From positions 1-56,804 of the forward strand of contig WGAI01000006.1 of assembly GCA_015489175.1 (NCBI GenBank): a stretch of DNA of 56,804 nt. The letters run 5' to 3'. This DNA is from Caldifarciminota bacterium. Lineage in GTDB: Bacteria > Hydrothermota > Hydrothermia > B15-G9. Below the pieces are notes generated by a model. It saw only the letters and a list, made by a program, of their open reading frames with translations, was not told the DNA's origin and made no database searches. This document shows positions 1 through 56,804 of the stretch, one piece after another (within the stretch, counting starts at the first letter, position 1; each line of letters opens with the position of its first letter). Position numbers and translations under genes: made by a program.

Positions 1-1
1 C

Positions 2-139
2 AAACTCGCTTCCGGCAAATTTTCCGCTGGTTCTCATACCGTCACCCTCAACGCAAGCAAGCTCGCCAACGGCGTTTACTTCGTTCACATGAGATCTATC
101 GACTTCAACACGGTCAAGAAGGTGATCGTGCTCAGGTGA
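2..139 (+). CDS. C-terminal end of a secreted protein with T9SS-like sorting tail (partial)
   Basis: An open frame runs from base 2 to a TGA at 137-139. It encodes 45 residues of a beta-rich C-terminal tail with the pattern G-x-H-x-V-x-L, a short linker, LANGVYFV, then a basic stretch ending KKVIVLR. That order (glycine-histidine strand, GVYFV strand, final K-V-I-V strand) is typical of type A T9SS sorting domains in Bacteroidetes-related phyla. The body of the protein lies outside the window, so its function cannot be given. A strong terminator follows within 30 bases, making this the last gene of its transcript. A T9SS substrate is inferred from the tail only. Confidence 0.6.
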   Translation, partial: KLASGKFSAGSHTVTLNASKLANGVYFVHMRSIDFNTVKKVIVLR

Positions 140-165
140 CAGCTTGCTAAGGCCTGAGAAACCTC

Positions 166-194
166 AGAGGGGGCGAAAGCCCCCCTCTTTTTTT
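166..194 (+). terminator. Rho-independent terminator
   Basis: An AGAGGGGG/CCCCCTCT stem closes a short CGAAAGC loop and is followed directly by seven T residues. It lies just after the partial gene that ends at 139 and in front of the promoter of the acyl-CoA synthetase gene. Confidence 0.85.
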
Positions 195-254
195 ATTCGA
201 CAAAATGTGCCGCCGATATGGATTACATTCACAGAACCACTGTATGACGCATGC

Positions 255-284
255 TTGTTCCGTGGATTGTGCTGACAGTAAAAT
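255..284 (+). promoter_or_regulatory. Putative sigma-70 promoter of acyl-CoA synthetase gene
   Basis: TTGTTC at 255-260 and TAAAAT at 279-284 are separated by 18 bases. The -10 box ends 26 bases before the ATG at 311, leaving room for a short leader that carries the AAGGAG ribosome binding site. The match is moderate and untested. Confidence 0.4.
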
Positions 285-310
285 AGTTCCGCAAATCAAG
301 GAGAACAGAA

Positions 311-2017
311 ATGGAGTTTCCAGTTGTCAGAAATTTCAAGCCGTTGAGGGTTATTCCTGAGATCTTGAGGGAATCCGCCGAGCGGCACAGCGAGCTTGTC
401 GCACTTCAAATGCAGCAGAAGGATCGCACATGGCTTAAGCTCACCTATGGCGAGCTGGTCGATAAAGTGGCACGGATAGCCTCTTTCTACGCATCACTCG
501 GTCTCAAAGAGGGCGATCGCATCTCCGTCATAGGTCACAATTCCCCACATTGGGGCATGGCACAACTCGCTTTGATGTGGCTCGGCGGGATTGCTGTCCC
601 GCTTGATCCACGCCTCACCATCCACGAGCTCAAAAGGATTATCCAGCACGCGGGTGTTTCGGCAGTAGTGGCTGACGAAGGTTATATCGACGATATCCTT
701 GAGATATCTGAAGATGTGCCGTCGCTAAAGCATGTAATTGGCATGATGGCGAGCAGTTCGGACGACATTCCATCTATCGAAGAAGCATCCGGAAATTTCC
801 AGCCCATCGAATATCCTCAGATCCAGATAGACAACCTCGCCATGATTTTATACACATCAGGCACCACCGGCGTTGCAAAGGGAGTGATGCTGTCTCACAG
901 GAATTTTGCCGCTCAGGTAAGCAGCATGTTTGCGGCCTTCGATTACGGGCCGGGCGACATCTTCTTCTCCGTCCTACCGTTACACCATGTATTCGAGTTT
1001 ACAACCGGGTTCCTCGCCCCGCTCGATGCAGGTTCGACCATCGTCTATGCCCGCTCGCTCAAATCGAGGGTGTTGAAGGAGGATCTGCTTGCCGTCCGTC
1101 CCACCGTCATGCTGGTCGTTCCCCTGCTCATGGAGAAGATAGTCGAAGGCATCCACAAAGAGGTCAGCCGTTCCAGCGGGGTTAAGAGATTTGCATTCAA
1201 CGGGCTTAGAAGCATATCGAAAGTCGGCGGCAGGAAAGCGGCGAGGCTGTTTTTCAAATCCGTTCGCGCGAGGATAGGCATGGACAGGCTGAAATACCTC
1301 ATCTCAGGTGGAGCCGCCATGCCGCGATGGGTGTCTCAAGAGCTTGAGATCATGGGTTTTCCAATACTTCAGGGTTATGGGCTCACTGAGGCCGCTCCGG
1401 TGGTTTCGGTAAACCCTCCAAACCGCCCTAAAAACGAGTCCGTTGGCCTCCCTCTGCCCGGCGTCAAGGTCAAGATCGTCAACCAGAACATCGAGGGCAT
1501 CGGCGAGATCGCAGTTCGAGGGGACAATGTCATGGTGGGATATTACAAAAATCCTTCGGCCACTGAGAAGACAATCGTCGACGGCTGGCTCATGACCGGT
1601 GACCTCGGCAGGATGGACATCGATGGCTACATCTATGTCGTTGGCCGCAAAAAGGCTGTCATAGTTACAAAAGGTGGCAAAAACATATATCCTGAGGAGA
1701 TCGAGGAGGTTATCGGAGAGTCGCCGTTCGTTGCAGAAGTCGTCGTGTTGCTCGGAAGAAACCCTGTCAACGGAAAGGAGGAGCTTCAGGCGATCGTTTA
1801 TCCGAATTTCGACTACATCGAAAGCTATGCGAAAGGCAAAAATATCGATGTGTTTTCCGACGAAGATATCCAGAAACTGGTCGAAACGGATGTCATGAAG
1901 AGAACCCAGGTTCTGGCAGATTACAAGAGGCCGAAGCGCGTGGTGATCCGGTATGAGGAATTCCCTAAGACCACAACACGGAAGATCAAACGCTATATGG
2001 TAGAGCAGGCGGGCTAA
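311..2017 (+). CDS. Long-chain acyl-CoA synthetase (AMP-forming, FadD type)
   Basis: This 568-residue protein of the ANL adenylating superfamily should activate long-chain fatty acids with ATP and CoA through an acyl-AMP intermediate. The P-loop-like motif YTSGTTG is near residue 181, GYGLTEAAPVV (A5 region) near 356, the TGDL motif in the last third, and the C-terminal lysine region at KTTTRKIKRY. Length fits FadD-type enzymes. The ATG has AAGGAG eight bases upstream. A closely colinear paralogue lies at 51186-52916. The stop overlaps that of the convergent barrel gene by four bases, and no terminator is visible between them. Substrate chain length cannot be read from sequence. Confidence 0.88.
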   Translation: MEFPVVRNFKPLRVIPEILRESAERHSELVALQMQQKDRTWLKLTYGELVDKVARIASFYASLGLKEGDRISVIGHNSPHWGMAQLALMWLGGIAVPLDPRLTIHELKRIIQHAGVSAVVADEGYIDDILEISEDVPSLKHVIGMMASSSDDIPSIEEASGNFQPIEYPQIQIDNLAMILYTSGTTGVAKGVMLSHRNFAAQVSSMFAAFDYGPGDIFFSVLPLHHVFEFTTGFLAPLDAGSTIVYARSLKSRVLKEDLLAVRPTVMLVVPLLMEKIVEGIHKEVSRSSGVKRFAFNGLRSISKVGGRKAARLFFKSVRARIGMDRLKYLISGGAAMPRWVSQELEIMGFPILQGYGLTEAAPVVSVNPPNRPKNESVGLPLPGVKVKIVNQNIEGIGEIAVRGDNVMVGYYKNPSATEKTIVDGWLMTGDLGRMDIDGYIYVVGRKKAVIVTKGGKNIYPEEIEEVIGESPFVAEVVVLLGRNPVNGKEELQAIVYPNFDYIESYAKGKNIDVFSDEDIQKLVETDVMKRTQVLADYKRPKRVVIRYEEFPKTTTRKIKRYMVEQAG

Positions 2018-3714
2018 AACATCTGCCCGATGCCGAAATACAGGCGCCCGTGTTCGCCGGGCTTTCTGTCTGTAAGCTTTATGCCCCAGTCAAGTCGGAA
2101 CGGTGCGATAGGCGAGTAGTAAACCGCCGCGGCTCCGACGCACATCTTCAAACTCTTGAGCGTTGCCTGAGATGGCGTTTCCCACAGGTTACCGATGTCG
2201 GTGAAAAGTATCAGGCCGAAATCGTGGAGGATGCGAAACCTCAGCTCGATGTTGGTGTTGAACAGGAACCTGCCTGAATGGAACGGTCTTTGCGGGTCGA
2301 TGGGCCCAATGGAACGCTCATCGTAGCCCCTCATGCTTCCGTATCCACCCATCGTGTAGCGCTCTACAACCGGAAGCTCCTCTGTCCTGCCGAACGGCCA
2401 CTCATACCACAAGCGTGTCCTCAAAGCAAAAACGAAATTCAGCCCTCTTGGTATGTAGCGGTAATACTCAAATTGAACCTTTCGGTAGTCGTAGATGCCT
2501 CTCAAAAATCCACCTGCCTGAATGAGGTTCAGGTAAACGAAAGTGCCTGTCGTCGGGTTCAAAATGTTGTCTCTTGTGTCCCAGAATGGCATCAGGTTTA
2601 TTGAGTTGACCACACCGACATCGCGATCCGGCGTTATGATGTATTTTTCCCAGTTCAACGACCCGTTAAACTTCAAAAATTTCGTGAAAACATACCGCAT
2701 CTCCATTGACGCACCGATCTTTTTGGTGATCTCATCAGAGTCGAAGTAGTAGTAGCCATTGCCATGTCCTTCCATCCGCATACCGAGAAAATACGGCTCC
2801 GTGTAGTTTATGGTAACCTCCCTATGAGTTATGTCGGTGAAATTCAACCGCATCTCCCACGACAGGTTGAGCCTTTGGTTGTTTCCAAACAGGTTGTTGT
2901 GTGCGATCTGAGATCGAATCTGGAATGCAAGTGGGGTGTAGTAACCAAATCCGAAGTTGAACCGCCTTTTGGGCTGTTCCTGAACTGTAATGACGAGTGT
3001 AGCCAGCATGGTGTCGTTTTTAACGGTCTCTTTGATGATCTCATGCCCAACATAGGAGAACAGCCATGTGCTGTAAATTTTTCGCTTGACATTCATTATT
3101 TCGGTTACGGAGTAACGAGAGCATTTGGGAATATCTATCTCCCTGAGCACTATCTCTTTGCGAACAGTTTTTAACCCCTTGACCTGAAAATTGCACAGTA
3201 GCACGAGCGGGCCGGGGTCGATTTTAATTTTCAGCAGAAAAGTGTCGTCCGAAATGGTTTTGATCGAGTGTGATACATCTGCAAACGGGTAGCCGTGATC
3301 CGCAAAGTAGTTCAGCAGTCGGGATTCGGCCTCTCCGATTCTTGTCCCATCGTAGTAAGACGGAACACGAAATTGGAGGAATTTCAGAGTTAATGCCTTA
3401 TCGGACGCCCCGACTATGTCAACACCGCCTACGACTGCCCTTTTGCCCTCATGGATGTAGTATGTGATAATGGCCTTGTTGTGCTTTTTGACAATTCGGG
3501 TGGAGTCCACCCTGAAGTGGAAAAACCCCTTTTCCGCATAGAAACTGCTGAGTCTCAGTTCCCCACCTTTGACAAGCAATTCTCTGTATTGGAGCCCTTT
3601 TTTCAACCCGCTGGCGCGCAATAGGGTTCTCGACGAAAAGTGTCGATTACCCACAAATTTCACATTCCCGATCACAAGCTGGGAAAGCACCGCCAAGAAC
3701 AAAAATCCGTGCAT
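2014..3714 (-). CDS. Omp85-family outer-membrane assembly protein (TamA/BamA-like)
   Basis: The 566-residue protein has a hydrophobic signal-like N-terminus (1-16), about three POTRA-type repeats (roughly 17-90, 93-168 and 172-250) and a beta-barrel from about 255 to the end. The motif GSMRGYDERSIGP corresponds to the conserved RGF/RGY element of the Omp85 barrel lid loop, and the chain ends in phenylalanine, as outer-membrane barrels often do. Three POTRAs and this length resemble TamA more than the usual five-POTRA BamA, so a role in inserting or translocating outer-membrane proteins is likely but the partner is unknown. No Shine-Dalgarno sequence is visible before the ATG at 3714. Confidence 0.85.
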   Translation of the reverse strand: MHGFLFLAVLSQLVIGNVKFVGNRHFSSRTLLRASGLKKGLQYRELLVKGGELRLSSFYAEKGFFHFRVDSTRIVKKHNKAIITYYIHEGKRAVVGGVDIVGASDKALTLKFLQFRVPSYYDGTRIGEAESRLLNYFADHGYPFADVSHSIKTISDDTFLLKIKIDPGPLVLLCNFQVKGLKTVRKEIVLREIDIPKCSRYSVTEIMNVKRKIYSTWLFSYVGHEIIKETVKNDTMLATLVITVQEQPKRRFNFGFGYYTPLAFQIRSQIAHNNLFGNNQRLNLSWEMRLNFTDITHREVTINYTEPYFLGMRMEGHGNGYYYFDSDEITKKIGASMEMRYVFTKFLKFNGSLNWEKYIITPDRDVGVVNSINLMPFWDTRDNILNPTTGTFVYLNLIQAGGFLRGIYDYRKVQFEYYRYIPRGLNFVFALRTRLWYEWPFGRTEELPVVERYTMGGYGSMRGYDERSIGPIDPQRPFHSGRFLFNTNIELRFRILHDFGLILFTDIGNLWETPSQATLKSLKMCVGAAAVYYSPIAPFRLDWGIKLTDRKPGEHGRLYFGIGQMF

Positions 3715-3779
3715 GATACGGGAAATTATATTGTTTTTCGGGGCAGGAAGTTGTTTTAATCTCGATAATGTGATGGGAA

Positions 3780-3832
3780 AGGAAAAGCCGCCTCTACCGA
3801 AATAAGTTGAATTTAGGGAGGCGGCTTTTCCT
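3780..3832 (-). terminator. Bidirectional-type terminator ending the phosphate operon
   Basis: A perfect 15-bp inverted repeat (3780-3794 and 3818-3832) places GCCGCCTC/GAGGCGGC inside flanking A-rich and T-rich arms, the classic layout of an intrinsic terminator that works both ways. It begins three bases after the stop of the last gene in the 3836-13993 operon. Confidence 0.8.
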
Positions 3833-3835
3833 GTA

Positions 3836-4423
3836 TCAGTAGGTGAGTCCTTCCAGCCTTTTGAGCGCCTTTATGTAGTTGACGATCTCGTATTTTTCAA
3901 GCCCCAGATCTTTAACAACTTTCACTACAAGGTCAGGATCAGCGTGCTCGACCGCCACAGTCCGTATGTGCTTGCCGTTCGCCTCGACTTCTGCTATCTC
4001 CACGATGGCCTCATCGATCAGATACCCGTGCCTCTCCTTCTTAACATTCACAAGAACAAGATTTTCGTTGGGCTTCACGAGCTCCTCAATGAACTGCTCG
4101 AATGTGTATTCATCCCTCTTGAAATCAGGGAAAGGAAGGTTCCACGCCTTGTAAACTATCGCGAGGCCGTTTATCGGGATGGGAAACCCTTCTTTCAGGA
4201 TAGGCGTCCACTGTTCGAGGCCGAAATCGTTGACCCTCAGCAGTGTTTTGATGTCCATGAGCTCGTCCCTGATCTTGGTGTTGTCGTTGCTGCTCCTTGA
4301 CAGGATGTAAAATTCCTCGCTGGTCCTGATCCTTGGCTCACCATGTTCCCTGATCTTCTTCTCGGCGTCGCCAAACTGATCACCAAATGTCCTCCATTCC
4401 CATCTTGGTATGATTTTCTCCAT
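3836..4423 (-). CDS. CYTH-like domain protein (cytoplasmic)
   Basis: A 195-residue protein without signal peptide. It opens with an acidic-basic strand (RWEWRTF) in the position of the ExExK motif of CYTH / triphosphate tunnel enzymes. It then has alternating strands rich in R, K and E (IKTLLRV, LVNVKKERHGYLID, AIVEIAEVEANG) and a helical end, the usual CYTH order. The canonical ExExK is not exact, so enzymatic activity on triphosphate or polyphosphate is only a possibility. It is the last gene of the operon. The upstream gene ends three bases before this ATG and contains the AGGAGGA ribosome binding site in its final codons. CYTH assignment is by pattern and needs a profile search. Confidence 0.5.
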   Translation of the reverse strand: MEKIIPRWEWRTFGDQFGDAEKKIREHGEPRIRTSEEFYILSRSSNDNTKIRDELMDIKTLLRVNDFGLEQWTPILKEGFPIPINGLAIVYKAWNLPFPDFKRDEYTFEQFIEELVKPNENLVLVNVKKERHGYLIDEAIVEIAEVEANGKHIRTVAVEHADPDLVVKVVKDLGLEKYEIVNYIKALKRLEGLTY

Positions 4424-4426
4424 GAC

Positions 4427-5218
4427 TCATCCTCCTGACTGAATTTTTACGATTTTAAACCTATAAAGTTCCGAAGTCGGCATGTTATTGTCAGTCACAA
4501 TGAAAATCGTGTCTCCCTTGACCGCGATCCCCTCTGCATCCTGAAAATTGAGAGGGGCCTCAATCCCTGTGGGGACGAGATTTTCGTCGAAAGTCACAAT
4601 CATGCCGGACTGATCGCTAACCGCCCACAATTTGAAAGGCAGGCTATCCTCAGCGACGGCCAGTCCCGACATGTCTCCAACTATCGAAATGTTATTCTGA
4701 CCCAAAATGTTACCATCAAACCCCAATTTGAACAACACGATTGGGTTCTTCTCGTTGACGGTGTAGATGATGCTGTCCTGAAAGTCCACCGCGACGCCCT
4801 CAAGCCCGCTGTTTTCGCTCCCGGTGAAATCGACATGTATCTGCCTGAGCATCCTGCCTAAGAAATCGTATTCGACGATGTTCCTCGCACCTTCTTCCAC
4901 CACCCAGAAACTGTTGCCATCAGGCGATATGCAAATCCCTTCGAGGTCCATATCTTCGTTACCAAGGCAAATTGAGTCCAGAACCATGCCGTCGGTGGTC
5001 ATTCGATACACCATATCCCTGTCTCCGTCCGACACGGTAAGGAGCGTGTTGGTCGTTGAATCGTATGTCAAACCGGAGGCCTCCGGTACCTCTATCCGAT
5101 AGCTATCTATGGGTTCTATTTGGAGGCTGGCGTTTTCTGACGGGTTGTATTCTGGCGTACAGTTGACGGTGTAGAGCAGTCCGAAAGCGGCGGCTGTGAT
5201 AAGGAGCTGTTTTTTCAT
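4427..5218 (-). CDS. SdiA-regulated-type beta-propeller lipoprotein
   Basis: The 263-residue protein has a signal peptide ending at a cysteine near residue 20, though the lipobox (TVNC) is imperfect. The rest repeats a propeller-blade pattern: LLTVSDGDRDMVYR, DLEGICISPDG, GLEGVAVDF, MSGLAV and AEGIAVKGDTIFIV. The recurring D/G-L-E-G-I-A motif is typical of the SdiA-regulated (SdiA-reg) family, which shares its fold with phytase-like propellers. Substrate is unknown. Its position inside a phosphate operon makes organic-phosphate binding or cleavage attractive, but this is inference. A GC-rich hairpin lies between it and the upstream lipoprotein gene. Confidence 0.65.
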   Translation of the reverse strand: MKKQLLITAAAFGLLYTVNCTPEYNPSENASLQIEPIDSYRIEVPEASGLTYDSTTNTLLTVSDGDRDMVYRMTTDGMVLDSICLGNEDMDLEGICISPDGNSFWVVEEGARNIVEYDFLGRMLRQIHVDFTGSENSGLEGVAVDFQDSIIYTVNEKNPIVLFKLGFDGNILGQNNISIVGDMSGLAVAEDSLPFKLWAVSDQSGMIVTFDENLVPTGIEAPLNFQDAEGIAVKGDTIFIVTDNNMPTSELYRFKIVKIQSGG

Positions 5219-5233
5219 TGGCCGAATCCTGAG

Positions 5234-5258
5234 CGGGCGGCGCCTTCGGCGCCGCCCG
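5234..5258 (-). other. Intercistronic GC-rich hairpin
   Basis: A perfect 11-bp inverted repeat (CGGGCGGCGCC, three-base loop) sits in the 50-bp gap between the lamin-tail and propeller lipoprotein genes. No T-run follows on either strand, so it is more likely an mRNA-stabilising or processing element than a terminator. It may tune downstream expression. Confidence 0.7.
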
Positions 5259-5268
5259 AAACGGTTCC

Positions 5269-5802
5269 TTACTCCTGATTGGGCTGACCCGGGGTTGGGT
5301 GAGTCATGGTTATCCAGTTGTCGGATCCATCAGGATAGCGGCCGTAAGAGACATCGGTCTGCTGCTCGCCGTAGGTTATGGAATCGACGACGGTGGTGTC
5401 AGGGGCGAAGAGCCCAACCTGCTCGCCGCCAGCTGAGAGTTTAAAGTTCGTATGAGGTGCCTGACCGAGCGTGTCGTTATCGTCCGCCCAGATCAGCAAG
5501 AAACCATGTGCGGGAACTGTCACGCCCTCGGGAACCTGCCACTTTGTGGGCTCGCCGAGGTCGTCAGTGAGGTAGTAGCCGGAGATGTCGATGGCGCTAT
5601 CACCATCGTTGTAGAGCTCGATCCAGTCAGCAAAATCGTTGAAGTCAGGATCAGCGATCGTGGTGTCGTTGGACGCCATGAACTCGTTGATGTAGATGTG
5701 TCCCTCCTGAGCTGGTGGCGGCGGGCCCTCCTCTTTCTGGCATGCTGTCATGGCCACTATACCTACGATGAGAAGCACTGCTAACACGCTTAGCTTTTTC
5801 AT
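5269..5802 (-). CDS. Lamin tail domain (LTD) lipoprotein
   Basis: A 177-residue protein with a clear lipoprotein signal (lipobox MTAC, Cys21). The mature part shows the bacterial LTD pattern: INEFMASN near the start, then DWIELYNDGDSAIDISGYYLTDD, W-x-VPEGVTVPAHGFLLIWAD and FKLSAGGEQVGLF, ending near the canonical SYGRYPDGSDNW. LTD folds are immunoglobulin-like and usually adhesive or accessory modules of secreted hydrolases, here standing alone. AGGAGGAGG precedes the ATG. It sits 24 bases after the phosphate-type porin gene and is probably exposed in the periplasm or on the outer membrane. Exact role unknown. Confidence 0.8.
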   Translation of the reverse strand: MKKLSVLAVLLIVGIVAMTACQKEEGPPPPAQEGHIYINEFMASNDTTIADPDFNDFADWIELYNDGDSAIDISGYYLTDDLGEPTKWQVPEGVTVPAHGFLLIWADDNDTLGQAPHTNFKLSAGGEQVGLFAPDTTVVDSITYGEQQTDVSYGRYPDGSDNWITMTHPTPGQPNQE

Positions 5803-5826
5803 GGCTTACCTCCTCCTTTTTGTTTT

Positions 5827-6936
5827 TTAGCCAATCATTAACTGTGCGATAATTCTAAGCTCATCCGGCTTCCATGGCTCACTCTCGCCAGGATAAGGAA
5901 GCCGTTTGAAATAGTTCGCCATTATCTTGAAATCGTGGCCGAACGGATGATAGTTTAGACCAAAGGTTATGGTCCTTTCCACAGCGTTTGAGAACTTGCC
6001 AAGTGAATGTGTCTGTGGATCAAACTGATCATACTGAATTACAGGCTCAAGTTTCAGGGAAGGGATGTAGTAGCTTGCTGTCACAAGGAAGCCGCCGGCA
6101 TAGAAGTAAGAAGTGTCCAACTGAATGCGGAATATGGATGTGAATGGCTGAAGTTTTGCATAGTTGGTCTCAAATTTGAAGTAAAAACCACGATACTTGA
6201 ATGTAAAGTCCGCGCCGAACAGCACTTTTCTGCCTCTGATCGTGCGTGGGTAATCCTCTTCAGTTGGGCCTGCATCATCAGAATAGGTTGCATTGACGCC
6301 GACAAGGAACCTCGGGCTGGGTGTCATCTCGATGTCGCCCTCTGTCTTGGGGATCTTTCCGAGAGGAGCGGCCTCTGCTCTGACGGCAAACAGCGGTTTT
6401 CCCAATTTATCGTCGTTCTTCGTGTTATCTCCGTTGCCTGAGAAAACGCCGGTATAGAGCACATACTTCCTGTCGGATGTCCTTAGTCTGAGCATAACGC
6501 CCCTGTCGCGGCCGGGGACGAACTCGTCGGCAACAGCCGGGCGCGTCGTGAGGACGAGTTTTGATGTAGATGTCATCCTCGTGCGGCTGAAAGGCACTTT
6601 GAACTGGCCTGCTCTCAGCGTGAATGTCGATGTCGGTTTGTATTCCAGATAGAGGTCTTTTGCTATCTCGCCATCGTCGTAACCCCTCGCTTCGATCTGA
6701 AGCTCATACTCGAACACATCGAACATCTCGCCTTCCAGTTTTATCCTCGCCTGATGCACATAAAACCTGTTTTTCTTGTGGTTATCGGCATCTGACGGAT
6801 AGAACCTGTAAGCAAAGGCCGATCTGATGCGACCTGATATCTGGAGTTCACCGTCCGGATACTCCAGAATGAACTGCGCCTTCAAAATGGAAGGCACCAA
6901 CATCAACACAGCTAACACTAGTGCAATTCTTCTCAT
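5827..6936 (-). CDS. Phosphate-selective porin O/P family outer-membrane protein
   Basis: The 369-residue barrel protein has a cleavable signal peptide (about 1-20). Its N-terminal half shows the Porin_O_P pattern: ISGRIRSAFAYRF, RIKLEGEMFDVFEYELQIEARG, DLYLEYKPTSTFTLRAGQFKVPFSR, then a V-P-G-R-D-R-G-V element before the next strands. OprO and OprP take up polyphosphate/pyrophosphate and phosphate through the outer membrane. The gene lies 14 bases downstream of the Pit permease with an AAGGAGG site, which strongly supports phosphate or phosphoanion uptake. Anion selectivity depends on pore arginines and lysines that cannot be placed without a model. Confidence 0.8.
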   Translation of the reverse strand: MRRIALVLAVLMLVPSILKAQFILEYPDGELQISGRIRSAFAYRFYPSDADNHKKNRFYVHQARIKLEGEMFDVFEYELQIEARGYDDGEIAKDLYLEYKPTSTFTLRAGQFKVPFSRTRMTSTSKLVLTTRPAVADEFVPGRDRGVMLRLRTSDRKYVLYTGVFSGNGDNTKNDDKLGKPLFAVRAEAAPLGKIPKTEGDIEMTPSPRFLVGVNATYSDDAGPTEEDYPRTIRGRKVLFGADFTFKYRGFYFKFETNYAKLQPFTSIFRIQLDTSYFYAGGFLVTASYYIPSLKLEPVIQYDQFDPQTHSLGKFSNAVERTITFGLNYHPFGHDFKIMANYFKRLPYPGESEPWKPDELRIIAQLMIG

Positions 6937-6950
6937 GATAGACCCTCCTT

Positions 6951-8480
6951 TTATTTGCCAACATTTGAAGGCTCAACACCTTCTTTTTCAAGCTGCCTTA
7001 TTCTCGACAGCTTAAAGACAAAGAACAACCTCTCGTATTTTGCCTTAAGATCCTTGTTGTAAAGGCGATTTTCCCGCGTTTTGGGCTTATAACGCCATTC
7101 CGGCGACATCTTCGAAAGGGTATCGACAAGCTCCCATCGATATTCAAATATGCTGCCATGCAGTGCCTTAACCGCTGCTATCTGAGCAGGCGTGAACCAG
7201 TTTGGATCGAGCGATTTCTGTGCGATCGTCGAATCGATCAGGAGACTATCGACCTCAGAATAACTAATAACTTTGTCAACATCTTTGCCCGAAAGCTTTG
7301 TATCATGCTCCAAAGCCGATCTAAATTTCCATGCGTTGTAGTAGATTTTGCCCTCAAATTTCAGGATGGATGTGTCTTTGAGGCCGAGTTCCTGCAGTTT
7401 AGCGACTACTTTGTGCGAGATTTTGTGCGGTATGGGCTCGTAAACCTGTTGCTGGAACACATTCTGCATGAAGAAGAGCGTGAAGAAGCTAATGACAGCC
7501 GCCGTAACAGGTGTGATTATCCAGCCCCAGAAGATTCTCGACAGCACTCTGAAATTTATGGCTTTTCCGCCGCCGCGAGCGAACGCAATGCCAACGACGC
7601 CGCCGACAACGGCCTGAGAACTTGACACTGGCACAAGCGGTATGGTTGGCAGGCCCAGCCGTATGAGCAATCTCTCAAGGCTCTGCGATGCGAAGATGAA
7701 CAGCACCAGCGATTCCGCAAGCACCACGATGAGAGCCGCCACAGGCGAGAGTTTGAAGATGTCGCTGCCGACCGTTTTCATCACGCGGTAGGAGTATGTG
7801 TAGATGCCCGTTGCGATTGCAAGTCCGCCGATGAAGAACAACACCTGAGTCGCTGTGAGCCTGAATACACCCATGAAATTGATGTCGGTGAATGGGTTGG
7901 ATGCCACAAATACACCCATCACATTTGCTATGTTATTGGCACCAAGACTGTAAGCACCAAATGCGCCAATGAGAATCAGGCCAAGCCTCGTGTAGAGGTC
8001 GATGCGGAGCAGGTGAATTTTGGCTCCTTTGAGATAGACCTTTACGAGTTTGAAAAGAAGATATGAGAACAGGCCCGCGAGGATGGGGTTTAGCACCCAT
8101 GTCGTGACTATCTTCCTCAGTGCATTGGTGTCCACAAGCGTGCCAGCGAAGAAGTCCCATCCGACTATCGCGCCCACGATTGCCTGAGTTGTCGATACCG
8201 GCAGACCCAATTTTGTCATCCACGCAACTGTTATAGCGGCGGCGAGTGCTACTGTGAAAGAGCCTCCGAGTGCGTTTACTGAACCCAATTTTCCGAGCGT
8301 GTGTGCTGCCCCAGCACCGCTTATCGTCGCCCCGATTATCACAAACACGGACGCCACCAGAGCCGCCACCTTGAACTTGACCATCTTCGTCGCAACGGCA
8401 GTGCCGAACACATTGGCTGCGTCATTGGCTCCCAGCGACCATCCCAGAAATAGACCGCTTATCAGATAGAACCAAAACAT
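6951..8480 (-). CDS. pit: Inorganic phosphate transporter, Pit (PHO4) family
   Basis: A 509-residue polytopic membrane protein with two inverted PHO4 signatures: GANDAANVFGTAV near residue 18 and GANNIANVMGVFV near 182. The repeat motifs PVSTTQAIVGAIVG and PVSSSQAVVGGVVG follow in each half. Pit proteins import phosphate as a metal-phosphate complex with protons or sodium. After the last membrane span a soluble tail of about 150 residues is attached, which ordinary PitA lacks. The ATG is one base after the stop of the DUF47 gene, indicating translational coupling, the usual pit arrangement. Confidence 0.92.
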   Translation of the reverse strand: MFWFYLISGLFLGWSLGANDAANVFGTAVATKMVKFKVAALVASVFVIIGATISGAGAAHTLGKLGSVNALGGSFTVALAAAITVAWMTKLGLPVSTTQAIVGAIVGWDFFAGTLVDTNALRKIVTTWVLNPILAGLFSYLLFKLVKVYLKGAKIHLLRIDLYTRLGLILIGAFGAYSLGANNIANVMGVFVASNPFTDINFMGVFRLTATQVLFFIGGLAIATGIYTYSYRVMKTVGSDIFKLSPVAALIVVLAESLVLFIFASQSLERLLIRLGLPTIPLVPVSSSQAVVGGVVGIAFARGGGKAINFRVLSRIFWGWIITPVTAAVISFFTLFFMQNVFQQQVYEPIPHKISHKVVAKLQELGLKDTSILKFEGKIYYNAWKFRSALEHDTKLSGKDVDKVISYSEVDSLLIDSTIAQKSLDPNWFTPAQIAAVKALHGSIFEYRWELVDTLSKMSPEWRYKPKTRENRLYNKDLKAKYERLFFVFKLSRIRQLEKEGVEPSNVGK

Positions 8481-8481
8481 A

Positions 8482-9129
8482 TTACACCAGTCGTTTTATG
8501 GTGTAGATGGATACCCTATCGCCGATGTCCTCCGCCTTGTCCGCTATCGCCTGAATGTAGCTGATGAATGTGCGCAGGTGCATCCTATGGCTGAGCCGCA
8601 GATCTTCCCTGCCAAACAGGTATCTCTTGATCTTCTCCCCGATCTTATCCGATTCTTTCTCGAAGAACATCACCTTTGTGATGTGGTCGCGCACGGAAAC
8701 GATGTCCTTGAAGTATGCCCTCACAGCAGCTACCATCTCCTCGACACCCTGCATGCTCACATCGACGAGGTTCATGAACTGGTCTTTGATCTCATCCAAA
8801 AATTCGGGTCTCTCGATGGAGAACTCGACGATCGTGTCAGCGACTATGTTGAGGACATCGTCCGAATTTTCCAGCAGAGCAAGCACATCGCCCCTCGCCT
8901 CAGGTATGAGCATCTCGGCATAGAGCATGTTCTCGATCTCGCGCCTGAGCTTGTCGGCCTGTCCCTCAAGCTGATCCACATGTTTTGCCCTCTTCTCGAA
9001 CTCCTCGAAATCATCGGCAAGGTAGTATTTCAATCCCTGCTTGAATTCGAGAGCGGCCTCCAGAATAGTGTCAAGGAAATTGTCTATCTTGGCCTCTAAT
9101 TCTTTAGTCTTTTTGAACACCGTGAACAT
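8482..9129 (-). CDS. DUF47/PhoU-like phosphate transport regulator
   Basis: A 215-residue all-helical protein of the DUF47 (TIGR00153, PhoU-like) family, usually encoded beside Pit permeases and thought to modulate them. Acidic helices such as ESDKIGEKIKR and DKAEDIGDRV carry the E/DxxxD metal-binding pattern seen in PhoU-like bundles. The start is placed at 9129 because AGGAGG lies five bases upstream there. The longer open frame to 9255 begins inside the preceding gene and adds a basic stretch unlike the family. The gene overlaps the end of the secreted CYTH-like gene by 26 bases. Confidence 0.88.
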   Translation of the reverse strand: MFTVFKKTKELEAKIDNFLDTILEAALEFKQGLKYYLADDFEEFEKRAKHVDQLEGQADKLRREIENMLYAEMLIPEARGDVLALLENSDDVLNIVADTIVEFSIERPEFLDEIKDQFMNLVDVSMQGVEEMVAAVRAYFKDIVSVRDHITKVMFFEKESDKIGEKIKRYLFGREDLRLSHRMHLRTFISYIQAIADKAEDIGDRVSIYTIKRLV

Positions 9130-10066
9130 TAGAGCCTCCTTTTTTGATCCTTGCCTTCTTGACAGTCGGTTTATGCGAATAGACATATCCGGTTTTGGTG
9201 CCTTCCGGATAATACCAATCTTTGAGAGCGAACTGGAGCGCTTTGAAGAACTCACTTGCCCGCTCTATCCCCCTGTCTATCATCTCGTTGTGTCTCATAA
9301 ATCTGAAGTCGTATGAAAACTCGGCAACGAAAGGCCTGGATGTGTCACCGAATTCATACCATGTGGTGATGTCAACCATGCTGTTGATGCCGCCGCCGAA
9401 GACGAACATGCCCGGCGATACCTTGCGCTCGTCAACAATGAAGCCGTTGACGATTTCCAACTTTTTGTCCAGAGGGATGCCGAGCTTGCCGAGCACGGGA
9501 AAGATCTTTGCATAGTCCCCGATGGTGTTACCTGGCGAGAAATCGAGCTTTTTCACCTTGACGCTCTTGGAATAGATGAACCTCATCGTGCCAAGCGAAT
9601 CCTTTATCGGAGTTATGTCAGCCTCAAATTTGGCCTTGGTCTTGTATCCTTTAAGCGCCACAGTGATGTCGGCCTGAGCGGATTTCTGCAGGTCGGTGCT
9701 GCGGTATTTCAGCGTCAGGTTATACTCCTTGCGCGGCTTGCTGCCGTTGTATTTGACCCTCACACGCAGGACATACCCGTGTTTCCTGAGGTCATGGTCA
9801 GGTGTATCGAGGAAATATACCTTGCGTCTGTGCTCTCTGAACGGCTGTCTGCCCTCTCTCACCTCGATGCCAAGGCTATCCGCCAGGGATTTGGCGATCT
9901 CCCACACCTTTTTGTAAGCTTCCTGCCTGTTCACGAAGAGCTCCGGTTTCAGCAAAATCTTGTATTCATGAGAGTTGAGTTTGGTCAATTTTGCCGCCTG
10001 TAACTGCGGCAACCCCATCATCAAAGCAAAGATGGCCAGATAAAACATCTTTTTAACGGTTCTCAT
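9104..10066 (-). CDS. Secreted CYTH-like domain protein
   Basis: A 320-residue protein with a signal peptide (about 1-24, LQA-A). The mature part opens with HEYKILLKPE, resembling the ExxK strand of CYTH/triphosphate tunnel enzymes. It continues with KVYFLDTPDHDLRKHGYVLRVRVK, NLTLKYRS, AKFEADI and a late acidic strand, FVAEFSYDF. This is the order of charged inward-facing strands in CYTH tunnels, where K/R bind phosphates and E/D bind metal. CYTH enzymes are normally cytosolic, so an exported member in a phosphate operon is unusual. It may hydrolyse polyphosphate or nucleoside triphosphates in the periplasm, or only bind them. AGGAGG precedes the ATG. Confidence 0.6.
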   Translation of the reverse strand: MRTVKKMFYLAIFALMMGLPQLQAAKLTKLNSHEYKILLKPELFVNRQEAYKKVWEIAKSLADSLGIEVREGRQPFREHRRKVYFLDTPDHDLRKHGYVLRVRVKYNGSKPRKEYNLTLKYRSTDLQKSAQADITVALKGYKTKAKFEADITPIKDSLGTMRFIYSKSVKVKKLDFSPGNTIGDYAKIFPVLGKLGIPLDKKLEIVNGFIVDERKVSPGMFVFGGGINSMVDITTWYEFGDTSRPFVAEFSYDFRFMRHNEMIDRGIERASEFFKALQFALKDWYYPEGTKTGYVYSHKPTVKKARIKKGGSNVHGVQKD

Positions 10067-10082
10067 GGCTTTATCCTCCTGA

Positions 10083-11567
10083 CTATTTACTTTCCTTTTT
10101 GGCTTTAGCGCTCCTGATGATCGGAGCGGCGAATGATAAGAGTGCGAGCAGCAACATGATAAGGCTGCCCGGCCTCGTAAAGAAGATGGTCCAGTTGCCG
10201 ACCAACAGCGCCCTGCGGAAATTCGTTTCCGCCATCGAGCCCAGAATGAGCGCCAGTATCACGGGCGCAGTCGGATAGCCAAACCGTTTAAGCAGCCATC
10301 CAAGTATTCCAAATCCAAGGCAGCTCCACACATCGAACAACGAATTGCTCACCGCATAACTTCCTATGAATGCGATGGCTATGACGACCGGGTATAGGAG
10401 CTCTTTGGGCAATTTGATGATTTTCAGCCACAGTTTGTTACCTGCAAATCCGATGAAGAACATGAAGAAGTATGCCATGACAAGCGCTGCGAACAATCCG
10501 TTAATGATGTGCGCCTTTTTCACGAACAGGAGCGGTCCAGGGTTAAGTCCATGCAGCATCAGCGCCCCGATCAGGACGGCTGTAGCGGCACTTCCAGGCA
10601 CGCCGAGCGTGAGCAGGGGCACGAGTGCGCCGCCAACTGAACCGCTGGCCGCCGCCGAACCTGCAGCAACTCCCTCCACTGCACCCCTGCCAAATTGCTC
10701 AGGATGCTTGCTCAGCCTTTTCTCCTGACTGTATGCGATGAATGCGGCGATTGTGGCGCCTGCTCCCGGCACGACGCCAATGATTGTGCCGATAATCGAG
10801 GCCCTTGTTATGGTTCCAAGCAGCTTTTTGAGCTCTTTGATGCCCGGCAGCTTGCTCGCTATCTTCCCGATGTCAACCTTCTCGGAGATGCCCTTCTCGA
10901 TCAGGAAGAAGATCTCGCCGAGCGCAAACAGGCCGATCAGGGCCGGTATGAAACCGAGCCCATCCGACAGCTCGGGAACCCCGAATGTGAACCGTTGATA
11001 GCCTGTGAAGGGATCCATACCGATCGTATTCAGGAACAGCCCAATGAAAGTCGCAACCAGAGATTTGACCCAGTTGCCCGTAGAAAGCGATGAAATGATC
11101 GTGAGCCCAAAAACCGCAAGCGCGAAGTATTCCGCCGGCCCAAAGGCGAGAGCCACCTTTGCAAGTGGCAGTGAGAAGAGTATAAGCACCAGGGTGCCAA
11201 GCATACCGCCGAATGTGGCGGCCACGAGCGAGACGAAAAGCGCTTTGTTGGCCTCTCCTCGCATCGTCAGAGGGAACCCGTCGAACGATGCAACAATAGC
11301 CGAAGGCGTTCCCGGAGTGTTTATCGCAATCGCAGTTATAGTTCCGCCGTAGTTGGCAGATGCATAGACCGAAACGAGCAGGATAAGCGCCGTCAACGGA
11401 TCCAGACCATAGCTGAACGGCACGAGGAGAGCCACACCCATCGCAGGCGACAATCCGGGGATGACTCCAACAAAGATGCCAATTATCACGCCTATCAGAA
11501 TAACTGCAAGCGGCTTAAAACCAAGGATTACGGCAAAACCGTTGATCAGATGCGATAGAATTCCCAT
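10083..11567 (-). CDS. tctA: Tripartite tricarboxylate transporter, TctA permease
   Basis: A 494-residue membrane protein with about 11-12 hydrophobic spans. It has the TctA signatures GVIPGLSPAMGVALLVPFSYGLDP near residue 36 and GTIIGVVPGAGATIAAFIAYSQEKR near 260, the two inverted glycine/proline-rich re-entrant motifs of the family. It is the large channel subunit of a secondary tripartite transporter driven by ion gradients, classically importing citrate or other tricarboxylates. The gene starts 13 bases after the fused TctC-TctB gene and ends 16 bases before the secreted CYTH-like gene. Substrate is not determined. Confidence 0.9.
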   Translation of the reverse strand: MGILSHLINGFAVILGFKPLAVILIGVIIGIFVGVIPGLSPAMGVALLVPFSYGLDPLTALILLVSVYASANYGGTITAIAINTPGTPSAIVASFDGFPLTMRGEANKALFVSLVAATFGGMLGTLVLILFSLPLAKVALAFGPAEYFALAVFGLTIISSLSTGNWVKSLVATFIGLFLNTIGMDPFTGYQRFTFGVPELSDGLGFIPALIGLFALGEIFFLIEKGISEKVDIGKIASKLPGIKELKKLLGTITRASIIGTIIGVVPGAGATIAAFIAYSQEKRLSKHPEQFGRGAVEGVAAGSAAASGSVGGALVPLLTLGVPGSAATAVLIGALMLHGLNPGPLLFVKKAHIINGLFAALVMAYFFMFFIGFAGNKLWLKIIKLPKELLYPVVIAIAFIGSYAVSNSLFDVWSCLGFGILGWLLKRFGYPTAPVILALILGSMAETNFRRALLVGNWTIFFTRPGSLIMLLLALLSFAAPIIRSAKAKKESK

Positions 11568-11579
11568 GTCTCTGCTCCT

Positions 11580-13076
11580 TTAAAAGAGATAACCCACCAT
11601 AAGGGGCACTCCGAGGACACGATAAAACACGATGTAGGCGAAAAGCGCGAATCCGATGGCGTTCAGTGCAGCGATCCAGAGGTTTCGATAGCCAAGTAGC
11701 AGCGAGGCGCCGAAAATGAAAATCGTCGTTGTCAAAAAGTATCCGATTATCTGGCCCAACACAATGTAGGTTATCACAGAGGCAAACATCAGCATGACAT
11801 TTTTTCGTCCGGGCAATTTCGATGGCGGAGTTTTATCCCTCAACTCCTGAACGAGCACCCACAGGCCAAAGATGAACAGGCCACCGAGCCACAGTCGTGG
11901 CGCAATCGCCGGGCCTACAGCACCTGAAAGCTTCCCGCGCGGGAACGAATATGTCACAAGGAACAGAAAGATGGAGAGCACCACGAGGATGTATGGGAAG
12001 ACAGTGCGCCCATATCGGAGCTGTGGAAATCGAGGATTCATGGCCAGATAGATGAGGATAGCAATGACTGAGAGCACCACGAAAATTATCAGGTTCCTCC
12101 TGCCGGCAGCTTTATCTGTGGTTATGATGCCTGCCTTCTGCAGGTATTTTCTGGCCTCCTCCTTCTCGCGGTGAACCATGTTCACAAACTCGTCATGCGG
12201 AATGAAGTCGGGCACAGCTCCATTGTTCTCGACGAACTTAATCCACTCGGAATCCTTTGCCACAGCTTCAAATACCCCCTCGATGTATTTCGTTATCGGT
12301 TCAGGTGTGCCCTTTTTCAAAGCGAACCCTCGCCAGATAATTTCACGAGGGAGGTTGTAGCCGTATTCGAGGAAAGTCGGTGCGTCAGGGAACTGTGGGA
12401 GCCGATGTGGAGCCGCCACTGCCGCAACCATCAGATCAGGTTTACCGGATATATCACCGGGATTGCCGACATAAACTTTCCCGTGCTTGCCCAACAGTGC
12501 CATCATCGCGTCGCTGCCGCTCTCGTAAGGCACCCATACGGCATCGATGCCGAGCACATCCCAGCTCTTCATCGCCATTATGTGATCGACGCCGCCGACG
12601 AGCGGGCCGACCCATATCTGATGCCCGTGCTTCTTTTTGGCGTCTTCAACGATTTCCGGCAGCGTTCGCACATCGGATTTCCTGTTCGTTATCAGGGCTT
12701 CATAGTCGATCATCATCGAGCCTATGAGATAAAAACTGTCCAGAGACACCTTTTCGTGCGTTATCAATGTGGTTGACACAAAGGATTTTGTGAGGGCAAG
12801 TACCGTGTATCCATCTGCCGGTTTCGACAGCACATAGCGCATTGCGACAAGGCCGGAGGCGCCCGGTCGATTCTCGATCACCATATCAATACCAAATTTC
12901 CGCTTCGCTATACGCGAAACCAGTCGGGACGCTATGTCTATGCCGCTACCGGGTTTGCTGTGAACCACGATGGTTATCGGTCTCGATGGGAATCCTTCAG
13001 GCGGTGTTGGCTGGGCAAATACAGGCAGGGAATACGCCAAAAATAAAAACAACAAGCCCGTGCGTAGCCCGTTCAT
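11580..13076 (-). CDS. TctC-TctB fusion: periplasmic binding domain joined to small membrane subunit
   Basis: About 498 residues. A signal peptide is followed by a TctC/Bug-type binding domain (about 25-330: FPSRPITIVV, GSGIDIASRL, IENRPGASG, the family pattern at its ligand pocket). After a transmembrane segment near 340-355 come about four more spans typical of TctB. TctC and TctB are normally separate proteins, and the fusion would tether the binding protein to the transporter. The frame opens with GTG at 13082, overlapping the previous stop, but ATG at 13076 has GGAAAG at proper spacing and is preferred. It lies in the same operon as tctA and the pit genes. Confidence 0.82.
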   Translation of the reverse strand: MNGLRTGLLFLFLAYSLPVFAQPTPPEGFPSRPITIVVHSKPGSGIDIASRLVSRIAKRKFGIDMVIENRPGASGLVAMRYVLSKPADGYTVLALTKSFVSTTLITHEKVSLDSFYLIGSMMIDYEALITNRKSDVRTLPEIVEDAKKKHGHQIWVGPLVGGVDHIMAMKSWDVLGIDAVWVPYESGSDAMMALLGKHGKVYVGNPGDISGKPDLMVAAVAAPHRLPQFPDAPTFLEYGYNLPREIIWRGFALKKGTPEPITKYIEGVFEAVAKDSEWIKFVENNGAVPDFIPHDEFVNMVHREKEEARKYLQKAGIITTDKAAGRRNLIIFVVLSVIAILIYLAMNPRFPQLRYGRTVFPYILVVLSIFLFLVTYSFPRGKLSGAVGPAIAPRLWLGGLFIFGLWVLVQELRDKTPPSKLPGRKNVMLMFASVITYIVLGQIIGYFLTTTIFIFGASLLLGYRNLWIAALNAIGFALFAYIVFYRVLGVPLMVGYLF

Positions 13077-13078
13077 GC

Positions 13079-13993
13079 TCACTTTCCAAATCTGTCAAAC
13101 ATCAACCCATGTCTTACTCCCCTGACGCTGACTGTGAGTTTCGGCAATCCGAGTTTTTTCATTATGGTGTAAACGATGCCTGTGCCGGCAATTATGACAT
13201 CTGCACGCTTTGGCTGTAACCCCGGTATCTTTTTGCGCTCTTCAACGGTCATCGAGCTGAATTTCCACAACATATCCTCGACTTCCTGAAGCGTAAGTTC
13301 GGTGCCGTCCACGATTTCAGGGTCATACTTTTCCATTTTATGCTTGACTGCCGCCAGATTGGTGATCGTTCCGCCTATGCCGAGAAGCGCATCGGGTTGG
13401 AAATCGACCTCCAGGTCGCCAAGTTCGCTCTCGATTGCGGATAGCATAGCGTTGATTTCCCCTTTTTCAGGCGGGTCATGCTTAAGGTAGTCCTCTGTGA
13501 AACGGATTGCGCCGATGTTCAAACTGAATTTCTTTTCAATCTCGTCCCCCTTCCCGAATATGAACTCCGTGCTGCCACCCCCTACATCGATTACAACCAC
13601 CCTGTCTGCAGGAGTTTTGAGCCCGGATTTGACTGCGAGGAAGGAAAGACGTGCCTCCTCCTCACCGGGAATGACCTCAACATCAACATCGCACATATCT
13701 TTCACGAGCTTAATGAACTCGTTGCTGTTTGAGGCGGTTCTCAACGCCATTGTGCCGACGGCGAGTATCTTCTCGGCGCCGAGATCCCGCGCAAGTGCTG
13801 CGAAATCACAAACGGCTTTCGCAGTGCGCTCCATTGCCTCCTTGCTCAGGCGGCCGGTCGCTTTCAGGCCCTCTCCAAGCCTTGTGATCTCCGCCTTCTC
13901 AGCAAGAGTTTTCCAGTTACCCTTTTCATCCTTTTCAGCCACAAACACCAGCACAGAATTGGAACCTATGTCAATTGTGGCATATACAGGCAT
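13079..13993 (-). CDS. Ppx/GppA family phosphatase (exopolyphosphatase-like)
   Basis: A 304-residue member of the ASKHA fold. It begins with YATIDIGSNSVLV, continues with an IPGEEEARLSF element near residue 117, then the phosphate-2 loop VIDVGGGSTEF near 145 and GIGGTITNLAA near 210. These are the Ppx/GppA nucleotide and polyphosphate-binding motifs. Length matches the short form lacking the C-terminal helical domain. Such enzymes hydrolyse polyphosphate or pppGpp. As first gene of the phosphate operon, it is preceded by AGGAGG and a good promoter. Which substrate applies cannot be told from sequence. Confidence 0.88.
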   Translation of the reverse strand: MPVYATIDIGSNSVLVFVAEKDEKGNWKTLAEKAEITRLGEGLKATGRLSKEAMERTAKAVCDFAALARDLGAEKILAVGTMALRTASNSNEFIKLVKDMCDVDVEVIPGEEEARLSFLAVKSGLKTPADRVVVIDVGGGSTEFIFGKGDEIEKKFSLNIGAIRFTEDYLKHDPPEKGEINAMLSAIESELGDLEVDFQPDALLGIGGTITNLAAVKHKMEKYDPEIVDGTELTLQEVEDMLWKFSSMTVEERKKIPGLQPKRADVIIAGTGIVYTIMKKLGLPKLTVSVRGVRHGLMFDRFGK

Positions 13994-14301
13994 GCTTCAC
14001 CTCCTGCTTTTGAGCCGTAGTTTATGTGATACTTCCCCAAGATGTCAACATACCGTTATCACACATTTAAATTTGTTAGTGTAACGGGCACGATCTATGG
14101 GAGTCGTAATTTGTAATACTCCGCAGTTGTTTTTAGTATCCATTAAATTGAGAACTTGCTTGATAGGTAAAGGATTGAGGGGATGCCCTGTCAGAAATAT
14201 CAACTCTGGGATTAAAGTGAAAGGCCCGGAAGCCTCAAAAACTAACACTTAGCCCACATAAAAATTGCGAGTTGGCAATCAGTGTTGAGGACAGACAAAG
14301 C
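13994..14301. other. Intergenic region upstream of the phosphate operon
   Basis: About 308 bases between the minus-strand AMIN gene and ppx/gppA. It holds the ppx promoter (14021-14048) and a weak AGGC/GCCT hairpin near 14231-14245 that might help end the AMIN-gene transcript. A 67-codon minus-strand frame (14045-14248) has no visible start signal or recognisable features and is not called. No RNA gene was recognised. Confidence 0.5.
14021..14048 (-). promoter_or_regulatory. Putative sigma-70 promoter of the ppx-tct-pit operon
   Basis: On the minus strand, a perfect TTGACA (complement of 14043-14048) and CATAAA (complement of 14021-14026) are spaced 16 bases apart. The -10 box lies 27 bases before the ATG at 13993, giving a short leader with AGGAGG. 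It is the only good promoter seen ahead of the ten-gene run. No obvious Pho-box repeat was recognised. Confidence 0.55.
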
Positions 14302-15084
14302 TCATTCGTTGTTGCTTGTATCTTCGGGTTCGCAGTTTATCAGGTTTGCCTCTATGAGTTTCCGCAGGCTATCGACCGTCACAACCCCCTGAGGGATAAA
14401 GATGCGGCATGTGCCTCGTATAGGCAGAGGATTACCTGTTGCAAGCTCATAAGCGTAGCGTATGGCATCCGCCTTAGCTCCGATTATTTCCACTTTAACG
14501 ACCTTGCCCGTGGAGTCCTCACTCACAAATGTGAGTCTCGATTGAGGCTTCTGGTCTTGTGTAGGCGTTTTCACACGAGGAGGAGTTGGTGGTGTCATCG
14601 CCACTGTGCCTCTTGCTGTGGTCGATCCCATTTTTGACTTTTTGGCAGGTTTGTTTTTACGAGATGTGCCATATTTCTGTTTGGGCGGAGATTGCTTGGT
14701 GATCATTTTTTTAGGGTATTTTACATGCAAGATTAAGGAATTACCCAAGATTTTGGCTTTATAGCTGTAAGGGAATGGAGGTTCCACAGCTATCCTGATA
14801 AAATCGAATCCCTGCGGCCTGAAATCTTCCACTTTTATGCTGACGCCTGCGACATTTTTGCTCCTTGGAGGCCTTATTTCAGGGGGTTGTCCATGCACAT
14901 CCACCACAATCGAATTACCAAGCTTATATACCTTGGCATTTGTGGTTGAAAGTATGATGTCGATGCCATCGGGGGTCTCTCTGGTTCTCATATACAGCGT
15001 TTTGGCCAAAAGGGAGTTACACCACATCAATATGCTCAAAATAAAAGCTGTTATTATAAATTTTGCGTGTTTATGCAAGTTCAT
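14302..15084 (-). CDS. AMIN-like domain secreted protein
   Basis: The start is set at 15084, where GGAGG lies eight bases upstream, giving 260 residues. The upstream extension to 15159 lies inside the previous gene. A signal or anchor segment (about 5-27) is followed by a beta-rich region whose order (strand GIDIILST, YKLGNSIVVDVHG, VSIKVEDFRPQGFDFIRIAVE, YKAKILGNSLILHVKYP) matches AMIN domains, which bind peptidoglycan and occur at the N-terminus of PilQ secretins. A basic K/P-rich linker and a small C-terminal region follow. No secretin domain is present. With the PilM-like and bitopic genes upstream, it looks like a piece of a reduced pilus or envelope-spanning apparatus. Confidence 0.6.
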   Translation of the reverse strand: MNLHKHAKFIITAFILSILMWCNSLLAKTLYMRTRETPDGIDIILSTTNAKVYKLGNSIVVDVHGQPPEIRPPRSKNVAGVSIKVEDFRPQGFDFIRIAVEPPFPYSYKAKILGNSLILHVKYPKKMITKQSPPKQKYGTSRKNKPAKKSKMGSTTARGTVAMTPPTPPRVKTPTQDQKPQSRLTFVSEDSTGKVVKVEIIGAKADAIRYAYELATGNPLPIRGTCRIFIPQGVVTVDSLRKLIEANLINCEPEDTSNNE

Positions 15085-15085
15085 A

Positions 15086-15517
15086 TTATTCGCCTCCAGT
15101 GATTGATATTTTCTCACCGTTTTCCAGTGACTCGAACCAGACGCTATCGCCATCGACAACTACCCTCCAGTTTGCCACTATTGAGTTATGGGTCAGAACA
15201 TAACTCCTTTGCCATTCATCTTCAAGTATGACACTTGTTTGCTTGGGACCTCCCAAAATCCCTTTTAGTCTCAAAATACGGGGATTAAATTCGTAGTAAG
15301 TTGAATCTCGCGATGTGTCATTTTCAACTATGGATTGAAGTTCCTGAATCCTGTTTTTGTCTATCTCAAGTTTTTGAAGAGTAGCGACATACAGGTAAGC
15401 AAAGATCATGGTCAAAAGAGTCAGGGTTATTATGAGAACCGTTCCCCACCTAAGTCTTTTGTCCCCCTTCTCAAGGGTTGTCTCTTCCTCAAGCGGTTTA
15501 AAATCAAAATCGAGCAA
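15086..15517 (-). CDS. Bitopic membrane protein, PilN/PilO/PilP-like position
   Basis: A 143-residue protein with a short acidic cytoplasmic N-terminus, one transmembrane helix (about 27-47), a coiled-coil-prone stretch (LEIDKNRIQELQSIVEN) and a small beta domain. The start is TTG at 15517 with AGGAGG seven bases upstream. Topology and position between a PilM-like and an AMIN gene correspond to PilN/O/P in type IV pilus operons, but no family signature is visible, so the role is inferred from context. It ends one base before the AMIN gene. Confidence 0.55.
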   Translation of the reverse strand: MLDFDFKPLEEETTLEKGDKRLRWGTVLIITLTLLTMIFAYLYVATLQKLEIDKNRIQELQSIVENDTSRDSTYYEFNPRILRLKGILGGPKQTSVILEDEWQRSYVLTHNSIVANWRVVVDGDSVWFESLENGEKISITGGE

Positions 15518-15535
15518 TTTTCTCCCTCCTGGACT

Positions 15536-16303
15536 TTAACTTTTTCTCAAGGCCACACCAAGCGCCCCGATAAACTTGTTTGCTTTTTCCTGACTCATGT
15601 TTATGGCCTTCACCTTACGGAATGGGTTAATAAGATCAGTAGATACTTTTGGGGTAGTGTTATTCATTGTCTGAAGCAAGTCTCTGGCCAATTCGATTTC
15701 GCCACCTGCGAAAAGTGCAAAATTAGCAGCGTTGAATGCCACATCGGCCAGCGAAAGTATCGTTGAGATGATGAGCTCACTCTTTTCGCTTGGAGGCCGA
15801 GATACGCTGAGCACCAGTTCGCCGTTTTTGAGAAATGTTATGAAATTGACCACTGGCGTGAGGTAAGCAAGAACCAGATTATCGTCGCTGAGTTCCTGAT
15901 AGTTCTCCATAAATGTCCTTACCGCCGAAAATCCGGATATCTCGACCGCAAGTGGAGTTATGCCGTTGTGTTCCAGCAAATCGTAATTCAGATTTATCGC
16001 GTGTTTCGGAGCAAATGCGAAGTATTCGCCGCGCACCTGCCACCGATAATCGCCTGTATCTTGAAATTGCATGTAAAACGAAACGATATCGGGATCGGGT
16101 TTAAAGGGTAGTTTTCTGGCATGGAATTCGGGCAATGCAATAGTAAGCCACGCTTTGTCCCAGCCTGTCTCATCTTTTATAGCCGAAATTACCTCATCAA
16201 AAGGCATATTGGAAAATGTCTCTGCCCTCGTAACCCTGCCTCCGCTTATCAAGACATAACGGAGTTCGTTCCCTACGATTTCTATGCCAAGGCTGTCCCT
16301 CAT
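15536..16303 (-). CDS. PilM-like actin-fold protein (divergent)
   Basis: A 255-residue soluble protein that begins LGIEIVGNELRYVLI, the first strands of an ASKHA fold. It has SGFSAVRTFMENY in the middle and ends NPFRKVKA...FIGALGVALRK. That ending closely follows the PilM/FtsA-like pattern (NPF...IGLALR). PilM is the cytoplasmic scaffold ATPase of type IV pili and binds the PilN tail. It is shorter than usual (about 350), and the nucleotide loops are weak. Its ATG overlaps the stop of the membrane protein gene (ATGA). Assignment is tentative. Confidence 0.6.
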   Translation of the reverse strand: MRDSLGIEIVGNELRYVLISGGRVTRAETFSNMPFDEVISAIKDETGWDKAWLTIALPEFHARKLPFKPDPDIVSFYMQFQDTGDYRWQVRGEYFAFAPKHAINLNYDLLEHNGITPLAVEISGFSAVRTFMENYQELSDDNLVLAYLTPVVNFITFLKNGELVLSVSRPPSEKSELIISTILSLADVAFNAANFALFAGGEIELARDLLQTMNNTTPKVSTDLINPFRKVKAINMSQEKANKFIGALGVALRKS

Positions 16304-17475
16304 TCTTTCTCCTGCTTATCCTCAGTTTGTTTCTCTTCCTCTTCCTTCTCTTTTTCCAACGACTCTGTCGTTACCTCTTCGATTTCCTCCTTCTGCTCAA
16401 GCAAGTTGAGGTCATCTTTTTTGAGCGTAATGACTACATAGCCAAGAAGGTTACCCACCCAGAACATGGAGAGCATGTAGCCAAATCCCATAAAAACGAT
16501 TGCATAGAGGAGAATTCCGAAGATGAAGCCCACTATCTGCATCACTATGTTGGCGTCAGGCAGGGAATAAGGCGGGTTCAGTATGCTTGACACAGCGGTT
16601 AGATTGGCGAACCACCTGAAGGCAGGCAAATCTCTTATGAAAGAAGGCACGCTCAGGTAGTAATGGGCGATCTTTTCGAGCGTGATGTATTTCTGTCCCA
16701 TGAGCCATCCAGCCCCCAGCACAGCGTGGGCTATGTAGAGAGCGCGCCCTATCGCAAAAATCCAGATCGCACCTGCAACCAGCATCACACCGAACAGCAA
16801 AGTCTCATACCCGAGGAACCTCCAGTTCTGTTCGTTCAGCGTGGAGAAGACCTCAAAAAGTGTGTCAAATGTATCCGATTTGGTGGCACCAATGATGGCA
16901 GCAGATATGAACAGCGACAACGCAAGGGCAACCACAAGATAGACTATCAGCAACACGCCGAAGAAAGCAGGAACAGCTGATAGTAGCAGGAAAAGTTCGC
17001 CAAAATACGGGATTTTCCCTATCAGTCCAACGATCACGCCCAGAGCGAGTATCGCGAGAATTATCAGTATTATGGAAATTGGCGTCCACAAAACGGCTTT
17101 TCCATTGGTAAACGCAAACTTACGCGCCTTGGATATCTCGTAAAACTCATCTCCCTTGAGTTGCTCGAATGTTATCTTCGAGACAGCGACCCCATAGAAG
17201 AAATTGATAAGCACAAAAACGAATATGGCGATGTATTGGATGATCGCACCGAGTATAGATAGTTCACTTATGGAAGGCGTAGGTATAAACCGGTAGCTTC
17301 TCCATATCTCCACAAGGCCATCGCCTGAGACGAGCAATGCGATGTATGAGAGAATGGCGTAAATTATCGATGAGATGAAAAGGCCTTCGACCACAACCCA
17401 TATCTTTTTGGCACTAAATCCGAAACGCGCTGCTCTCGGTATGTCCTTCCAGTTAAAGTGCATTTTAACGGGCAT
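16300..17475 (-). CDS. Polytopic membrane protein with acidic C-terminal tail
   Basis: I do not recognise the family. The start at 17475 (391 residues) is chosen over 17505 because AGGAGG sits six bases upstream. Six or more hydrophobic spans are visible (for example VVEGLFISSIIYAILSYIALL and the stretch after KAVLWTPISI). A final tail of about 35 residues consists largely of E, K and Q and is probably disordered in the cytoplasm. It is the first gene of the four-gene PilM-like/AMIN operon and would be the candidate membrane platform, although it has no visible PilC/GspF motif. Confidence 0.7.
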   Translation of the reverse strand: MPVKMHFNWKDIPRAARFGFSAKKIWVVVEGLFISSIIYAILSYIALLVSGDGLVEIWRSYRFIPTPSISELSILGAIIQYIAIFVFVLINFFYGVAVSKITFEQLKGDEFYEISKARKFAFTNGKAVLWTPISIILIILAILALGVIVGLIGKIPYFGELFLLLSAVPAFFGVLLIVYLVVALALSLFISAAIIGATKSDTFDTLFEVFSTLNEQNWRFLGYETLLFGVMLVAGAIWIFAIGRALYIAHAVLGAGWLMGQKYITLEKIAHYYLSVPSFIRDLPAFRWFANLTAVSSILNPPYSLPDANIVMQIVGFIFGILLYAIVFMGFGYMLSMFWVGNLLGYVVITLKKDDLNLLEQKEEIEEVTTESLEKEKEEEEKQTEDKQEKE

Positions 17476-17523
17476 GGGTAACCTCCTTTTTTCGATGCCA
17501 AACATTTAGTTCAGTTGATGATT

Positions 17524-17552
17524 ATCTTAACACGCTAACCCTTAAGCTTCAA
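17524..17552 (-). promoter_or_regulatory. Putative sigma-70 promoter of the membrane protein-PilM-AMIN operon
   Basis: On the minus strand, TTGAAG (17547-17552) and TAAGAT (17524-17529) are separated by exactly 17 bases. The -35 box overlaps the region just after the ychF stop. The -10 box is about 48 bases before the preferred ATG at 17475. Confidence 0.45.
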
Positions 17553-17554
17553 TG

Positions 17555-18586
17555 CTATTTGGAAAATCTTATGAGCAAGATATCACCATCTTTTACAATG
17601 TAATCCCGTCCCTCCAATCTTGCAAGTCCTTTCTCCTTCAGTGCTTTTTCGGAACCATATTTGAGGAGATCATCGTATGTATAGACTTCCGCCCTGATAA
17701 AGCCTTTTTCCATGTCCGTGTGAATTTTTCCGGCTGCCTGGGCGGCAGTGGAGCCCTTCCTGAGCAGCCATGCCCTCGCCTCTTTCTCGCCGGCCGTGAA
17801 AAAGGTGATATAGTTCAAGGCGTTGAGCAGTGCTCTGAAAAGCCTCGACGGCAAAGGTTCCTCAAGTCCATACTCTTTCAACAGCTCAATTCTGTCCTCA
17901 GTCGGAAGTTGCCAGATCTCTTCCTCAACCGGCAGGGATGCGTAGATGTAGCTTATTGACCTGTCTTTCATCAATTCCTCGAATTCCTCAAGGCGCTGTC
18001 CTATCATGTCCTCAGGAATATTTATTACAACCACACGCGGCAAGGCTGTGAGAAATCCAAAGCCCCTTATGGACTTGAGTTCCGTCTCTGTCAGTTCGAC
18101 CTCTGAAACCCCTTTGCCTGCGGCGAGCGATGTCTCCAGCTTTTTTAGGGTCTGGAAAGTCACAGGGTCGCCTTTGTGAGCTTTGACTTCTTTCTCCAGC
18201 CTCTTGATTGAGCGTTCGATCACGGCAAGGTCTGAAAGTATCAATCTCATGTCGATCTCTTCAAAATCCGATGTGGGATTGTGCGGCTCGAAACCGCCAA
18301 CCACATGCACGAGTGCGTCAAATCCCGGAAGTTGGTTCTGTATCTCCCCGGCTTTTTGTTCTTTCCACAACCTTCCAAACCCGTCAAAATCATGGATCTC
18401 GACATGTGGACGGGTTATTTTTCTCGATTTGTGGAGCTCTGCGATACGGTAAAGTCGCGGATCTTCAATCTCGGCTACCCCCACGCCGGATGTATAACCC
18501 CGTTGCCTCCCTTCGTTGACACCTGTCAGGATGCGAAAGAGAGTGGACTTACCTGTTCCAGCTAACCCTATGATGGCTATTTTCAT
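17555..18586 (-). CDS. ychF: YchF/OLA1-like P-loop NTPase
   Basis: A 343-residue Obg-family protein. Walker A is GLAGTGKST at residue 7 (usual YchF: G-x-P-N-V-G-K-S-T). DFDGFGRLWKEQKAGE follows as the switch/G3 region (usual DIAGLV-GAS-GEGLGN), and the G4-like element is VVINIPED. The middle is helical, and the C-terminal TGS-like domain is clear (YITFFTAGEKEARAWLLRKGSTAAQAAGKIHTDMEKGFIRAEV). YchF is a ribosome-associated ATPase, slightly longer (about 363) in most bacteria. The altered G1 and G3 loops make this a divergent member. The ATG overlaps the gatC stop by ATGA. Confidence 0.8.
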   Translation of the reverse strand: MKIAIIGLAGTGKSTLFRILTGVNEGRQRGYTSGVGVAEIEDPRLYRIAELHKSRKITRPHVEIHDFDGFGRLWKEQKAGEIQNQLPGFDALVHVVGGFEPHNPTSDFEEIDMRLILSDLAVIERSIKRLEKEVKAHKGDPVTFQTLKKLETSLAAGKGVSEVELTETELKSIRGFGFLTALPRVVVINIPEDMIGQRLEEFEELMKDRSISYIYASLPVEEEIWQLPTEDRIELLKEYGLEEPLPSRLFRALLNALNYITFFTAGEKEARAWLLRKGSTAAQAAGKIHTDMEKGFIRAEVYTYDDLLKYGSEKALKEKGLARLEGRDYIVKDGDILLIRFSK

Positions 18587-18894
18587 TGTTTTTTGCGAAC
18601 CTCCTTCAAAGGAGACGGGACGCGGAAGAAGTGATCCTTCCTGTCAGGTGCTGCGCTCAGGACTTCCTCCCTGTCCACGCCTTTTGACGGGATATCCTCC
18701 CTCATCCGCTGTAACCCTTCATGAGGATTTACAAGCTGATCCACGCCCTCAAGATTCAGCTCTTGCAGCTTCTGGAAGTTTTTTATCATCCTGGCGAAAT
18801 GCTCCTGCATGCTGTCCAATTCGTCATCTTTAAGGCTGAGTTTTGCAAGCTCAGCTATCCTCTGAATGGTTCTTTTGTCTATTTTTACCTCCAT
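18583..18894 (-). CDS. gatC: Asp-tRNA(Asn)/Glu-tRNA(Gln) amidotransferase subunit C
   Basis: A 103-residue protein of standard GatC length. It has the family pattern: an N-terminal helix IAELAKLSLKDDEL, a second helix with FARMIKNFQKLQELN, then the VDQLVNPHEG, MREDIPSKGVDREEVL and APDRKDHFFRVP segments. GatC clamps GatA and GatB in the transamidosome that makes Asn-tRNA and Gln-tRNA. gatA and gatB are not in the window. It overlaps glmU upstream by ten bases and ychF downstream by four. Confidence 0.92.
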   Translation of the reverse strand: MEVKIDKRTIQRIAELAKLSLKDDELDSMQEHFARMIKNFQKLQELNLEGVDQLVNPHEGLQRMREDIPSKGVDREEVLSAAPDRKDHFFRVPSPLKEVRKKQ

Positions 18895-19844
18895 ATCACC
18901 TCTCCCGGTTTGACTTCTTCATCCTTCAAGATCACACCGGGGCCGATAACGGCATCGTGACCTATCTTGGTCTTTCCCAGAAGGGCCACGAAAGGGTATA
19001 TCAGAGTATCTTCCTGTATCTCAACATCGTATTCGATATAAACCTGTTCAGGCCTAACAAATGTGACCCCCCTCTTCGTCCAGCAGTTTATTATCCGCTC
19101 CTGCATGATCCTCTCAGCAGAAGCGAGGTCTTTCCTCGTGTTTACACCTATCGTCTCGCGCCAGTCCTCGATTTTGTAAGCATAAACCCCGCCTATCCGC
19201 CTTTGCAGGATTTCGATGACATCCGTGAGATAGTATTCCTTCTGACGGTTGTCGGGCCTTATTTCAGCCAGCCATTTGAACAGCCATTCGCTCTCGAAGA
19301 CATAAAATCCTGAGTTGATCTCCTTGATGGCCTTCTCTTCGGGAAAGGCGTCTGCTTCCTCGACAATCATCATTATCCTGTCGCCAACTGATCTAATAAT
19401 TCTGCCGTAACCGTGCGGTTCAGGGTGTTCAGTTGTGAGGACGGTTGCGATAGCACCGCGCCCTCTGTGAAAATCTACAAGGCTGCGCGCAGTTTCTTTT
19501 TTCAATAATGGAGCATCTCCGGGTATGACAAAAAGGTCTGAATTCGGGTCAACATGTTCTTTAACAGTCATCACAGCATCGCCTGTGCCGCGTGGCTCTG
19601 CCTGTTCCACAAAGGTAACACCAGCGTCCTTAAACTTCTCCATAACCGAATTCTTATGTGGCCCCCCCACCACGACGAAGATCTCATCAGGATTGAGCGA
19701 TTGGGCTATGTCTATGCCATAACTGAGAAGCGGCCGCCCTGCAAGGAGATGCAGAACTTTACTTATCTTGGAATTCATTCTTTTGGACTGTCCTGCAGCA
19801 AGTATAGCAACATATAGCTTCTTATTCCCTTCTCTATTCCTCAA
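18885..19844 (-). CDS. GlmU-type nucleotidyltransferase with short left-handed helix
   Basis: A 319-residue protein whose N-terminal domain is a clear GlmU uridylyltransferase: LAAGQSKRMNSKISKVLH near residue 16, EQAEPRGTGDAV, VIPGDAPLL, EPHGYGRII and EINSGFYVF. It should convert GlcNAc-1-P and UTP to UDP-GlcNAc. The C-terminal hexapeptide helix is cut to a few turns ending GPGVILKDEEV, whereas full GlmU has about 455 residues and an acetyltransferase site. So it probably lacks the acetyltransferase step, or the step is done elsewhere. The start is TTG at 19844 with AGGAGG six bases upstream. Confidence 0.82.
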   Translation of the reverse strand: MRNREGNKKLYVAILAAGQSKRMNSKISKVLHLLAGRPLLSYGIDIAQSLNPDEIFVVVGGPHKNSVMEKFKDAGVTFVEQAEPRGTGDAVMTVKEHVDPNSDLFVIPGDAPLLKKETARSLVDFHRGRGAIATVLTTEHPEPHGYGRIIRSVGDRIMMIVEEADAFPEEKAIKEINSGFYVFESEWLFKWLAEIRPDNRQKEYYLTDVIEILQRRIGGVYAYKIEDWRETIGVNTRKDLASAERIMQERIINCWTKRGVTFVRPEQVYIEYDVEIQEDTLIYPFVALLGKTKIGHDAVIGPGVILKDEEVKPGEVIWR

Positions 19845-19873
19845 TTTTTACCTCCTCAACATGTAATTGCTAA

Positions 19874-20239
19874 TTATGGCAAATATTTTTCGATTTCAGG
19901 AAAGTATTTTTTAACAATGGCCCTTATCAGGCCTAATTGGACGCTTGAAGGCACTGTTGCCCCAAGCGCATAATGTCTTTTGACGAATAGAAATAGGGTT
20001 ACAAAATTTTTAGTTACGACCATGACTTCTTTAAGTTCAATCTCATTTTCTACCACTTTCGCAGCTTTTAAAACGCTAGAAAGTGCGTTGGCAAAATAGT
20101 CAGCTGTCGCCTCCATATCAAGCTCAGGCGATGACACACCAGAAATGGGTAGTCCAGATGATACATCTATAACCCCTACGGCCATCGCTCCTGGCAGCTC
20201 CTCCTTTATTTTTGCTAATGTATTTCTCAGCTCCACCAT
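19874..20239 (-). CDS. Roadblock/LC7 domain protein
   Basis: A 121-residue single-domain protein with the Roadblock/LC7 order: an N-terminal helix, then AVGVIDVSSGLPISG, a helix starting DMEATADYFANALSSVLKAA, strands KEVMVVTKNFVTLFLFVKR, and a final helix. Such proteins (MglB-like) form dimers that act on small Ras-like GTPases to set polarity or motility, but no MglA-type GTPase gene is adjacent. AGGAGGGG precedes the ATG. It is the first gene of the glmU-gatC-ychF run. Family call good, partner unknown. Confidence 0.7.
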   Translation of the reverse strand: MVELRNTLAKIKEELPGAMAVGVIDVSSGLPISGVSSPELDMEATADYFANALSSVLKAAKVVENEIELKEVMVVTKNFVTLFLFVKRHYALGATVPSSVQLGLIRAIVKKYFPEIEKYLP

Positions 20240-20302
20240 TTTCCCCTCCTGCGTTTTAATCCCCTTCTATTTTAAAGAAAACTTTAACTCTTTTCATTTT
20301 CC

Positions 20303-20324
20303 CTTATATGTAACTTATATGTAA
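20303..20324. repeat. Tandem 11-bp repeat upstream of the Roadblock gene
   Basis: CTTATATGTAA occurs twice head to tail (20303-20313 and 20314-20324), about 65-85 bases upstream of the Roadblock start codon. Its minus-strand form contains two TATAAG boxes. It could be an operator or part of the promoter of this operon. Confidence 0.6.
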
Positions 20325-20380
20325 TTTTAATGGGTAATATTGATTGGAGAGTTTTGGGCAACACCTATCTCCCAATCGCC

Positions 20381-21715
20381 CTAAAAACGGAAGATGCTTT
20401 CAGAATGGTCGGCTTTAATGCCTTTGCTGCACACTTCGAGACAGGCATCCACTACATACGGATCATACAATTTCCCTCTATTCTTGGAGAGCTCATCAAG
20501 AGCAGCGAAAAGGCCGAGAGCTGGTCTATAAGGCCTATGCGAACTCATAGCCTCGACGACATCTGCGACCGCAAGTATCCTCGCTTCCATCATTATCTCG
20601 TCGTCCCTCAGTCCATACGGATATCCTGAGCCATCGAGCCTCTCGTGGTGCTGTAGCACTATCTCAGCCACAGGCCACGGGAAATCCACTTCCCTGAGAA
20701 TCTCGTATCCGACTATTGGATGCCTCTTTATGAGCTCAAATTCAATATCCGTCAATTTTGTCGGCTTCGACAGGATGTCAGATGGGACCGCAATCTTGCC
20801 TATATCGTGCAGCAATGCGGCGATGTAAATCCCTCTGGCAGTCTCCTCATCCAGATTGAGTTTTTGGGAAAGCAGATTTGTCAGGTCGGCGACGCGGCGC
20901 TGGTGCAAATCCGTGTATAGATCCTTAAACCTCATGATCTTGCTCAACGCCAACACGATATCCTCAAACAACACCTCCATCCTATTGAGATTTTCGCGCA
21001 GAGCCTGCTCAAGCTCCTTAATCTTAGTGATGTCCTGAAACACAATCTCCATGAAGTGATTTCCACTGTCGTCTTCTCTATGTTTCGCAAGCATCTTGAC
21101 ATGGATGGTTGTGCCGTCTCTCCGCCGCATCCTTAAGTCTATGTTGACTTCACCATCGGACACGAGCTTTGAAGTCACCTCTTTCAGCTCATCGGGGTCA
21201 ACATAAAGTGCATCAATTTTGATGTTTTTAAATTCATCCACTGAATAACCAAATATCTCAGCAGTCTTGGGGTTGAATTCCAGTATCTCCCATGTGTCCA
21301 TGCGCACCACACAGATACCGACAGGGACGCTTCTGAAAAGGTTGTAATACCGGGTTTCAAGCCTTAAGAGCTCCTGAACGGCCTTCTTCCTTTCCGTGAT
21401 CTCCTTCGCAACAACCACGGTGCCATTGAGCTTACCATCGATATAAATACACGACAATGTCCCGACAAAATACCTTTTTTCGCCTTTTATGGTGAGCTCA
21501 TATTCGTATTCGACAGGCCGTTTTTGGGAACACTGCTGAAAAGCTTTGTAGTAAAGATTTACAAGATATTCGGGGACAACTTTATCTATCTTCTCCCCCA
21601 CGAATTTTTCAGGCGGAATGAGAAAAGCGCTCGGCGGGCCCGTAGCAAATACGAACCTGTGCTCTTTGTCGAGAACAAATACAAGTTCGCCCAGAGAATT
21701 AAGCAATGCCTCCAC
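20381..21715 (-). CDS. PAS-PAS-HD-GYP domain protein (c-di-GMP phosphodiesterase-like)
   Basis: About 444 residues with two PAS domains (about 5-110 and 120-235) and an HD-GYP domain (about 250-440). The HD-GYP signatures are complete: HDIGKIAVPSDIL near 303, HHERLDGSGYPYGL near 362 and ADVVEAMSSHRPYRPA near 390. These residues bind the metal centre that hydrolyses cyclic di-GMP. No transmembrane segment is present. The start is uncertain: GTG at 21715 lacks a Shine-Dalgarno sequence, and an in-frame TAA lies nine codons further up, preceded by an in-frame ATG with six codons. It is read from its own transcript, separate from the Roadblock operon. Confidence 0.88.
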   Translation of the reverse strand: MEALLNSLGELVFVLDKEHRFVFATGPPSAFLIPPEKFVGEKIDKVVPEYLVNLYYKAFQQCSQKRPVEYEYELTIKGEKRYFVGTLSCIYIDGKLNGTVVVAKEITERKKAVQELLRLETRYYNLFRSVPVGICVVRMDTWEILEFNPKTAEIFGYSVDEFKNIKIDALYVDPDELKEVTSKLVSDGEVNIDLRMRRRDGTTIHVKMLAKHREDDSGNHFMEIVFQDITKIKELEQALRENLNRMEVLFEDIVLALSKIMRFKDLYTDLHQRRVADLTNLLSQKLNLDEETARGIYIAALLHDIGKIAVPSDILSKPTKLTDIEFELIKRHPIVGYEILREVDFPWPVAEIVLQHHERLDGSGYPYGLRDDEIMMEARILAVADVVEAMSSHRPYRPALGLFAALDELSKNRGKLYDPYVVDACLEVCSKGIKADHSESIFRF

Positions 21716-22020
21716 AAAAGGCTTTGAGTTTATGAGCTTTTAAGCTTCGTGTTTTGCCATCCGCGCCTGCCCCGAAGGTTAAGTCTGTATCCCATCCACG
21801 ATTTCCATCACATTACCCCCATTATGTGAAATTCAAACATCAAGCTATGAGTATCAAACCTTGCCAATGCACATATCCATCGATATAGCCTATTATACAT
21901 GTGGATAACCATATTTTCGAGCATTATAGGTTGAAACCGGCATAACGAACCTCTCAAAAATAAAAAGAGGGGCTGAAAAACCCCTCTTTATCACCTGCAG
22001 CTTGCATGTGCATATATCAA
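21716..22020. other. Intergenic region between HD-GYP and hom genes
   Basis: About 305 bases. It carries the hom terminator (21956-21990) and, on the minus strand, two TATAAT-like boxes (around 21890-21895 and 21925-21930) without a good -35 partner, which may serve the HD-GYP gene. No RNA gene or further reading frame was recognised. Confidence 0.45.
21956..21990 (-). terminator. Rho-independent terminator of hom
   Basis: An AAAGAGGGG/CCCCTCTTT stem (21964-21972 and 21981-21989) lies 31 bases past the hom stop. On the minus strand it is followed by a T-rich run (TTTTTATTTTT). Confidence 0.85.
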
Positions 22021-23046
22021 TCAAATGTGTTTTGAGACCTCTATCAGGTCGGCTAACAGGGCATGTCCTGTCTGAATTCTGCCTGCCCCCGGACCTACTA
22101 TAGTCACTTCGCCGAGATGGTCCGTTTTGAAAGTAAGTGCGTTGGTAACGCCTGTGACATGAAAGAGGAAATCATCCGGGCCGACCATTTCCGGAGTTAC
22201 TTTCGCTTTGACAACTCCATCTTCACGCCAAACTTTGGCGATAAGTTTCCACCGTTTGCCTTCTTTCTTTGCTTTTTCAATGTCCTCGACGGTCAGGCCA
22301 GTAATGCCCACTCGCTCAACATCGGAAGGTTTGAGGTGACCATCAAAAAGCAGGTTTGCGAGTATGACCGCCTTTGCAACTGCGTCCCAGCCCTCGACAT
22401 CCGCATCCGGTTTGGCCTCAGCGTAACCGAGCCGCTGCGCCTCCTTCAGCGCCTCCTCGTAAGATTTTCCGGTCTCCATGTTGCTGAGGATGAAATTGGT
22501 GGTTCCATTCACAATGCCCCGCACTTCCTCAAAGTGAACTCCAGCAAGAGGGCCGAGTGCGAGGTTTAGCGCTGGTGTGCCCGCAAGCACGGTTCCTTCG
22601 AACCTGAGCTGAACTTTCATGTCGTCCGCTATGGCCTTGAGCTCATCGTAAGCGAGAGCTATGGGGCCCTTGTTCGTGGTGATCACATGCTTTCTTGATT
22701 TTAGAGCTTCGCGGATGTGGGTAATTCCGGGTTCACCTGTTTGAAGGTTTGTCGGGGTGACTTCGGCAATCACATCCGCCTCGCTCTCATGCACTATTTT
22801 CAGGCTGTCCCAACCAGTTTCCCCAAGCTCCTCTATCTTTTGGCCGTTATCAACAAGCTGCAACGCTTTTTTCAGGTCGATCCCGTCTGGATTGTGGATG
22901 CTGCCCCATACGAGGTCAGCAATTGCAACAACTTTATAGCTAAACCCGTATTTTTCTTCAAGATAAGATTTTTTGTTAACCAAAATCTCCGCAAATCCAC
23001 GCCCCACTGTGCCAAAGCCTATAATGCCAATTTTTACCTTTTTCAT
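22021..23046 (-). CDS. hom: Homoserine dehydrogenase
   Basis: A 341-residue enzyme that reduces aspartate semialdehyde to homoserine for threonine and methionine synthesis. The NAD(P) loop GIIGFGTVGRG starts at residue 8, TTNKGPIA lies near 132, the catalytic-region VNGTTNFILSNM near 188, and the lysine-bearing ADVEGWDAVAKAVILAN near 225. It has no ACT domain, so it is the short form without threonine feedback through ACT. AAGGAG precedes the ATG. It lies downstream of an amino-acid transporter pair, consistent with an amino-acid cluster. A terminator follows. Confidence 0.93.
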   Translation of the reverse strand: MKKVKIGIIGFGTVGRGFAEILVNKKSYLEEKYGFSYKVVAIADLVWGSIHNPDGIDLKKALQLVDNGQKIEELGETGWDSLKIVHESEADVIAEVTPTNLQTGEPGITHIREALKSRKHVITTNKGPIALAYDELKAIADDMKVQLRFEGTVLAGTPALNLALGPLAGVHFEEVRGIVNGTTNFILSNMETGKSYEEALKEAQRLGYAEAKPDADVEGWDAVAKAVILANLLFDGHLKPSDVERVGITGLTVEDIEKAKKEGKRWKLIAKVWREDGVVKAKVTPEMVGPDDFLFHVTGVTNALTFKTDHLGEVTIVGPGAGRIQTGHALLADLIEVSKHI

Positions 23047-23180
23047 GGCTCATCTCCTTGTTTTGCAAAAATGAGATAAATCTTCAACAAATTGCATCTA
23101 AAAACGGAGAGAATAAAAACAGAAATCACACCTCAACGATGGAATTCCGATAACCGATTCGTTCAGCCATAACAAATTCG

Positions 23181-23282
23181 CTATTTCTGTCTTGATTTGA
23201 AGGCTATCGATGCGAAATAGATTAAGCCTCCCCAAAGCACTATCGCACCGAAAAGGAACATTATCCATGCAGAAAGCGGCAT
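23181..23282 (-). CDS. MetS-like small subunit of NSS transporter (33 aa)
   Basis: A tiny gene: ATG at 23282, TAG at 23181, 33 residues. It begins MPLSAWIMFLFG, continues with one hydrophobic helix, and ends in a basic tail (FKSRQK). This matches the small subunit (MetS type) that partners NSS-family methionine/alanine importers such as MetP. It starts one base after the transporter stop, with GGAGGAG four bases upstream lying in the end of that gene, so translation is coupled. It probably sits in the inner membrane as an essential accessory helix. Too short for routine gene finding. Confidence 0.75.
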   Translation of the reverse strand: MPLSAWIMFLFGAIVLWGGLIYFASIAFKSRQK

Positions 23283-23283
23283 A

Positions 23284-24762
23284 TCACTCCTCCTTGTTGC
23301 CCTTTAGGATTGACAACACTATCGCCAGAAGCAGCCCTCCAAGATAGACCACACCTCCTATTTTTATGGTATTGGCCGGGTATCCGCCGTAACCGTGCTG
23401 GAACAGTTCAATTACGGACATGACAAGGATAACGATGAGAACTATCGGGGTGATGATCTTGACCGATATGTCCCACCATATACCGATTTTGATCTCAGAG
23501 ACAGCATTGACCTCTTCCCTTATCTTCGATGTGCCATAAATGTAGCCTATCAATATGGCCTCCATGAGACCCACAAGTGTAAGTCCAAAAGCCGAGATGT
23601 AGTGGTCGATGATGTCTAACCAGTAAAATCCGCCCTGCGTTGTGTAGATTATCGCTATAAGGAAAGAGGCAAGGCTAATCAACACCAGTGCAAGCGTCCT
23701 CGATATTTTCCATTTATCTTTTACTCCCGCAACGATACCCTCGATCTGAGAGAAAGCTGATGTTGTAGCAAGGTTAAGCAACATGAAGAAGAACAGCACA
23801 CCCCATATCGGTGCTCCTGGAAGTTTAGATATGGCAGTTGGGTAGCTAACAAAAGCAAGGCCAATGCCTGATCTTACAACTTCGCTGACAGGCTTTCCAA
23901 GCGTGAAAGCGAGGAATCCGAGGATGCTGAAGACGGCGAAGCCGCCAAGGAATGATATGCTGGAATTGCCAAGAGCCGTTATCACTGCGTTGTTGTTTAT
24001 CTCATTATCCGGGGGATTGTAACTGGCATAAGCGATTAAAGTTCCCATTGCGAGGCTCAATGTAAAGAATATCTGCCCGTAGGCATCAAGCCATACCTGT
24101 GGATTCTTAAGTTTGGAGAAATCCGGGGTGAGATAGAATTTCAAGCCCTCCACAGCGTTCGGAAGAGTTAAACCCCTGATAACCATTATCACGAGGATGA
24201 TAAGCGGTGTTATCATCAGCACAGTGGCTATTTTACCTGTAAGTTTTGGCCCTTTGAATATCGAGAAGAAAATGGCAAGCCATGCAATCACAAGCCCAAG
24301 TAGTATTGGAATCCTTATGTTGCCCAGCTGGCCGTGCCACTGATCAGGAGGGATACGGTTGAGGAATTTCTCGAAGAAAAACACTTCTGCGTTCGGCTGC
24401 CACGCAAGATTGATGGAATAAGCGATATGATCCACTACCCATGCAATTATGACAGTGTAGTAAGTCGAAATCAGGAATACAAGAACCAGAGCAAACCAGC
24501 CGACCCATTCCCATGTCTTGCCGGTGAGTTTGGCCATGGCCCTCGGTGCACCGGACTGCGTTTTTTGGCCGGCGAAATACTCAAGAATTACGAGAGGGAT
24601 TCCGGCGGTCAGCAAAGCTATGAAATAGGGTATGAGGAACGCTCCTCCGCCGTTCTTGTAGAGCAGGTATGGGAAACGCCAGATGTTACCCAATCCGGCC
24701 GCGGCTCCAACTGCCGCCATTATGAATCCCAACCTGCTGTTCCACCTTTCACGATTTTCCAT
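23284..24762 (-). CDS. Sodium-dependent amino-acid transporter (NSS/SNF family)
   Basis: A 492-residue protein with about eleven to twelve membrane spans. TM1 carries the NSS signature SRLGFIMAAVGAAAGLGNIWRFP with the unwound sodium-binding G-L-G-N-I-W-R-F-P. Later come LSLAMGTLIAYASY and AFSQIEGIVAG, matching TM6 and TM8 sites. NSS proteins co-transport amino acids with sodium. The attached small MetS-like gene suggests a methionine/alanine importer, and the hom gene downstream fits amino-acid metabolism. GGAGG precedes the ATG. Substrate is inferred, not shown. Confidence 0.88.
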   Translation of the reverse strand: MENRERWNSRLGFIMAAVGAAAGLGNIWRFPYLLYKNGGGAFLIPYFIALLTAGIPLVILEYFAGQKTQSGAPRAMAKLTGKTWEWVGWFALVLVFLISTYYTVIIAWVVDHIAYSINLAWQPNAEVFFFEKFLNRIPPDQWHGQLGNIRIPILLGLVIAWLAIFFSIFKGPKLTGKIATVLMITPLIILVIMVIRGLTLPNAVEGLKFYLTPDFSKLKNPQVWLDAYGQIFFTLSLAMGTLIAYASYNPPDNEINNNAVITALGNSSISFLGGFAVFSILGFLAFTLGKPVSEVVRSGIGLAFVSYPTAISKLPGAPIWGVLFFFMLLNLATTSAFSQIEGIVAGVKDKWKISRTLALVLISLASFLIAIIYTTQGGFYWLDIIDHYISAFGLTLVGLMEAILIGYIYGTSKIREEVNAVSEIKIGIWWDISVKIITPIVLIVILVMSVIELFQHGYGGYPANTIKIGGVVYLGGLLLAIVLSILKGNKEE

Positions 24763-24793
24763 CTATTGCCTCCGAATTTACTATGAATTAAGC

Positions 24794-24820
24794 CCGCAGA
24801 GGGGGATTTCCCCTCTGCGG
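24794..24820 (-). terminator. Strong hairpin between porin and NSS transporter genes
   Basis: A perfect 11-bp stem, CCGCAGAGGGG/CCCCTCTGCGG, with a five-base loop lies 20 bases after the porin stop. The downstream minus-strand tail (GCTTAATTC) has few T residues, so it may be a leaky terminator or a 3' stabiliser that attenuates reading into the transporter genes. Confidence 0.6.
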
Positions 24821-24839
24821 AAAAGCCATAAATTTCTCA

Positions 24840-26099
24840 TTAGAAGCCCTTGACCAGATAGACAAGGGAACCAAGCATCGGGCTGTTGCCGTTAGGATTA
24901 TTCCATGAGCCAACGCCAGCGCCAAGTGCAATGCCACCAGGAAGGCCATAGGAAATGTTAACCGCTATCTCGCTGCCGCAATCCACATTTGCCTGGACAT
25001 GTTTGTATTTGAAGAAGTCGAGCCTGATGCCCACACCGGCAAATCCAGTGGTAAGGTTAGCGTTGATGACATTGAGGTCTGTGACAGGCGGGAAGCCCAC
25101 AAGGTCAAAGCCATAAGGTGTGTTCAGCATAAATGCAGGGCCAAAGCCCACCCAGCCATCATAGAAGTTATCGTAGGCATACGGGCCGTTGAGAGGATTG
25201 AAGTATGCTTCATTGTCTGCCGTAGTTGTGTCATCACCACTGATGTTGACATAGCCACCACCTATCTTAAGCGGGAAGGCGATGGGGAGTTTGTAATGAG
25301 CGGTGAACTCAATGGCGTTGCCTTTGTAGTTGACAGCCGGGTTCACGCTTTTGTCAGCGCCCATCTGCATGATGTAAGCGAGATTGTAGTCGAGACCCGA
25401 TATGCCACCTGTGCCGCGGAAGCCCACCCACATCGGGTTGTTGTCCTCCGTAGGAACAGGATTTCCGCTGGCATCCCAATGAACAAAGTTCCTGACCATC
25501 ACGCCGAAGAGATCGAGGTTAAGCATATTCATCGGCTCCACATTTGCATAAAAGCCATACATGCTCTCATCGACGCCAGGAGCTCCCATTCCTGTGCCGA
25601 TGTAGCCCATTCCGCCTGTCTCGATAAGCTTATAGCCAAAGAGGTTGATCTGGGCGGGGCCAACGGAAACTTTTGCTTTCACACCAAGCTCGCCCTCTTC
25701 TCCACCGTCGAACAGAAGAAGGCCATTGTCATAGGCGACTCTCTGTTTACCGATCTGCAGGCAAACAGGAAGGCCAAATAGGTTTTTAACCTTTAAATAG
25801 GCTTCTTGCACGCTGGCATGGGGATCGCCCGGAGCACCGTAGATTGGGTGCGAGCCAAAGTTGCCAGCAGCAGCCACACGGACAAAAGCGGATGCGTTTT
25901 CCGAGAAATTAGCGGTCAGGTTCACATCGGCATGCATGTAGAAGTGGGAATCATGATCCTCGGTGGAATCTGTGAAATCCGCGTTGCTCCAATAAAAGTT
26001 ATAAAGATAGAACAATCCACCAACTTTGACATTTTCCTGTGCCCTGAGCGGCATAGCCAGCACAAGAGCCACAGCAACAATAGCCATCACTTTACGCAT
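24840..26099 (-). CDS. Outer-membrane porin-like beta-barrel protein
   Basis: A 419-residue protein with a cleavable signal peptide ending LRAQ (about 20), then an amphipathic strand pattern throughout and a terminal YLVKGF with final phenylalanine. Elements such as SVQEAYLKVKNLFGLPVCLQIGKQRVAYDNGLL resemble general porins in which a strand carries the G-K-Q/R motif. No known substrate motif was recognised. AAAGGAGG precedes the ATG. It lies between a tandem-cyclase lipoprotein and an amino-acid transporter and may be the outer-membrane entry for their substrate, which is inference. Confidence 0.75.
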   Translation of the reverse strand: MRKVMAIVAVALVLAMPLRAQENVKVGGLFYLYNFYWSNADFTDSTEDHDSHFYMHADVNLTANFSENASAFVRVAAAGNFGSHPIYGAPGDPHASVQEAYLKVKNLFGLPVCLQIGKQRVAYDNGLLLFDGGEEGELGVKAKVSVGPAQINLFGYKLIETGGMGYIGTGMGAPGVDESMYGFYANVEPMNMLNLDLFGVMVRNFVHWDASGNPVPTEDNNPMWVGFRGTGGISGLDYNLAYIMQMGADKSVNPAVNYKGNAIEFTAHYKLPIAFPLKIGGGYVNISGDDTTTADNEAYFNPLNGPYAYDNFYDGWVGFGPAFMLNTPYGFDLVGFPPVTDLNVINANLTTGFAGVGIRLDFFKYKHVQANVDCGSEIAVNISYGLPGGIALGAGVGSWNNPNGNSPMLGSLVYLVKGF

Positions 26100-26139
26100 G
26101 GTATAACCTCCTTTTTGATTTTTTGGTTACAAACTTTGT

Positions 26140-26162
26140 AGCATCACCTTGAAGGTGATGCT
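26140..26162 (-). other. Leader hairpin upstream of porin gene
   Basis: A perfect 11-bp inverted repeat (AGCATCACCTT, one-base centre) lies 41 bases upstream of the porin start codon, directly after the terminator of the upstream gene. No T-run follows in the direction of the porin gene, so it may be a 5' leader structure or an operator. Confidence 0.6.
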
Positions 26163-26163
26163 G

Positions 26164-26214
26164 AAAAAATAACGGGGAACCCACCGCCCCCTCAGGGGCA
26201 GATAGGTTCCCCGT
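26164..26214 (-). terminator. Rho-independent terminator of the tandem-cyclase gene
   Basis: On the minus strand an outer stem ACGGGGAACC/GGTTCCCCGT encloses an inner GCCCC/GGGGC stem and is followed by TTATTTTTT. It starts 28 bases after the cyclase stop. Confidence 0.85.
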
Positions 26215-26241
26215 GAATGTCTCATGCAAAAAACCCATAGG

Positions 26242-26943
26242 TTACTTCTGGGTCGCTGGCGGGAATACAGCCACAACCCTTGCAGGGAATCCAGATGCCT
26301 GTGTGAACTTGGGCGCTCCGATGAAGATTATGCCACCCTTCTCCGGAAGCTTATCGACATTAGCCATGACCTCGACCTGATACCTGTTGGCATCGCCGAG
26401 GAGGTAATACTCGACCTCGAAGGTCGTGGAGATGCCATGATCGGTGCCAAGCGTCTCATGGCCAAATCCGACGATGTCACGGTTCTCAACAAGCCATTTA
26501 GCTGCCTCAAGTCCAAGGCCGGGGAAGTGCATGTTGCCTTCCTCTGTGCCAGCAATGAAGGCCTTTTTATCATTCCATTTCTTGCCCCAGCCGCTTCTCA
26601 TTATGACAAGCGCGCCCTTCGGAATTTCGCCGTATTTCTTCTCCCATGCCTGGATGTCAGCAACTGTCATCTCGTAATCGGGATTTGCTTTGACCGAATC
26701 CGTGCAATCTATCACGACAAACGGAACCACGAATTTTTCCATCGGTATGTCAGCGAGCTGATACTTGCCACCAAAGTGTGCAGGAGCACCGACATGAGTG
26801 CCGATATGCTCACCGACATTGTTCCACACATTCATGAAGAAGCCGTCTTTCTCAACCGTGAAGAGGTTAACCCTTTCAGGCGGTGTGAAGCCCGGCCAGA
26901 CAGGCATGGAATCGGTCACGAGATGGGTGCAATCGACCCACTC
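26242..26943 (-). repeat. Second copy of intragenic cyclase-domain duplication
   Basis: Residues about 295-527 of the lipoprotein repeat residues about 40-272, shifted by 255 residues. DNA identity is high in long tracts; for example, stretches near 26400-26430 and 27170-27200 are nearly the same. Confidence 0.9.
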
Positions 26944-27825
26944 CCAATTCTTGAGGTAGTTCTCATAGATGTCCCAGAGGTTCCATCCTTTGAACTCGGT
27001 ATCATCCACGCCTTCACGCGGGTCAGGGAGTATAGCAAATGCCCTTGCAGGGAACCCTGAGGCATCGTGGAACTTAGGCGGGAGCACCACAAAAAGGGCG
27101 CCTTTTTCCGGCAGAGGATCGGTGTTATCCACGACTTCGACCTGATACCTGTTGGCATCGCCGAGCAGGTAATACTCGACCTCGAAGGTCGTGGAAATGC
27201 CATGGTCCGTGCCAAGCGTCTCATGGGCAAATCCGACGATCTTGCGGTTCTCAACGAGCCACTTGGCAGCCTCAAGACCGAGGCCGGGGAAGTGCATGTT
27301 GCCTTCCTCTGTGCCAGCAATGAACTCTTTCGGATTGTACCATTTCTTGTGCCATCCGGTTCTCATAAGGACAACTGCGCCCTCAGGAATCTGGCCGTTC
27401 TTATCCTCCCATTTCTTGATGTCATCGACCGTCATCTCATAATCCGGATTGGCGTTGACCGAGTCCGTGCAATCGATAACCACGAGAGGTGCCACAAGCT
27501 CTTTCACCGGGATGTCCTGAAGCTGCCTCTTACCGCCAAAATGAGCCGGTGCTCCGATGTGAGTGCCGACATGCTCCCCTACGCTGTCCCAGACATTCAT
27601 GAAGAAGCCGTCTTTCTCAACGGTATAGAGATTCCTGCGGATCGGTGGTTTGAAGCCGGGCCAGACTGGCATGGAGTCTGTAACTTCGTGAGAGAGATCT
27701 ACAACTTTGCGCGTGGTGATGTATTTGATGATCTGCTCAGGTGTAGGTTGTGGTGGTTGCTTTTTACAGCCACCGAGTGCGAGCACTACTCCGAGTGCTA
27801 CCACCACTATGCCCATCTTTTTCAT
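26242..27825 (-). CDS. Lipoprotein with two tandem cyclase (kynurenine formamidase-like) domains
   Basis: A 527-residue protein with a lipobox LGGC (Cys20) and two copies of the cyclase-family domain (about 40-272 and 295-527). Each copy has D-x-(S/T)-H-x-V-T-D-S-MPVWPGF and the motif H-x-G-T-H-x-G-APAHFGG (H85, H89, H95; second set near 340-350). The family's metal motif is H-x-G-T-H-x-D-x-P-x-H, so the aspartate ligand is glycine in both copies. Later motifs FPGLGLEAAKWLVEN, HETLGTDHGISTTFEVEYYLLG and SGFPAR occur twice. It may hydrolyse an amide or lactone in the periplasm with an altered metal site, or only bind ligand. A terminator follows and a perfect promoter precedes. Confidence 0.85.
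   Translation of the reverse strand: MKKMGIVVVALGVVLALGGCKKQPPQPTPEQIIKYITTRKVVDLSHEVTDSMPVWPGFKPPIRRNLYTVEKDGFFMNVWDSVGEHVGTHIGAPAHFGGKRQLQDIPVKELVAPLVVIDCTDSVNANPDYEMTVDDIKKWEDKNGQIPEGAVVLMRTGWHKKWYNPKEFIAGTEEGNMHFPGLGLEAAKWLVENRKIVGFAHETLGTDHGISTTFEVEYYLLGDANRYQVEVVDNTDPLPEKGALFVVLPPKFHDASGFPARAFAILPDPREGVDDTEFKGWNLWDIYENYLKNWEWVDCTHLVTDSMPVWPGFTPPERVNLFTVEKDGFFMNVWNNVGEHIGTHVGAPAHFGGKYQLADIPMEKFVVPFVVIDCTDSVKANPDYEMTVADIQAWEKKYGEIPKGALVIMRSGWGKKWNDKKAFIAGTEEGNMHFPGLGLEAAKWLVENRDIVGFGHETLGTDHGISTTFEVEYYLLGDANRYQVEVMANVDKLPEKGGIIFIGAPKFTQASGFPARVVAVFPPATQK
27010..27708 (-). repeat. First copy of intragenic cyclase-domain duplication
   Basis: This encodes residues about 40-272 of the tandem-cyclase lipoprotein. 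It is the partner of 26242-26943 and is joined to it by a linker of about 22 residues rich in W and D. Confidence 0.9.
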
Positions 27826-28155
27826 CTCTCAAAACCTCCTTTTTGAGCGTTAAGTGTAATCTTTAATATCATGGGAAAACGGTCAAATTTCCAGTCCAAC
27901 CGTTTGTGGCATGTTAGATATCGATAGGCTTTATAACTTCGACGATTTTGTATTATATTCATGTCATCACATTTGTCAATGTCCCCTGATAGCGCTTATA
28001 TCAAAAGTATCGCAAAAATGGGGCATGAAATATAAGGTTCGCCTTTACCCCACATTCAAAATTTGAATTTATGGAAAATTTTCTCGAAAATTTTGTCACA
28101 TAATATGAGTTGGGTGACATGAAAATGATTATCTTAACTCGAAGGAGGTATTGCT
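27826..28155. other. Divergent intergenic region
   Basis: About 330 bases between the cyclase lipoprotein (minus) and the first barrel gene (plus). It contains the minus-strand promoter at 27952-27979, a leader inverted repeat AAACGGT/ACCGTTT at 27877-27905, and an AT-rich palindrome AAAATTTT-CTCG-AAAATTTT near 28075-28095. No clear plus-strand promoter was found; a TAATAT near 28104 could be a -10 box. Confidence 0.6.
27952..27979 (-). promoter_or_regulatory. Near-perfect sigma-70 promoter of the tandem-cyclase gene
   Basis: On the minus strand, TTGACA (27974-27979) and TATAAT (27952-27957) are both consensus, with a 16-base spacer. The implied leader is about 120 bases and contains the 27877-27905 inverted repeat. 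Confidence 0.75.
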
Positions 28156-28773
28156 ATGAATAGCGTTATAACTATACTCATACTAAGCCTTCTACCATTC
28201 AAAAACACATATCTTGGGTTCCGCATATCGTCGTTATCCCATGTTCCGGGCAGCTTCGTGATGCAGATACCGGTTGGAAGCACGAGATTGGGGTTCGACA
28301 TGGGCATTTCTTATAGCACTCTCAATAGCAAAACTCAAATTTCAAATACATCCCCATCCCCCACACAACACTTTCGCTCTTTAACTGCGGATGTGGGAGT
28401 TGAGATATTCGTCCCTGTTGTTTCCCGTGAGTATAACGGCAGAAACCTGCTCGGCTTTATGGAGATTCGTTCCGGTTACTCTTTTGGTAATGAGGTTGCA
28501 CCACCTTTTGTATATGGTCAAGATTCGGTAAAAACTGCATATCAAGCTTTCTCCGTGGCTTTAAAAGTAGGTTCAGAATACTCTGTGAAAATTTTCGGGA
28601 TGGACACCCGCCTGCAGCTCAGCACGGATCTGGTAACTCTAACTTACAAGCATAACAAAAGGACGATTTACAATTCCTCGGGCTCCTCTGTCGATGAACA
28701 GAGCTTTTTCAATGTATCAGGGATGAACCTATTTGCCGGTAAATTCTCGTTGTGGCTGCTTTTCAAACTGTAA
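28156..28773 (+). CDS. Predicted small outer-membrane beta-barrel protein
   Basis: A 205-residue protein of no recognised family. A hydrophobic N-terminal signal (about 1-15) is followed by alternating polar/hydrophobic strands with aromatic girdle residues and a final strand ending LWLLFKL, which fits a small 8-10-stranded barrel. AAGGAGG precedes the ATG. It heads a three-gene set (barrel, lipoprotein, barrel) with spacing of 12 bases and then a 4-base overlap, so the three products probably work together at the outer membrane. Confidence 0.6.
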   Translation: MNSVITILILSLLPFKNTYLGFRISSLSHVPGSFVMQIPVGSTRLGFDMGISYSTLNSKTQISNTSPSPTQHFRSLTADVGVEIFVPVVSREYNGRNLLGFMEIRSGYSFGNEVAPPFVYGQDSVKTAYQAFSVALKVGSEYSVKIFGMDTRLQLSTDLVTLTYKHNKRTIYNSSGSSVDEQSFFNVSGMNLFAGKFSLWLLFKL

Positions 28774-28785
28774 GAAGGTGGTATT

Positions 28786-29577
28786 ATGAAACTAATTCGC
28801 CTTCTTATCGGTGCAGTAATCCTTACCACATCATGCATTATTTCGGATCAGATACAGTATTGGGACACTGTGTTCAACTTTCACGATGGCGTTTTCATGC
28901 GGTGGAGATACAGGCTATTTGTCGATGGGCAACTTTATACCGATGTGAAAGTGGAGCTCAAACACATAGGGTATGAGGTCAAAGATGGATACAACTGCAA
29001 AAAGTTTGCAGCCTACTATGTGAACTCGTCCACCATATCGGCCGAGACGACTTATGTATGGTATAGCAATTCCGACACGGGGCTCATCCTTGTAGATATC
29101 GAGGGTGGATATGTGCCTATGCCCGTCTTCAGAAACGATCCCGACGGTGTAAGGTATCGCATTGGTAACAGGACATTCCACAGCTTAAGAGAGATTGTCC
29201 GATTTATGAACAGCGTGGTATGGGGCGGAGTCGCAGAACCAACTCAGCTTTCGCAACCTCAACTTACACTGAAGTATCCTCTCGCTCCTGGCAGCCGATG
29301 GGTCGTGTTCACATCTCCGTGGCTCAGGACAAGGGAGATAGTAGGAATGGAAGAAGTGGATGTGCCAGCAGGAGAGTTTTATACCCTGCATCTGAAGACT
29401 TACGATGAGGATGCTCCAGACCTTACCATAGACGACTGGATTACAGGTGAAGCGTGGGTGAAAAAAGCTGTTTCGTCCAAAGTGGCCGTTTATGATGATC
29501 AAGGCCGCTTCTTTAAATTTGTCACGATGACGGATATCTCCGAGCTTGAAGAAATAGGCTGGGGTGAAATGCCATGA
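28786..29577 (+). CDS. Predicted lipoprotein of unknown function
   Basis: A 263-residue protein with signal peptide and lipobox LTTSC (Cys17). The mature part is beta-rich, with W/Y-rich strands (YQIQYWDTVFNF-like start, TYVWYSNSDTGLILVDI, GSRWVVFTSPW) and a late VPAGEFYTLHLKTYDED. That last motif is of the kind seen in DUF3108-like/LolA-like periplasmic domains, but I cannot assign it. AAGGTGG precedes the ATG. The stop overlaps the start of the second barrel gene (ATGA), indicating coupled expression. Confidence 0.6.
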   Translation: MKLIRLLIGAVILTTSCIISDQIQYWDTVFNFHDGVFMRWRYRLFVDGQLYTDVKVELKHIGYEVKDGYNCKKFAAYYVNSSTISAETTYVWYSNSDTGLILVDIEGGYVPMPVFRNDPDGVRYRIGNRTFHSLREIVRFMNSVVWGGVAEPTQLSQPQLTLKYPLAPGSRWVVFTSPWLRTREIVGMEEVDVPAGEFYTLHLKTYDEDAPDLTIDDWITGEAWVKKAVSSKVAVYDDQGRFFKFVTMTDISELEEIGWGEMP

Positions 29578-30158
29578 ATGCAATCGTTATTTTATTGGTG
29601 ATGAGTGGCTTGAAGCTTGGACTTCAGGTCGAGACCCCCAACAGGGTGCCCTCCACATTTGTGGCGGAATACGGGATTAGCAAAAAAATCAATGTGGTTA
29701 TGGGATATACGGCAGGTTTTTCCAGACAGACTTTAACCCAACATGTCCTTACCGCAATTAATGAGCGTGAAACCGATATGTCGGGATACGGAGGTGTGAT
29801 CGGACTAAAATGCAGGTTCAGGGAAAACAGGCTATCGCCAATCCTTTTGTGGCAAAACACCATCACCCACTCTTATGGAAATGTCTGGGGAGCAGTTTCC
29901 AGGGATTCTGTCAGTCTGGGCAATTATTCAGTTGATATGTGGGGGCTCCGAACCGATCTGGAGATAGGGATAAACATATCCATGAAACTCCTGAAATTCC
30001 CTGTCGAAGTTGAAATCTCCGGCAGAATTGCAGAAATTGGGGGCATAGGCCTCTCCGTTTCTTCCAGCCGGTTCGTTATTACCCAACAGCAGAAATTTAT
30101 AACCGTGTATCCATTCAGCAAATCCCCTATTTCGATGCGGTTCTACATCGAGATATGA
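29574..30158 (+). CDS. Predicted small outer-membrane beta-barrel protein
   Basis: A 194-residue protein with a short signal-like N-terminus and strand-rich body. Patterns such as VPSTFVAEYGISKKINVVMGY and the ending SMRFYIEI resemble the barrel gene at 28156 in size and layout, suggesting an ancient paralogue pair. No family recognised. It is the last gene of the cassette, followed by a hairpin at 30188-30211. Confidence 0.58.
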   Translation: MNAIVILLVMSGLKLGLQVETPNRVPSTFVAEYGISKKINVVMGYTAGFSRQTLTQHVLTAINERETDMSGYGGVIGLKCRFRENRLSPILLWQNTITHSYGNVWGAVSRDSVSLGNYSVDMWGLRTDLEIGINISMKLLKFPVEVEISGRIAEIGGIGLSVSSSRFVITQQQKFITVYPFSKSPISMRFYIEI

Positions 30159-30187
30159 TGAGGAATACAAACCGCGTGCATCCAACA

Positions 30188-30211
30188 GGGCGCGGGGAAA
30201 TCCCTGCGCCC
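30188..30211 (+). terminator. Hairpin terminator after the barrel-lipoprotein-barrel cassette
   Basis: A GGGCGCGGGG/CCCTGCGCCC stem (one G-T pair) with a four-base AAAT loop lies 30 bases after the stop. The tail is CCTTCATAAC, so the T-run is weak. Confidence 0.6.
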
Positions 30212-30268
30212 CCTTCATAACTCCACCATGACTTTATCGACATCCCATGCTGCATTAACATAACCTCC

Positions 30269-31198
30269 ATGCAGCGTTACAGGTCGCTAAGCTCATACCT
30301 AAAAGAAAAATTTGGCGATAAAGTTTATCGGGTATCAATAGATGCGGGCTTCACATGTCCCAACCGCGATGGCACTCTTGCTTACGGAGGATGCATCTTT
30401 TGCGATGAAGCAGGCTCTCGCGCAAGGTATGTGGAGCCGCAGCTACCAATCCGAGAACAGCTCATTAAAGGCATGGATTTCATAGGTCGCAGGTTTGGCG
30501 CAAGGAAGTTTATCGCCTATTTTCAGGCTTACTCAAACACCTACGCGCCCATTGAGAAATTGAGGGAAATTTACTCCATCCCTCTGGAGTTTCCTGAGGT
30601 AGCCGGTATATCCATATCGACACGGCCCGATCTCGTCTCGGAGGATGTCCTTGACCTGCTTGATGAGCTCTCGGATAAGGTTCATGTGTGGCTGGAGATC
30701 GGCGTTCAAAGTTTTCATTACAGGAGTTTGGTCAAAGTCAGGCGGTTTCATGGGGTAGCTGAGTCGATAGACGCAATTCTCAGGGCCAGGAGACACAGGG
30801 TTGAGGTGGTGACCCATGTAATTCTGGGCCTGCCCGGTGAAACAGTCCGGGAAATGATCGAGACCGCCCGCATTTTGAGCGCATTGGGCGTTGACGGAGT
30901 TAAGATGCATCATCTGTATGTCGTAAAAAACACCGATCTTGCGAAGCTCTACGAGAAAGGCAAGGTAAAGGTTTTCGATACCCCCGAAGATTACGCTAAA
31001 GTTGCATCCCTGTTCATAGCGCATCTGTCCCCTGACATCGTCATCCACAGGCTGGCTGGCCGTGCGCCAGCCGACATGCTAATAGCACCCGAATGGACAT
31101 CCAACAAATTTGCCCCAATTCAAGCTATACAAAAAGAGTTAGAAGACAATAACCTTTATCAGGGCAAATTGCTAAAGTTGGGGCTGACCATTCCTTAG
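30269..31198 (+). CDS. Radical SAM protein, TIGR01212/YhcC family
   Basis: A 309-residue radical SAM enzyme with the family's unusual cluster motif C-PNRDGTLAYGG-C-IF-C (cysteines near residues 29, 41 and 44). It also has YFQAYSNTYAP, GISISTRPD, WLEIGVQSF, HVILGLPGE and VKMHHLYVV, characteristic of YhcC. The substrate of this conserved family is not firmly known. Length is typical (about 310). No Shine-Dalgarno is visible before the ATG. The stop overlaps that of the convergent NifX-like gene by four bases. Confidence 0.88.
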   Translation: MQRYRSLSSYLKEKFGDKVYRVSIDAGFTCPNRDGTLAYGGCIFCDEAGSRARYVEPQLPIREQLIKGMDFIGRRFGARKFIAYFQAYSNTYAPIEKLREIYSIPLEFPEVAGISISTRPDLVSEDVLDLLDELSDKVHVWLEIGVQSFHYRSLVKVRRFHGVAESIDAILRARRHRVEVVTHVILGLPGETVREMIETARILSALGVDGVKMHHLYVVKNTDLAKLYEKGKVKVFDTPEDYAKVASLFIAHLSPDIVIHRLAGRAPADMLIAPEWTSNKFAPIQAIQKELEDNNLYQGKLLKLGLTIP

Positions 31199-31557
31199 AG
31201 TTTTCCGTGCTTTGGGGCTTCCTCCAGAGCAATTTTGAGCGCTTCTTCTATCGGGACATTCTTCTTTTTCAACGCCACCATGAGGATGCCTTTTTCTTCC
31301 AGCAGCTTGCGGTTTTTCATGCCCATAGAGTGTCCTACGAATACATCGCAATCCTTCAACAAATCGTGTATCAGGGCAGCCTTTCGAGGGTCGTTGTGGT
31401 CCGTTATGCCGAGTTTCTCATCGGTATAAGGGTTTTCTATCGTTTTTACGAGCTTGAAATCCCCGTCTTCGTATTCAAATATCTCATACATCTCCGCATC
31501 GCCGAAGTGACCAAATCTTACGACTTTACCATCATCCGTGGCTACTGCTATTTTCAT
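31195..31557 (-). CDS. Dinitrogenase iron-molybdenum cofactor (NifX/NifB C-terminal-like) domain protein
   Basis: A 120-residue single-domain protein starting MKIAVATDDGKVVRFGHFGDAEMYEIFE, the signature of the Nif cofactor-binding fold (PF02579 type). VFVGHSMGMKNRKLLEEKGI follows in the place of the ligand loop. Stand-alone members occur in many non-nitrogen-fixing anaerobes and bind Fe-S/Mo-type clusters. No nif genes are near. AAAGGAG precedes the ATG. Monocistronic by position. Confidence 0.88.
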   Translation of the reverse strand: MKIAVATDDGKVVRFGHFGDAEMYEIFEYEDGDFKLVKTIENPYTDEKLGITDHNDPRKAALIHDLLKDCDVFVGHSMGMKNRKLLEEKGILMVALKKKNVPIEEALKIALEEAPKHGKL

Positions 31558-31755
31558 GTCAATCTCTCCTTTTGTCTTTTAAAATTATGTCGTAGAAGTT
31601 CAAATCGAAAAAGTCCGAGCAGAATTCAAATGAATTTTTGGCCGATCGCAATGTTTTGTCTTAAAATATGTTGTCTTAACATTATTTATATCTGAAGGTT
31701 GCACATGTGGAACCATAACTTATAGTTAACAACCAAAAATAACATGGGGGCAGTG

Positions 31756-33831
31756 ATGCTTGATTTTGAGAGAATTGTGAGGTTGCTGGAGGAGGAAGAT
31801 TGGGAGACAATCCGAAATGTTGTGCCTGAGTTAAACCGTCTTGACGGTTTATGGCAGGGTATCAAGTATCATTACACAGATGCATGGACGCATACTCAAC
31901 ATGTCGTTAAGGGAGTAAAACTTGTGAGGGACAAAGTGGAGGGGAAGGAGGTTGTGCTCGATTTTTCTCCGCCCCGCGAAAGTGGATTTTACGCCTTTCA
32001 GAGCTCTGATTTCTTTGATCCGCATGTGACGAAATGGCTGAGGGAAACAATGGATTTGAGGACGAGATCAGGATTTAAATTGTGGGATGTCGTGCTTGTT
32101 GCCGCCCTTTTTCATGACATAGGGAAGCCGGATACGGCCGAGGATGTCGGCGATGGCATCCGGGTTCATTTCATCGGGCACCCTGAAATTGGCGCAGATA
32201 TTCTGAAGAAAATGCTCAATGCACGGGCGTTGAACGACCCGTGGCCTATGGTTCTGGACCTGATAAGATACCATTTCCTACTGCTGAAAGGTTTCAGTTA
32301 CAATTTTCCTGAAAAGAGGTTCATCCCTTATGTGAGCGGAGACAACAAGTTCAAGGCGATGCTCCTCGTCTTGAACGTCGCGGACATTCTCTCTTCCAAA
32401 GCGAGCCATCGATTTGCCGAATATATGGAATATCTTGGCACGGTAGCATGGTACTGGATCTATTACGAGAGGATTCTGCACCTAAAATATGATTATTTTG
32501 CAAGCACTTACACACCAGCCCAATACAGAAGCATAAAAGAAGCCGCAACTATGATCTCACTCACACCTCCCAACCCGTATGCCATCAACTTTGGGAAAAT
32601 CTCCGTACAACATCACAAGGAAAAGGTAAAATTGGACAGGGAGTTTTCTATTTTCGCCGAGTTTTCCGTGAGACATCCCGTAGAAGTCGTATCCATGCAG
32701 GGGATCAAGTTCCTTGCCGGTCTCGCGCGGCAGTTGCCGCATGTCTATCGGAGATTTAGCCAAAAGGCCGAGCACAATCCTTTGGTAGCTGATGCTGTAA
32801 AAGCCGTTGATATCGCTGTAGGAAACAGAGATATAGCAGAGTGCCAATCGTGTCTTGTGCTAGCGATTGTGTTGCTCTGCAATCTCGGGGACAGGGAGAG
32901 TGCACTCAAACTCACAGGTTCACTTGAATCCGATGCTGGCGTTGAAAAAGTCATAAGATATTGCGGTTTTATAAGGGAGGTTGACCGCTTGAACAGGGTC
33001 TCAGCCTATTTGTTGGGACGGGCACTTGGCTTTATCTCGCCCGATAGGATAGAACACTGGCTCGTTTTACCCTGCAATTCCTTATCTTTTTACATCTGGG
33101 ATGAGATTTTTGAGCATATGGTAGGTGAGATGGTATCATCTCCTCCCTTCAAGGCTGGTATGGCAAGTGGCGAGCTTCAGAGACTTTTTCTTAAGCTGTG
33201 GGAATGTCCGAATGTCAGCAAGCAGCTGTCTCAGTATTCCACATGGGTCATGAAAAACATAACTAAGTCCGACACCGTCTTCCCCGACGCTGAAACTACC
33301 AACATCATCGTGAACTCCATCGTTGAAGGGTTTGAAGCTGACATTGTCAAGTGGATCCACCACAAGAGACGCAAATTGGATGTAAGACTTATAGTGTCTA
33401 TGGTCCGATCGGATGTCTCTATCCTGCTTTACATTAACGACACGAAATTACTTAGAAAGATCCTTCCGTTCGATATTGGCCGAAAAGCGAGGCAACTTAT
33501 CAACTCAATTCTTGACAGTAGAACACCTTGCGAAAGGCTCAGACGGCTGACCGCCGCCCTTGACATGAAGGTCGAAGAGATCGTGTCGCTTGATAACCTT
33601 GAGCGCGTTATCATGGAAATGCTGGATAGATTGGGACTTGAGGACGAAATTGTCGACGTTGAGACCTATTCGAATGCGGAAAAATTAAAGAGGCTGGCAA
33701 CAAAGTTGCCAGCCTCCGCGCGTCTTACTACACTGCAATGTTTAAACAAAATAATACATGAGAATAAACCCATGAGAAACTCAAACATTATTAAACGGCT
33801 ATCGAGCCTGCTTATAAAAAAGTTTTTATAG
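31756..33831 (+). CDS. Large HD-domain protein
   Basis: The start is set at 31756 (691 residues) because GGGGG lies six bases upstream there. The alternative ATG at 31744 has no ribosome site. Residues about 35-220 form an HD phosphohydrolase domain with all expected ligands: HTQHVVKGV, LFHDIGKP (near 121), IGHPEIGADI, RYHFLLLKGF and NVADIL. It resembles the HD part of CCA-adding enzymes, but no nucleotidyltransferase domain is present. The remaining 470 residues are helical and unassigned. A perfect 12-bp inverted repeat lies inside the coding sequence near its end. Confidence 0.8.
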   Translation: MLDFERIVRLLEEEDWETIRNVVPELNRLDGLWQGIKYHYTDAWTHTQHVVKGVKLVRDKVEGKEVVLDFSPPRESGFYAFQSSDFFDPHVTKWLRETMDLRTRSGFKLWDVVLVAALFHDIGKPDTAEDVGDGIRVHFIGHPEIGADILKKMLNARALNDPWPMVLDLIRYHFLLLKGFSYNFPEKRFIPYVSGDNKFKAMLLVLNVADILSSKASHRFAEYMEYLGTVAWYWIYYERILHLKYDYFASTYTPAQYRSIKEAATMISLTPPNPYAINFGKISVQHHKEKVKLDREFSIFAEFSVRHPVEVVSMQGIKFLAGLARQLPHVYRRFSQKAEHNPLVADAVKAVDIAVGNRDIAECQSCLVLAIVLLCNLGDRESALKLTGSLESDAGVEKVIRYCGFIREVDRLNRVSAYLLGRALGFISPDRIEHWLVLPCNSLSFYIWDEIFEHMVGEMVSSPPFKAGMASGELQRLFLKLWECPNVSKQLSQYSTWVMKNITKSDTVFPDAETTNIIVNSIVEGFEADIVKWIHHKRRKLDVRLIVSMVRSDVSILLYINDTKLLRKILPFDIGRKARQLINSILDSRTPCERLRRLTAALDMKVEEIVSLDNLERVIMEMLDRLGLEDEIVDVETYSNAEKLKRLATKLPASARLTTLQCLNKIIHENKPMRNSNIIKRLSSLLIKKFL
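33690..33716 (+). repeat. Perfect inverted repeat inside the HD-protein gene
   Basis: GAGGCTGGCAAC, AAA and GTTGCCAGCCTC form a 12-bp stem with a three-base loop within the coding sequence, about 115 bases before the stop. Such a stem is unusual inside a gene and is not followed by T residues. Confidence 0.85.
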
Positions 33832-34244
33832 TGGCGGCAGCGAACCCTATTTATGAAACAGCATTGCCGACGGCTCCTGTTCTTAAAAAAACCGTTCTCA
33901 ATATCAGCGGTGGCTTTGGGTTATGTCCCCTTTCTTAAACTCATCCCCACAAGCCACCGCGAACCCCTATAAATCAGTGGAAGGCCCTTATCCACTCTGG
34001 CTTTCTCATCCTTGTCAAAGAACAAATCAATCATCGTGTCAAATTTTAAAAGCCATCAGCAAAAAATTACCAATTCGGGAAAGCGAGAGATCGGGAATCA
34101 GGAGGAAATTTATAAAAAAATTTATTCGATGACCGGGATCACAAGGCTTTAGGAAATATCTTTGGTATCATAAGATTTTGTATTACAAGCAGATAGAAAA
34201 TATGTAAAGAAATTTTACGCCTCGAGGTCCATGTGCGTAAAAAT
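33832..34244. other. Structured non-coding region between HD and response-regulator genes
   Basis: About 413 bases without a convincing gene. It holds a long inverted repeat, GCGGTGGCTT/AAGCCACCGC, with adjoining TGGG/CCCA (33907-33961). It also has a GTGGA/TCCAC hairpin near 33977-33997, two similar stretches beginning GCGAACCC (near 33839 and 33960), and the terminator-like stem at 34210-34246. Candidate small RNA or remnant of a mobile element. Confidence 0.5.
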
Positions 34245-34246
34245 TT
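34210..34246 (-). terminator. Terminator-like stem after the response-regulator gene
   Basis: AAATTTTACGC (34210-34220) pairs with GCGTAAAAATTT (34235-34246), with one bulge and a 14-base loop. It overlaps the stop of the response-regulator gene, and its outer arm supplies T-rich ends on both strands. Confidence 0.5.
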
Positions 34247-35600
34247 AACATTCTATTCCATACTCAGCCATCCTATGGTTCAAAGTGGGACGAGAAATAC
34301 CGAGTAGCCTGGCAGCTCTGGTCTTATTGCAATCTGTTACCATAAGCGCTTTTTCTATCCTCTCTTTTTCAGCACCATTCAGATCAATTATTTCTGTGGG
34401 ATACATTGTTAAAATCGTTTCTTGAAGGTCTTTTTCACTTATATCTGTAAGTTTGCTATCCTCTCTATTAAAACTCATATTGTCAATTAGATTTTCAATG
34501 ACATTTTGTAGCTGCAAGACATTAGCTTCCCATTTGAAATTCAAAAGGAAAAATTTAGCTTTATGAGTTAGTCGATAATTGACTCCATCGGCTTTTTCTT
34601 CTGTTTTCTTTTTGATAAAATGTTCAGCAAGCAGCAATATGTCTTCCCATCTCTTCCTCAAGGGCGGCAACCACAAGGTATGCTTAAACCTATGATATAC
34701 GCTTTCTGGAAGTTTATTTTTTACCTCTTCAAGCGGTTTGTTTGATTCAGCGAAAATATATAATCTGTTTTTATGTTTCACCATTTCATTGTAAGATAGA
34801 TTGTCAGGGAACTCTAAAATGTCGAGCAATTTCTTCATGCCCTTTGGGGGGATATCAAGCAAACCATCTACAAGAAAAATTATATCTTCTCCTTGTCTAA
34901 ATCTATTTTGGATGTCTGCAAATATTTGACGAATTTCTTCCTCCGTTGCACCGTGGGGTAGTTTTGTCACCTTTCTAAAATCAACATTTTTGTTTAACTT
35001 GAAGTAGTTATATACGCTAGACACAAAGTGAGATTTACCAGTTCCCGTTTCCCCAACAATTAAGGTAGAAAAAAACCTTTTCGATTCCAGACGGTTTATG
35101 AACGATATGATTGAGGCTATAAGGTTTTTGTTCTCTGTTAAAAATAGATTGAATATGGGATACTCCTCCCGAACCTCTGGTAGGGCTATTTCTTGTTCTT
35201 TTCGGTCGATATAATGTCTGATTTTAAGAAAAAGCTTTTCAAAGCTCTCATTCTTAGACCAAAAGTCGTTAGAACCTTTCATAACTATACCAGCCGCCTC
35301 TTGCGATTTTGCTGCTCCGGAAATTGCTATTATGTAACTACCTGTTTCCAGAAATTCCCGTATTATCTCCTCCGCCGTAACACCATCAAGGAAGTAGTCA
35401 AGCAGAATAACATCGAAATGTTTAGACTGCAAAAGCTTTTTTGCATATTCGTATTTTGTCGCACCAATCACCTGAACTTTGCCACCAAAGTTTTCCTTGA
35501 GACCGCTGATGAGATTTTCAACAAAAATGGTGTCATCATCCACGATAAGCACCTCGATCGTGGGTTCCAACTTCACATGCTTCCTTCTGGGTTGTGTCAT
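34245..35600 (-). CDS. NtrC-like response regulator with divergent AAA domain and Fis-type HTH
   Basis: The start is placed at 35600 (ATG with AGGA five bases upstream; a GTG at 35663 is possible). A receiver domain (about 15-130) has VLIVDDD and phospho-acceptor LLDYFLDG. An AAA domain follows with Walker A GETGTGKS near 182, a Walker-B-like IIFLVDGL and LPPLRKRWEDILLLAEHFI. It ends in a Fis-type helix-turn-helix (KTRAARLLGISRPTLNHRM). The GAFTGA loop needed to contact sigma-54 is missing, and the Walker B glutamate is replaced, so it may not activate sigma-54 promoters. It is last in the operon, with no kinase gene nearby. Confidence 0.85.
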   Translation of the reverse strand: MTQPRRKHVKLEPTIEVLIVDDDTIFVENLISGLKENFGGKVQVIGATKYEYAKKLLQSKHFDVILLDYFLDGVTAEEIIREFLETGSYIIAISGAAKSQEAAGIVMKGSNDFWSKNESFEKLFLKIRHYIDRKEQEIALPEVREEYPIFNLFLTENKNLIASIISFINRLESKRFFSTLIVGETGTGKSHFVSSVYNYFKLNKNVDFRKVTKLPHGATEEEIRQIFADIQNRFRQGEDIIFLVDGLLDIPPKGMKKLLDILEFPDNLSYNEMVKHKNRLYIFAESNKPLEEVKNKLPESVYHRFKHTLWLPPLRKRWEDILLLAEHFIKKKTEEKADGVNYRLTHKAKFFLLNFKWEANVLQLQNVIENLIDNMSFNREDSKLTDISEKDLQETILTMYPTEIIDLNGAEKERIEKALMVTDCNKTRAARLLGISRPTLNHRMAEYGIEC

Positions 35601-35664
35601 GGCAATCCTAATTTTATAAACTTGAGGGGTGTTTATCAACAAGACACGAACACAAGTATCCACG

Positions 35665-36429
35665 CTACCCTATCACGCGCACCTCGACCTCGTCGAATAC
35701 TCTCGCACCGAGTGCTTCTCTGGCATTTCCCTCTCTGACCGAGATCTCAAGGCGTTCGGATGAACCGATTATGGCAAGCAGTTCGCCCTCAGGCACATCG
35801 GCATAAGCTTTGACAATGCCACTTATTTTTCGGCCCCTGACAGTGATTTCGATCTGCCTGGCTGAGCGGATGAGCCCGGCGTCGATGTTAGTTATCAAAT
35901 TGCCAAACTTATCGATGTAAATAATTTGCCCTTTCACACCCTCAGGGGTCACGATAGGTGAGGGCATCTCGACGGTGATTGGATTATCAAACGGTTTTCC
36001 AAGGCGGGAAGGCGGCGTTTTAAGCGTCAACCTGGCCGCAGCAGGCGCAAACACATCCCTGCCGTGGAATGTGTTAGATGCGGTTTCAGGCACGGGCAAC
36101 TCGAACGCCTCCCATTCGCCTCGATAGAAAGGAGTAAACACCCCGTTGTCGGGCCCTACGAAAAGGTAATCCTCGGTCTTGAGCACCATCGCCCGCCTTG
36201 AGCTCCCTACACCAGGGTCAACCACTACGAGGAATACGGTGCCTTTTGGGAAAAACTTGTAAGAGACCTCAAGCAGGAACTGAGCGGCAATCACGGAATG
36301 CGATGGCACATCGTGTGAGATGTCCACGAGCGTTATTTCGGGGTTAATCCCCAGCATAACGCCCTTCATAACGCCCACATAATGATCCTGAGTGCCGAAA
36401 TCGGTCAGGATAGCGACTATCGGCCTCAT
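35665..36429 (-). CDS. SAM hydroxide adenosyltransferase (DUF62 family)
   Basis: A 254-residue protein of the fluorinase/chlorinase superfamily. It begins VAILTDFGTQDHYVGVMKG, has DISHDVPSHSVIAAQFLL, VVDPGVGSSRRA, FVGPDNGVFTPF and FHGRDVFAPAAA in the N-terminal domain, and IDKFGNLITNI in the C-terminal domain. The usual D-R-H-type triad region of hydroxide adenosyltransferases is consistent: D11 and H16 visible in the first motif, R in GVGSSRR. It would convert SAM and water to adenosine and methionine. It overlaps the PorV-like gene by ATGA. Confidence 0.9.
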   Translation of the reverse strand: MRPIVAILTDFGTQDHYVGVMKGVMLGINPEITLVDISHDVPSHSVIAAQFLLEVSYKFFPKGTVFLVVVDPGVGSSRRAMVLKTEDYLFVGPDNGVFTPFYRGEWEAFELPVPETASNTFHGRDVFAPAAARLTLKTPPSRLGKPFDNPITVEMPSPIVTPEGVKGQIIYIDKFGNLITNIDAGLIRSARQIEITVRGRKISGIVKAYADVPEGELLAIIGSSERLEISVREGNAREALGARVFDEVEVRVIG

Positions 36430-37199
36430 CGATACATGCCAAATGTTATGCTGTAAGTCGTCCCAGCATCCGAGCCGCTCATGCCGATGTCAACCGAGTA
36501 ACCGTTTCCAACGATGCCGGCACCTATACCCATGTTCTGATTGTAATAACCAACCCTCAGGGCAAGAACCCTAAGCACAATCACCTCGGCAAAAAGCGAA
36601 TATGTCTGGAAATACCTGTGCCACTGGTAGTCAAATCCGGCCGTGAGGCCACTTTTCGTGATAGCCACGCCAAGCGATCTGCGGTAATCCGCATCGTTTC
36701 CCCGATAACCCAGATTCTGGAAGACATAGGATATCTTGAACGCACCTGCCGACAGCACGCTACCGAAGTCCAACATGAAAATCGAGCTGTGAGACATGTC
36801 CACTGTCTTCGCGCCAACTCGAAAGTATCTGAACCCCACACCCGCGCTGGCGGACACCCCTTCCCTCAAACTCCCCTTCACGGATGCGCCAAGCATGTAG
36901 GTGTTTTCCGAGTATATGCCTTTGACAAACTTTGAGCTGAAACCAAGTCCCACAGCGAAATGGCCTGAACTCAGCGCTGCCGCTGCCTCACTGTAAGAGA
37001 GATCACTGAGCTGGAAAGGGTTGGTGTATGTGAATTCGGCCGTAAAGCGGTTGTCCGACGCTATGGCGCCGGTGTTGAGGAATATTGCGGCCGCTCCGCT
37101 AACTACAGGGCTGCTCCCACCCATGAAACTTATGGTCCGCGCATCAAATCCCATCGACCCCCAGTATGTCACAGCCAAAAATATCAGGAATGTATTCAT
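36426..37199 (-). CDS. PorV/PorQ-like outer-membrane barrel protein
   Basis: A 257-residue protein with a signal-like N-terminus followed by DARTISFMGGSSPVVSGAAAIFLNTGAIA. That resembles the N-terminal hallmark of PorV/PorQ and FadL-like barrels in which a G-x-G-A segment and N-T/P-G-x-x-A plug element precede the barrel. The rest is glycine-rich strands ending SITFGMYR. PorV/PorQ-type proteins handle substrates of the type IX secretion system in FCB-group bacteria. It sits directly after a gene for a protein with a sorting-tail-like end, with an ATGA overlap. Assignment moderate. Confidence 0.6.
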   Translation of the reverse strand: MNTFLIFLAVTYWGSMGFDARTISFMGGSSPVVSGAAAIFLNTGAIASDNRFTAEFTYTNPFQLSDLSYSEAAAALSSGHFAVGLGFSSKFVKGIYSENTYMLGASVKGSLREGVSASAGVGFRYFRVGAKTVDMSHSSIFMLDFGSVLSAGAFKISYVFQNLGYRGNDADYRRSLGVAITKSGLTAGFDYQWHRYFQTYSLFAEVIVLRVLALRVGYYNQNMGIGAGIVGNGYSVDIGMSGSDAGTTYSITFGMYR

Positions 37200-38179
37200 G
37201 GTTTCACCACCGCAAATGTTTTTCTTTCAACGATGTTGGGAGTGTTGACTTTGACAAAATACAGGCCGGGCGGTAATCCGTTCGTGTCAAAATTCACTGT
37301 GAGCGTTTCATGGGGCTCCACGGAGAACGCCTTACAGGTTAGCTGTCGGCCGACCTCATCGTGCAGGCATACCGTGCCGTCGAGGTTCTCTGTGAAGGCG
37401 AACGAGGCCGTGAGCCCATCTTCCGCATGGATGACCCGATCAGACAGTTGGAACAGCTCCATCTTAAGGGCTATCGGGGGAATTTGAACGATCTGGGTGA
37501 TCGCTTGAGGCGAAATTCCTTCATCGGCTACGCCATTGGAATCGCTGTCAACGACAAGCTCGGCAAACCTGTCTATCACATTGGGGGCGCCTATGAGCTG
37601 GTTATCAGGAGCCGCATCGCCACCTGTCGAGTTGTCGCCGCCTGCAATCAGTGCAACGACCTTGACCGTCGCTCCGGGCTCAAGATGGCCCGACGAAAAT
37701 GCACTTGAGAACGGTATCGCGGCCTCAAGTCCGCCTCGTTTGCCGCTCCGTGCACCGACGACGAAGCTCGCACCGCTCAAAACCTCCGTCCTCCCGTTGC
37801 CGAGCAGTTTGTGCACGCCGCCTGTCGGCTGATCGGAATTCCAGACGGCTATCAGTATGCGCGGCTTCATGCCCCTGAACGAGAAATTTCGCGGATACCA
37901 GTCGAGGTCGTTTATGTCGTAATCGCCGGGCGCATCCCCGAAATCGAGCACAATCAAAATGGCATTGTATTGGAGGATGTAATCGGCACCCACATAGAGC
38001 GATGTTGAGTCCCATGTGAGGTATATGTTGAATATTTCATTCATCTCGCCCCATCTCGAGTCCGATGGGCTGTCAGCAATTATCAGTTCATCACTGGAAA
38101 AATCGTCCAGCTGACCATCCACATTTATCGTGTGATATGTGGTGGAAACCAACAACAATGCGATCCAGAATGGGTTCAT
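37196..38179 (-). CDS. Secreted protein with T9SS-like C-terminal tail
   Basis: A 327-residue protein with a short signal peptide. The first domain (about 20-190) starts INVDGQLDDF and continues with EIFNIYLTWDSTSLYVGADY, the pattern of a DOMON/CBM9-like sugar-binding module (as in C-terminal domains of glucodextranases). The final 80 residues (CLHDEVGRQLTCKAF, LPPGLYFVKV, RKTFAVVK) resemble a T9SS type A sorting tail. It follows a sugar-type ABC binding lipoprotein gene by 12 bases, so a role in polysaccharide capture or sensing is suggested. GAGGAG precedes the ATG. Confidence 0.65.
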   Translation of the reverse strand: MNPFWIALLLVSTTYHTINVDGQLDDFSSDELIIADSPSDSRWGEMNEIFNIYLTWDSTSLYVGADYILQYNAILIVLDFGDAPGDYDINDLDWYPRNFSFRGMKPRILIAVWNSDQPTGGVHKLLGNGRTEVLSGASFVVGARSGKRGGLEAAIPFSSAFSSGHLEPGATVKVVALIAGGDNSTGGDAAPDNQLIGAPNVIDRFAELVVDSDSNGVADEGISPQAITQIVQIPPIALKMELFQLSDRVIHAEDGLTASFAFTENLDGTVCLHDEVGRQLTCKAFSVEPHETLTVNFDTNGLPPGLYFVKVNTPNIVERKTFAVVKP

Positions 38180-38191
38180 CTCAATTGCTCC

Positions 38192-39436
38192 TCATTGCGC
38201 CCCTAAAAGTTCCTCGTTTACTTTTTCGGTGGCCGTTTTCAGGGCTTCGGCAGGCGTTTTCAACCCTTTCAAAGCCGCCTCCATCTCGGGATTGAAAATC
38301 CTTTCAAAGTCACCGTAGTTCGGCACAGGCGGACGGGGACGCGCATGTTTCATCTGTTCTATGAATACCGGAAGATAGGGATGTTTCGTCGTGTCGATGA
38401 GCGGCAATGCCTGAGTGTTGACGGGAATTTGACCCAGCTGATTTGCCCAGTAGGCCTGCGTTTCAGCTGAGAGCAGGTATCTGAGGAATTTGACAGCGTT
38501 GGCCTTATGTTTTGCACCGACGGGAATCACCATGTTGGTGCCTCCGATGGATGTGGCCGAACCTGCCGGGCCAGCAGGTATCAAGGCGACGCCGTAGTTC
38601 ATTCCAAGCTCATTCAGAGACTTTATCGACCATGGGCCGTCAAAGATCATGGCATATTTGCCGTTCCTGAAACCCGCATCCGGCGGAATCGCCCCGCTTT
38701 GCCATGCACCCGCCTCAACTTTGTATTTTCGATACAGATCCACTTTCAAGGAGAAGCCGCGAATTGCCTCAGGCGAATCGAGCATGCACCTCTTACCATC
38801 GTCGCTTAAGAATTTAGCTCCATAGCTAAAGAAGAACGGGAATGTCCACCAGAGCGTGTTCCTCATCGCAAATCCCCATATCTCTTTGTGGGGATCCGTC
38901 AGCTTTTGGGCAACATCGATAAACTCATCCCATGTCTTCGGAGGCGAATTGATGCCCGCCTTCTGAAATAGGTCCTTGTTGTAGAACAGGGCGATGCATG
39001 TCGTTTGGTCAGGAAGTCCCCAGAGCTTCCCATCGTAATAATTTCCGTAAAGCGCTGCTGTGGAGAGCTGTGCGATGATGGAGTTGAGCGATGGATCGTC
39101 CATAGGATGAACTCCTTTCTTGCTCGCAAGCACAGCTGTAAATGCGTAATCCACACGCGCGAGGTCAGGCACATTTTTAGTCGCAATGGCCGTGAGAAGC
39201 TTCTGCTCCATACCATCAAACGGCACCCTCTGGACTTTCACCTTCAGCCCTGTCCTTTTCGAGAAGCTGTCAACTATCGTCATGAACACCGCATGTTCTT
39301 CATCGTTATAACTTTCCCATATCACGAGATCAGCTTCGCCCGATTTGGATGCGTTGCCTTTCCCGGACCCCTTACAGGAGGCGAAAAACAAAAATCCTCC
39401 AAAAATCGCCATCAAAAGAAGGCTTTTCCATCTCAT
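38192..39436 (-). CDS. ABC transporter substrate-binding lipoprotein (family 1, sugar type)
   Basis: A 414-residue lipoprotein with a signal ending FFASC. It has the cluster-D/MalE-type features DLVIWESYNDEEHAVFMTIVDSF, VPDLARVDYAFTAVLASKKGV, LWGLPDQTTCIALFYNKDLFQKAGI, PPKTWDEFIDVAQKLT, FRNGKYAMIFDGPWSI and LSAETQAYWANQLGQIPVN. It should bind an oligosaccharide in the periplasm. The matching permease and ATPase genes are not in the window. It is the first gene of a five-gene minus operon, with GAGGG upstream and a promoter at 39460-39488. Confidence 0.9.
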   Translation of the reverse strand: MRWKSLLLMAIFGGFLFFASCKGSGKGNASKSGEADLVIWESYNDEEHAVFMTIVDSFSKRTGLKVKVQRVPFDGMEQKLLTAIATKNVPDLARVDYAFTAVLASKKGVHPMDDPSLNSIIAQLSTAALYGNYYDGKLWGLPDQTTCIALFYNKDLFQKAGINSPPKTWDEFIDVAQKLTDPHKEIWGFAMRNTLWWTFPFFFSYGAKFLSDDGKRCMLDSPEAIRGFSLKVDLYRKYKVEAGAWQSGAIPPDAGFRNGKYAMIFDGPWSIKSLNELGMNYGVALIPAGPAGSATSIGGTNMVIPVGAKHKANAVKFLRYLLSAETQAYWANQLGQIPVNTQALPLIDTTKHPYLPVFIEQMKHARPRPPVPNYGDFERIFNPEMEAALKGLKTPAEALKTATEKVNEELLGAQ

Positions 39437-39459
39437 CAGCGACCCTCCGTTTGTGTTGT

Positions 39460-39488
39460 AGTATAATGTTTTAAATTCGGCTGTTGAA
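39460..39488 (-). promoter_or_regulatory. Putative promoter of the binding-protein operon
   Basis: On the minus strand, TATACT (39460-39465) lies 17 bases from TTCAAC (39483-39488). The -10 box is strong and the -35 box weak. It is 24 bases before the ATG at 39436. Confidence 0.4.
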
Positions 39489-39509
39489 AGATTTTAAATC
39501 GAAAAGGGG

Positions 39510-39539
39510 TTAACAATGGACGATTTCGCAGCATACATT
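39510..39539 (+). promoter_or_regulatory. Putative promoter of uvrA
   Basis: TTAACA (39510-39515) and TACATT (39534-39539) have an 18-base spacer. They lie 38 bases before the uvrA ATG. No SOS/LexA-type palindrome was recognised nearby. The -35 box overlaps the ribosome site of a possible 18-codon leader frame, so only one of the two readings can be right. Confidence 0.35.
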
Positions 39540-39576
39540 AAAATGCTAACCTTTCACTTGTTAAGAAGGTGAGACA

Positions 39577-42432
39577 ATGGGCGCAAGAAAGATCGTGGTC
39601 AAGGGAGCGAAGGTCCACAACCTGAAAAACATTGATGTCGAGATACCTCGAGAGAAGCTCGTCGTTATAACCGGGCTATCAGGCTCAGGCAAGTCGTCGC
39701 TCGCTTTTGATACCCTTTATGCCGAGGGGCAGAGGCGATATGTAGAGTCGCTGTCAGCTTACGCTCGTCAGTTCCTCGGCCTGATGGAAAAGCCGGATGT
39801 CGATTTCATAGAGGGACTTTCACCTGCTATCGCCATCCAACCGCGCCGTGCGTCGAAGAACCCGCGATCCACAGTCGCCACTGTCACGGAGATCTACGAC
39901 TACATGAGGCTACTTTTCGCAAGGATTGGGGTCCCGCATTGCCCAATTCACGGCGTAGAGATGAAATCCCGCAGTGTGGATGAGATCGTGGACGAGATAA
40001 TGCAGAATCCAAAAGGGTCGAGGCTTCAAATACTCGCCCCGATCGTGCGCGGCAGGAAAGGCGAATATAAGGATCTGATCGAAAAAATCGCAAGAAAAGG
40101 GTTTGTCAGGGTCAGGATTGATGGGAAAATCTACAATGTCGAGGAAGCCCCTGAGCTGGAACGCTATAAGATGCACAACATCGACATAATCGTTGACCGA
40201 CTTATACTCAAGCCCGGTATCAGGTCGAGGCTTGCGGACTCCATCGAGCAGGCTTTGAAAGAGGCCGATGGTTTCGTGACGGTCATAATCAACGATCGCG
40301 AGATGAATTTCAGCGAAAAACTGGCCTGTCCGATATGCGGCTATTCCATGCCGGAGATAGAGCCGCGCCTGTTCTCTTTCAACTCGCCTTACGGCGCATG
40401 TCCCGTGTGTTCGGGACTTGGCATAAAAATGGAGATCGATGTCAACCTCATAGTCCCGGATTCGTCGATCTCGATAATGGATGGTGCAGTTAAGCCATGG
40501 GGTGTGCCGAACGATTTTGTGTGGTCAAAACTCAAGCGTCTGGCAGGCTATTACGGCGTGAATCTCAATACGCCGTGGAAAGACCTGCCTGAAATCTTCC
40601 GAAATGTCGTGCTTTACGGCGTTGAAGACATGAAAGAATACGACGAAGATAACCCGGTGCCCATGTTCTACTTCTGGGAAGGGGTGATTCCCAATCTCTG
40701 GCGGCGCTACTACACGACAGAGTCCGATTGGGTAAGGGAGGAGATCGAGAAATACATGGTCAGACGTGTGTGTCCGGCATGTGGCGGGTCGAGGTTGAGG
40801 CGTGAGGCACTATCTGTAACGATAAAAGGCTATAACATCTGGGACATCAGCCAGATGACCATAAGAAAAGCCTTTGATTTCTTCCGCGCGATCTCACCTG
40901 AACACGATTTCGGCATGGAAGGAGTGGAGCCGCTTGATGAGCGCGAATGGATGATAGCGCATCAGGTGGTTCGCGAGATACTGGCGCGCCTCAAATTCCT
41001 GCTGGATGTGGGACTTGACTACCTGACACTGCACAGGCCTACGGAGACGCTGTCTGCGGGTGAAGATCAGCGGGTCAGGCTTGCGACACAGATTGGCTCA
41101 GGGCTAACTGGCGTGCTGTATGTGCTCGACGAGCCGTCTATCGGGCTCCATCCCCGCGACACGGATCGACTTATCAAAACGCTTATGGAGCTGCGCGACC
41201 TTGGAAACACCGTCGTTGTTGTGGAGCACGACAGGGAAACGATAGAAGCGGCGGATTGGGTCATCGATCTGGGACCGGGCGCAGGCGAGAACGGCGGCTA
41301 TGTCGTCGCCACCGGCACACCAGAGGACATATCTAAAAATCCGAATTCGCTGACCGGACTTTACCTATCAAGAAAAATGGACATCCCGGTGCCGAAAAAG
41401 AGGAGAGAGCCTGGAGAAAAATGGCTCGTGGTTCGTGGGGCAAGGGAAAACAACCTCAAAAACATCGATGTCAGGATTCCTCTCAGCCTATTTGTCTGCG
41501 TGACGGGCGTATCCGGTTCAGGTAAGTCGTCGCTTGTGGAAGACACGCTGTATCGCGCCCTGAAAAAACACTTTTACGATTCAAGGGACAGGGTTGGCGA
41601 CCACGACGGGATCGACGGGCTCGAACATCTGGACAAGGTGGTCAACATAGACCAGTCGCCCATAGGTCGCACCCCAAGGTCAAATCCTGCGACATACACC
41701 GGCGTTTTCACTCCGATCAGAGAGCTGTTCGCATCCCTCAGGGAGTCCCGAGTGCGTGGCTATTCGCCCGGAAGGTTCTCGTTCAATGTCAAAGGCGGAC
41801 GATGCGAAGCCTGTAGGGGAGAAGGATTTATCAGGATAGAAATGCAGTTTCTGCCCGATGTCTATGTGCCGTGCGAGGTATGTAAGGGAAAAAGGTATAA
41901 CCGTGAAACACTTGAGGTGAAATACAAAGGCAAATCCATCGCCGATGTGCTTGAGATGTCAGTCGATGAGGCGCTCGAACTGTTTTCAGATGTGCCCACG
42001 ATAAAGAGAAAACTCCAGCTCCTGTCAGATGTGGGGCTGGGTTACATAAAACTCGGACAACCCGCAACCACATTGTCGGGCGGTGAAGCACAGCGCGTGA
42101 AGCTGGCGAAGGAGCTTTCAAGGGTGGCCACAGGAAGGACAATTTACATCCTCGACGAGCCCACAACGGGTCTTCATTTCGATGATGTCAGAAAGCTCAT
42201 CGATGTCCTGCAAAGGCTGGTCGATAAGGGCAACACGGTTCTCGTCATCGAGCACAATTTAGATGTCATAAAATCGGCAGACTGGATCATCGATCTCGGA
42301 CCCGAAGGCGGGGATCAGGGGGGATACATAGTTGCAGAAGGGCCACCCGAGAAGATCGCAGAGGTCGAAAACTCTTACACCGGACAGTTCCTCAAAAAGG
42401 AATTGATAACAAGAAAAAAGAAAAGGGGATGA
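39577..42432 (+). CDS. uvrA: Excinuclease ABC subunit A
   Basis: A 951-residue DNA damage recognition ATPase of nucleotide excision repair with two ABC modules. Walker A1 is [16 protein letters not shown] near residue 33. A first zinc finger (CPIC...CPVC, about 249-280) follows, then Walker A2 [10 protein letters not shown] near 645, a second zinc finger (CEAC...CEVC, about 748-771) and signature 2, [13 protein letters not shown], near 832. The first signature reads [13 protein letters not shown] near 492 instead of the usual TLSGGEAQR, a small but notable change. Length and everything else are canonical. AAGAAGGTGA precedes the ATG. Confidence 0.96.
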
Positions 42433-42445
42433 TCTCTCATCCCCT
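42424..42445. terminator. Hairpin between convergent uvrA and FIST genes
   Basis: An AGGGGATGA/TCATCCCCT stem with a TCTC loop spans the uvrA stop codon. The 5' flank is A-rich (AAAAGAAAAG) and the 3' flank moderately T-rich, so it can act for both genes. Confidence 0.6.
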
Positions 42446-42473
42446 GATATTTCGTCAATGCTGAAGTAGATTC

Positions 42474-43715
42474 TCAGGCGAGCTCTTCTCCTATAACCAT
42501 TGCTGTTATCGTCTGGTTGTGGTGCCAGAGAGGTATCAGGTCGGTGTTGCCGGTCTCTCCGTAAGTTGAGAACCCGATGATCGGCGTATCTTCGCCGACT
42601 ATCTTCTTAATCTCGGCTATTTCGCGTTCTTTTGTTCCGTATATGTCGCTGAGTATGTCGCGCAGGATGCAATCGAACAGAAGCACAGCTCCTATCTTAT
42701 CGGGATTGCCGGCCCTTCTTATGGCCTCCTTGACGGCCTCAACCATCGCATTCACATGCATGTCAGGCGTTGAGCTGAACAGAGTCAACCCTGTCCCTAT
42801 GGGGACATCCGAGTAGAAGAGCATGCTCCCGTCGCCGAGTATTCTGGCAGGACTACGAACCTTCCATATCTTGGACGATGGCTCGATGGTGCCGAACGGA
42901 TGCTCTGCAAACTTTGCGTTCGCATCCTCTATGCTTGAAACACCGAGCCACTCCATATAGACTTCCACTGCAGGGCGGTTGTTGATCTTGCGGACAATTC
43001 GAGGCGTCTGTCCGTTTTCGGTCACCACGCCAAATTTGGACGGATCATCAGACGGCTTAAATCCGATTTTTATCCCAACTCCAATCTTAAGTGTGGTGTA
43101 AAGAGCGGCTACGGAAACAGCTTTTGAATGGGCACCGTGTTTCGAGTAAACATAAGTCTCTTTGAACTTGAGATCATCGCCTGCCGAACCTCCCGCCGCC
43201 TGAATTTTATTCAGCGTGGCACCGGCTATACCACTCAACACACGTTCCTCCTTTCCGCTAAGCCCGTCGATCGAAATAAGCATGTTGTAAGGCAAAGAAC
43301 GCAGAGCGGATAGAGGATCGACATTCTGCGATCTGATGAAATATAGCTCCATCTGAGCCTGCATCGTGCTGAACGCTTCGCGAACAGCCTCCGCTCCACT
43401 GCTCTCCGGGGCATCTCCTATGGGCGCATAAGCTGTGTTAACCGAGAATACCGTCTTGGGAGCCTGGATACTCAAAGCCACAATTGAGTTCTTGTGGAAA
43501 CCCGTAGATGAGATCTCACCAGCTGTCGAATTCCCCCAAACCTCACCACCAAGCTCGTTCTTGATGGTGCTCACCACCTCTTCCTGAGAATTGGGTATGT
43601 TTGTGGATGCGAAAACCACCGTAAGGGTGGGAGGTTTGTCGAGCCCATTCCTCAGCTCCGCGACCACATCGCCGACATTGTTCCCCTCTGCGAAGACAAA
43701 CTTTAGATTTTTCAT
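42474..43715 (-). CDS. FIST domain sensory protein
   Basis: A 413-residue protein with FIST-N and FIST-C parts. LTVVFASTN...VWGNSTAGEISSTGF is the FIST-N hallmark (W-G-x-S-T-A-G-E). SIDGLSGKEERVLSGI and AAGGSAGDD lie in the middle, and the C-terminal LLFDCILRDI, IIGFSTYGE and T-I-T-AMVIGEEL are FIST-C. FIST domains bind small ligands such as amino acids in signalling proteins. This one has no kinase, PAS or HTH partner domain fused. It is divergently arranged with the coo operon, and AGGAGG precedes its ATG. Confidence 0.88.
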   Translation of the reverse strand: MKNLKFVFAEGNNVGDVVAELRNGLDKPPTLTVVFASTNIPNSQEEVVSTIKNELGGEVWGNSTAGEISSTGFHKNSIVALSIQAPKTVFSVNTAYAPIGDAPESSGAEAVREAFSTMQAQMELYFIRSQNVDPLSALRSLPYNMLISIDGLSGKEERVLSGIAGATLNKIQAAGGSAGDDLKFKETYVYSKHGAHSKAVSVAALYTTLKIGVGIKIGFKPSDDPSKFGVVTENGQTPRIVRKINNRPAVEVYMEWLGVSSIEDANAKFAEHPFGTIEPSSKIWKVRSPARILGDGSMLFYSDVPIGTGLTLFSSTPDMHVNAMVEAVKEAIRRAGNPDKIGAVLLFDCILRDILSDIYGTKEREIAEIKKIVGEDTPIIGFSTYGETGNTDLIPLWHHNQTITAMVIGEELA

Positions 43716-43744
43716 ATAAAGAACCTCCTGCGTGTGAGAGCATT

Positions 43745-43773
43745 ATTTTATATGTTGTTAACATAATCTTCAA
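43745..43773 (-). promoter_or_regulatory. Promoter of the FIST gene with palindromic operator in the spacer
   Basis: On the minus strand, TTGAAG (43768-43773) and TAAAAT (43745-43750) are separated by exactly 17 bases. The spacer contains TATGTT-GTT-AACATA (43751-43765), a perfect inverted repeat positioned where a repressor would block polymerase. Confidence 0.6.
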
Positions 43774-43904
43774 ACAAATGGTGAAATACAGCATGCCACA
43801 ATAAAAATCACAGTCTTTAGCTATCTGTTTCCACGCTTCCGTTTTTAAATGGTTACCGATTTAATACCCTTTGTCGCATTGACTTAACATATTATCCATT
43901 GTGG

Positions 43905-43934
43905 TTGAAAAACTAATCTCATAAGTTATATAAT
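43905..43934 (+). promoter_or_regulatory. Putative promoter of the coo operon
   Basis: TTGAAA (43905-43910) and a perfect TATAAT (43929-43934) are spaced 18 bases apart, 23 bases before the cooF ATG. A TTAACATA element at 43884-43891 upstream of the -35 box repeats half of the operator in the FIST promoter. No clear CooA-type site was found. Confidence 0.6.
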
Positions 43935-43957
43935 GGCAATGTAAAATGGAGGCACGA

Positions 43958-44572
43958 ATGATGAAGACCGTGTTTGTGCATCCCGAGAAGTGTATCGGGT
44001 GCAGGCATTGCGAAATTGCCTGTGCCGTAGAGCACTCACGGTCCAAAGATATCTTTGGACTCGTGACAGAATCCCCTCCACCCATGCCACGAATACATGT
44101 AGAAGTTGGCGTTGACCTTCTAACCTTCCCAAACAGATGTCGTCACTGCGATCCTGCCCCGTGCATGCAGGTTTGTCCAACAGGTGCGCTTTACAGGGAC
44201 AATAACACATGGTCAGTGCTTGTTGATTATGAAAAATGTATTGCCTGCGCGATGTGTGCGATGGTCTGTCCGTTTGACATCATATCGTTCCACAGGGTCT
44301 GGAATGTGACATTTGATCATGAGGTAAATGCCAAATGCGATCACTGCATAGAGAGGCAATTGCGGGGCGAAATACCGGCATGTGTTGAGGCCTGCAAGAC
44401 CGGGGCTCTCGAATTTGGCGATGCAAACGACATAATCCGCAATTCGCGCAAAGACTTCACCCTCAGGACGACAATGGCCCTGAAGGGTGAGTCCGCTCCT
44501 GAACTTCCTGAAAGCATATCACAATTCAGAGAAGTAATGAAAAAAGTAGCAAAACTTGGCCCTTTGGGCTGA
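43958..44572 (+). CDS. cooF: CooF-type 4Fe-4S electron-transfer ferredoxin
   Basis: About 204 residues with four Fe-S cluster motifs: CIGCRHCEIACAVEHS at the N-terminus, CRHCDPAPCMQVCPTGAL, CIACAMCAMVCPFDII, and CDHC...CVEACKTGAL. This arrangement is typical of CooF, which takes electrons from CO dehydrogenase. The start is at 43958 (or 43961), since GGAGG lies five to eight bases upstream. The longer frame from 43946 has the ribosome site inside it. The gene is 12 bases ahead of cooS. Confidence 0.92.
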   Translation: MMKTVFVHPEKCIGCRHCEIACAVEHSRSKDIFGLVTESPPPMPRIHVEVGVDLLTFPNRCRHCDPAPCMQVCPTGALYRDNNTWSVLVDYEKCIACAMCAMVCPFDIISFHRVWNVTFDHEVNAKCDHCIERQLRGEIPACVEACKTGALEFGDANDIIRNSRKDFTLRTTMALKGESAPELPESISQFREVMKKVAKLGPLG

Positions 44573-44584
44573 GGAGGCATTGCC

Positions 44585-46483
44585 ATGGATATCAAGCCTA
44601 AACTCGTAAAGGAATTGATAGAGGAGAGGACAATCGACGAAGCTGCCAGAGAAGTTATGGCGAAAGCCATCGAAGATGGCATTGAAACAGTGTGGGACAG
44701 GCTTGAGGCGCAGCAGCCTCAATGCGGTTTTGGGCAGCTCGGTTTATGTTGTAACAGGTGTGCGATGGGGCCGTGCAGGATCTCTCCTTTTGGTGAGACT
44801 GGCCCGACAAGGGGTGTTTGTGGCGCTGACGCTAATGTTATAGCGGCAAGAAACTTGTTGGATGACCTCCTTGTTGGCGCAGCGGCCCATTCCGACCACG
44901 GCAGGGAAGTGGTGGAAGTGCTGCTCAAGACTGCCGAGGGCAAAGCGCAGGGTTATGAGATCATCGATGAAGAGAAACTTAAGGCAGTTGCGAGGGAATA
45001 CGAGATTGAGGTCGAGGGCAGGAGCAGCAAGGAGATCGCAAAAGACCTTGCTCTCGCAATGCTCGAAGAGTTTGGCACCATAAAGAACAAAATCCAGTTT
45101 GCTGAAGTCAGGCCCCCAGAAAAGACCAAAGAGACATGGCGCAAAGCTGGTATCGTGCCGAGAAGCGTTGACCGAGAGATCGTTGAGGCTGCACACAGGG
45201 TCCACATGGGCGTTGATTCCGATTATGTCAACATTCTACTCCACGCCCTGAGGACATCGCTTTCGGACGGATGGGGCGGCTCGATGATGGCAACCGAGAT
45301 CTCGGATGTGCTGTTCGGCACCCCTAAGCCCGTCACATCCTATGTAAACCTCGGCGTCCTCAAAAAGGATATGGTCAACATCGTGCTTCACGGCCACAAT
45401 CCTGTCCTGTCGGAGATGGTGGTCAAGGCTGCTGATGAGCCTGAGCTCATCGAATACGCAAAGAAGATGGGCGCTAAGGGGATTAACCTCGTCGGCATGT
45501 GCTGCACTGGAAACGAAGTTCTCATGAGGCAGGGCATCCCCATTGCAGGTAACATGCTGAACCAGGAGCTTGCCATCGCCACGGGGGCGGTCGAGGTTAT
45601 GCTGATTGACTATCAGTGCATTTTCCCGTCGATAACTAAAACCGCGAGCTGCTACCACACGAAAGTCGTCTCCACATCCGAAAAAGCGAAGTTCCCCGGT
45701 GCAATCCACATGGAATTCCATCCTGAAAACGCATACGACACGGCGAAAGAGATCATCAAACTCGCAATCGAGAACTTCCCCAATAGGGACCCCAATCGCG
45801 TCAAGATACCGAACAAACCTATGAAGATGATGGCCGGCTTCTCTGTCGAAGCCTTGAAAAGCGCGCTTGGCGGTTCGTTCAAACCTTTGATCGACGCAAT
45901 CGTCGAGGGTAAGATACGGGGTGCAGCTGGCGTCGTGGGATGTAACAATCCCAAGATTAAGCAGGATTACGGCCATATAACCCTTGCCAAAGAGTTGATA
46001 AAACGGGACATAATCGTGCTCGAAACCGGTTGCGCCGCTATCGCTTCAGGTAAGGCCGGGCTCCTATTGCCCGAAGCTGCCGAGCTTGCGGGTGAGGGGC
46101 TCAAATCGATCGTAACCGCACTCGGCGTCCCGCCTGTTCTCCACATGGGCTCATGCGTGGACTGCTCAAGGATACTCGTCCTCGCAGCCGAGCTCGCCAA
46201 GACGCTTAATGTCGCAATAAGTGATCTGCCGGTCGCAGGTGCCGCACCTGAATGGTATTCCCAGAAGGCGATATCGATAGGCGCTTACTTCGTCGCATCG
46301 GGCGTGTTCACCGTGCTCGGATTGCCGCTTAAGGTCTATGGAAGCAAGGATGTGCTGAATCTGCTCACAGAAGGCGTTGAGGGTGTCGTTGGAGGTAAGT
46401 TCGCCATAGAGCCCGATCCGATCAGAGCCGCAGAACTCATCTCAGCACACATCGAGAAGAAACGCAAAGCGCTTGGTATTTGA
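44585..46483 (+). CDS. cooS: Anaerobic carbon monoxide dehydrogenase catalytic subunit (Ni-CODH)
   Basis: A 632-residue enzyme that oxidises CO to CO2 at a Ni-Fe-S C-cluster. D- and B-cluster cysteines are at about 47, 55, 56, 59, 64 and 79 (CGFGQLGLCCNRCAMGPC). C-cluster ligands are all present: His in HGHNP near 268, and Cys in GMCCTG (about 305), DYQCIFPS (about 344), GCNNPK (about 452), GCAAIASGKAG (about 481) and GSCVDCS (about 523). The conserved lysine is in WYSQKA near 560. No acetyl-CoA synthase gene is near, so it is the monofunctional type. GAGGAGG precedes the ATG. Confidence 0.96.
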   Translation: MDIKPKLVKELIEERTIDEAAREVMAKAIEDGIETVWDRLEAQQPQCGFGQLGLCCNRCAMGPCRISPFGETGPTRGVCGADANVIAARNLLDDLLVGAAAHSDHGREVVEVLLKTAEGKAQGYEIIDEEKLKAVAREYEIEVEGRSSKEIAKDLALAMLEEFGTIKNKIQFAEVRPPEKTKETWRKAGIVPRSVDREIVEAAHRVHMGVDSDYVNILLHALRTSLSDGWGGSMMATEISDVLFGTPKPVTSYVNLGVLKKDMVNIVLHGHNPVLSEMVVKAADEPELIEYAKKMGAKGINLVGMCCTGNEVLMRQGIPIAGNMLNQELAIATGAVEVMLIDYQCIFPSITKTASCYHTKVVSTSEKAKFPGAIHMEFHPENAYDTAKEIIKLAIENFPNRDPNRVKIPNKPMKMMAGFSVEALKSALGGSFKPLIDAIVEGKIRGAAGVVGCNNPKIKQDYGHITLAKELIKRDIIVLETGCAAIASGKAGLLLPEAAELAGEGLKSIVTALGVPPVLHMGSCVDCSRILVLAAELAKTLNVAISDLPVAGAAPEWYSQKAISIGAYFVASGVFTVLGLPLKVYGSKDVLNLLTEGVEGVVGGKFAIEPDPIRAAELISAHIEKKRKALGI

Positions 46484-46494
46484 TACAAACCAAC

Positions 46495-46530
46495 AAGGGG
46501 GCAGGCAGCGATTGACTGACCTGTCCCCTT
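46495..46530 (+). other. Intercistronic hairpin between cooS and cooC
   Basis: AAGGGGGCAGG (46495-46505) pairs over 11 positions, with one G-T pair, with CCTGTCCCCTT (46520-46530). No T-run follows. It ends 13 bases before the cooC ATG, a position where it could govern cooC translation or protect the cooS message. Confidence 0.65.
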
Positions 46531-46543
46531 GAACATTTCAGCC

Positions 46544-47419
46544 ATGCCTAAAAAAGATGCCAGAAGAGAGAAGATTTTTGAAGCGGCTCAGAAGATAAAA
46601 GAGCGCGCCCACCCTGATGAAAAAGGGTTCCGTGTGGTCATCACAGGTAAAGGTGGCGCTGGAAAGACGACCCTGACTGCCCTGTTAGCTAAGTTGTTCA
46701 AGCTGGATGGATATGAAGTGCTCGCCGTTGATGAAGATCCGCAGATAAACCTGCCATATGCGCTCGGTGTGCCGCCTGAAACTGACATTGTCCCGCTGTC
46801 AAGAAATTTCGATTACATCGAGGAGAAGACCGGAGCGCGCCCCGGAGAGACATGGGGCGTAATGTTGTCCCTGAACCCCGATGTCAAAGATGTCATCGAT
46901 AGGTTCGGTATGAAGACGGAGGACGGGATAAACCTTCTGGTCATGGGTAGCGTGGTTCAGGCCGCAACGGGCTGCCTTTGCCCGGAAAATGCGCTCCTCG
47001 ATGCCGTTATGCGGTTCATAAGCCTGCGCGAAGGTGAGGTCATCCTCATGGACACTCAAGCGGGCGTCGAGCATTTCGGGCGCGCACTCGCCCAGGGTTT
47101 CTCTCAAGCTGTTATCATCACTGAGCCCACATTCAACGCATTTCAGGTGGCCAAACATTCACTAAAACTCTCGAAAGAGCTTGGGATACCTCACACCCAT
47201 CTGGCTGTTAACAAGGTGCGTAGCCCTAACGATATGGAACGGCTGAAACGGATAGCCGGAGACACGCTGTCCGAGTTCACAAATGTGTTTCCGCTCCCTT
47301 ACGACGAGGAGATTTTGAAATATGAACCGAATGTCTCCCACCTTCTGAAAATTTCGTCCCCGTTCGTTGAGGCTGCCAGAGAGATAAAAGAGACGCTGAA
47401 AAAGCTTGGAGAGGGATAA
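46544..47419 (+). CDS. cooC: CODH nickel-insertion accessory ATPase
   Basis: A 291-residue MinD/SIMIBI P-loop ATPase that inserts nickel into CODH. Deviant Walker A GKGGAGKTTL lies near residue 37, VDEDPQINLPYALG follows, and GCLCPENALL carries the CxC motif that binds nickel in CooC. EVILMDTQAGVEHFGRAL matches Walker B/switch II, and VNKVR is the base-recognition motif. An extra helix of about 35 residues precedes the core. Start choice is uncertain: ATG 46544 lacks a Shine-Dalgarno sequence, and TTG 46529 overlaps the hairpin. Confidence 0.92.
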   Translation: MPKKDARREKIFEAAQKIKERAHPDEKGFRVVITGKGGAGKTTLTALLAKLFKLDGYEVLAVDEDPQINLPYALGVPPETDIVPLSRNFDYIEEKTGARPGETWGVMLSLNPDVKDVIDRFGMKTEDGINLLVMGSVVQAATGCLCPENALLDAVMRFISLREGEVILMDTQAGVEHFGRALAQGFSQAVIITEPTFNAFQVAKHSLKLSKELGIPHTHLAVNKVRSPNDMERLKRIAGDTLSEFTNVFPLPYDEEILKYEPNVSHLLKISSPFVEAAREIKETLKKLGEG

Positions 47420-47420
47420 A

Positions 47421-48671
47421 ATGGACATAGTGATCGTTGGAGCAGGGCCTGCCGGCGTAACAGTGGCGGAAACATTGAGGGAATTGGGCTATGACGCTGA
47501 GATCACGATGTTGAGCAAGGAGCCGTTCCCTCCGTATTCGCCTCCTCTCATGGCTGATTACCTTGAGACATCTGGGAAAAGCAAGTTGATATTCTGGAAG
47601 GGCAGCGATTTCGCAGAGAAGCACGACATCAGGTTGAAGACAGGTGTTGAGGTAGTGGGCATCAGTCCATCCAGCAAGAGAATTCACTTATCTGACGGCG
47701 GCGAAATTGGTTACGATAAGCTTGTAATCGCGTCCGGCAGCAAGATGTGGATACCGCTCGAATGCAGGTGCGGCGAGGCAAAAGGACGAGTCCAGTATTA
47801 CAACTTTAAGTCCCTGTCGGCAGTTAGCCACCTCCTTAAGGAGGTACAAAAAGGCGCGAATAAAGCTGTTGTTGTGGGCGCAGGCTTCATTGGCATGGAA
47901 ATCGCCATAACACTGAGGAGAATAGGGCTTGAGGTTCTGGTCGTTGAGATGCAGGACAGGATACTTCCCAGAATGGTTAGCCGTGAGACATCCCGTTACC
48001 TCGAAAACATCGTCAGGGATCTCGGCATCGAGCTGCTCCTGAACTCGCGTGGCGTAATGCTCAAAGGTGAAGAAGTTGCTGAGGAGCTCCTTCTTGGAGA
48101 TGGCAGGTCAATAAAGGGAGACCTGTTCATCGCAGCTACAGGGGTGAGGCCGAATGTCGAATTTCTTAAGGATAGCGGAATTGAGGTCGGGCGCGGCATC
48201 AGCGTGAACGAGTATCTCGAGACCAATATCCCGGACATTTACGCATGCGGCGATGTCGCGAATGTGCGCGATATTGTGACTGGCAACGCTTACCCACATG
48301 CTATATACCCTGAAGCAATCCATCAAGGTAAAACAGTGGCGCTTAACATCATGGGATACCGCAAACCTTATGACGGCGGCCTCAATATGAACAGCCTGTA
48401 TCATTTTCATCTCCCGCTCATAAGCGAAGGCGCGATGGTTGGCGAAGTTGAGCCCGATGAGACCCTTTTCTATGAAGACGGCAGCGTCATGCGGAAAATC
48501 GACATAAAAGACGAGAAAATACTCAGATTTGAGCTCGTGGGCGACAAAAAGGGCATTGGTTTTCTCCACACTTTGCTTGTGAAAAGGGAAAATGTGGACA
48601 GGATTAAGGACAGGATTTTGCTCGGCAAATACAATCATGCACATCTGATACTTGAAACATTATCGCATTAG
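47421..48671 (+). CDS. FAD/NAD(P)-dependent oxidoreductase (CODH-associated)
   Basis: A 416-residue pyridine nucleotide-disulfide-type flavoprotein. FAD loop VIVGAGPAGVTVAE is at residue 4, NAD(P) loop VVVGAGFIGMEIAITL near 153 with acidic VVEMQDRILPR after it, and FAD phosphate motif IYACGDVAN near 272. No redox-active CxxxxC pair is evident. In CODH clusters such FNOR proteins pass electrons from CooF ferredoxin to NAD(P)+. The start is at 47421, preceded by GGAGAGG. The cooC stop is two bases upstream, so the pair is co-translated. Confidence 0.88.
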   Translation: MDIVIVGAGPAGVTVAETLRELGYDAEITMLSKEPFPPYSPPLMADYLETSGKSKLIFWKGSDFAEKHDIRLKTGVEVVGISPSSKRIHLSDGGEIGYDKLVIASGSKMWIPLECRCGEAKGRVQYYNFKSLSAVSHLLKEVQKGANKAVVVGAGFIGMEIAITLRRIGLEVLVVEMQDRILPRMVSRETSRYLENIVRDLGIELLLNSRGVMLKGEEVAEELLLGDGRSIKGDLFIAATGVRPNVEFLKDSGIEVGRGISVNEYLETNIPDIYACGDVANVRDIVTGNAYPHAIYPEAIHQGKTVALNIMGYRKPYDGGLNMNSLYHFHLPLISEGAMVGEVEPDETLFYEDGSVMRKIDIKDEKILRFELVGDKKGIGFLHTLLVKRENVDRIKDRILLGKYNHAHLILETLSH

Positions 48672-48705
48672 CTAAAAACTCAGGGACGACAAAAGGGAGG
48701 CAGTT

Positions 48706-49326
48706 ATGCATATTCCCGATGGGTTTCTATCTGTTCCGGTAGCTACATCTACCTACGCCATTTCAGGGGCATGGGTAGGTTACTCGATAAAGAAGGTGCA
48801 GGAAAAGGTCGGTGAGAAGGCGGTGCCTGCCATGGGGGTTCTTGCCGCCTTCGTTTTTGCAGCGCAGATGATAAATTTCCCGGTGGCAGGTGGGACGAGC
48901 GGGCATCTCGTCGGCGGGACGCTCCTCGCCATCCTGTTTGGGCCGATGGTCGCGAGTGTGATAATGACAGCTATACTCATTGCTCAGGCGTTGCTGTTCG
49001 CCGATGGAGGGATAACAGCGCTCGGTGCAAATATCCTGAACATGGGCATAGTGGCCCCGTTAACCGGCTATTTCGTTTACAAATTCATCAAAAAATGGCA
49101 CTATGGTGCAGCCGTGTTCATTGCATCATGGCTTTCCATAGTGGTATCCGCCATGTTCTGTGCCGTGGAACTCGCCCTTTCAGGGACGATCCCACTTAGA
49201 ATTGCACTTCCAGCAATGACATCGATACATGCAATCATCGGGATTGGGGAAGGGTTGATTACCTATTTCGTTGTAGTTGCTATCAAAAAGATGACACCTT
49301 CTATCGTGGAGGAGGCAGGGATATGA
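48706..49326 (+). CDS. ECF nickel/cobalt transporter substrate-specific subunit (CbiM/NikM)
   Basis: A 206-residue membrane protein beginning MHIPDGFLS. The N-terminal Met-His amino group and His2 form the metal site of CbiM/NikM. Further signatures are [20 protein letters not shown] and [11 protein letters not shown], with about six to seven membrane spans. Since the operon builds the Ni enzyme CODH, nickel is the likely cargo, although cobalt cannot be excluded by sequence alone. GGGAGG precedes the ATG. The stop overlaps the next ATG (ATGA). Confidence 0.92.
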
Positions 49327-49604
49327 AAAAATTTGTCCTTATCGGATTGATAGCTGCCCTTGTTGTTGGTTTTTTGCTCTCGCCTTATGCATCCAGCCTG
49401 CCAGATGGCCTCGAAAAGGTGGCGATCAAGTATGGCTTTATCTCGAAAGAGCATTCCCTGATAAATGCACCGTTCCCCGACTACACCGTTAAGTTTGTAA
49501 AGGACGAGAAATTGGCCACAGGATTTGCGGGACTTATTGGAACTGTCACCGTATTTCTGCTTGTCACGGGCATTTTCAAGCTGCTCGCCCGAAAAGATCG
49601 ATGA
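49323..49604 (+). CDS. PDGLE-domain membrane protein (NikN/CbiN-like)
   Basis: A 93-residue protein with two hydrophobic helices and the name-giving motif [11 protein letters not shown] in the extracytoplasmic loop. PDGLE proteins replace CbiN/NikN as small subunits in nickel and cobalt ECF importers and help load metal into the M subunit. It overlaps the M gene by ATGA upstream and the Q gene by ATGA downstream. Confidence 0.9.
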
Positions 49605-50332
49605 AGCACCACTTCATCGACAGATACAGCGGGCTGAACTCACTTATCCATCGACAGAACACAAAGTTGAAGTTGCTGATAGCCATCGGATTCATTGTTT
49701 TCGTCATATCCCTCCCTCGCATAGACATTCAGGATTTCGTTTTGTTCCAGATCTTCCTGCTTGTCTTGATCCTCCTGTCAAAGGTTCCCGTTATGCATTT
49801 TGTGAAAAACTACCTCGTTCTGCTTCCTTTCATTCTGCTTGCTGGCCTGTCCACCCTGCTGAGCGTTCCTCGAACAGCTTACCGCCCTATCCTTAACGGA
49901 ACAGGGTTGCATTCGTTTCTGGCGCTCCTTGCGAGGTCAACTTTATCGGTCGAAACGATCATTCTTCTGGTTTCCACGACGCGCTTCGACGACATCCTGA
50001 AAGCGCTTAGGGATTTCAGGGTTCCGTCACTGCTCGTTTCGATCCTCTCGTTTATCTATCGTTACATCTTTCTGATCGTGGATGAATTTCTGAGGACGAG
50101 GATTGCGGCCGTGACACGCTCAAACGGGCGGTTCGGGCCTCGCACATGGGCTCAGATGGCGTCTAACATCCTGCTGCGCTCGATCGAAAGGGGGGAGATG
50201 ATATACATCTCCATGAAAGCAAGGGGGTTTCACGGGGAAGTGAAAACCCTCAGAGAGGAAGTTTTTGGCGCAAAAGAGTGGTTTATTATGGCCGCCTTTG
50301 CCGCTACAATCTGGCTCTTATGGAAAATCTAA
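49601..50332 (+). CDS. ECF transporter transmembrane T subunit (CbiQ/NikQ)
   Basis: A 243-residue membrane protein with about five spans and the EcfT coupling motif MKARGF in a cytoplasmic helix, with a second A-R-x-like segment before it. It couples ATP hydrolysis by NikO to metal passage through NikM. Its end overlaps the start of the ATPase gene by 13 bases. Confidence 0.9.
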   Translation: MKHHFIDRYSGLNSLIHRQNTKLKLLIAIGFIVFVISLPRIDIQDFVLFQIFLLVLILLSKVPVMHFVKNYLVLLPFILLAGLSTLLSVPRTAYRPILNGTGLHSFLALLARSTLSVETIILLVSTTRFDDILKALRDFRVPSLLVSILSFIYRYIFLIVDEFLRTRIAAVTRSNGRFGPRTWAQMASNILLRSIERGEMIYISMKARGFHGEVKTLREEVFGAKEWFIMAAFAATIWLLWKI

Positions 50333-51033
50333 TCGAAGTTACGGACCTCGTGGTGGAATACGACGACAGGCGGGTGCTGGACGCCATCTCGTTTGGCGTT
50401 AAAGCAAACGAGATGGTGGGGTTGATAGGCCCGAATGGCGCCGGTAAGACCACACTGCTTATGGCATTGCGAAAACTCATAAAATTCGATGGCTCAATTT
50501 CATACAACGGCATATCCGAAGCGGACATTGGGATAGTTTTTCAGAACCCCGACATCCAGCTTTTTATGCCAACCGTGTTCGACGATGTTGCTTTTGGGCC
50601 GATGAATCAGGGGCTCAATGCCTCTGAGGTGCAGCGTCGTGTCGAGGAAGCGCTCGCCCGCGTCGGCCTCAGCGGCTTCGAGAGGAGACAACCCCATCAT
50701 CTGAGCGAAGGGGAAAAGAAAAAGGTTGCGATCGCTACCGTGTTGTCGATGAAGCCATCGGTTTACCTCCTGGATGAACCCACGACAGGGCTTGATCCTT
50801 TATCCCGATTTGAGATCGGAAAGATAATCTGTGACATTAAGGGGACTGTTATCGTTGCTTCACACGATCTTGACCTTGTAGCCGGGCTTGTGGACAGGGT
50901 GATAGTTTTAAACGGGGGCAAAATTGTAGCGGATGGATATGTTGACGAGATTTTGGCCGATAAGGAGTTGCTCGTGAGGAATAGGCTATTGCCGCCAGAT
51001 GACATCAAGTCACTCTGTCGTTCCTCAAGATAG
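50320..51033 (+). CDS. ECF transporter ATPase (CbiO/NikO)
   Basis: A 237-residue ABC ATPase. Walker A GPNGAGKTTL lies near residue 36, the Q-loop follows as VFQNPDIQLF, signature HLSEGEKKKVAIA lies near 125, Walker [13 protein letters not shown] near 150, and the H-loop is VASHDLD. The signature reads LSEGE, common in ECF ATPases. The start at 50320 (MENLIEV) is preferred; the frame to 50278 lies inside the T-subunit gene. It is the last gene of the CODH-nickel block. Confidence 0.92.
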   Translation: MENLIEVTDLVVEYDDRRVLDAISFGVKANEMVGLIGPNGAGKTTLLMALRKLIKFDGSISYNGISEADIGIVFQNPDIQLFMPTVFDDVAFGPMNQGLNASEVQRRVEEALARVGLSGFERRQPHHLSEGEKKKVAIATVLSMKPSVYLLDEPTTGLDPLSRFEIGKIICDIKGTVIVASHDLDLVAGLVDRVIVLNGGKIVADGYVDEILADKELLVRNRLLPPDDIKSLCRSSR

Positions 51034-51096
51034 CTTTCCCTCGAAATCAAAGAGCCTTAAAACATGCTATTTCCCCACTGCGACATATCCTTGATG

Positions 51097-51125
51097 TTGA
51101 CTGATGCATAAACTTACATCATAAT
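51097..51125 (+). promoter_or_regulatory. Putative sigma-70 promoter of the second acyl-CoA synthetase operon
   Basis: TTGACT (51097-51102) and CATAAT (51120-51125) have a 17-base spacer, lying 60 bases before the ATG at 51186. It separates this operon from the nickel transporter genes, although no terminator is seen after the latter. Confidence 0.6.
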
Positions 51126-51185
51126 TCGGCAGGCTATCCTTAAGGGTGATAGAGTTAAGAGATTACAAATCAGGAGGATGGGAGC

Positions 51186-52916
51186 ATGGAGTTTCCGATT
51201 TACAGAAAGCCTAAAGGTTGGGTAACAATCCCGGAGATGATTGAAAGGAGTGCAAGGGATTACAAAGATGCAATAGCTCTTCAAATGAGAAGGGGCAAGC
51301 GTTGGGACAAATTTTCATATCGTGAGCTTGAGGATATCGTTAAAAGAATTGCAGCTTTTCTGAAGAAGCAGGGGTTTGAGAAAGGCGATCATATCGCTGT
51401 TATAGGACCGAATAGGCCTGAGTGGGCTTTTTCATACCTTTCAATTCAGTGGATTGGAGGCGTGGTTGTGCCCCTTGATGCCAGACTCACTCCTACCGAG
51501 ATCAGACATATACTCATGGATGGCGATGTGAAGGCGGTCTTTGCATCCGGCACCCATTACGACATCGTCTCCGAGGTTGCAGATGAGCTGAAAGAGGTTA
51601 AGATGGTTATATCGATGGATCCCCTGAACGGGAGCGGCCCTGACATACCCATGATATTAGAAGAAGTCAAAAGTGGCATCCCTTACGAGAAAATCGACCT
51701 TGAAGATCTGGCTGTGATACTCTACACATCAGGCACAACAGGCACATCGAAGGGCGTAATGCTAACTCATAAAAACTTGATTTCCAATGTGGAAGCGATT
51801 TATCAGATTCTGGATTTCACGGTCGGCGATGTATTCTTCTCCATATTACCCATGCATCATGTGTATGAGGCAACAGCCGGCTTCCTGAACGCACTCAATG
51901 CTGGTTCGACGATTGTGTTCGCCCGTTCCCTGAAATCGAAAGTGATGAGAGAGGACATGACCGAAGTTAAGCCCACATTCTGGCTCGTTGTGCCGCTACT
52001 GCTCGAAAAGATTTACCGGGGTATTCAGAAGGAAGTCGATAAGGCGTCTGCACCGAAAAAAGCGATTTTCAAAGCGATGGGCGGTGTGTCCAGCATCCTT
52101 AACCCCATATTTGGTAATAATCGCGCATCCCAAGCTATCTTTAAGAGCATCAGGAAGAAAATGGGGCTTGATAGGATAAAGTATATTGTAAGCGGAGGCG
52201 CAGCACTCCCGAGATGGGTTTCCAAAGGACTTGAAGACCTCGGGTTCCCAATCCTTCAGGGTTATGGGCTTTCCGAAACATCGCCAGTGCTCACCGTTAA
52301 TCCGCCGTGCTGCCCTCGTAACGAATCCGCCGGTTTGGCGCTTCCGGGCGTGAAACTCAAGATATTTGAGCCAAACAGCGAAGGCATTGGGGAAATAGCG
52401 GCCAAAGGCCCTAACATAATGAAAGGGTATTACAAAAACGAAAAAGCCACGCGCGCAGTGTTTACCGACGATGGCTGGTTCCTCACTGGAGACCTTGGTT
52501 ACATAGATAAAGATGGCTTCCTGCACATAACCGGCAGGAAGAAATCTGTTATAGTTACGAAAGGCGGCAAAAATATCTATCCTGAGGAAGTTGAGGAGGT
52601 TTTGCTTCAGTCTCCTTTCATCGAGGAAATACTTGTTCTCATGGCACCCAACCCCAATACCAATGAGCCCGAACTTCAGGCAATAATTTTCCCCAATTTT
52701 GACAAGGTAGATGAGCATTTCATGAAGAGAAATATCCAGAATCCAACAGAGGATGATTTAAGACGGTTGATCGCCGAGGAGGTGAAGAAATACTCACAGC
52801 AACTCGCTCCTTACAAGAGACCAAGGCGGTTCTCAATTCGCCACGAAGAGTTTCCTAAAACCACTACAAGGAAGATAAAGAGGTATCTTTTCGAACAGAA
52901 AGGGATGGAGCTGTAA
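51186..52916 (+). CDS. Long-chain acyl-CoA synthetase (AMP-forming), paralogue
   Basis: A 576-residue ANL-superfamily ligase colinear with the protein at 311-2017. Both begin MEFP, share the segment order through YTSGTTGTSKGVMLTH (about 180), SILPMHHVYEATAG, GYGLSETSPVL (about 358) and TGDLGYIDKDGF, and end in EEFPKTTTRKIKRY. Catalytic motifs are intact. CAGGAGG precedes the ATG. It is followed one base later by yggT. Likely fatty-acid activation for lipid or beta-oxidation metabolism. Chain specificity unknown. Confidence 0.88.
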   Translation: MEFPIYRKPKGWVTIPEMIERSARDYKDAIALQMRRGKRWDKFSYRELEDIVKRIAAFLKKQGFEKGDHIAVIGPNRPEWAFSYLSIQWIGGVVVPLDARLTPTEIRHILMDGDVKAVFASGTHYDIVSEVADELKEVKMVISMDPLNGSGPDIPMILEEVKSGIPYEKIDLEDLAVILYTSGTTGTSKGVMLTHKNLISNVEAIYQILDFTVGDVFFSILPMHHVYEATAGFLNALNAGSTIVFARSLKSKVMREDMTEVKPTFWLVVPLLLEKIYRGIQKEVDKASAPKKAIFKAMGGVSSILNPIFGNNRASQAIFKSIRKKMGLDRIKYIVSGGAALPRWVSKGLEDLGFPILQGYGLSETSPVLTVNPPCCPRNESAGLALPGVKLKIFEPNSEGIGEIAAKGPNIMKGYYKNEKATRAVFTDDGWFLTGDLGYIDKDGFLHITGRKKSVIVTKGGKNIYPEEVEEVLLQSPFIEEILVLMAPNPNTNEPELQAIIFPNFDKVDEHFMKRNIQNPTEDDLRRLIAEEVKKYSQQLAPYKRPRRFSIRHEEFPKTTTRKIKRYLFEQKGMEL

Positions 52917-52917
52917 A

Positions 52918-53217
52918 ATGTTCGTTTTGCATCAATTCTTTTACGCGATTGCGGTTATACTTAATTACTTGATAACAGCTTATATCTGGATCATCATAAT
53001 TTACGCCGTTCTGAGCTGGTTCAATATTCCCCGATACCATCCGGTCATGCGCATTCTCGAGGCGCTTGTTATGCCAATTTTTCGTCCCATAAGGCGCATA
53101 TTCAGGCCGTTTGTCGGGCCAATAGACCTTACACCTGTCATAGCAATAATAATTTTGTGGTTTTTACAGCTTTTCCTTGTACCTATCCTTGCCCGGATAG
53201 GTTACTCGGTGTATTGA
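52918..53217 (+). CDS. YggT family membrane protein
   Basis: A 99-residue two-helix membrane protein with the YggT pattern: a hydrophobic first helix, IIYAVLSWFNIPRYHPVMRILEALVMPIFRPIRRI in the loop, and DLTPVIAIIILWFLQLFL in the second helix. YggT proteins are implicated in cell-division/cell-envelope organisation and osmotic tolerance. Translationally coupled to the acyl-CoA synthetase (start two bases after its stop). Confidence 0.9.
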   Translation: MFVLHQFFYAIAVILNYLITAYIWIIIIYAVLSWFNIPRYHPVMRILEALVMPIFRPIRRIFRPFVGPIDLTPVIAIIILWFLQLFLVPILARIGYSVY

Positions 53218-53253
53218 CGGTGTTATAGGGATAGTTAAATCGGGTAAATAGTT

Positions 53254-55779
53254 ATGGAATGGGAGAGCAAGGATCATATTGCAAGTGAGGTGTTACAGCA
53301 TCCCCTTATCGGAAGAGATAAGGAGATAGCTTATGTTATTGACACAATTGAAGGAGGTTTTTTGGAAAAAGTACCTACAGTGGTTTTCGTAAAAGGGCCT
53401 CCGCTATCAGGCAAAACCCATTTTCTCATGGAGATAGAGTTCAGGCTCGGCATCGTCAAAAACATTACCACCATCAGGATAACACCTAAATCAACTTATG
53501 AGGAGGTAGTAAAAGAAGTTGGAGCGCTTTCTAAAAGGGCACCAGATAGCGAGTTTCTATCTGTCATCACCGATGAGCTTTCACGAGTGGCACTTGCCGT
53601 TGCAAAAGACATACCACTCATAATATTGATCGACGATCTGGAAAAGAACGATCCGAGGTTTCAGGATTTTGTCGAATTCATAGTAAACCTGAAGTTCAAG
53701 GCAAGCCTTGCCATTATATCGACCTGCAACTTTGATAACGAGTTTGTAAAACTGCTGGAGGAACGGAAGGGCGGGAACTTTAATATATCCATCAAATTGC
53801 ATCCTTTCACCCGTGCGCAGACACGAACCTATGTGCGTCATCATCTAATGATCAAAGAGATAGATAAAAAGTCACTTTTGCCCATAGCCGAAAAGATACA
53901 CGACTACACCGGCGGTTTGCCAGGACTTGTCGCTGTGCTTGTAAATGTGGTGAATAGGGAAGGCGTTGGCGAGGATCTCAGCGAGATCGAACGGTCACCG
54001 GATGTCTGGGCTGTCGTTAAGTCAATACTTGATTATTTCGGGGAAGAAGAGCTTGAAGTTATCTTGACGGCCTCGATCTACAGCGATGAATTTGATGAAA
54101 GGGAACTTTCAATGATTCTCCAGTTCAAGCAGGATTTCATCCATGACACACTCGAGAAGGCTGTTGAGCTGGGAATTATAAGCAAGGACAAGAGGAAGTA
54201 TAGGTTTGAAGCTACGCTCTATAAGACATGGCTGCTCAACAAATTCGATCATAACAAAGTTCAGGCACTCCACAGGAAAATAGCCATCGTGTGGGAGAAC
54301 GAGACGCGCGATCCGGAACTTCTTGCCATGCATTATTTTGAAGGCGGTTTGTATGTGGAGGCGGCGAGGTATCTCCTCACTATAGCTGAATCTTATGTGA
54401 AAAACCTCAAATTTGACCACGCCGAAAATGTCTTGAGGACAGCAGTTGAGGCCGCTATAAGAGGGAATGACCCCGTAACGGAGTTTGAGGCTCGATACGC
54501 ACTGATAGAACTGTACCGCAGCTCCTATAACCTCGATAAGCTTGAAAAAGAGATACCCGGTCTGACCAGATTAGCTGAAAAACTTAACATAGAGAGGTAT
54601 AAACTCCTCTCGAAATTGAGCAAAGCGAACTATCTCTTCATCAAAGATGAGACAAAAGAAAGCCTCGAATTGGCATTTGCTTGTTTGAAATCTGATGACA
54701 TGCTGATAAAGGAAAGGGCACTGGAACTTATAATCGCTTCTTTACTCGAACAGGGAAATTACGACAAGGCCAGCAAATACATAAACATGCTTGATAAACT
54801 TGGTTCTCAGGTTAAAAACGACCTTATCAGAGCTCAAGCAAAATTTTTCCTTGCCAAGATGTATTTAGAGAAAAAAGACTTTTTTAAGGCAGCGCAGATT
54901 TTCAATGAGGTAATAGGTATCTTTTCAGGACACGATATGTGGCGTCAGGTTCTTATGTCAATTTTCAACCTAATATCGATCTACCTCCAAACGAAACGCC
55001 TTGCACAGGCCTACGATTTGATAGATCGCGGGTTAAATCTGGTGGAATCTTTCAATGTTGACACCTTCAAAGGTTTTTTTGAAGTGCTTTATGCTGAGTT
55101 TCTTATGGAAGTTGGGCAATACAGGGAAGCGATAAGTTATACTATGGAGAACCTTGAGCGTCTCGAAAAACATCAGCAGATACACTTTTACATATCGGCC
55201 ATCATACTTTTAGCTCATCTCCACACAATTCAAAATAATTTCACGAAAGCATTTGAATATTTTCACAAGGCAAATGCGCTGTTATCCTCGTTAGAAAACC
55301 CCAATCACCTTTCAATAGAATATCCGCATTATCTCGCAATGGCTCACTGGAAATCCGGCAACATAAGGCGTGCAGAGAAACTACTGAACGAAGCTTATGA
55401 GTTGGCTTCCCAGATGAAAGCTTATGACCAGCTCGTGCTGGTTGGACAGGACCTTGCGCTTTTCTACATTGAAACCGGTAATAGAAATAAAGGCAAAGAC
55501 ATCGCACAGAAGGGGATTAAACTCGCCACAAAATACAAAATGGCCAAAAGCAAGTTTTACTATGCGCTGTTCTTGCTGGCCAAGATGCAGGATGAGGAAG
55601 ATGAGGCCAGAAATTACATTGAAAACGCTTACGGCGATCTGGTGGTTCAATCGCTGGGACTTGAAAATAAAGCTCCTGATCTCTGGCGCTCTTTCTTTGA
55701 AAATGTTGAGATCAACAGAAAGATCAGGAGAGAATGGTTGAAATATAACCCGGAAGGCTCCTCATCTGTATTGTTATGA
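53254..55779 (+). CDS. AAA ATPase with C-terminal TPR-like repeats
   Basis: An 841-residue protein. An N-terminal AAA/STAND-type domain (about 20-280) starts PLIGRDKEIAYV. Walker A is GPPLSGKTHF near 48, Walker B IILIDDLEKN near 124, and sensor-like IISTCNF follows. After a helical part come degenerate TPR repeats (about 360-800; for example YDKASKYINMLDKLG, KDFFKAAQIFNEVIG, NFTKAFEYFHKANALL). No HTH or effector domain was seen at the end, so this is not a full MalT-type activator. It may be a signalling or scaffolding ATPase. The stop overlaps the flippase start. Confidence 0.75.
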   Translation: MEWESKDHIASEVLQHPLIGRDKEIAYVIDTIEGGFLEKVPTVVFVKGPPLSGKTHFLMEIEFRLGIVKNITTIRITPKSTYEEVVKEVGALSKRAPDSEFLSVITDELSRVALAVAKDIPLIILIDDLEKNDPRFQDFVEFIVNLKFKASLAIISTCNFDNEFVKLLEERKGGNFNISIKLHPFTRAQTRTYVRHHLMIKEIDKKSLLPIAEKIHDYTGGLPGLVAVLVNVVNREGVGEDLSEIERSPDVWAVVKSILDYFGEEELEVILTASIYSDEFDERELSMILQFKQDFIHDTLEKAVELGIISKDKRKYRFEATLYKTWLLNKFDHNKVQALHRKIAIVWENETRDPELLAMHYFEGGLYVEAARYLLTIAESYVKNLKFDHAENVLRTAVEAAIRGNDPVTEFEARYALIELYRSSYNLDKLEKEIPGLTRLAEKLNIERYKLLSKLSKANYLFIKDETKESLELAFACLKSDDMLIKERALELIIASLLEQGNYDKASKYINMLDKLGSQVKNDLIRAQAKFFLAKMYLEKKDFFKAAQIFNEVIGIFSGHDMWRQVLMSIFNLISIYLQTKRLAQAYDLIDRGLNLVESFNVDTFKGFFEVLYAEFLMEVGQYREAISYTMENLERLEKHQQIHFYISAIILLAHLHTIQNNFTKAFEYFHKANALLSSLENPNHLSIEYPHYLAMAHWKSGNIRRAEKLLNEAYELASQMKAYDQLVLVGQDLALFYIETGNRNKGKDIAQKGIKLATKYKMAKSKFYYALFLLAKMQDEEDEARNYIENAYGDLVVQSLGLENKAPDLWRSFFENVEINRKIRREWLKYNPEGSSSVLL

Positions 55780-56804
55780 GAAACAGGCTCATATTTAACA
55801 CCATTGTCACATACTCAGGATTCGCGTTCCAGTTGCTCCTCAACATCCTACAGCTCAAGATATTGACGAATTTCATGCCCAAAATTCAGCTTGGAACATA
55901 TTTTTACGCCATTGGCATCAGTTTGACCGCAATGTCGATATCCATGACAGGTTTTCAACCGATTTTCACAAGGTTCATACCTCTGTATGAAGCGCGCGAT
56001 GAAAGAGACAAAATAGGCAGGTTAATAGGTCTCTCCATTGCAACTTATTGGCTTCTCGGCGGCATTTCTGTGGTTTTACTTGAAAAATTTGTGCCTCAGA
56101 TCGGGATGAACCATGCAGCAAGGGCTGTTTTCATATTCGGTTTTCTTCAGCTCCTGAACTTTGCCTTACAGGGAGAAAGGAAAATGGTGTTTTTCAGCCT
56201 GTTTCCGAGCATATTTTCGCTTGGGTTCAGCAGTTCTCTGTGGTTTTTGCGGGGATACCTGACCCCTGAGTTGACTTTCCTGCTGCTCGGGTTCTGGGCG
56301 GCCATCGTCATACCGTTCCAGCTTCTGGTTATGGGTGCACCACCATCATTCAGAGGTCTCAGAAGGATTTTCAATGAGATAGTCCCGTTTTGGCGATATG
56401 CTTTTGCGAACGCAATACTTTACCCTCTAATACTCTACGCCGACAGGGTCATAATCTGGAAGTTTGGCACGCCGGCGAGCGTTGCTGAGTTCACCGTCGC
56501 CAAAAAGTTTTCCGATGCAATAAGGAGAACTCTGCATGTGCTGTCCCATGTCGCGGCGCCTGAAATAAGCTATGATCAGGCAAAAAATAGGCTATACACG
56601 GTTCGCCTTTACCAGATGGGGTTCATCGGACTTGGCGTTCTCCTCACAGTGATTATCATAATCTGGGGCAAGCCTCTCCTCGCCATTTTCTCAAGCTCCA
56701 ATTATGTCGAGGCTTACCGATACCTTGTGCTGCTCACGCTTGGTGTCCTTTTCGGCGGTTACTGGGAAACCACAGCGATAACAGCCTATTCGCACGGGAA
56801 AATG
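55776..56804 (+). CDS. Polysaccharide flippase-like membrane protein (partial, 3' end missing)
   Basis: A frame opens with ATG at 55776, overlapping the previous stop (ATGA), and runs 343 codons to the window end without a stop. It is strongly hydrophobic, with repeated spans such as LTAMSISMTGFQPIFTRF, LIGLSIATYWLLGGISVVLL, ILYPLILYADRVIIWKFG and YLVLLTLGVLFGGYW. The pattern (paired helices, conserved R/K in loops, VAEFTVAKKF in the second half) is like Wzx/MATE-fold oligosaccharide flippases. Its coupling to the AAA-TPR gene suggests a joint role in envelope polysaccharide export. Substrate unknown. Confidence 0.6.
   Translation, partial: MRNRLIFNTIVTYSGFAFQLLLNILQLKILTNFMPKIQLGTYFYAIGISLTAMSISMTGFQPIFTRFIPLYEARDERDKIGRLIGLSIATYWLLGGISVVLLEKFVPQIGMNHAARAVFIFGFLQLLNFALQGERKMVFFSLFPSIFSLGFSSSLWFLRGYLTPELTFLLLGFWAAIVIPFQLLVMGAPPSFRGLRRIFNEIVPFWRYAFANAILYPLILYADRVIIWKFGTPASVAEFTVAKKFSDAIRRTLHVLSHVAAPEISYDQAKNRLYTVRLYQMGFIGLGVLLTVIIIIWGKPLLAIFSSSNYVEAYRYLVLLTLGVLFGGYWETTAITAYSHGKM

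Follow-up and report, generated by a model that had tools for sequence, protein, structure and literature searches.

The genes that let prokaryotes grow on external polyphosphate are poorly understood. Haloferax grows on exogenous polyphosphate, and the enzyme there is still unidentified (PMC13318637). A ten-gene cluster in the genome of an uncultured heat-vent bacterium (Caldifarciminota, WOR-3/Hydrothermota) brings together an OprO/P porin, an exported protein with a predicted TTM fold, a Pit carrier and a Ppx phosphatase in a genome without a detectable PPK, a combination that would make the polyphosphate-growth question testable. The issue is whether these genes constitute a phosphate-acquisition unit. 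The genome is a 95.6% complete MAG of 2.06 Mb in 77 contigs, and the window is the whole 56,804-nucleotide stretch analyzed, contig C6. The cluster is real and the phosphate reading of it is partly supported; most parts belong to known families, and one protein family is undescribed.

The ten ORFs occupy positions 3836 to 13993 of the minus strand, and the gaps from gene 1 to gene 10 are −4, 12, 16, −26, 1, 14, 24, 50, and 3 bp. Most of the ten genes have a good Shine-Dalgarno sequence. The start of the DUF47 gene is at 9129 rather than at the GTG called mechanically (9255), and the gene ends 1 bp before pit. The promoter candidate, TTGACA-N18-TAAACT, is the top site of a consensus scan (10/12); the scan returned 16 sites in the window versus 11.4 ± 3.7 expected, a number that alone is not above chance. 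The TTGACA/TAAACT hexamers are common to three species, with N18 in the window and the sister species G001 and N17 in the third species, G002. The hexamers and ribosome-binding site are kept in G001 whereas the DNA upstream is far less alike, and in G002 the hexamers recur although the gene upstream is a different one. The 3′-terminal hairpin (3781-3831, followed by TTT) is a normal terminator with a folding energy of −30 kcal/mol, and the sister species retains its stem. The layout proposed by the sequence-only reading, ten genes on one strand spaced by ≤50 bp behind one good promoter and before one strong terminator, is borne out. Its family names hold for genes 1 to 9 and not for gene 10, which has no CYTH HMM match.

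Table 1. Features of the ten-gene cluster, listed in the direction of transcription.
Feature	Position	Strand	Evidence
Promoter TTGACA-N18-TAAACT	14019..14048	-	Consensus scan; hexamers conserved in G001 and G002
Gene 1, Ppx/GppA phosphatase of the short, single-module type (304 aa)	13079..13993	-	PF02541 3e-69
Gene 2, TctC-TctB fusion, 500 aa	11580..13082	-	PF03401 residues 53-311, 1.5e-21; PF07331 residues 363-494, 5e-16
Gene 3, TctA permease	10083..11567	-	PF01970 2e-151
Gene 4 (cythE), exported CYTH/TTM-fold protein (predicted), SxEYK...LRxRxK...TLK...AEFS	9104..10066	-	PF01928 23.1 bits; Foldseek; signature across phyla
Gene 5, DUF47/PhoU_div (PitR-type regulator)	8482..9129	-	PF01865 8e-28
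Gene 6, divergent PiT transporter, GANDAAN/GANNIAN, PVSTTQ/PVSSSQ, ~170-aa C-terminal extension	6951..8480	-	PF01384 2e-63; matches TmPiT 6l85
Gene 7, OprO/P-family porin	5827..6936	-	PF07396 2e-27
Gene 8, lamin-tail-domain (LTD) lipoprotein	5269..5802	-	PF00932 2e-20; lipobox MTAC
Hairpin GGGCGGCGCC-GAA-GGCGCCGCCC between genes 8 and 9	5235..5257	-	Identical in three species
Gene 9, SdiA-regulated (YjiK-type) beta-propeller, probable lipoprotein	4427..5218	-	PF06977 2e-20
Gene 10 (cyth2), cytosolic, undescribed family, predicted CYTH/TTM fold, motif PRWEWRTFG	3836..4423	-	Foldseek; Cupriavidus homologue fused to Ppx
Intrinsic terminator	3776..3831	-	Perfect 14-bp stem, then TTT

The single transcript claimed earlier fits the spacing and the promoter, but a 3′-end-type hairpin lies inside the cluster, a second strong hairpin that the sequence-only reading missed. 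This hairpin has a GC stem and a GAA loop without a U-run, and it is repeated within the order. It is unchanged in three species while its flanks differ. Related hairpins were found in 8/13 genomes searched, stem variants carry compensating changes (e.g., GGGCGGGGCC-GAA-GGCCCCGCCC), and a reversed control pattern was absent from all 13 genomes searched. Twenty-nine of 30 copies in relatives lie ≤50 bp from a gene 3′ end, about half of them between convergent genes (the G002 copy was placed via a separate gene call). Because the copies cluster at gene 3′ ends, the hairpin is probably a lineage-specific 3′-end element or local terminator, and partial termination after gene 8 may therefore reduce the transcription of genes 9 and 10 or uncouple it in part from that of the other genes.

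The phosphate reading starts from genes 1, 5 and 6. The Ppx-GppA domain covers the whole of gene 1, which matches Aquifex aeolicus Ppx (2j4r) at 1e-54 and scores 268 bits against TIGR03706, below its strict 307 cutoff. Gene 1 shares its single-module length and whole-length similarity with the Aquifex-type short Ppx/GppA proteins (2j4r, 1t6d) and retains both their glycine-rich loop and the conserved Glu in the EEEAR/EQEGR segment. It differs from them in that a Ppx of its type forms a fusion with a gene-10-type domain in Cupriavidus and in that the window genome has no PPK match. DUF47 is the PitR-type partner of PiT carriers, and its gene is reported to adjoin pit in nearly all genomes with both (PMC13170248). 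As in pitA-pitR units, the DUF47 gene of the window directly precedes a PiT-family carrier. Unlike in those units, the window Pit is divergent and longer and has an Asp-to-Asn change in its second signature, and the pair stands behind a Ppx gene in a set that has grown to ten genes.

The Pit carrier opens the phosphate reading to a rival. Gene 6 has GANDAAN in its first half and GANNIAN in its second, so the signature Asp is not present in both halves. The second-half Asn occurs in every class member read. Both signature Asp residues are reported to be essential for phosphate transport and to be replaced in the sulfate permease CysP (PMC5840216). The best NCBIfam match of gene 6 is CysP, at 83.6 bits and far below the 400 cutoff. 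Because a signature Asp is replaced by Asn, family membership does not settle the Pit substrate, and the earlier view of this Pit as an established phosphate carrier is weakened. The cluster could instead serve another anion: the divergent Pit would be a CysP-type carrier of a sulfate-like anion, or a carrier of another oxyanion, TctCBA would co-import anions, and Ppx would be a pppGpp/nucleotide phosphatase reporting nutrient state. GANNIAN, the variability of the first-half Asp across the class, the loss of the same residues in CysP, the CysP match itself, a canonical Pit elsewhere in the genome and the lack of PPK1/PPK2 matches all fit an other-anion operon. The first-half Asp is kept in the genus, however, the CysP score is low, and the Ppx, DUF47 and OprO/P-family porin partners fit phosphate better, and we judge an operon for another anion unlikely.

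The canonical Pit-DUF47 pair of the same genome lies on contig C67 (L081 6051-7994) and has intact GANDxAN and STTH motifs; its Pit reads GANDVAN, PVSTTH and PISTTH. Searches for PstC and NptA gave no match in the window genome, and the Pit carriers are therefore its likely phosphate route. The DUF47 and Ppx partners, with the absent PstC/NptA matches, favor phosphate as the putative substrate of the divergent Pit. The idea that the divergent Pit has to carry phosphate, drawn from genomes that seemed to lack any other carrier, was rejected, as the genomes concerned (G004 and G006) have NptA-type genes.

The sequence-only reading also named two CYTH-like proteins and staked that naming on HMM placement in the CYTH clan. 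Gene 4 has a predicted signal peptide and matches the Pfam CYTH model at 7e-5 and 23.1 bits, just under the 23.2 cutoff. The best Foldseek matches of its structural model (pLDDT 66.5) are TTM enzymes (4e-8). Residues E34, K36, R101, R103, K120, E148, E249, and S251 are invariant across homologues from plasmids of Rhizobium and Acinetobacter. The first Glu of ExExK is Ser or Ala in all rows of the family alignment, and ExS stands for ExE throughout. Gene 10 matches no Pfam or NCBIfam family, and the CYTH model is unmatched in its window, Cupriavidus and Citrobacter members. Its top Foldseek matches are nearly all TTM proteins (2een, 6e-4, prob 1.00), obtained with a low-confidence model (mean pLDDT 55.8), and RxExR, KxR, DxK, and KxR positions are kept in WOR-3, Cupriavidus and Citrobacter. 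HMM placement is thus split, with gene 4 at the cutoff and gene 10 unmatched; by predicted fold both proteins are CYTH/TTM-like, as proposed. Sequence searches of the PDB with either gene returned nothing useful, and viral contigs scanned for the gene 10 family gave no match. Profile-profile comparison of genes 4 and 10 detected no similarity, and recent paralogy of the two was set aside because the profiles show no link.

Genes 4 and 10 share their predicted fold with CYTH/TTM proteins such as SaTTM, AtTTM3, YgiF, and ThTPase, together with individual conserved Glu/Lys positions and an arginine motif, RxR in gene 4 and KxR in gene 10. They depart from these proteins in lacking Glu at the first position of ExExK and at the last position of ExE, in the export of gene 4 and in the lack of a Pfam model for gene 10. 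ExExK and ExE are the CYTH/TTM catalytic motifs (PMC8233210). Because neither protein has them in full, canonical two-metal catalysis is doubtful, and both may instead bind their ligand or use one-metal chemistry. The two proteins with this predicted fold, one of them with a Ppx-fused homologue in another bacterium, point to an undescribed polyphosphate-handling unit.

A functional lead for gene 10 comes from a plasmid of a distant bacterium. A 497-residue ORF on plasmid pMTS1 of Cupriavidus sp. P-10 (L086 8001-9494) begins with a gene 10 homologue of ~195 residues (42% identity) and continues as a short Ppx that matches gene 1 along its entire length at 47% identity. The gene directly upstream encodes a CYTH protein related to gene 4 (hhalign 94.6%, 7e-8), so the counterparts of genes 1, 4, and 10 come together once more in Cupriavidus, here as two adjacent genes. 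The fusion is strong evidence, though a single unannotated and unreplicated record, and it is the first functional lead for a family uncovered by Pfam. The fusion locus has no annotated gene in the collection. On a Citrobacter freundii plasmid, a gene 10 relative (~32%) is flanked by a classical CYTH gene on one side and a gene for an SLC13-type anion transporter on the other. The row at L087 7445-11730 consists of the CYTH gene, the gene 10 relative, the SLC13-type permease and a gene without an assigned function, and a TctA gene lies ~2 kb beyond it on the opposite strand. On the most specific reading, gene 10 would represent a new TTM-like family whose members partner short Ppx enzymes or feed them substrate. 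Together, gene 10, the exported CYTH protein and the divergent Pit would form a scavenging system for external short-chain polyphosphate in bacteria that, having no PPK match, produce no polyphosphate themselves; we regard this as speculative and quite unlikely.

The Tct genes encode all three subunit domains of a tripartite tricarboxylate transporter together, in the order C, B, A. Unlike in TctCBA systems, a single polypeptide carries TctC and TctB, linked through an additional TM helix, an unusual tethered design within this transporter class. Gene 2 consists of a signal peptide, a solute-binding domain whose PDB matches are Bug/TctC proteins, a linker TM helix and four TctB TM helices, with the five TM segments at 330-348, 360-378, 393-411, 429-447, and 468-486. 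A rare TctA-TctB fusion is the only one known to a review of these transporters (PMC5812351). Gene 3 is the sole TctA in the genome; an apparent TctA match in G002 (contig C356) was rejected as a short unrelated membrane protein. The earlier suggestion that Tct could import citrate-like metal chelates for Pit is not supported by any evidence. Among the envelope genes, gene 7 gave no alignable sequence match to solved porins in the PDB, and gene 9 also matches PF13449 Phytase-like (3e-13) and Escherichia coli YjiK (3qqz, 3e-6).

The distribution of the cluster suggests how it was assembled. The complete ten-gene set is present in the window genome (G000) and the sister species G001, 93 to 99% identical. 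In G002 one contig carries Ppx-tctCB, and a second, which ends in the exported CYTH gene, carries DUF47-Pit-porin-LTD-SdiA-gene 10; this species very probably has the whole set as two contig pieces. Beyond the genus, only partial sets occur within the phylum, never all ten. Touching Ppx-DUF47-Pit genes are found in other WOR-3 families (G129 and G130 in one, G076 in another), and the DUF47-Pit pair is widespread across the class and phylum. The sister genus (G003) has exported CYTH-DUF47-Pit together, Ppx at another site, and no more than decayed remnants of tctA and gene 10 elsewhere in the genome. A genome-collection scan with the exported CYTH protein gave two matches only, both already-known relatives (a candidate division WOR-3 bacterium and a Candidatus Hydrothermota MAG), and the spread of the module is known within WOR-3 and plasmid records. 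The neighborhood conservation expected by the earlier reading thus holds for parts across the phylum and for the whole set in the sister species, with the full set seen in the genus only. This pattern, the full set in one genus and parts elsewhere, suggests that an old phosphate core was extended recently. Most simply, an ancestral Ppx-DUF47-Pit core took up tct and the CYTH gene by insertion and also gained the envelope genes and gene 10.

The same distribution could reflect loose co-transcription, in which an old Ppx-DUF47-Pit unit gained tct, porin, lipoprotein and CYTH-like genes that share no pathway and only growth- or envelope-related expression. Restriction of the full set to one genus, the internal 3′-end hairpin and the reduced, scattered complement of G003 agree with such an assembly. 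Gene order and promoter, on the other hand, are common to three species despite ≤38% divergence in some proteins, and genes 1, 4, and 10 reunite in Cupriavidus as a fusion plus neighbor; we judge loose co-transcription rather improbable. The contiguity of Ppx-DUF47-Pit in other WOR-3 families, the PitR-type partnership of DUF47 with Pit and the predicted CYTH/TTM folds uphold the phosphate axis of the sequence-only reading. Our preferred explanation, about evenly balanced between right and wrong, is an operon for phosphate acquisition that was extended at the level of the genus from an older Ppx-DUF47-Pit core.

The source of any polyphosphate bears on this explanation. PPK1 was found in none of 60 relatives and PPK2 in none of 26, the window genome included, and control genomes were positive. 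Polyphosphate storage by the usual kinases is thus unlikely, and the expected substrates of Ppx and the CYTH-like proteins are imported polyphosphate, pppGpp-type nucleotides or polymer made by another enzyme. The absent PPK1/PPK2 matches mildly favor a possible uptake chain for exogenous polyphosphate. They also count against a phosphate operon, as no known internal polyphosphate source remains; so do the Asn in the second Pit signature, the second, canonical Pit-DUF47 pair, the incomplete ExExK/ExE motifs of genes 4 and 10 and the internal hairpin that may part genes 9 and 10.

The analysis shows which genes are present, the promoter they share, how the set is conserved, the fold assignments and the fusion to Ppx; every transport and enzymatic step of the extended phosphate-acquisition operon is inferred. 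Phosphate and short polyphosphate would pass the outer membrane through the OprO/P porin, and the exported CYTH-fold protein, perhaps with the propeller and LTD lipoproteins, would bind or trim polyphosphate in the periplasm. The Pit-type carrier would import orthophosphate under regulation by DUF47 (PitR). In the cytosol, the short Ppx with the gene 10 protein would remove phosphate from polyphosphate or pppGpp-type nucleotides. TctCB-TctA, its binding protein tethered to a membrane subunit, would be a later insertion that probably imports an organic, perhaps phosphorylated, anion. Neither this gene set nor the gene-10/Ppx fusion was found described in the literature, and a genome-level paper on the phylum leaves phosphate transport and polyphosphate unmentioned (PMC12542636).

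Other genes in the window were assigned by reading. Positions 43946-51033 encode an anaerobic CO dehydrogenase (CooS) and CooF- and CooC-like proteins, followed by a CbiMQO-type nickel/cobalt importer, and 26242-27825 encodes two tandem cyclase/formamidase-like domains behind a lipoprotein-type start. Two paralogous long-chain acyl-CoA synthetase-like genes (311-2017 and 51186-52916) lie at opposite ends of the window.
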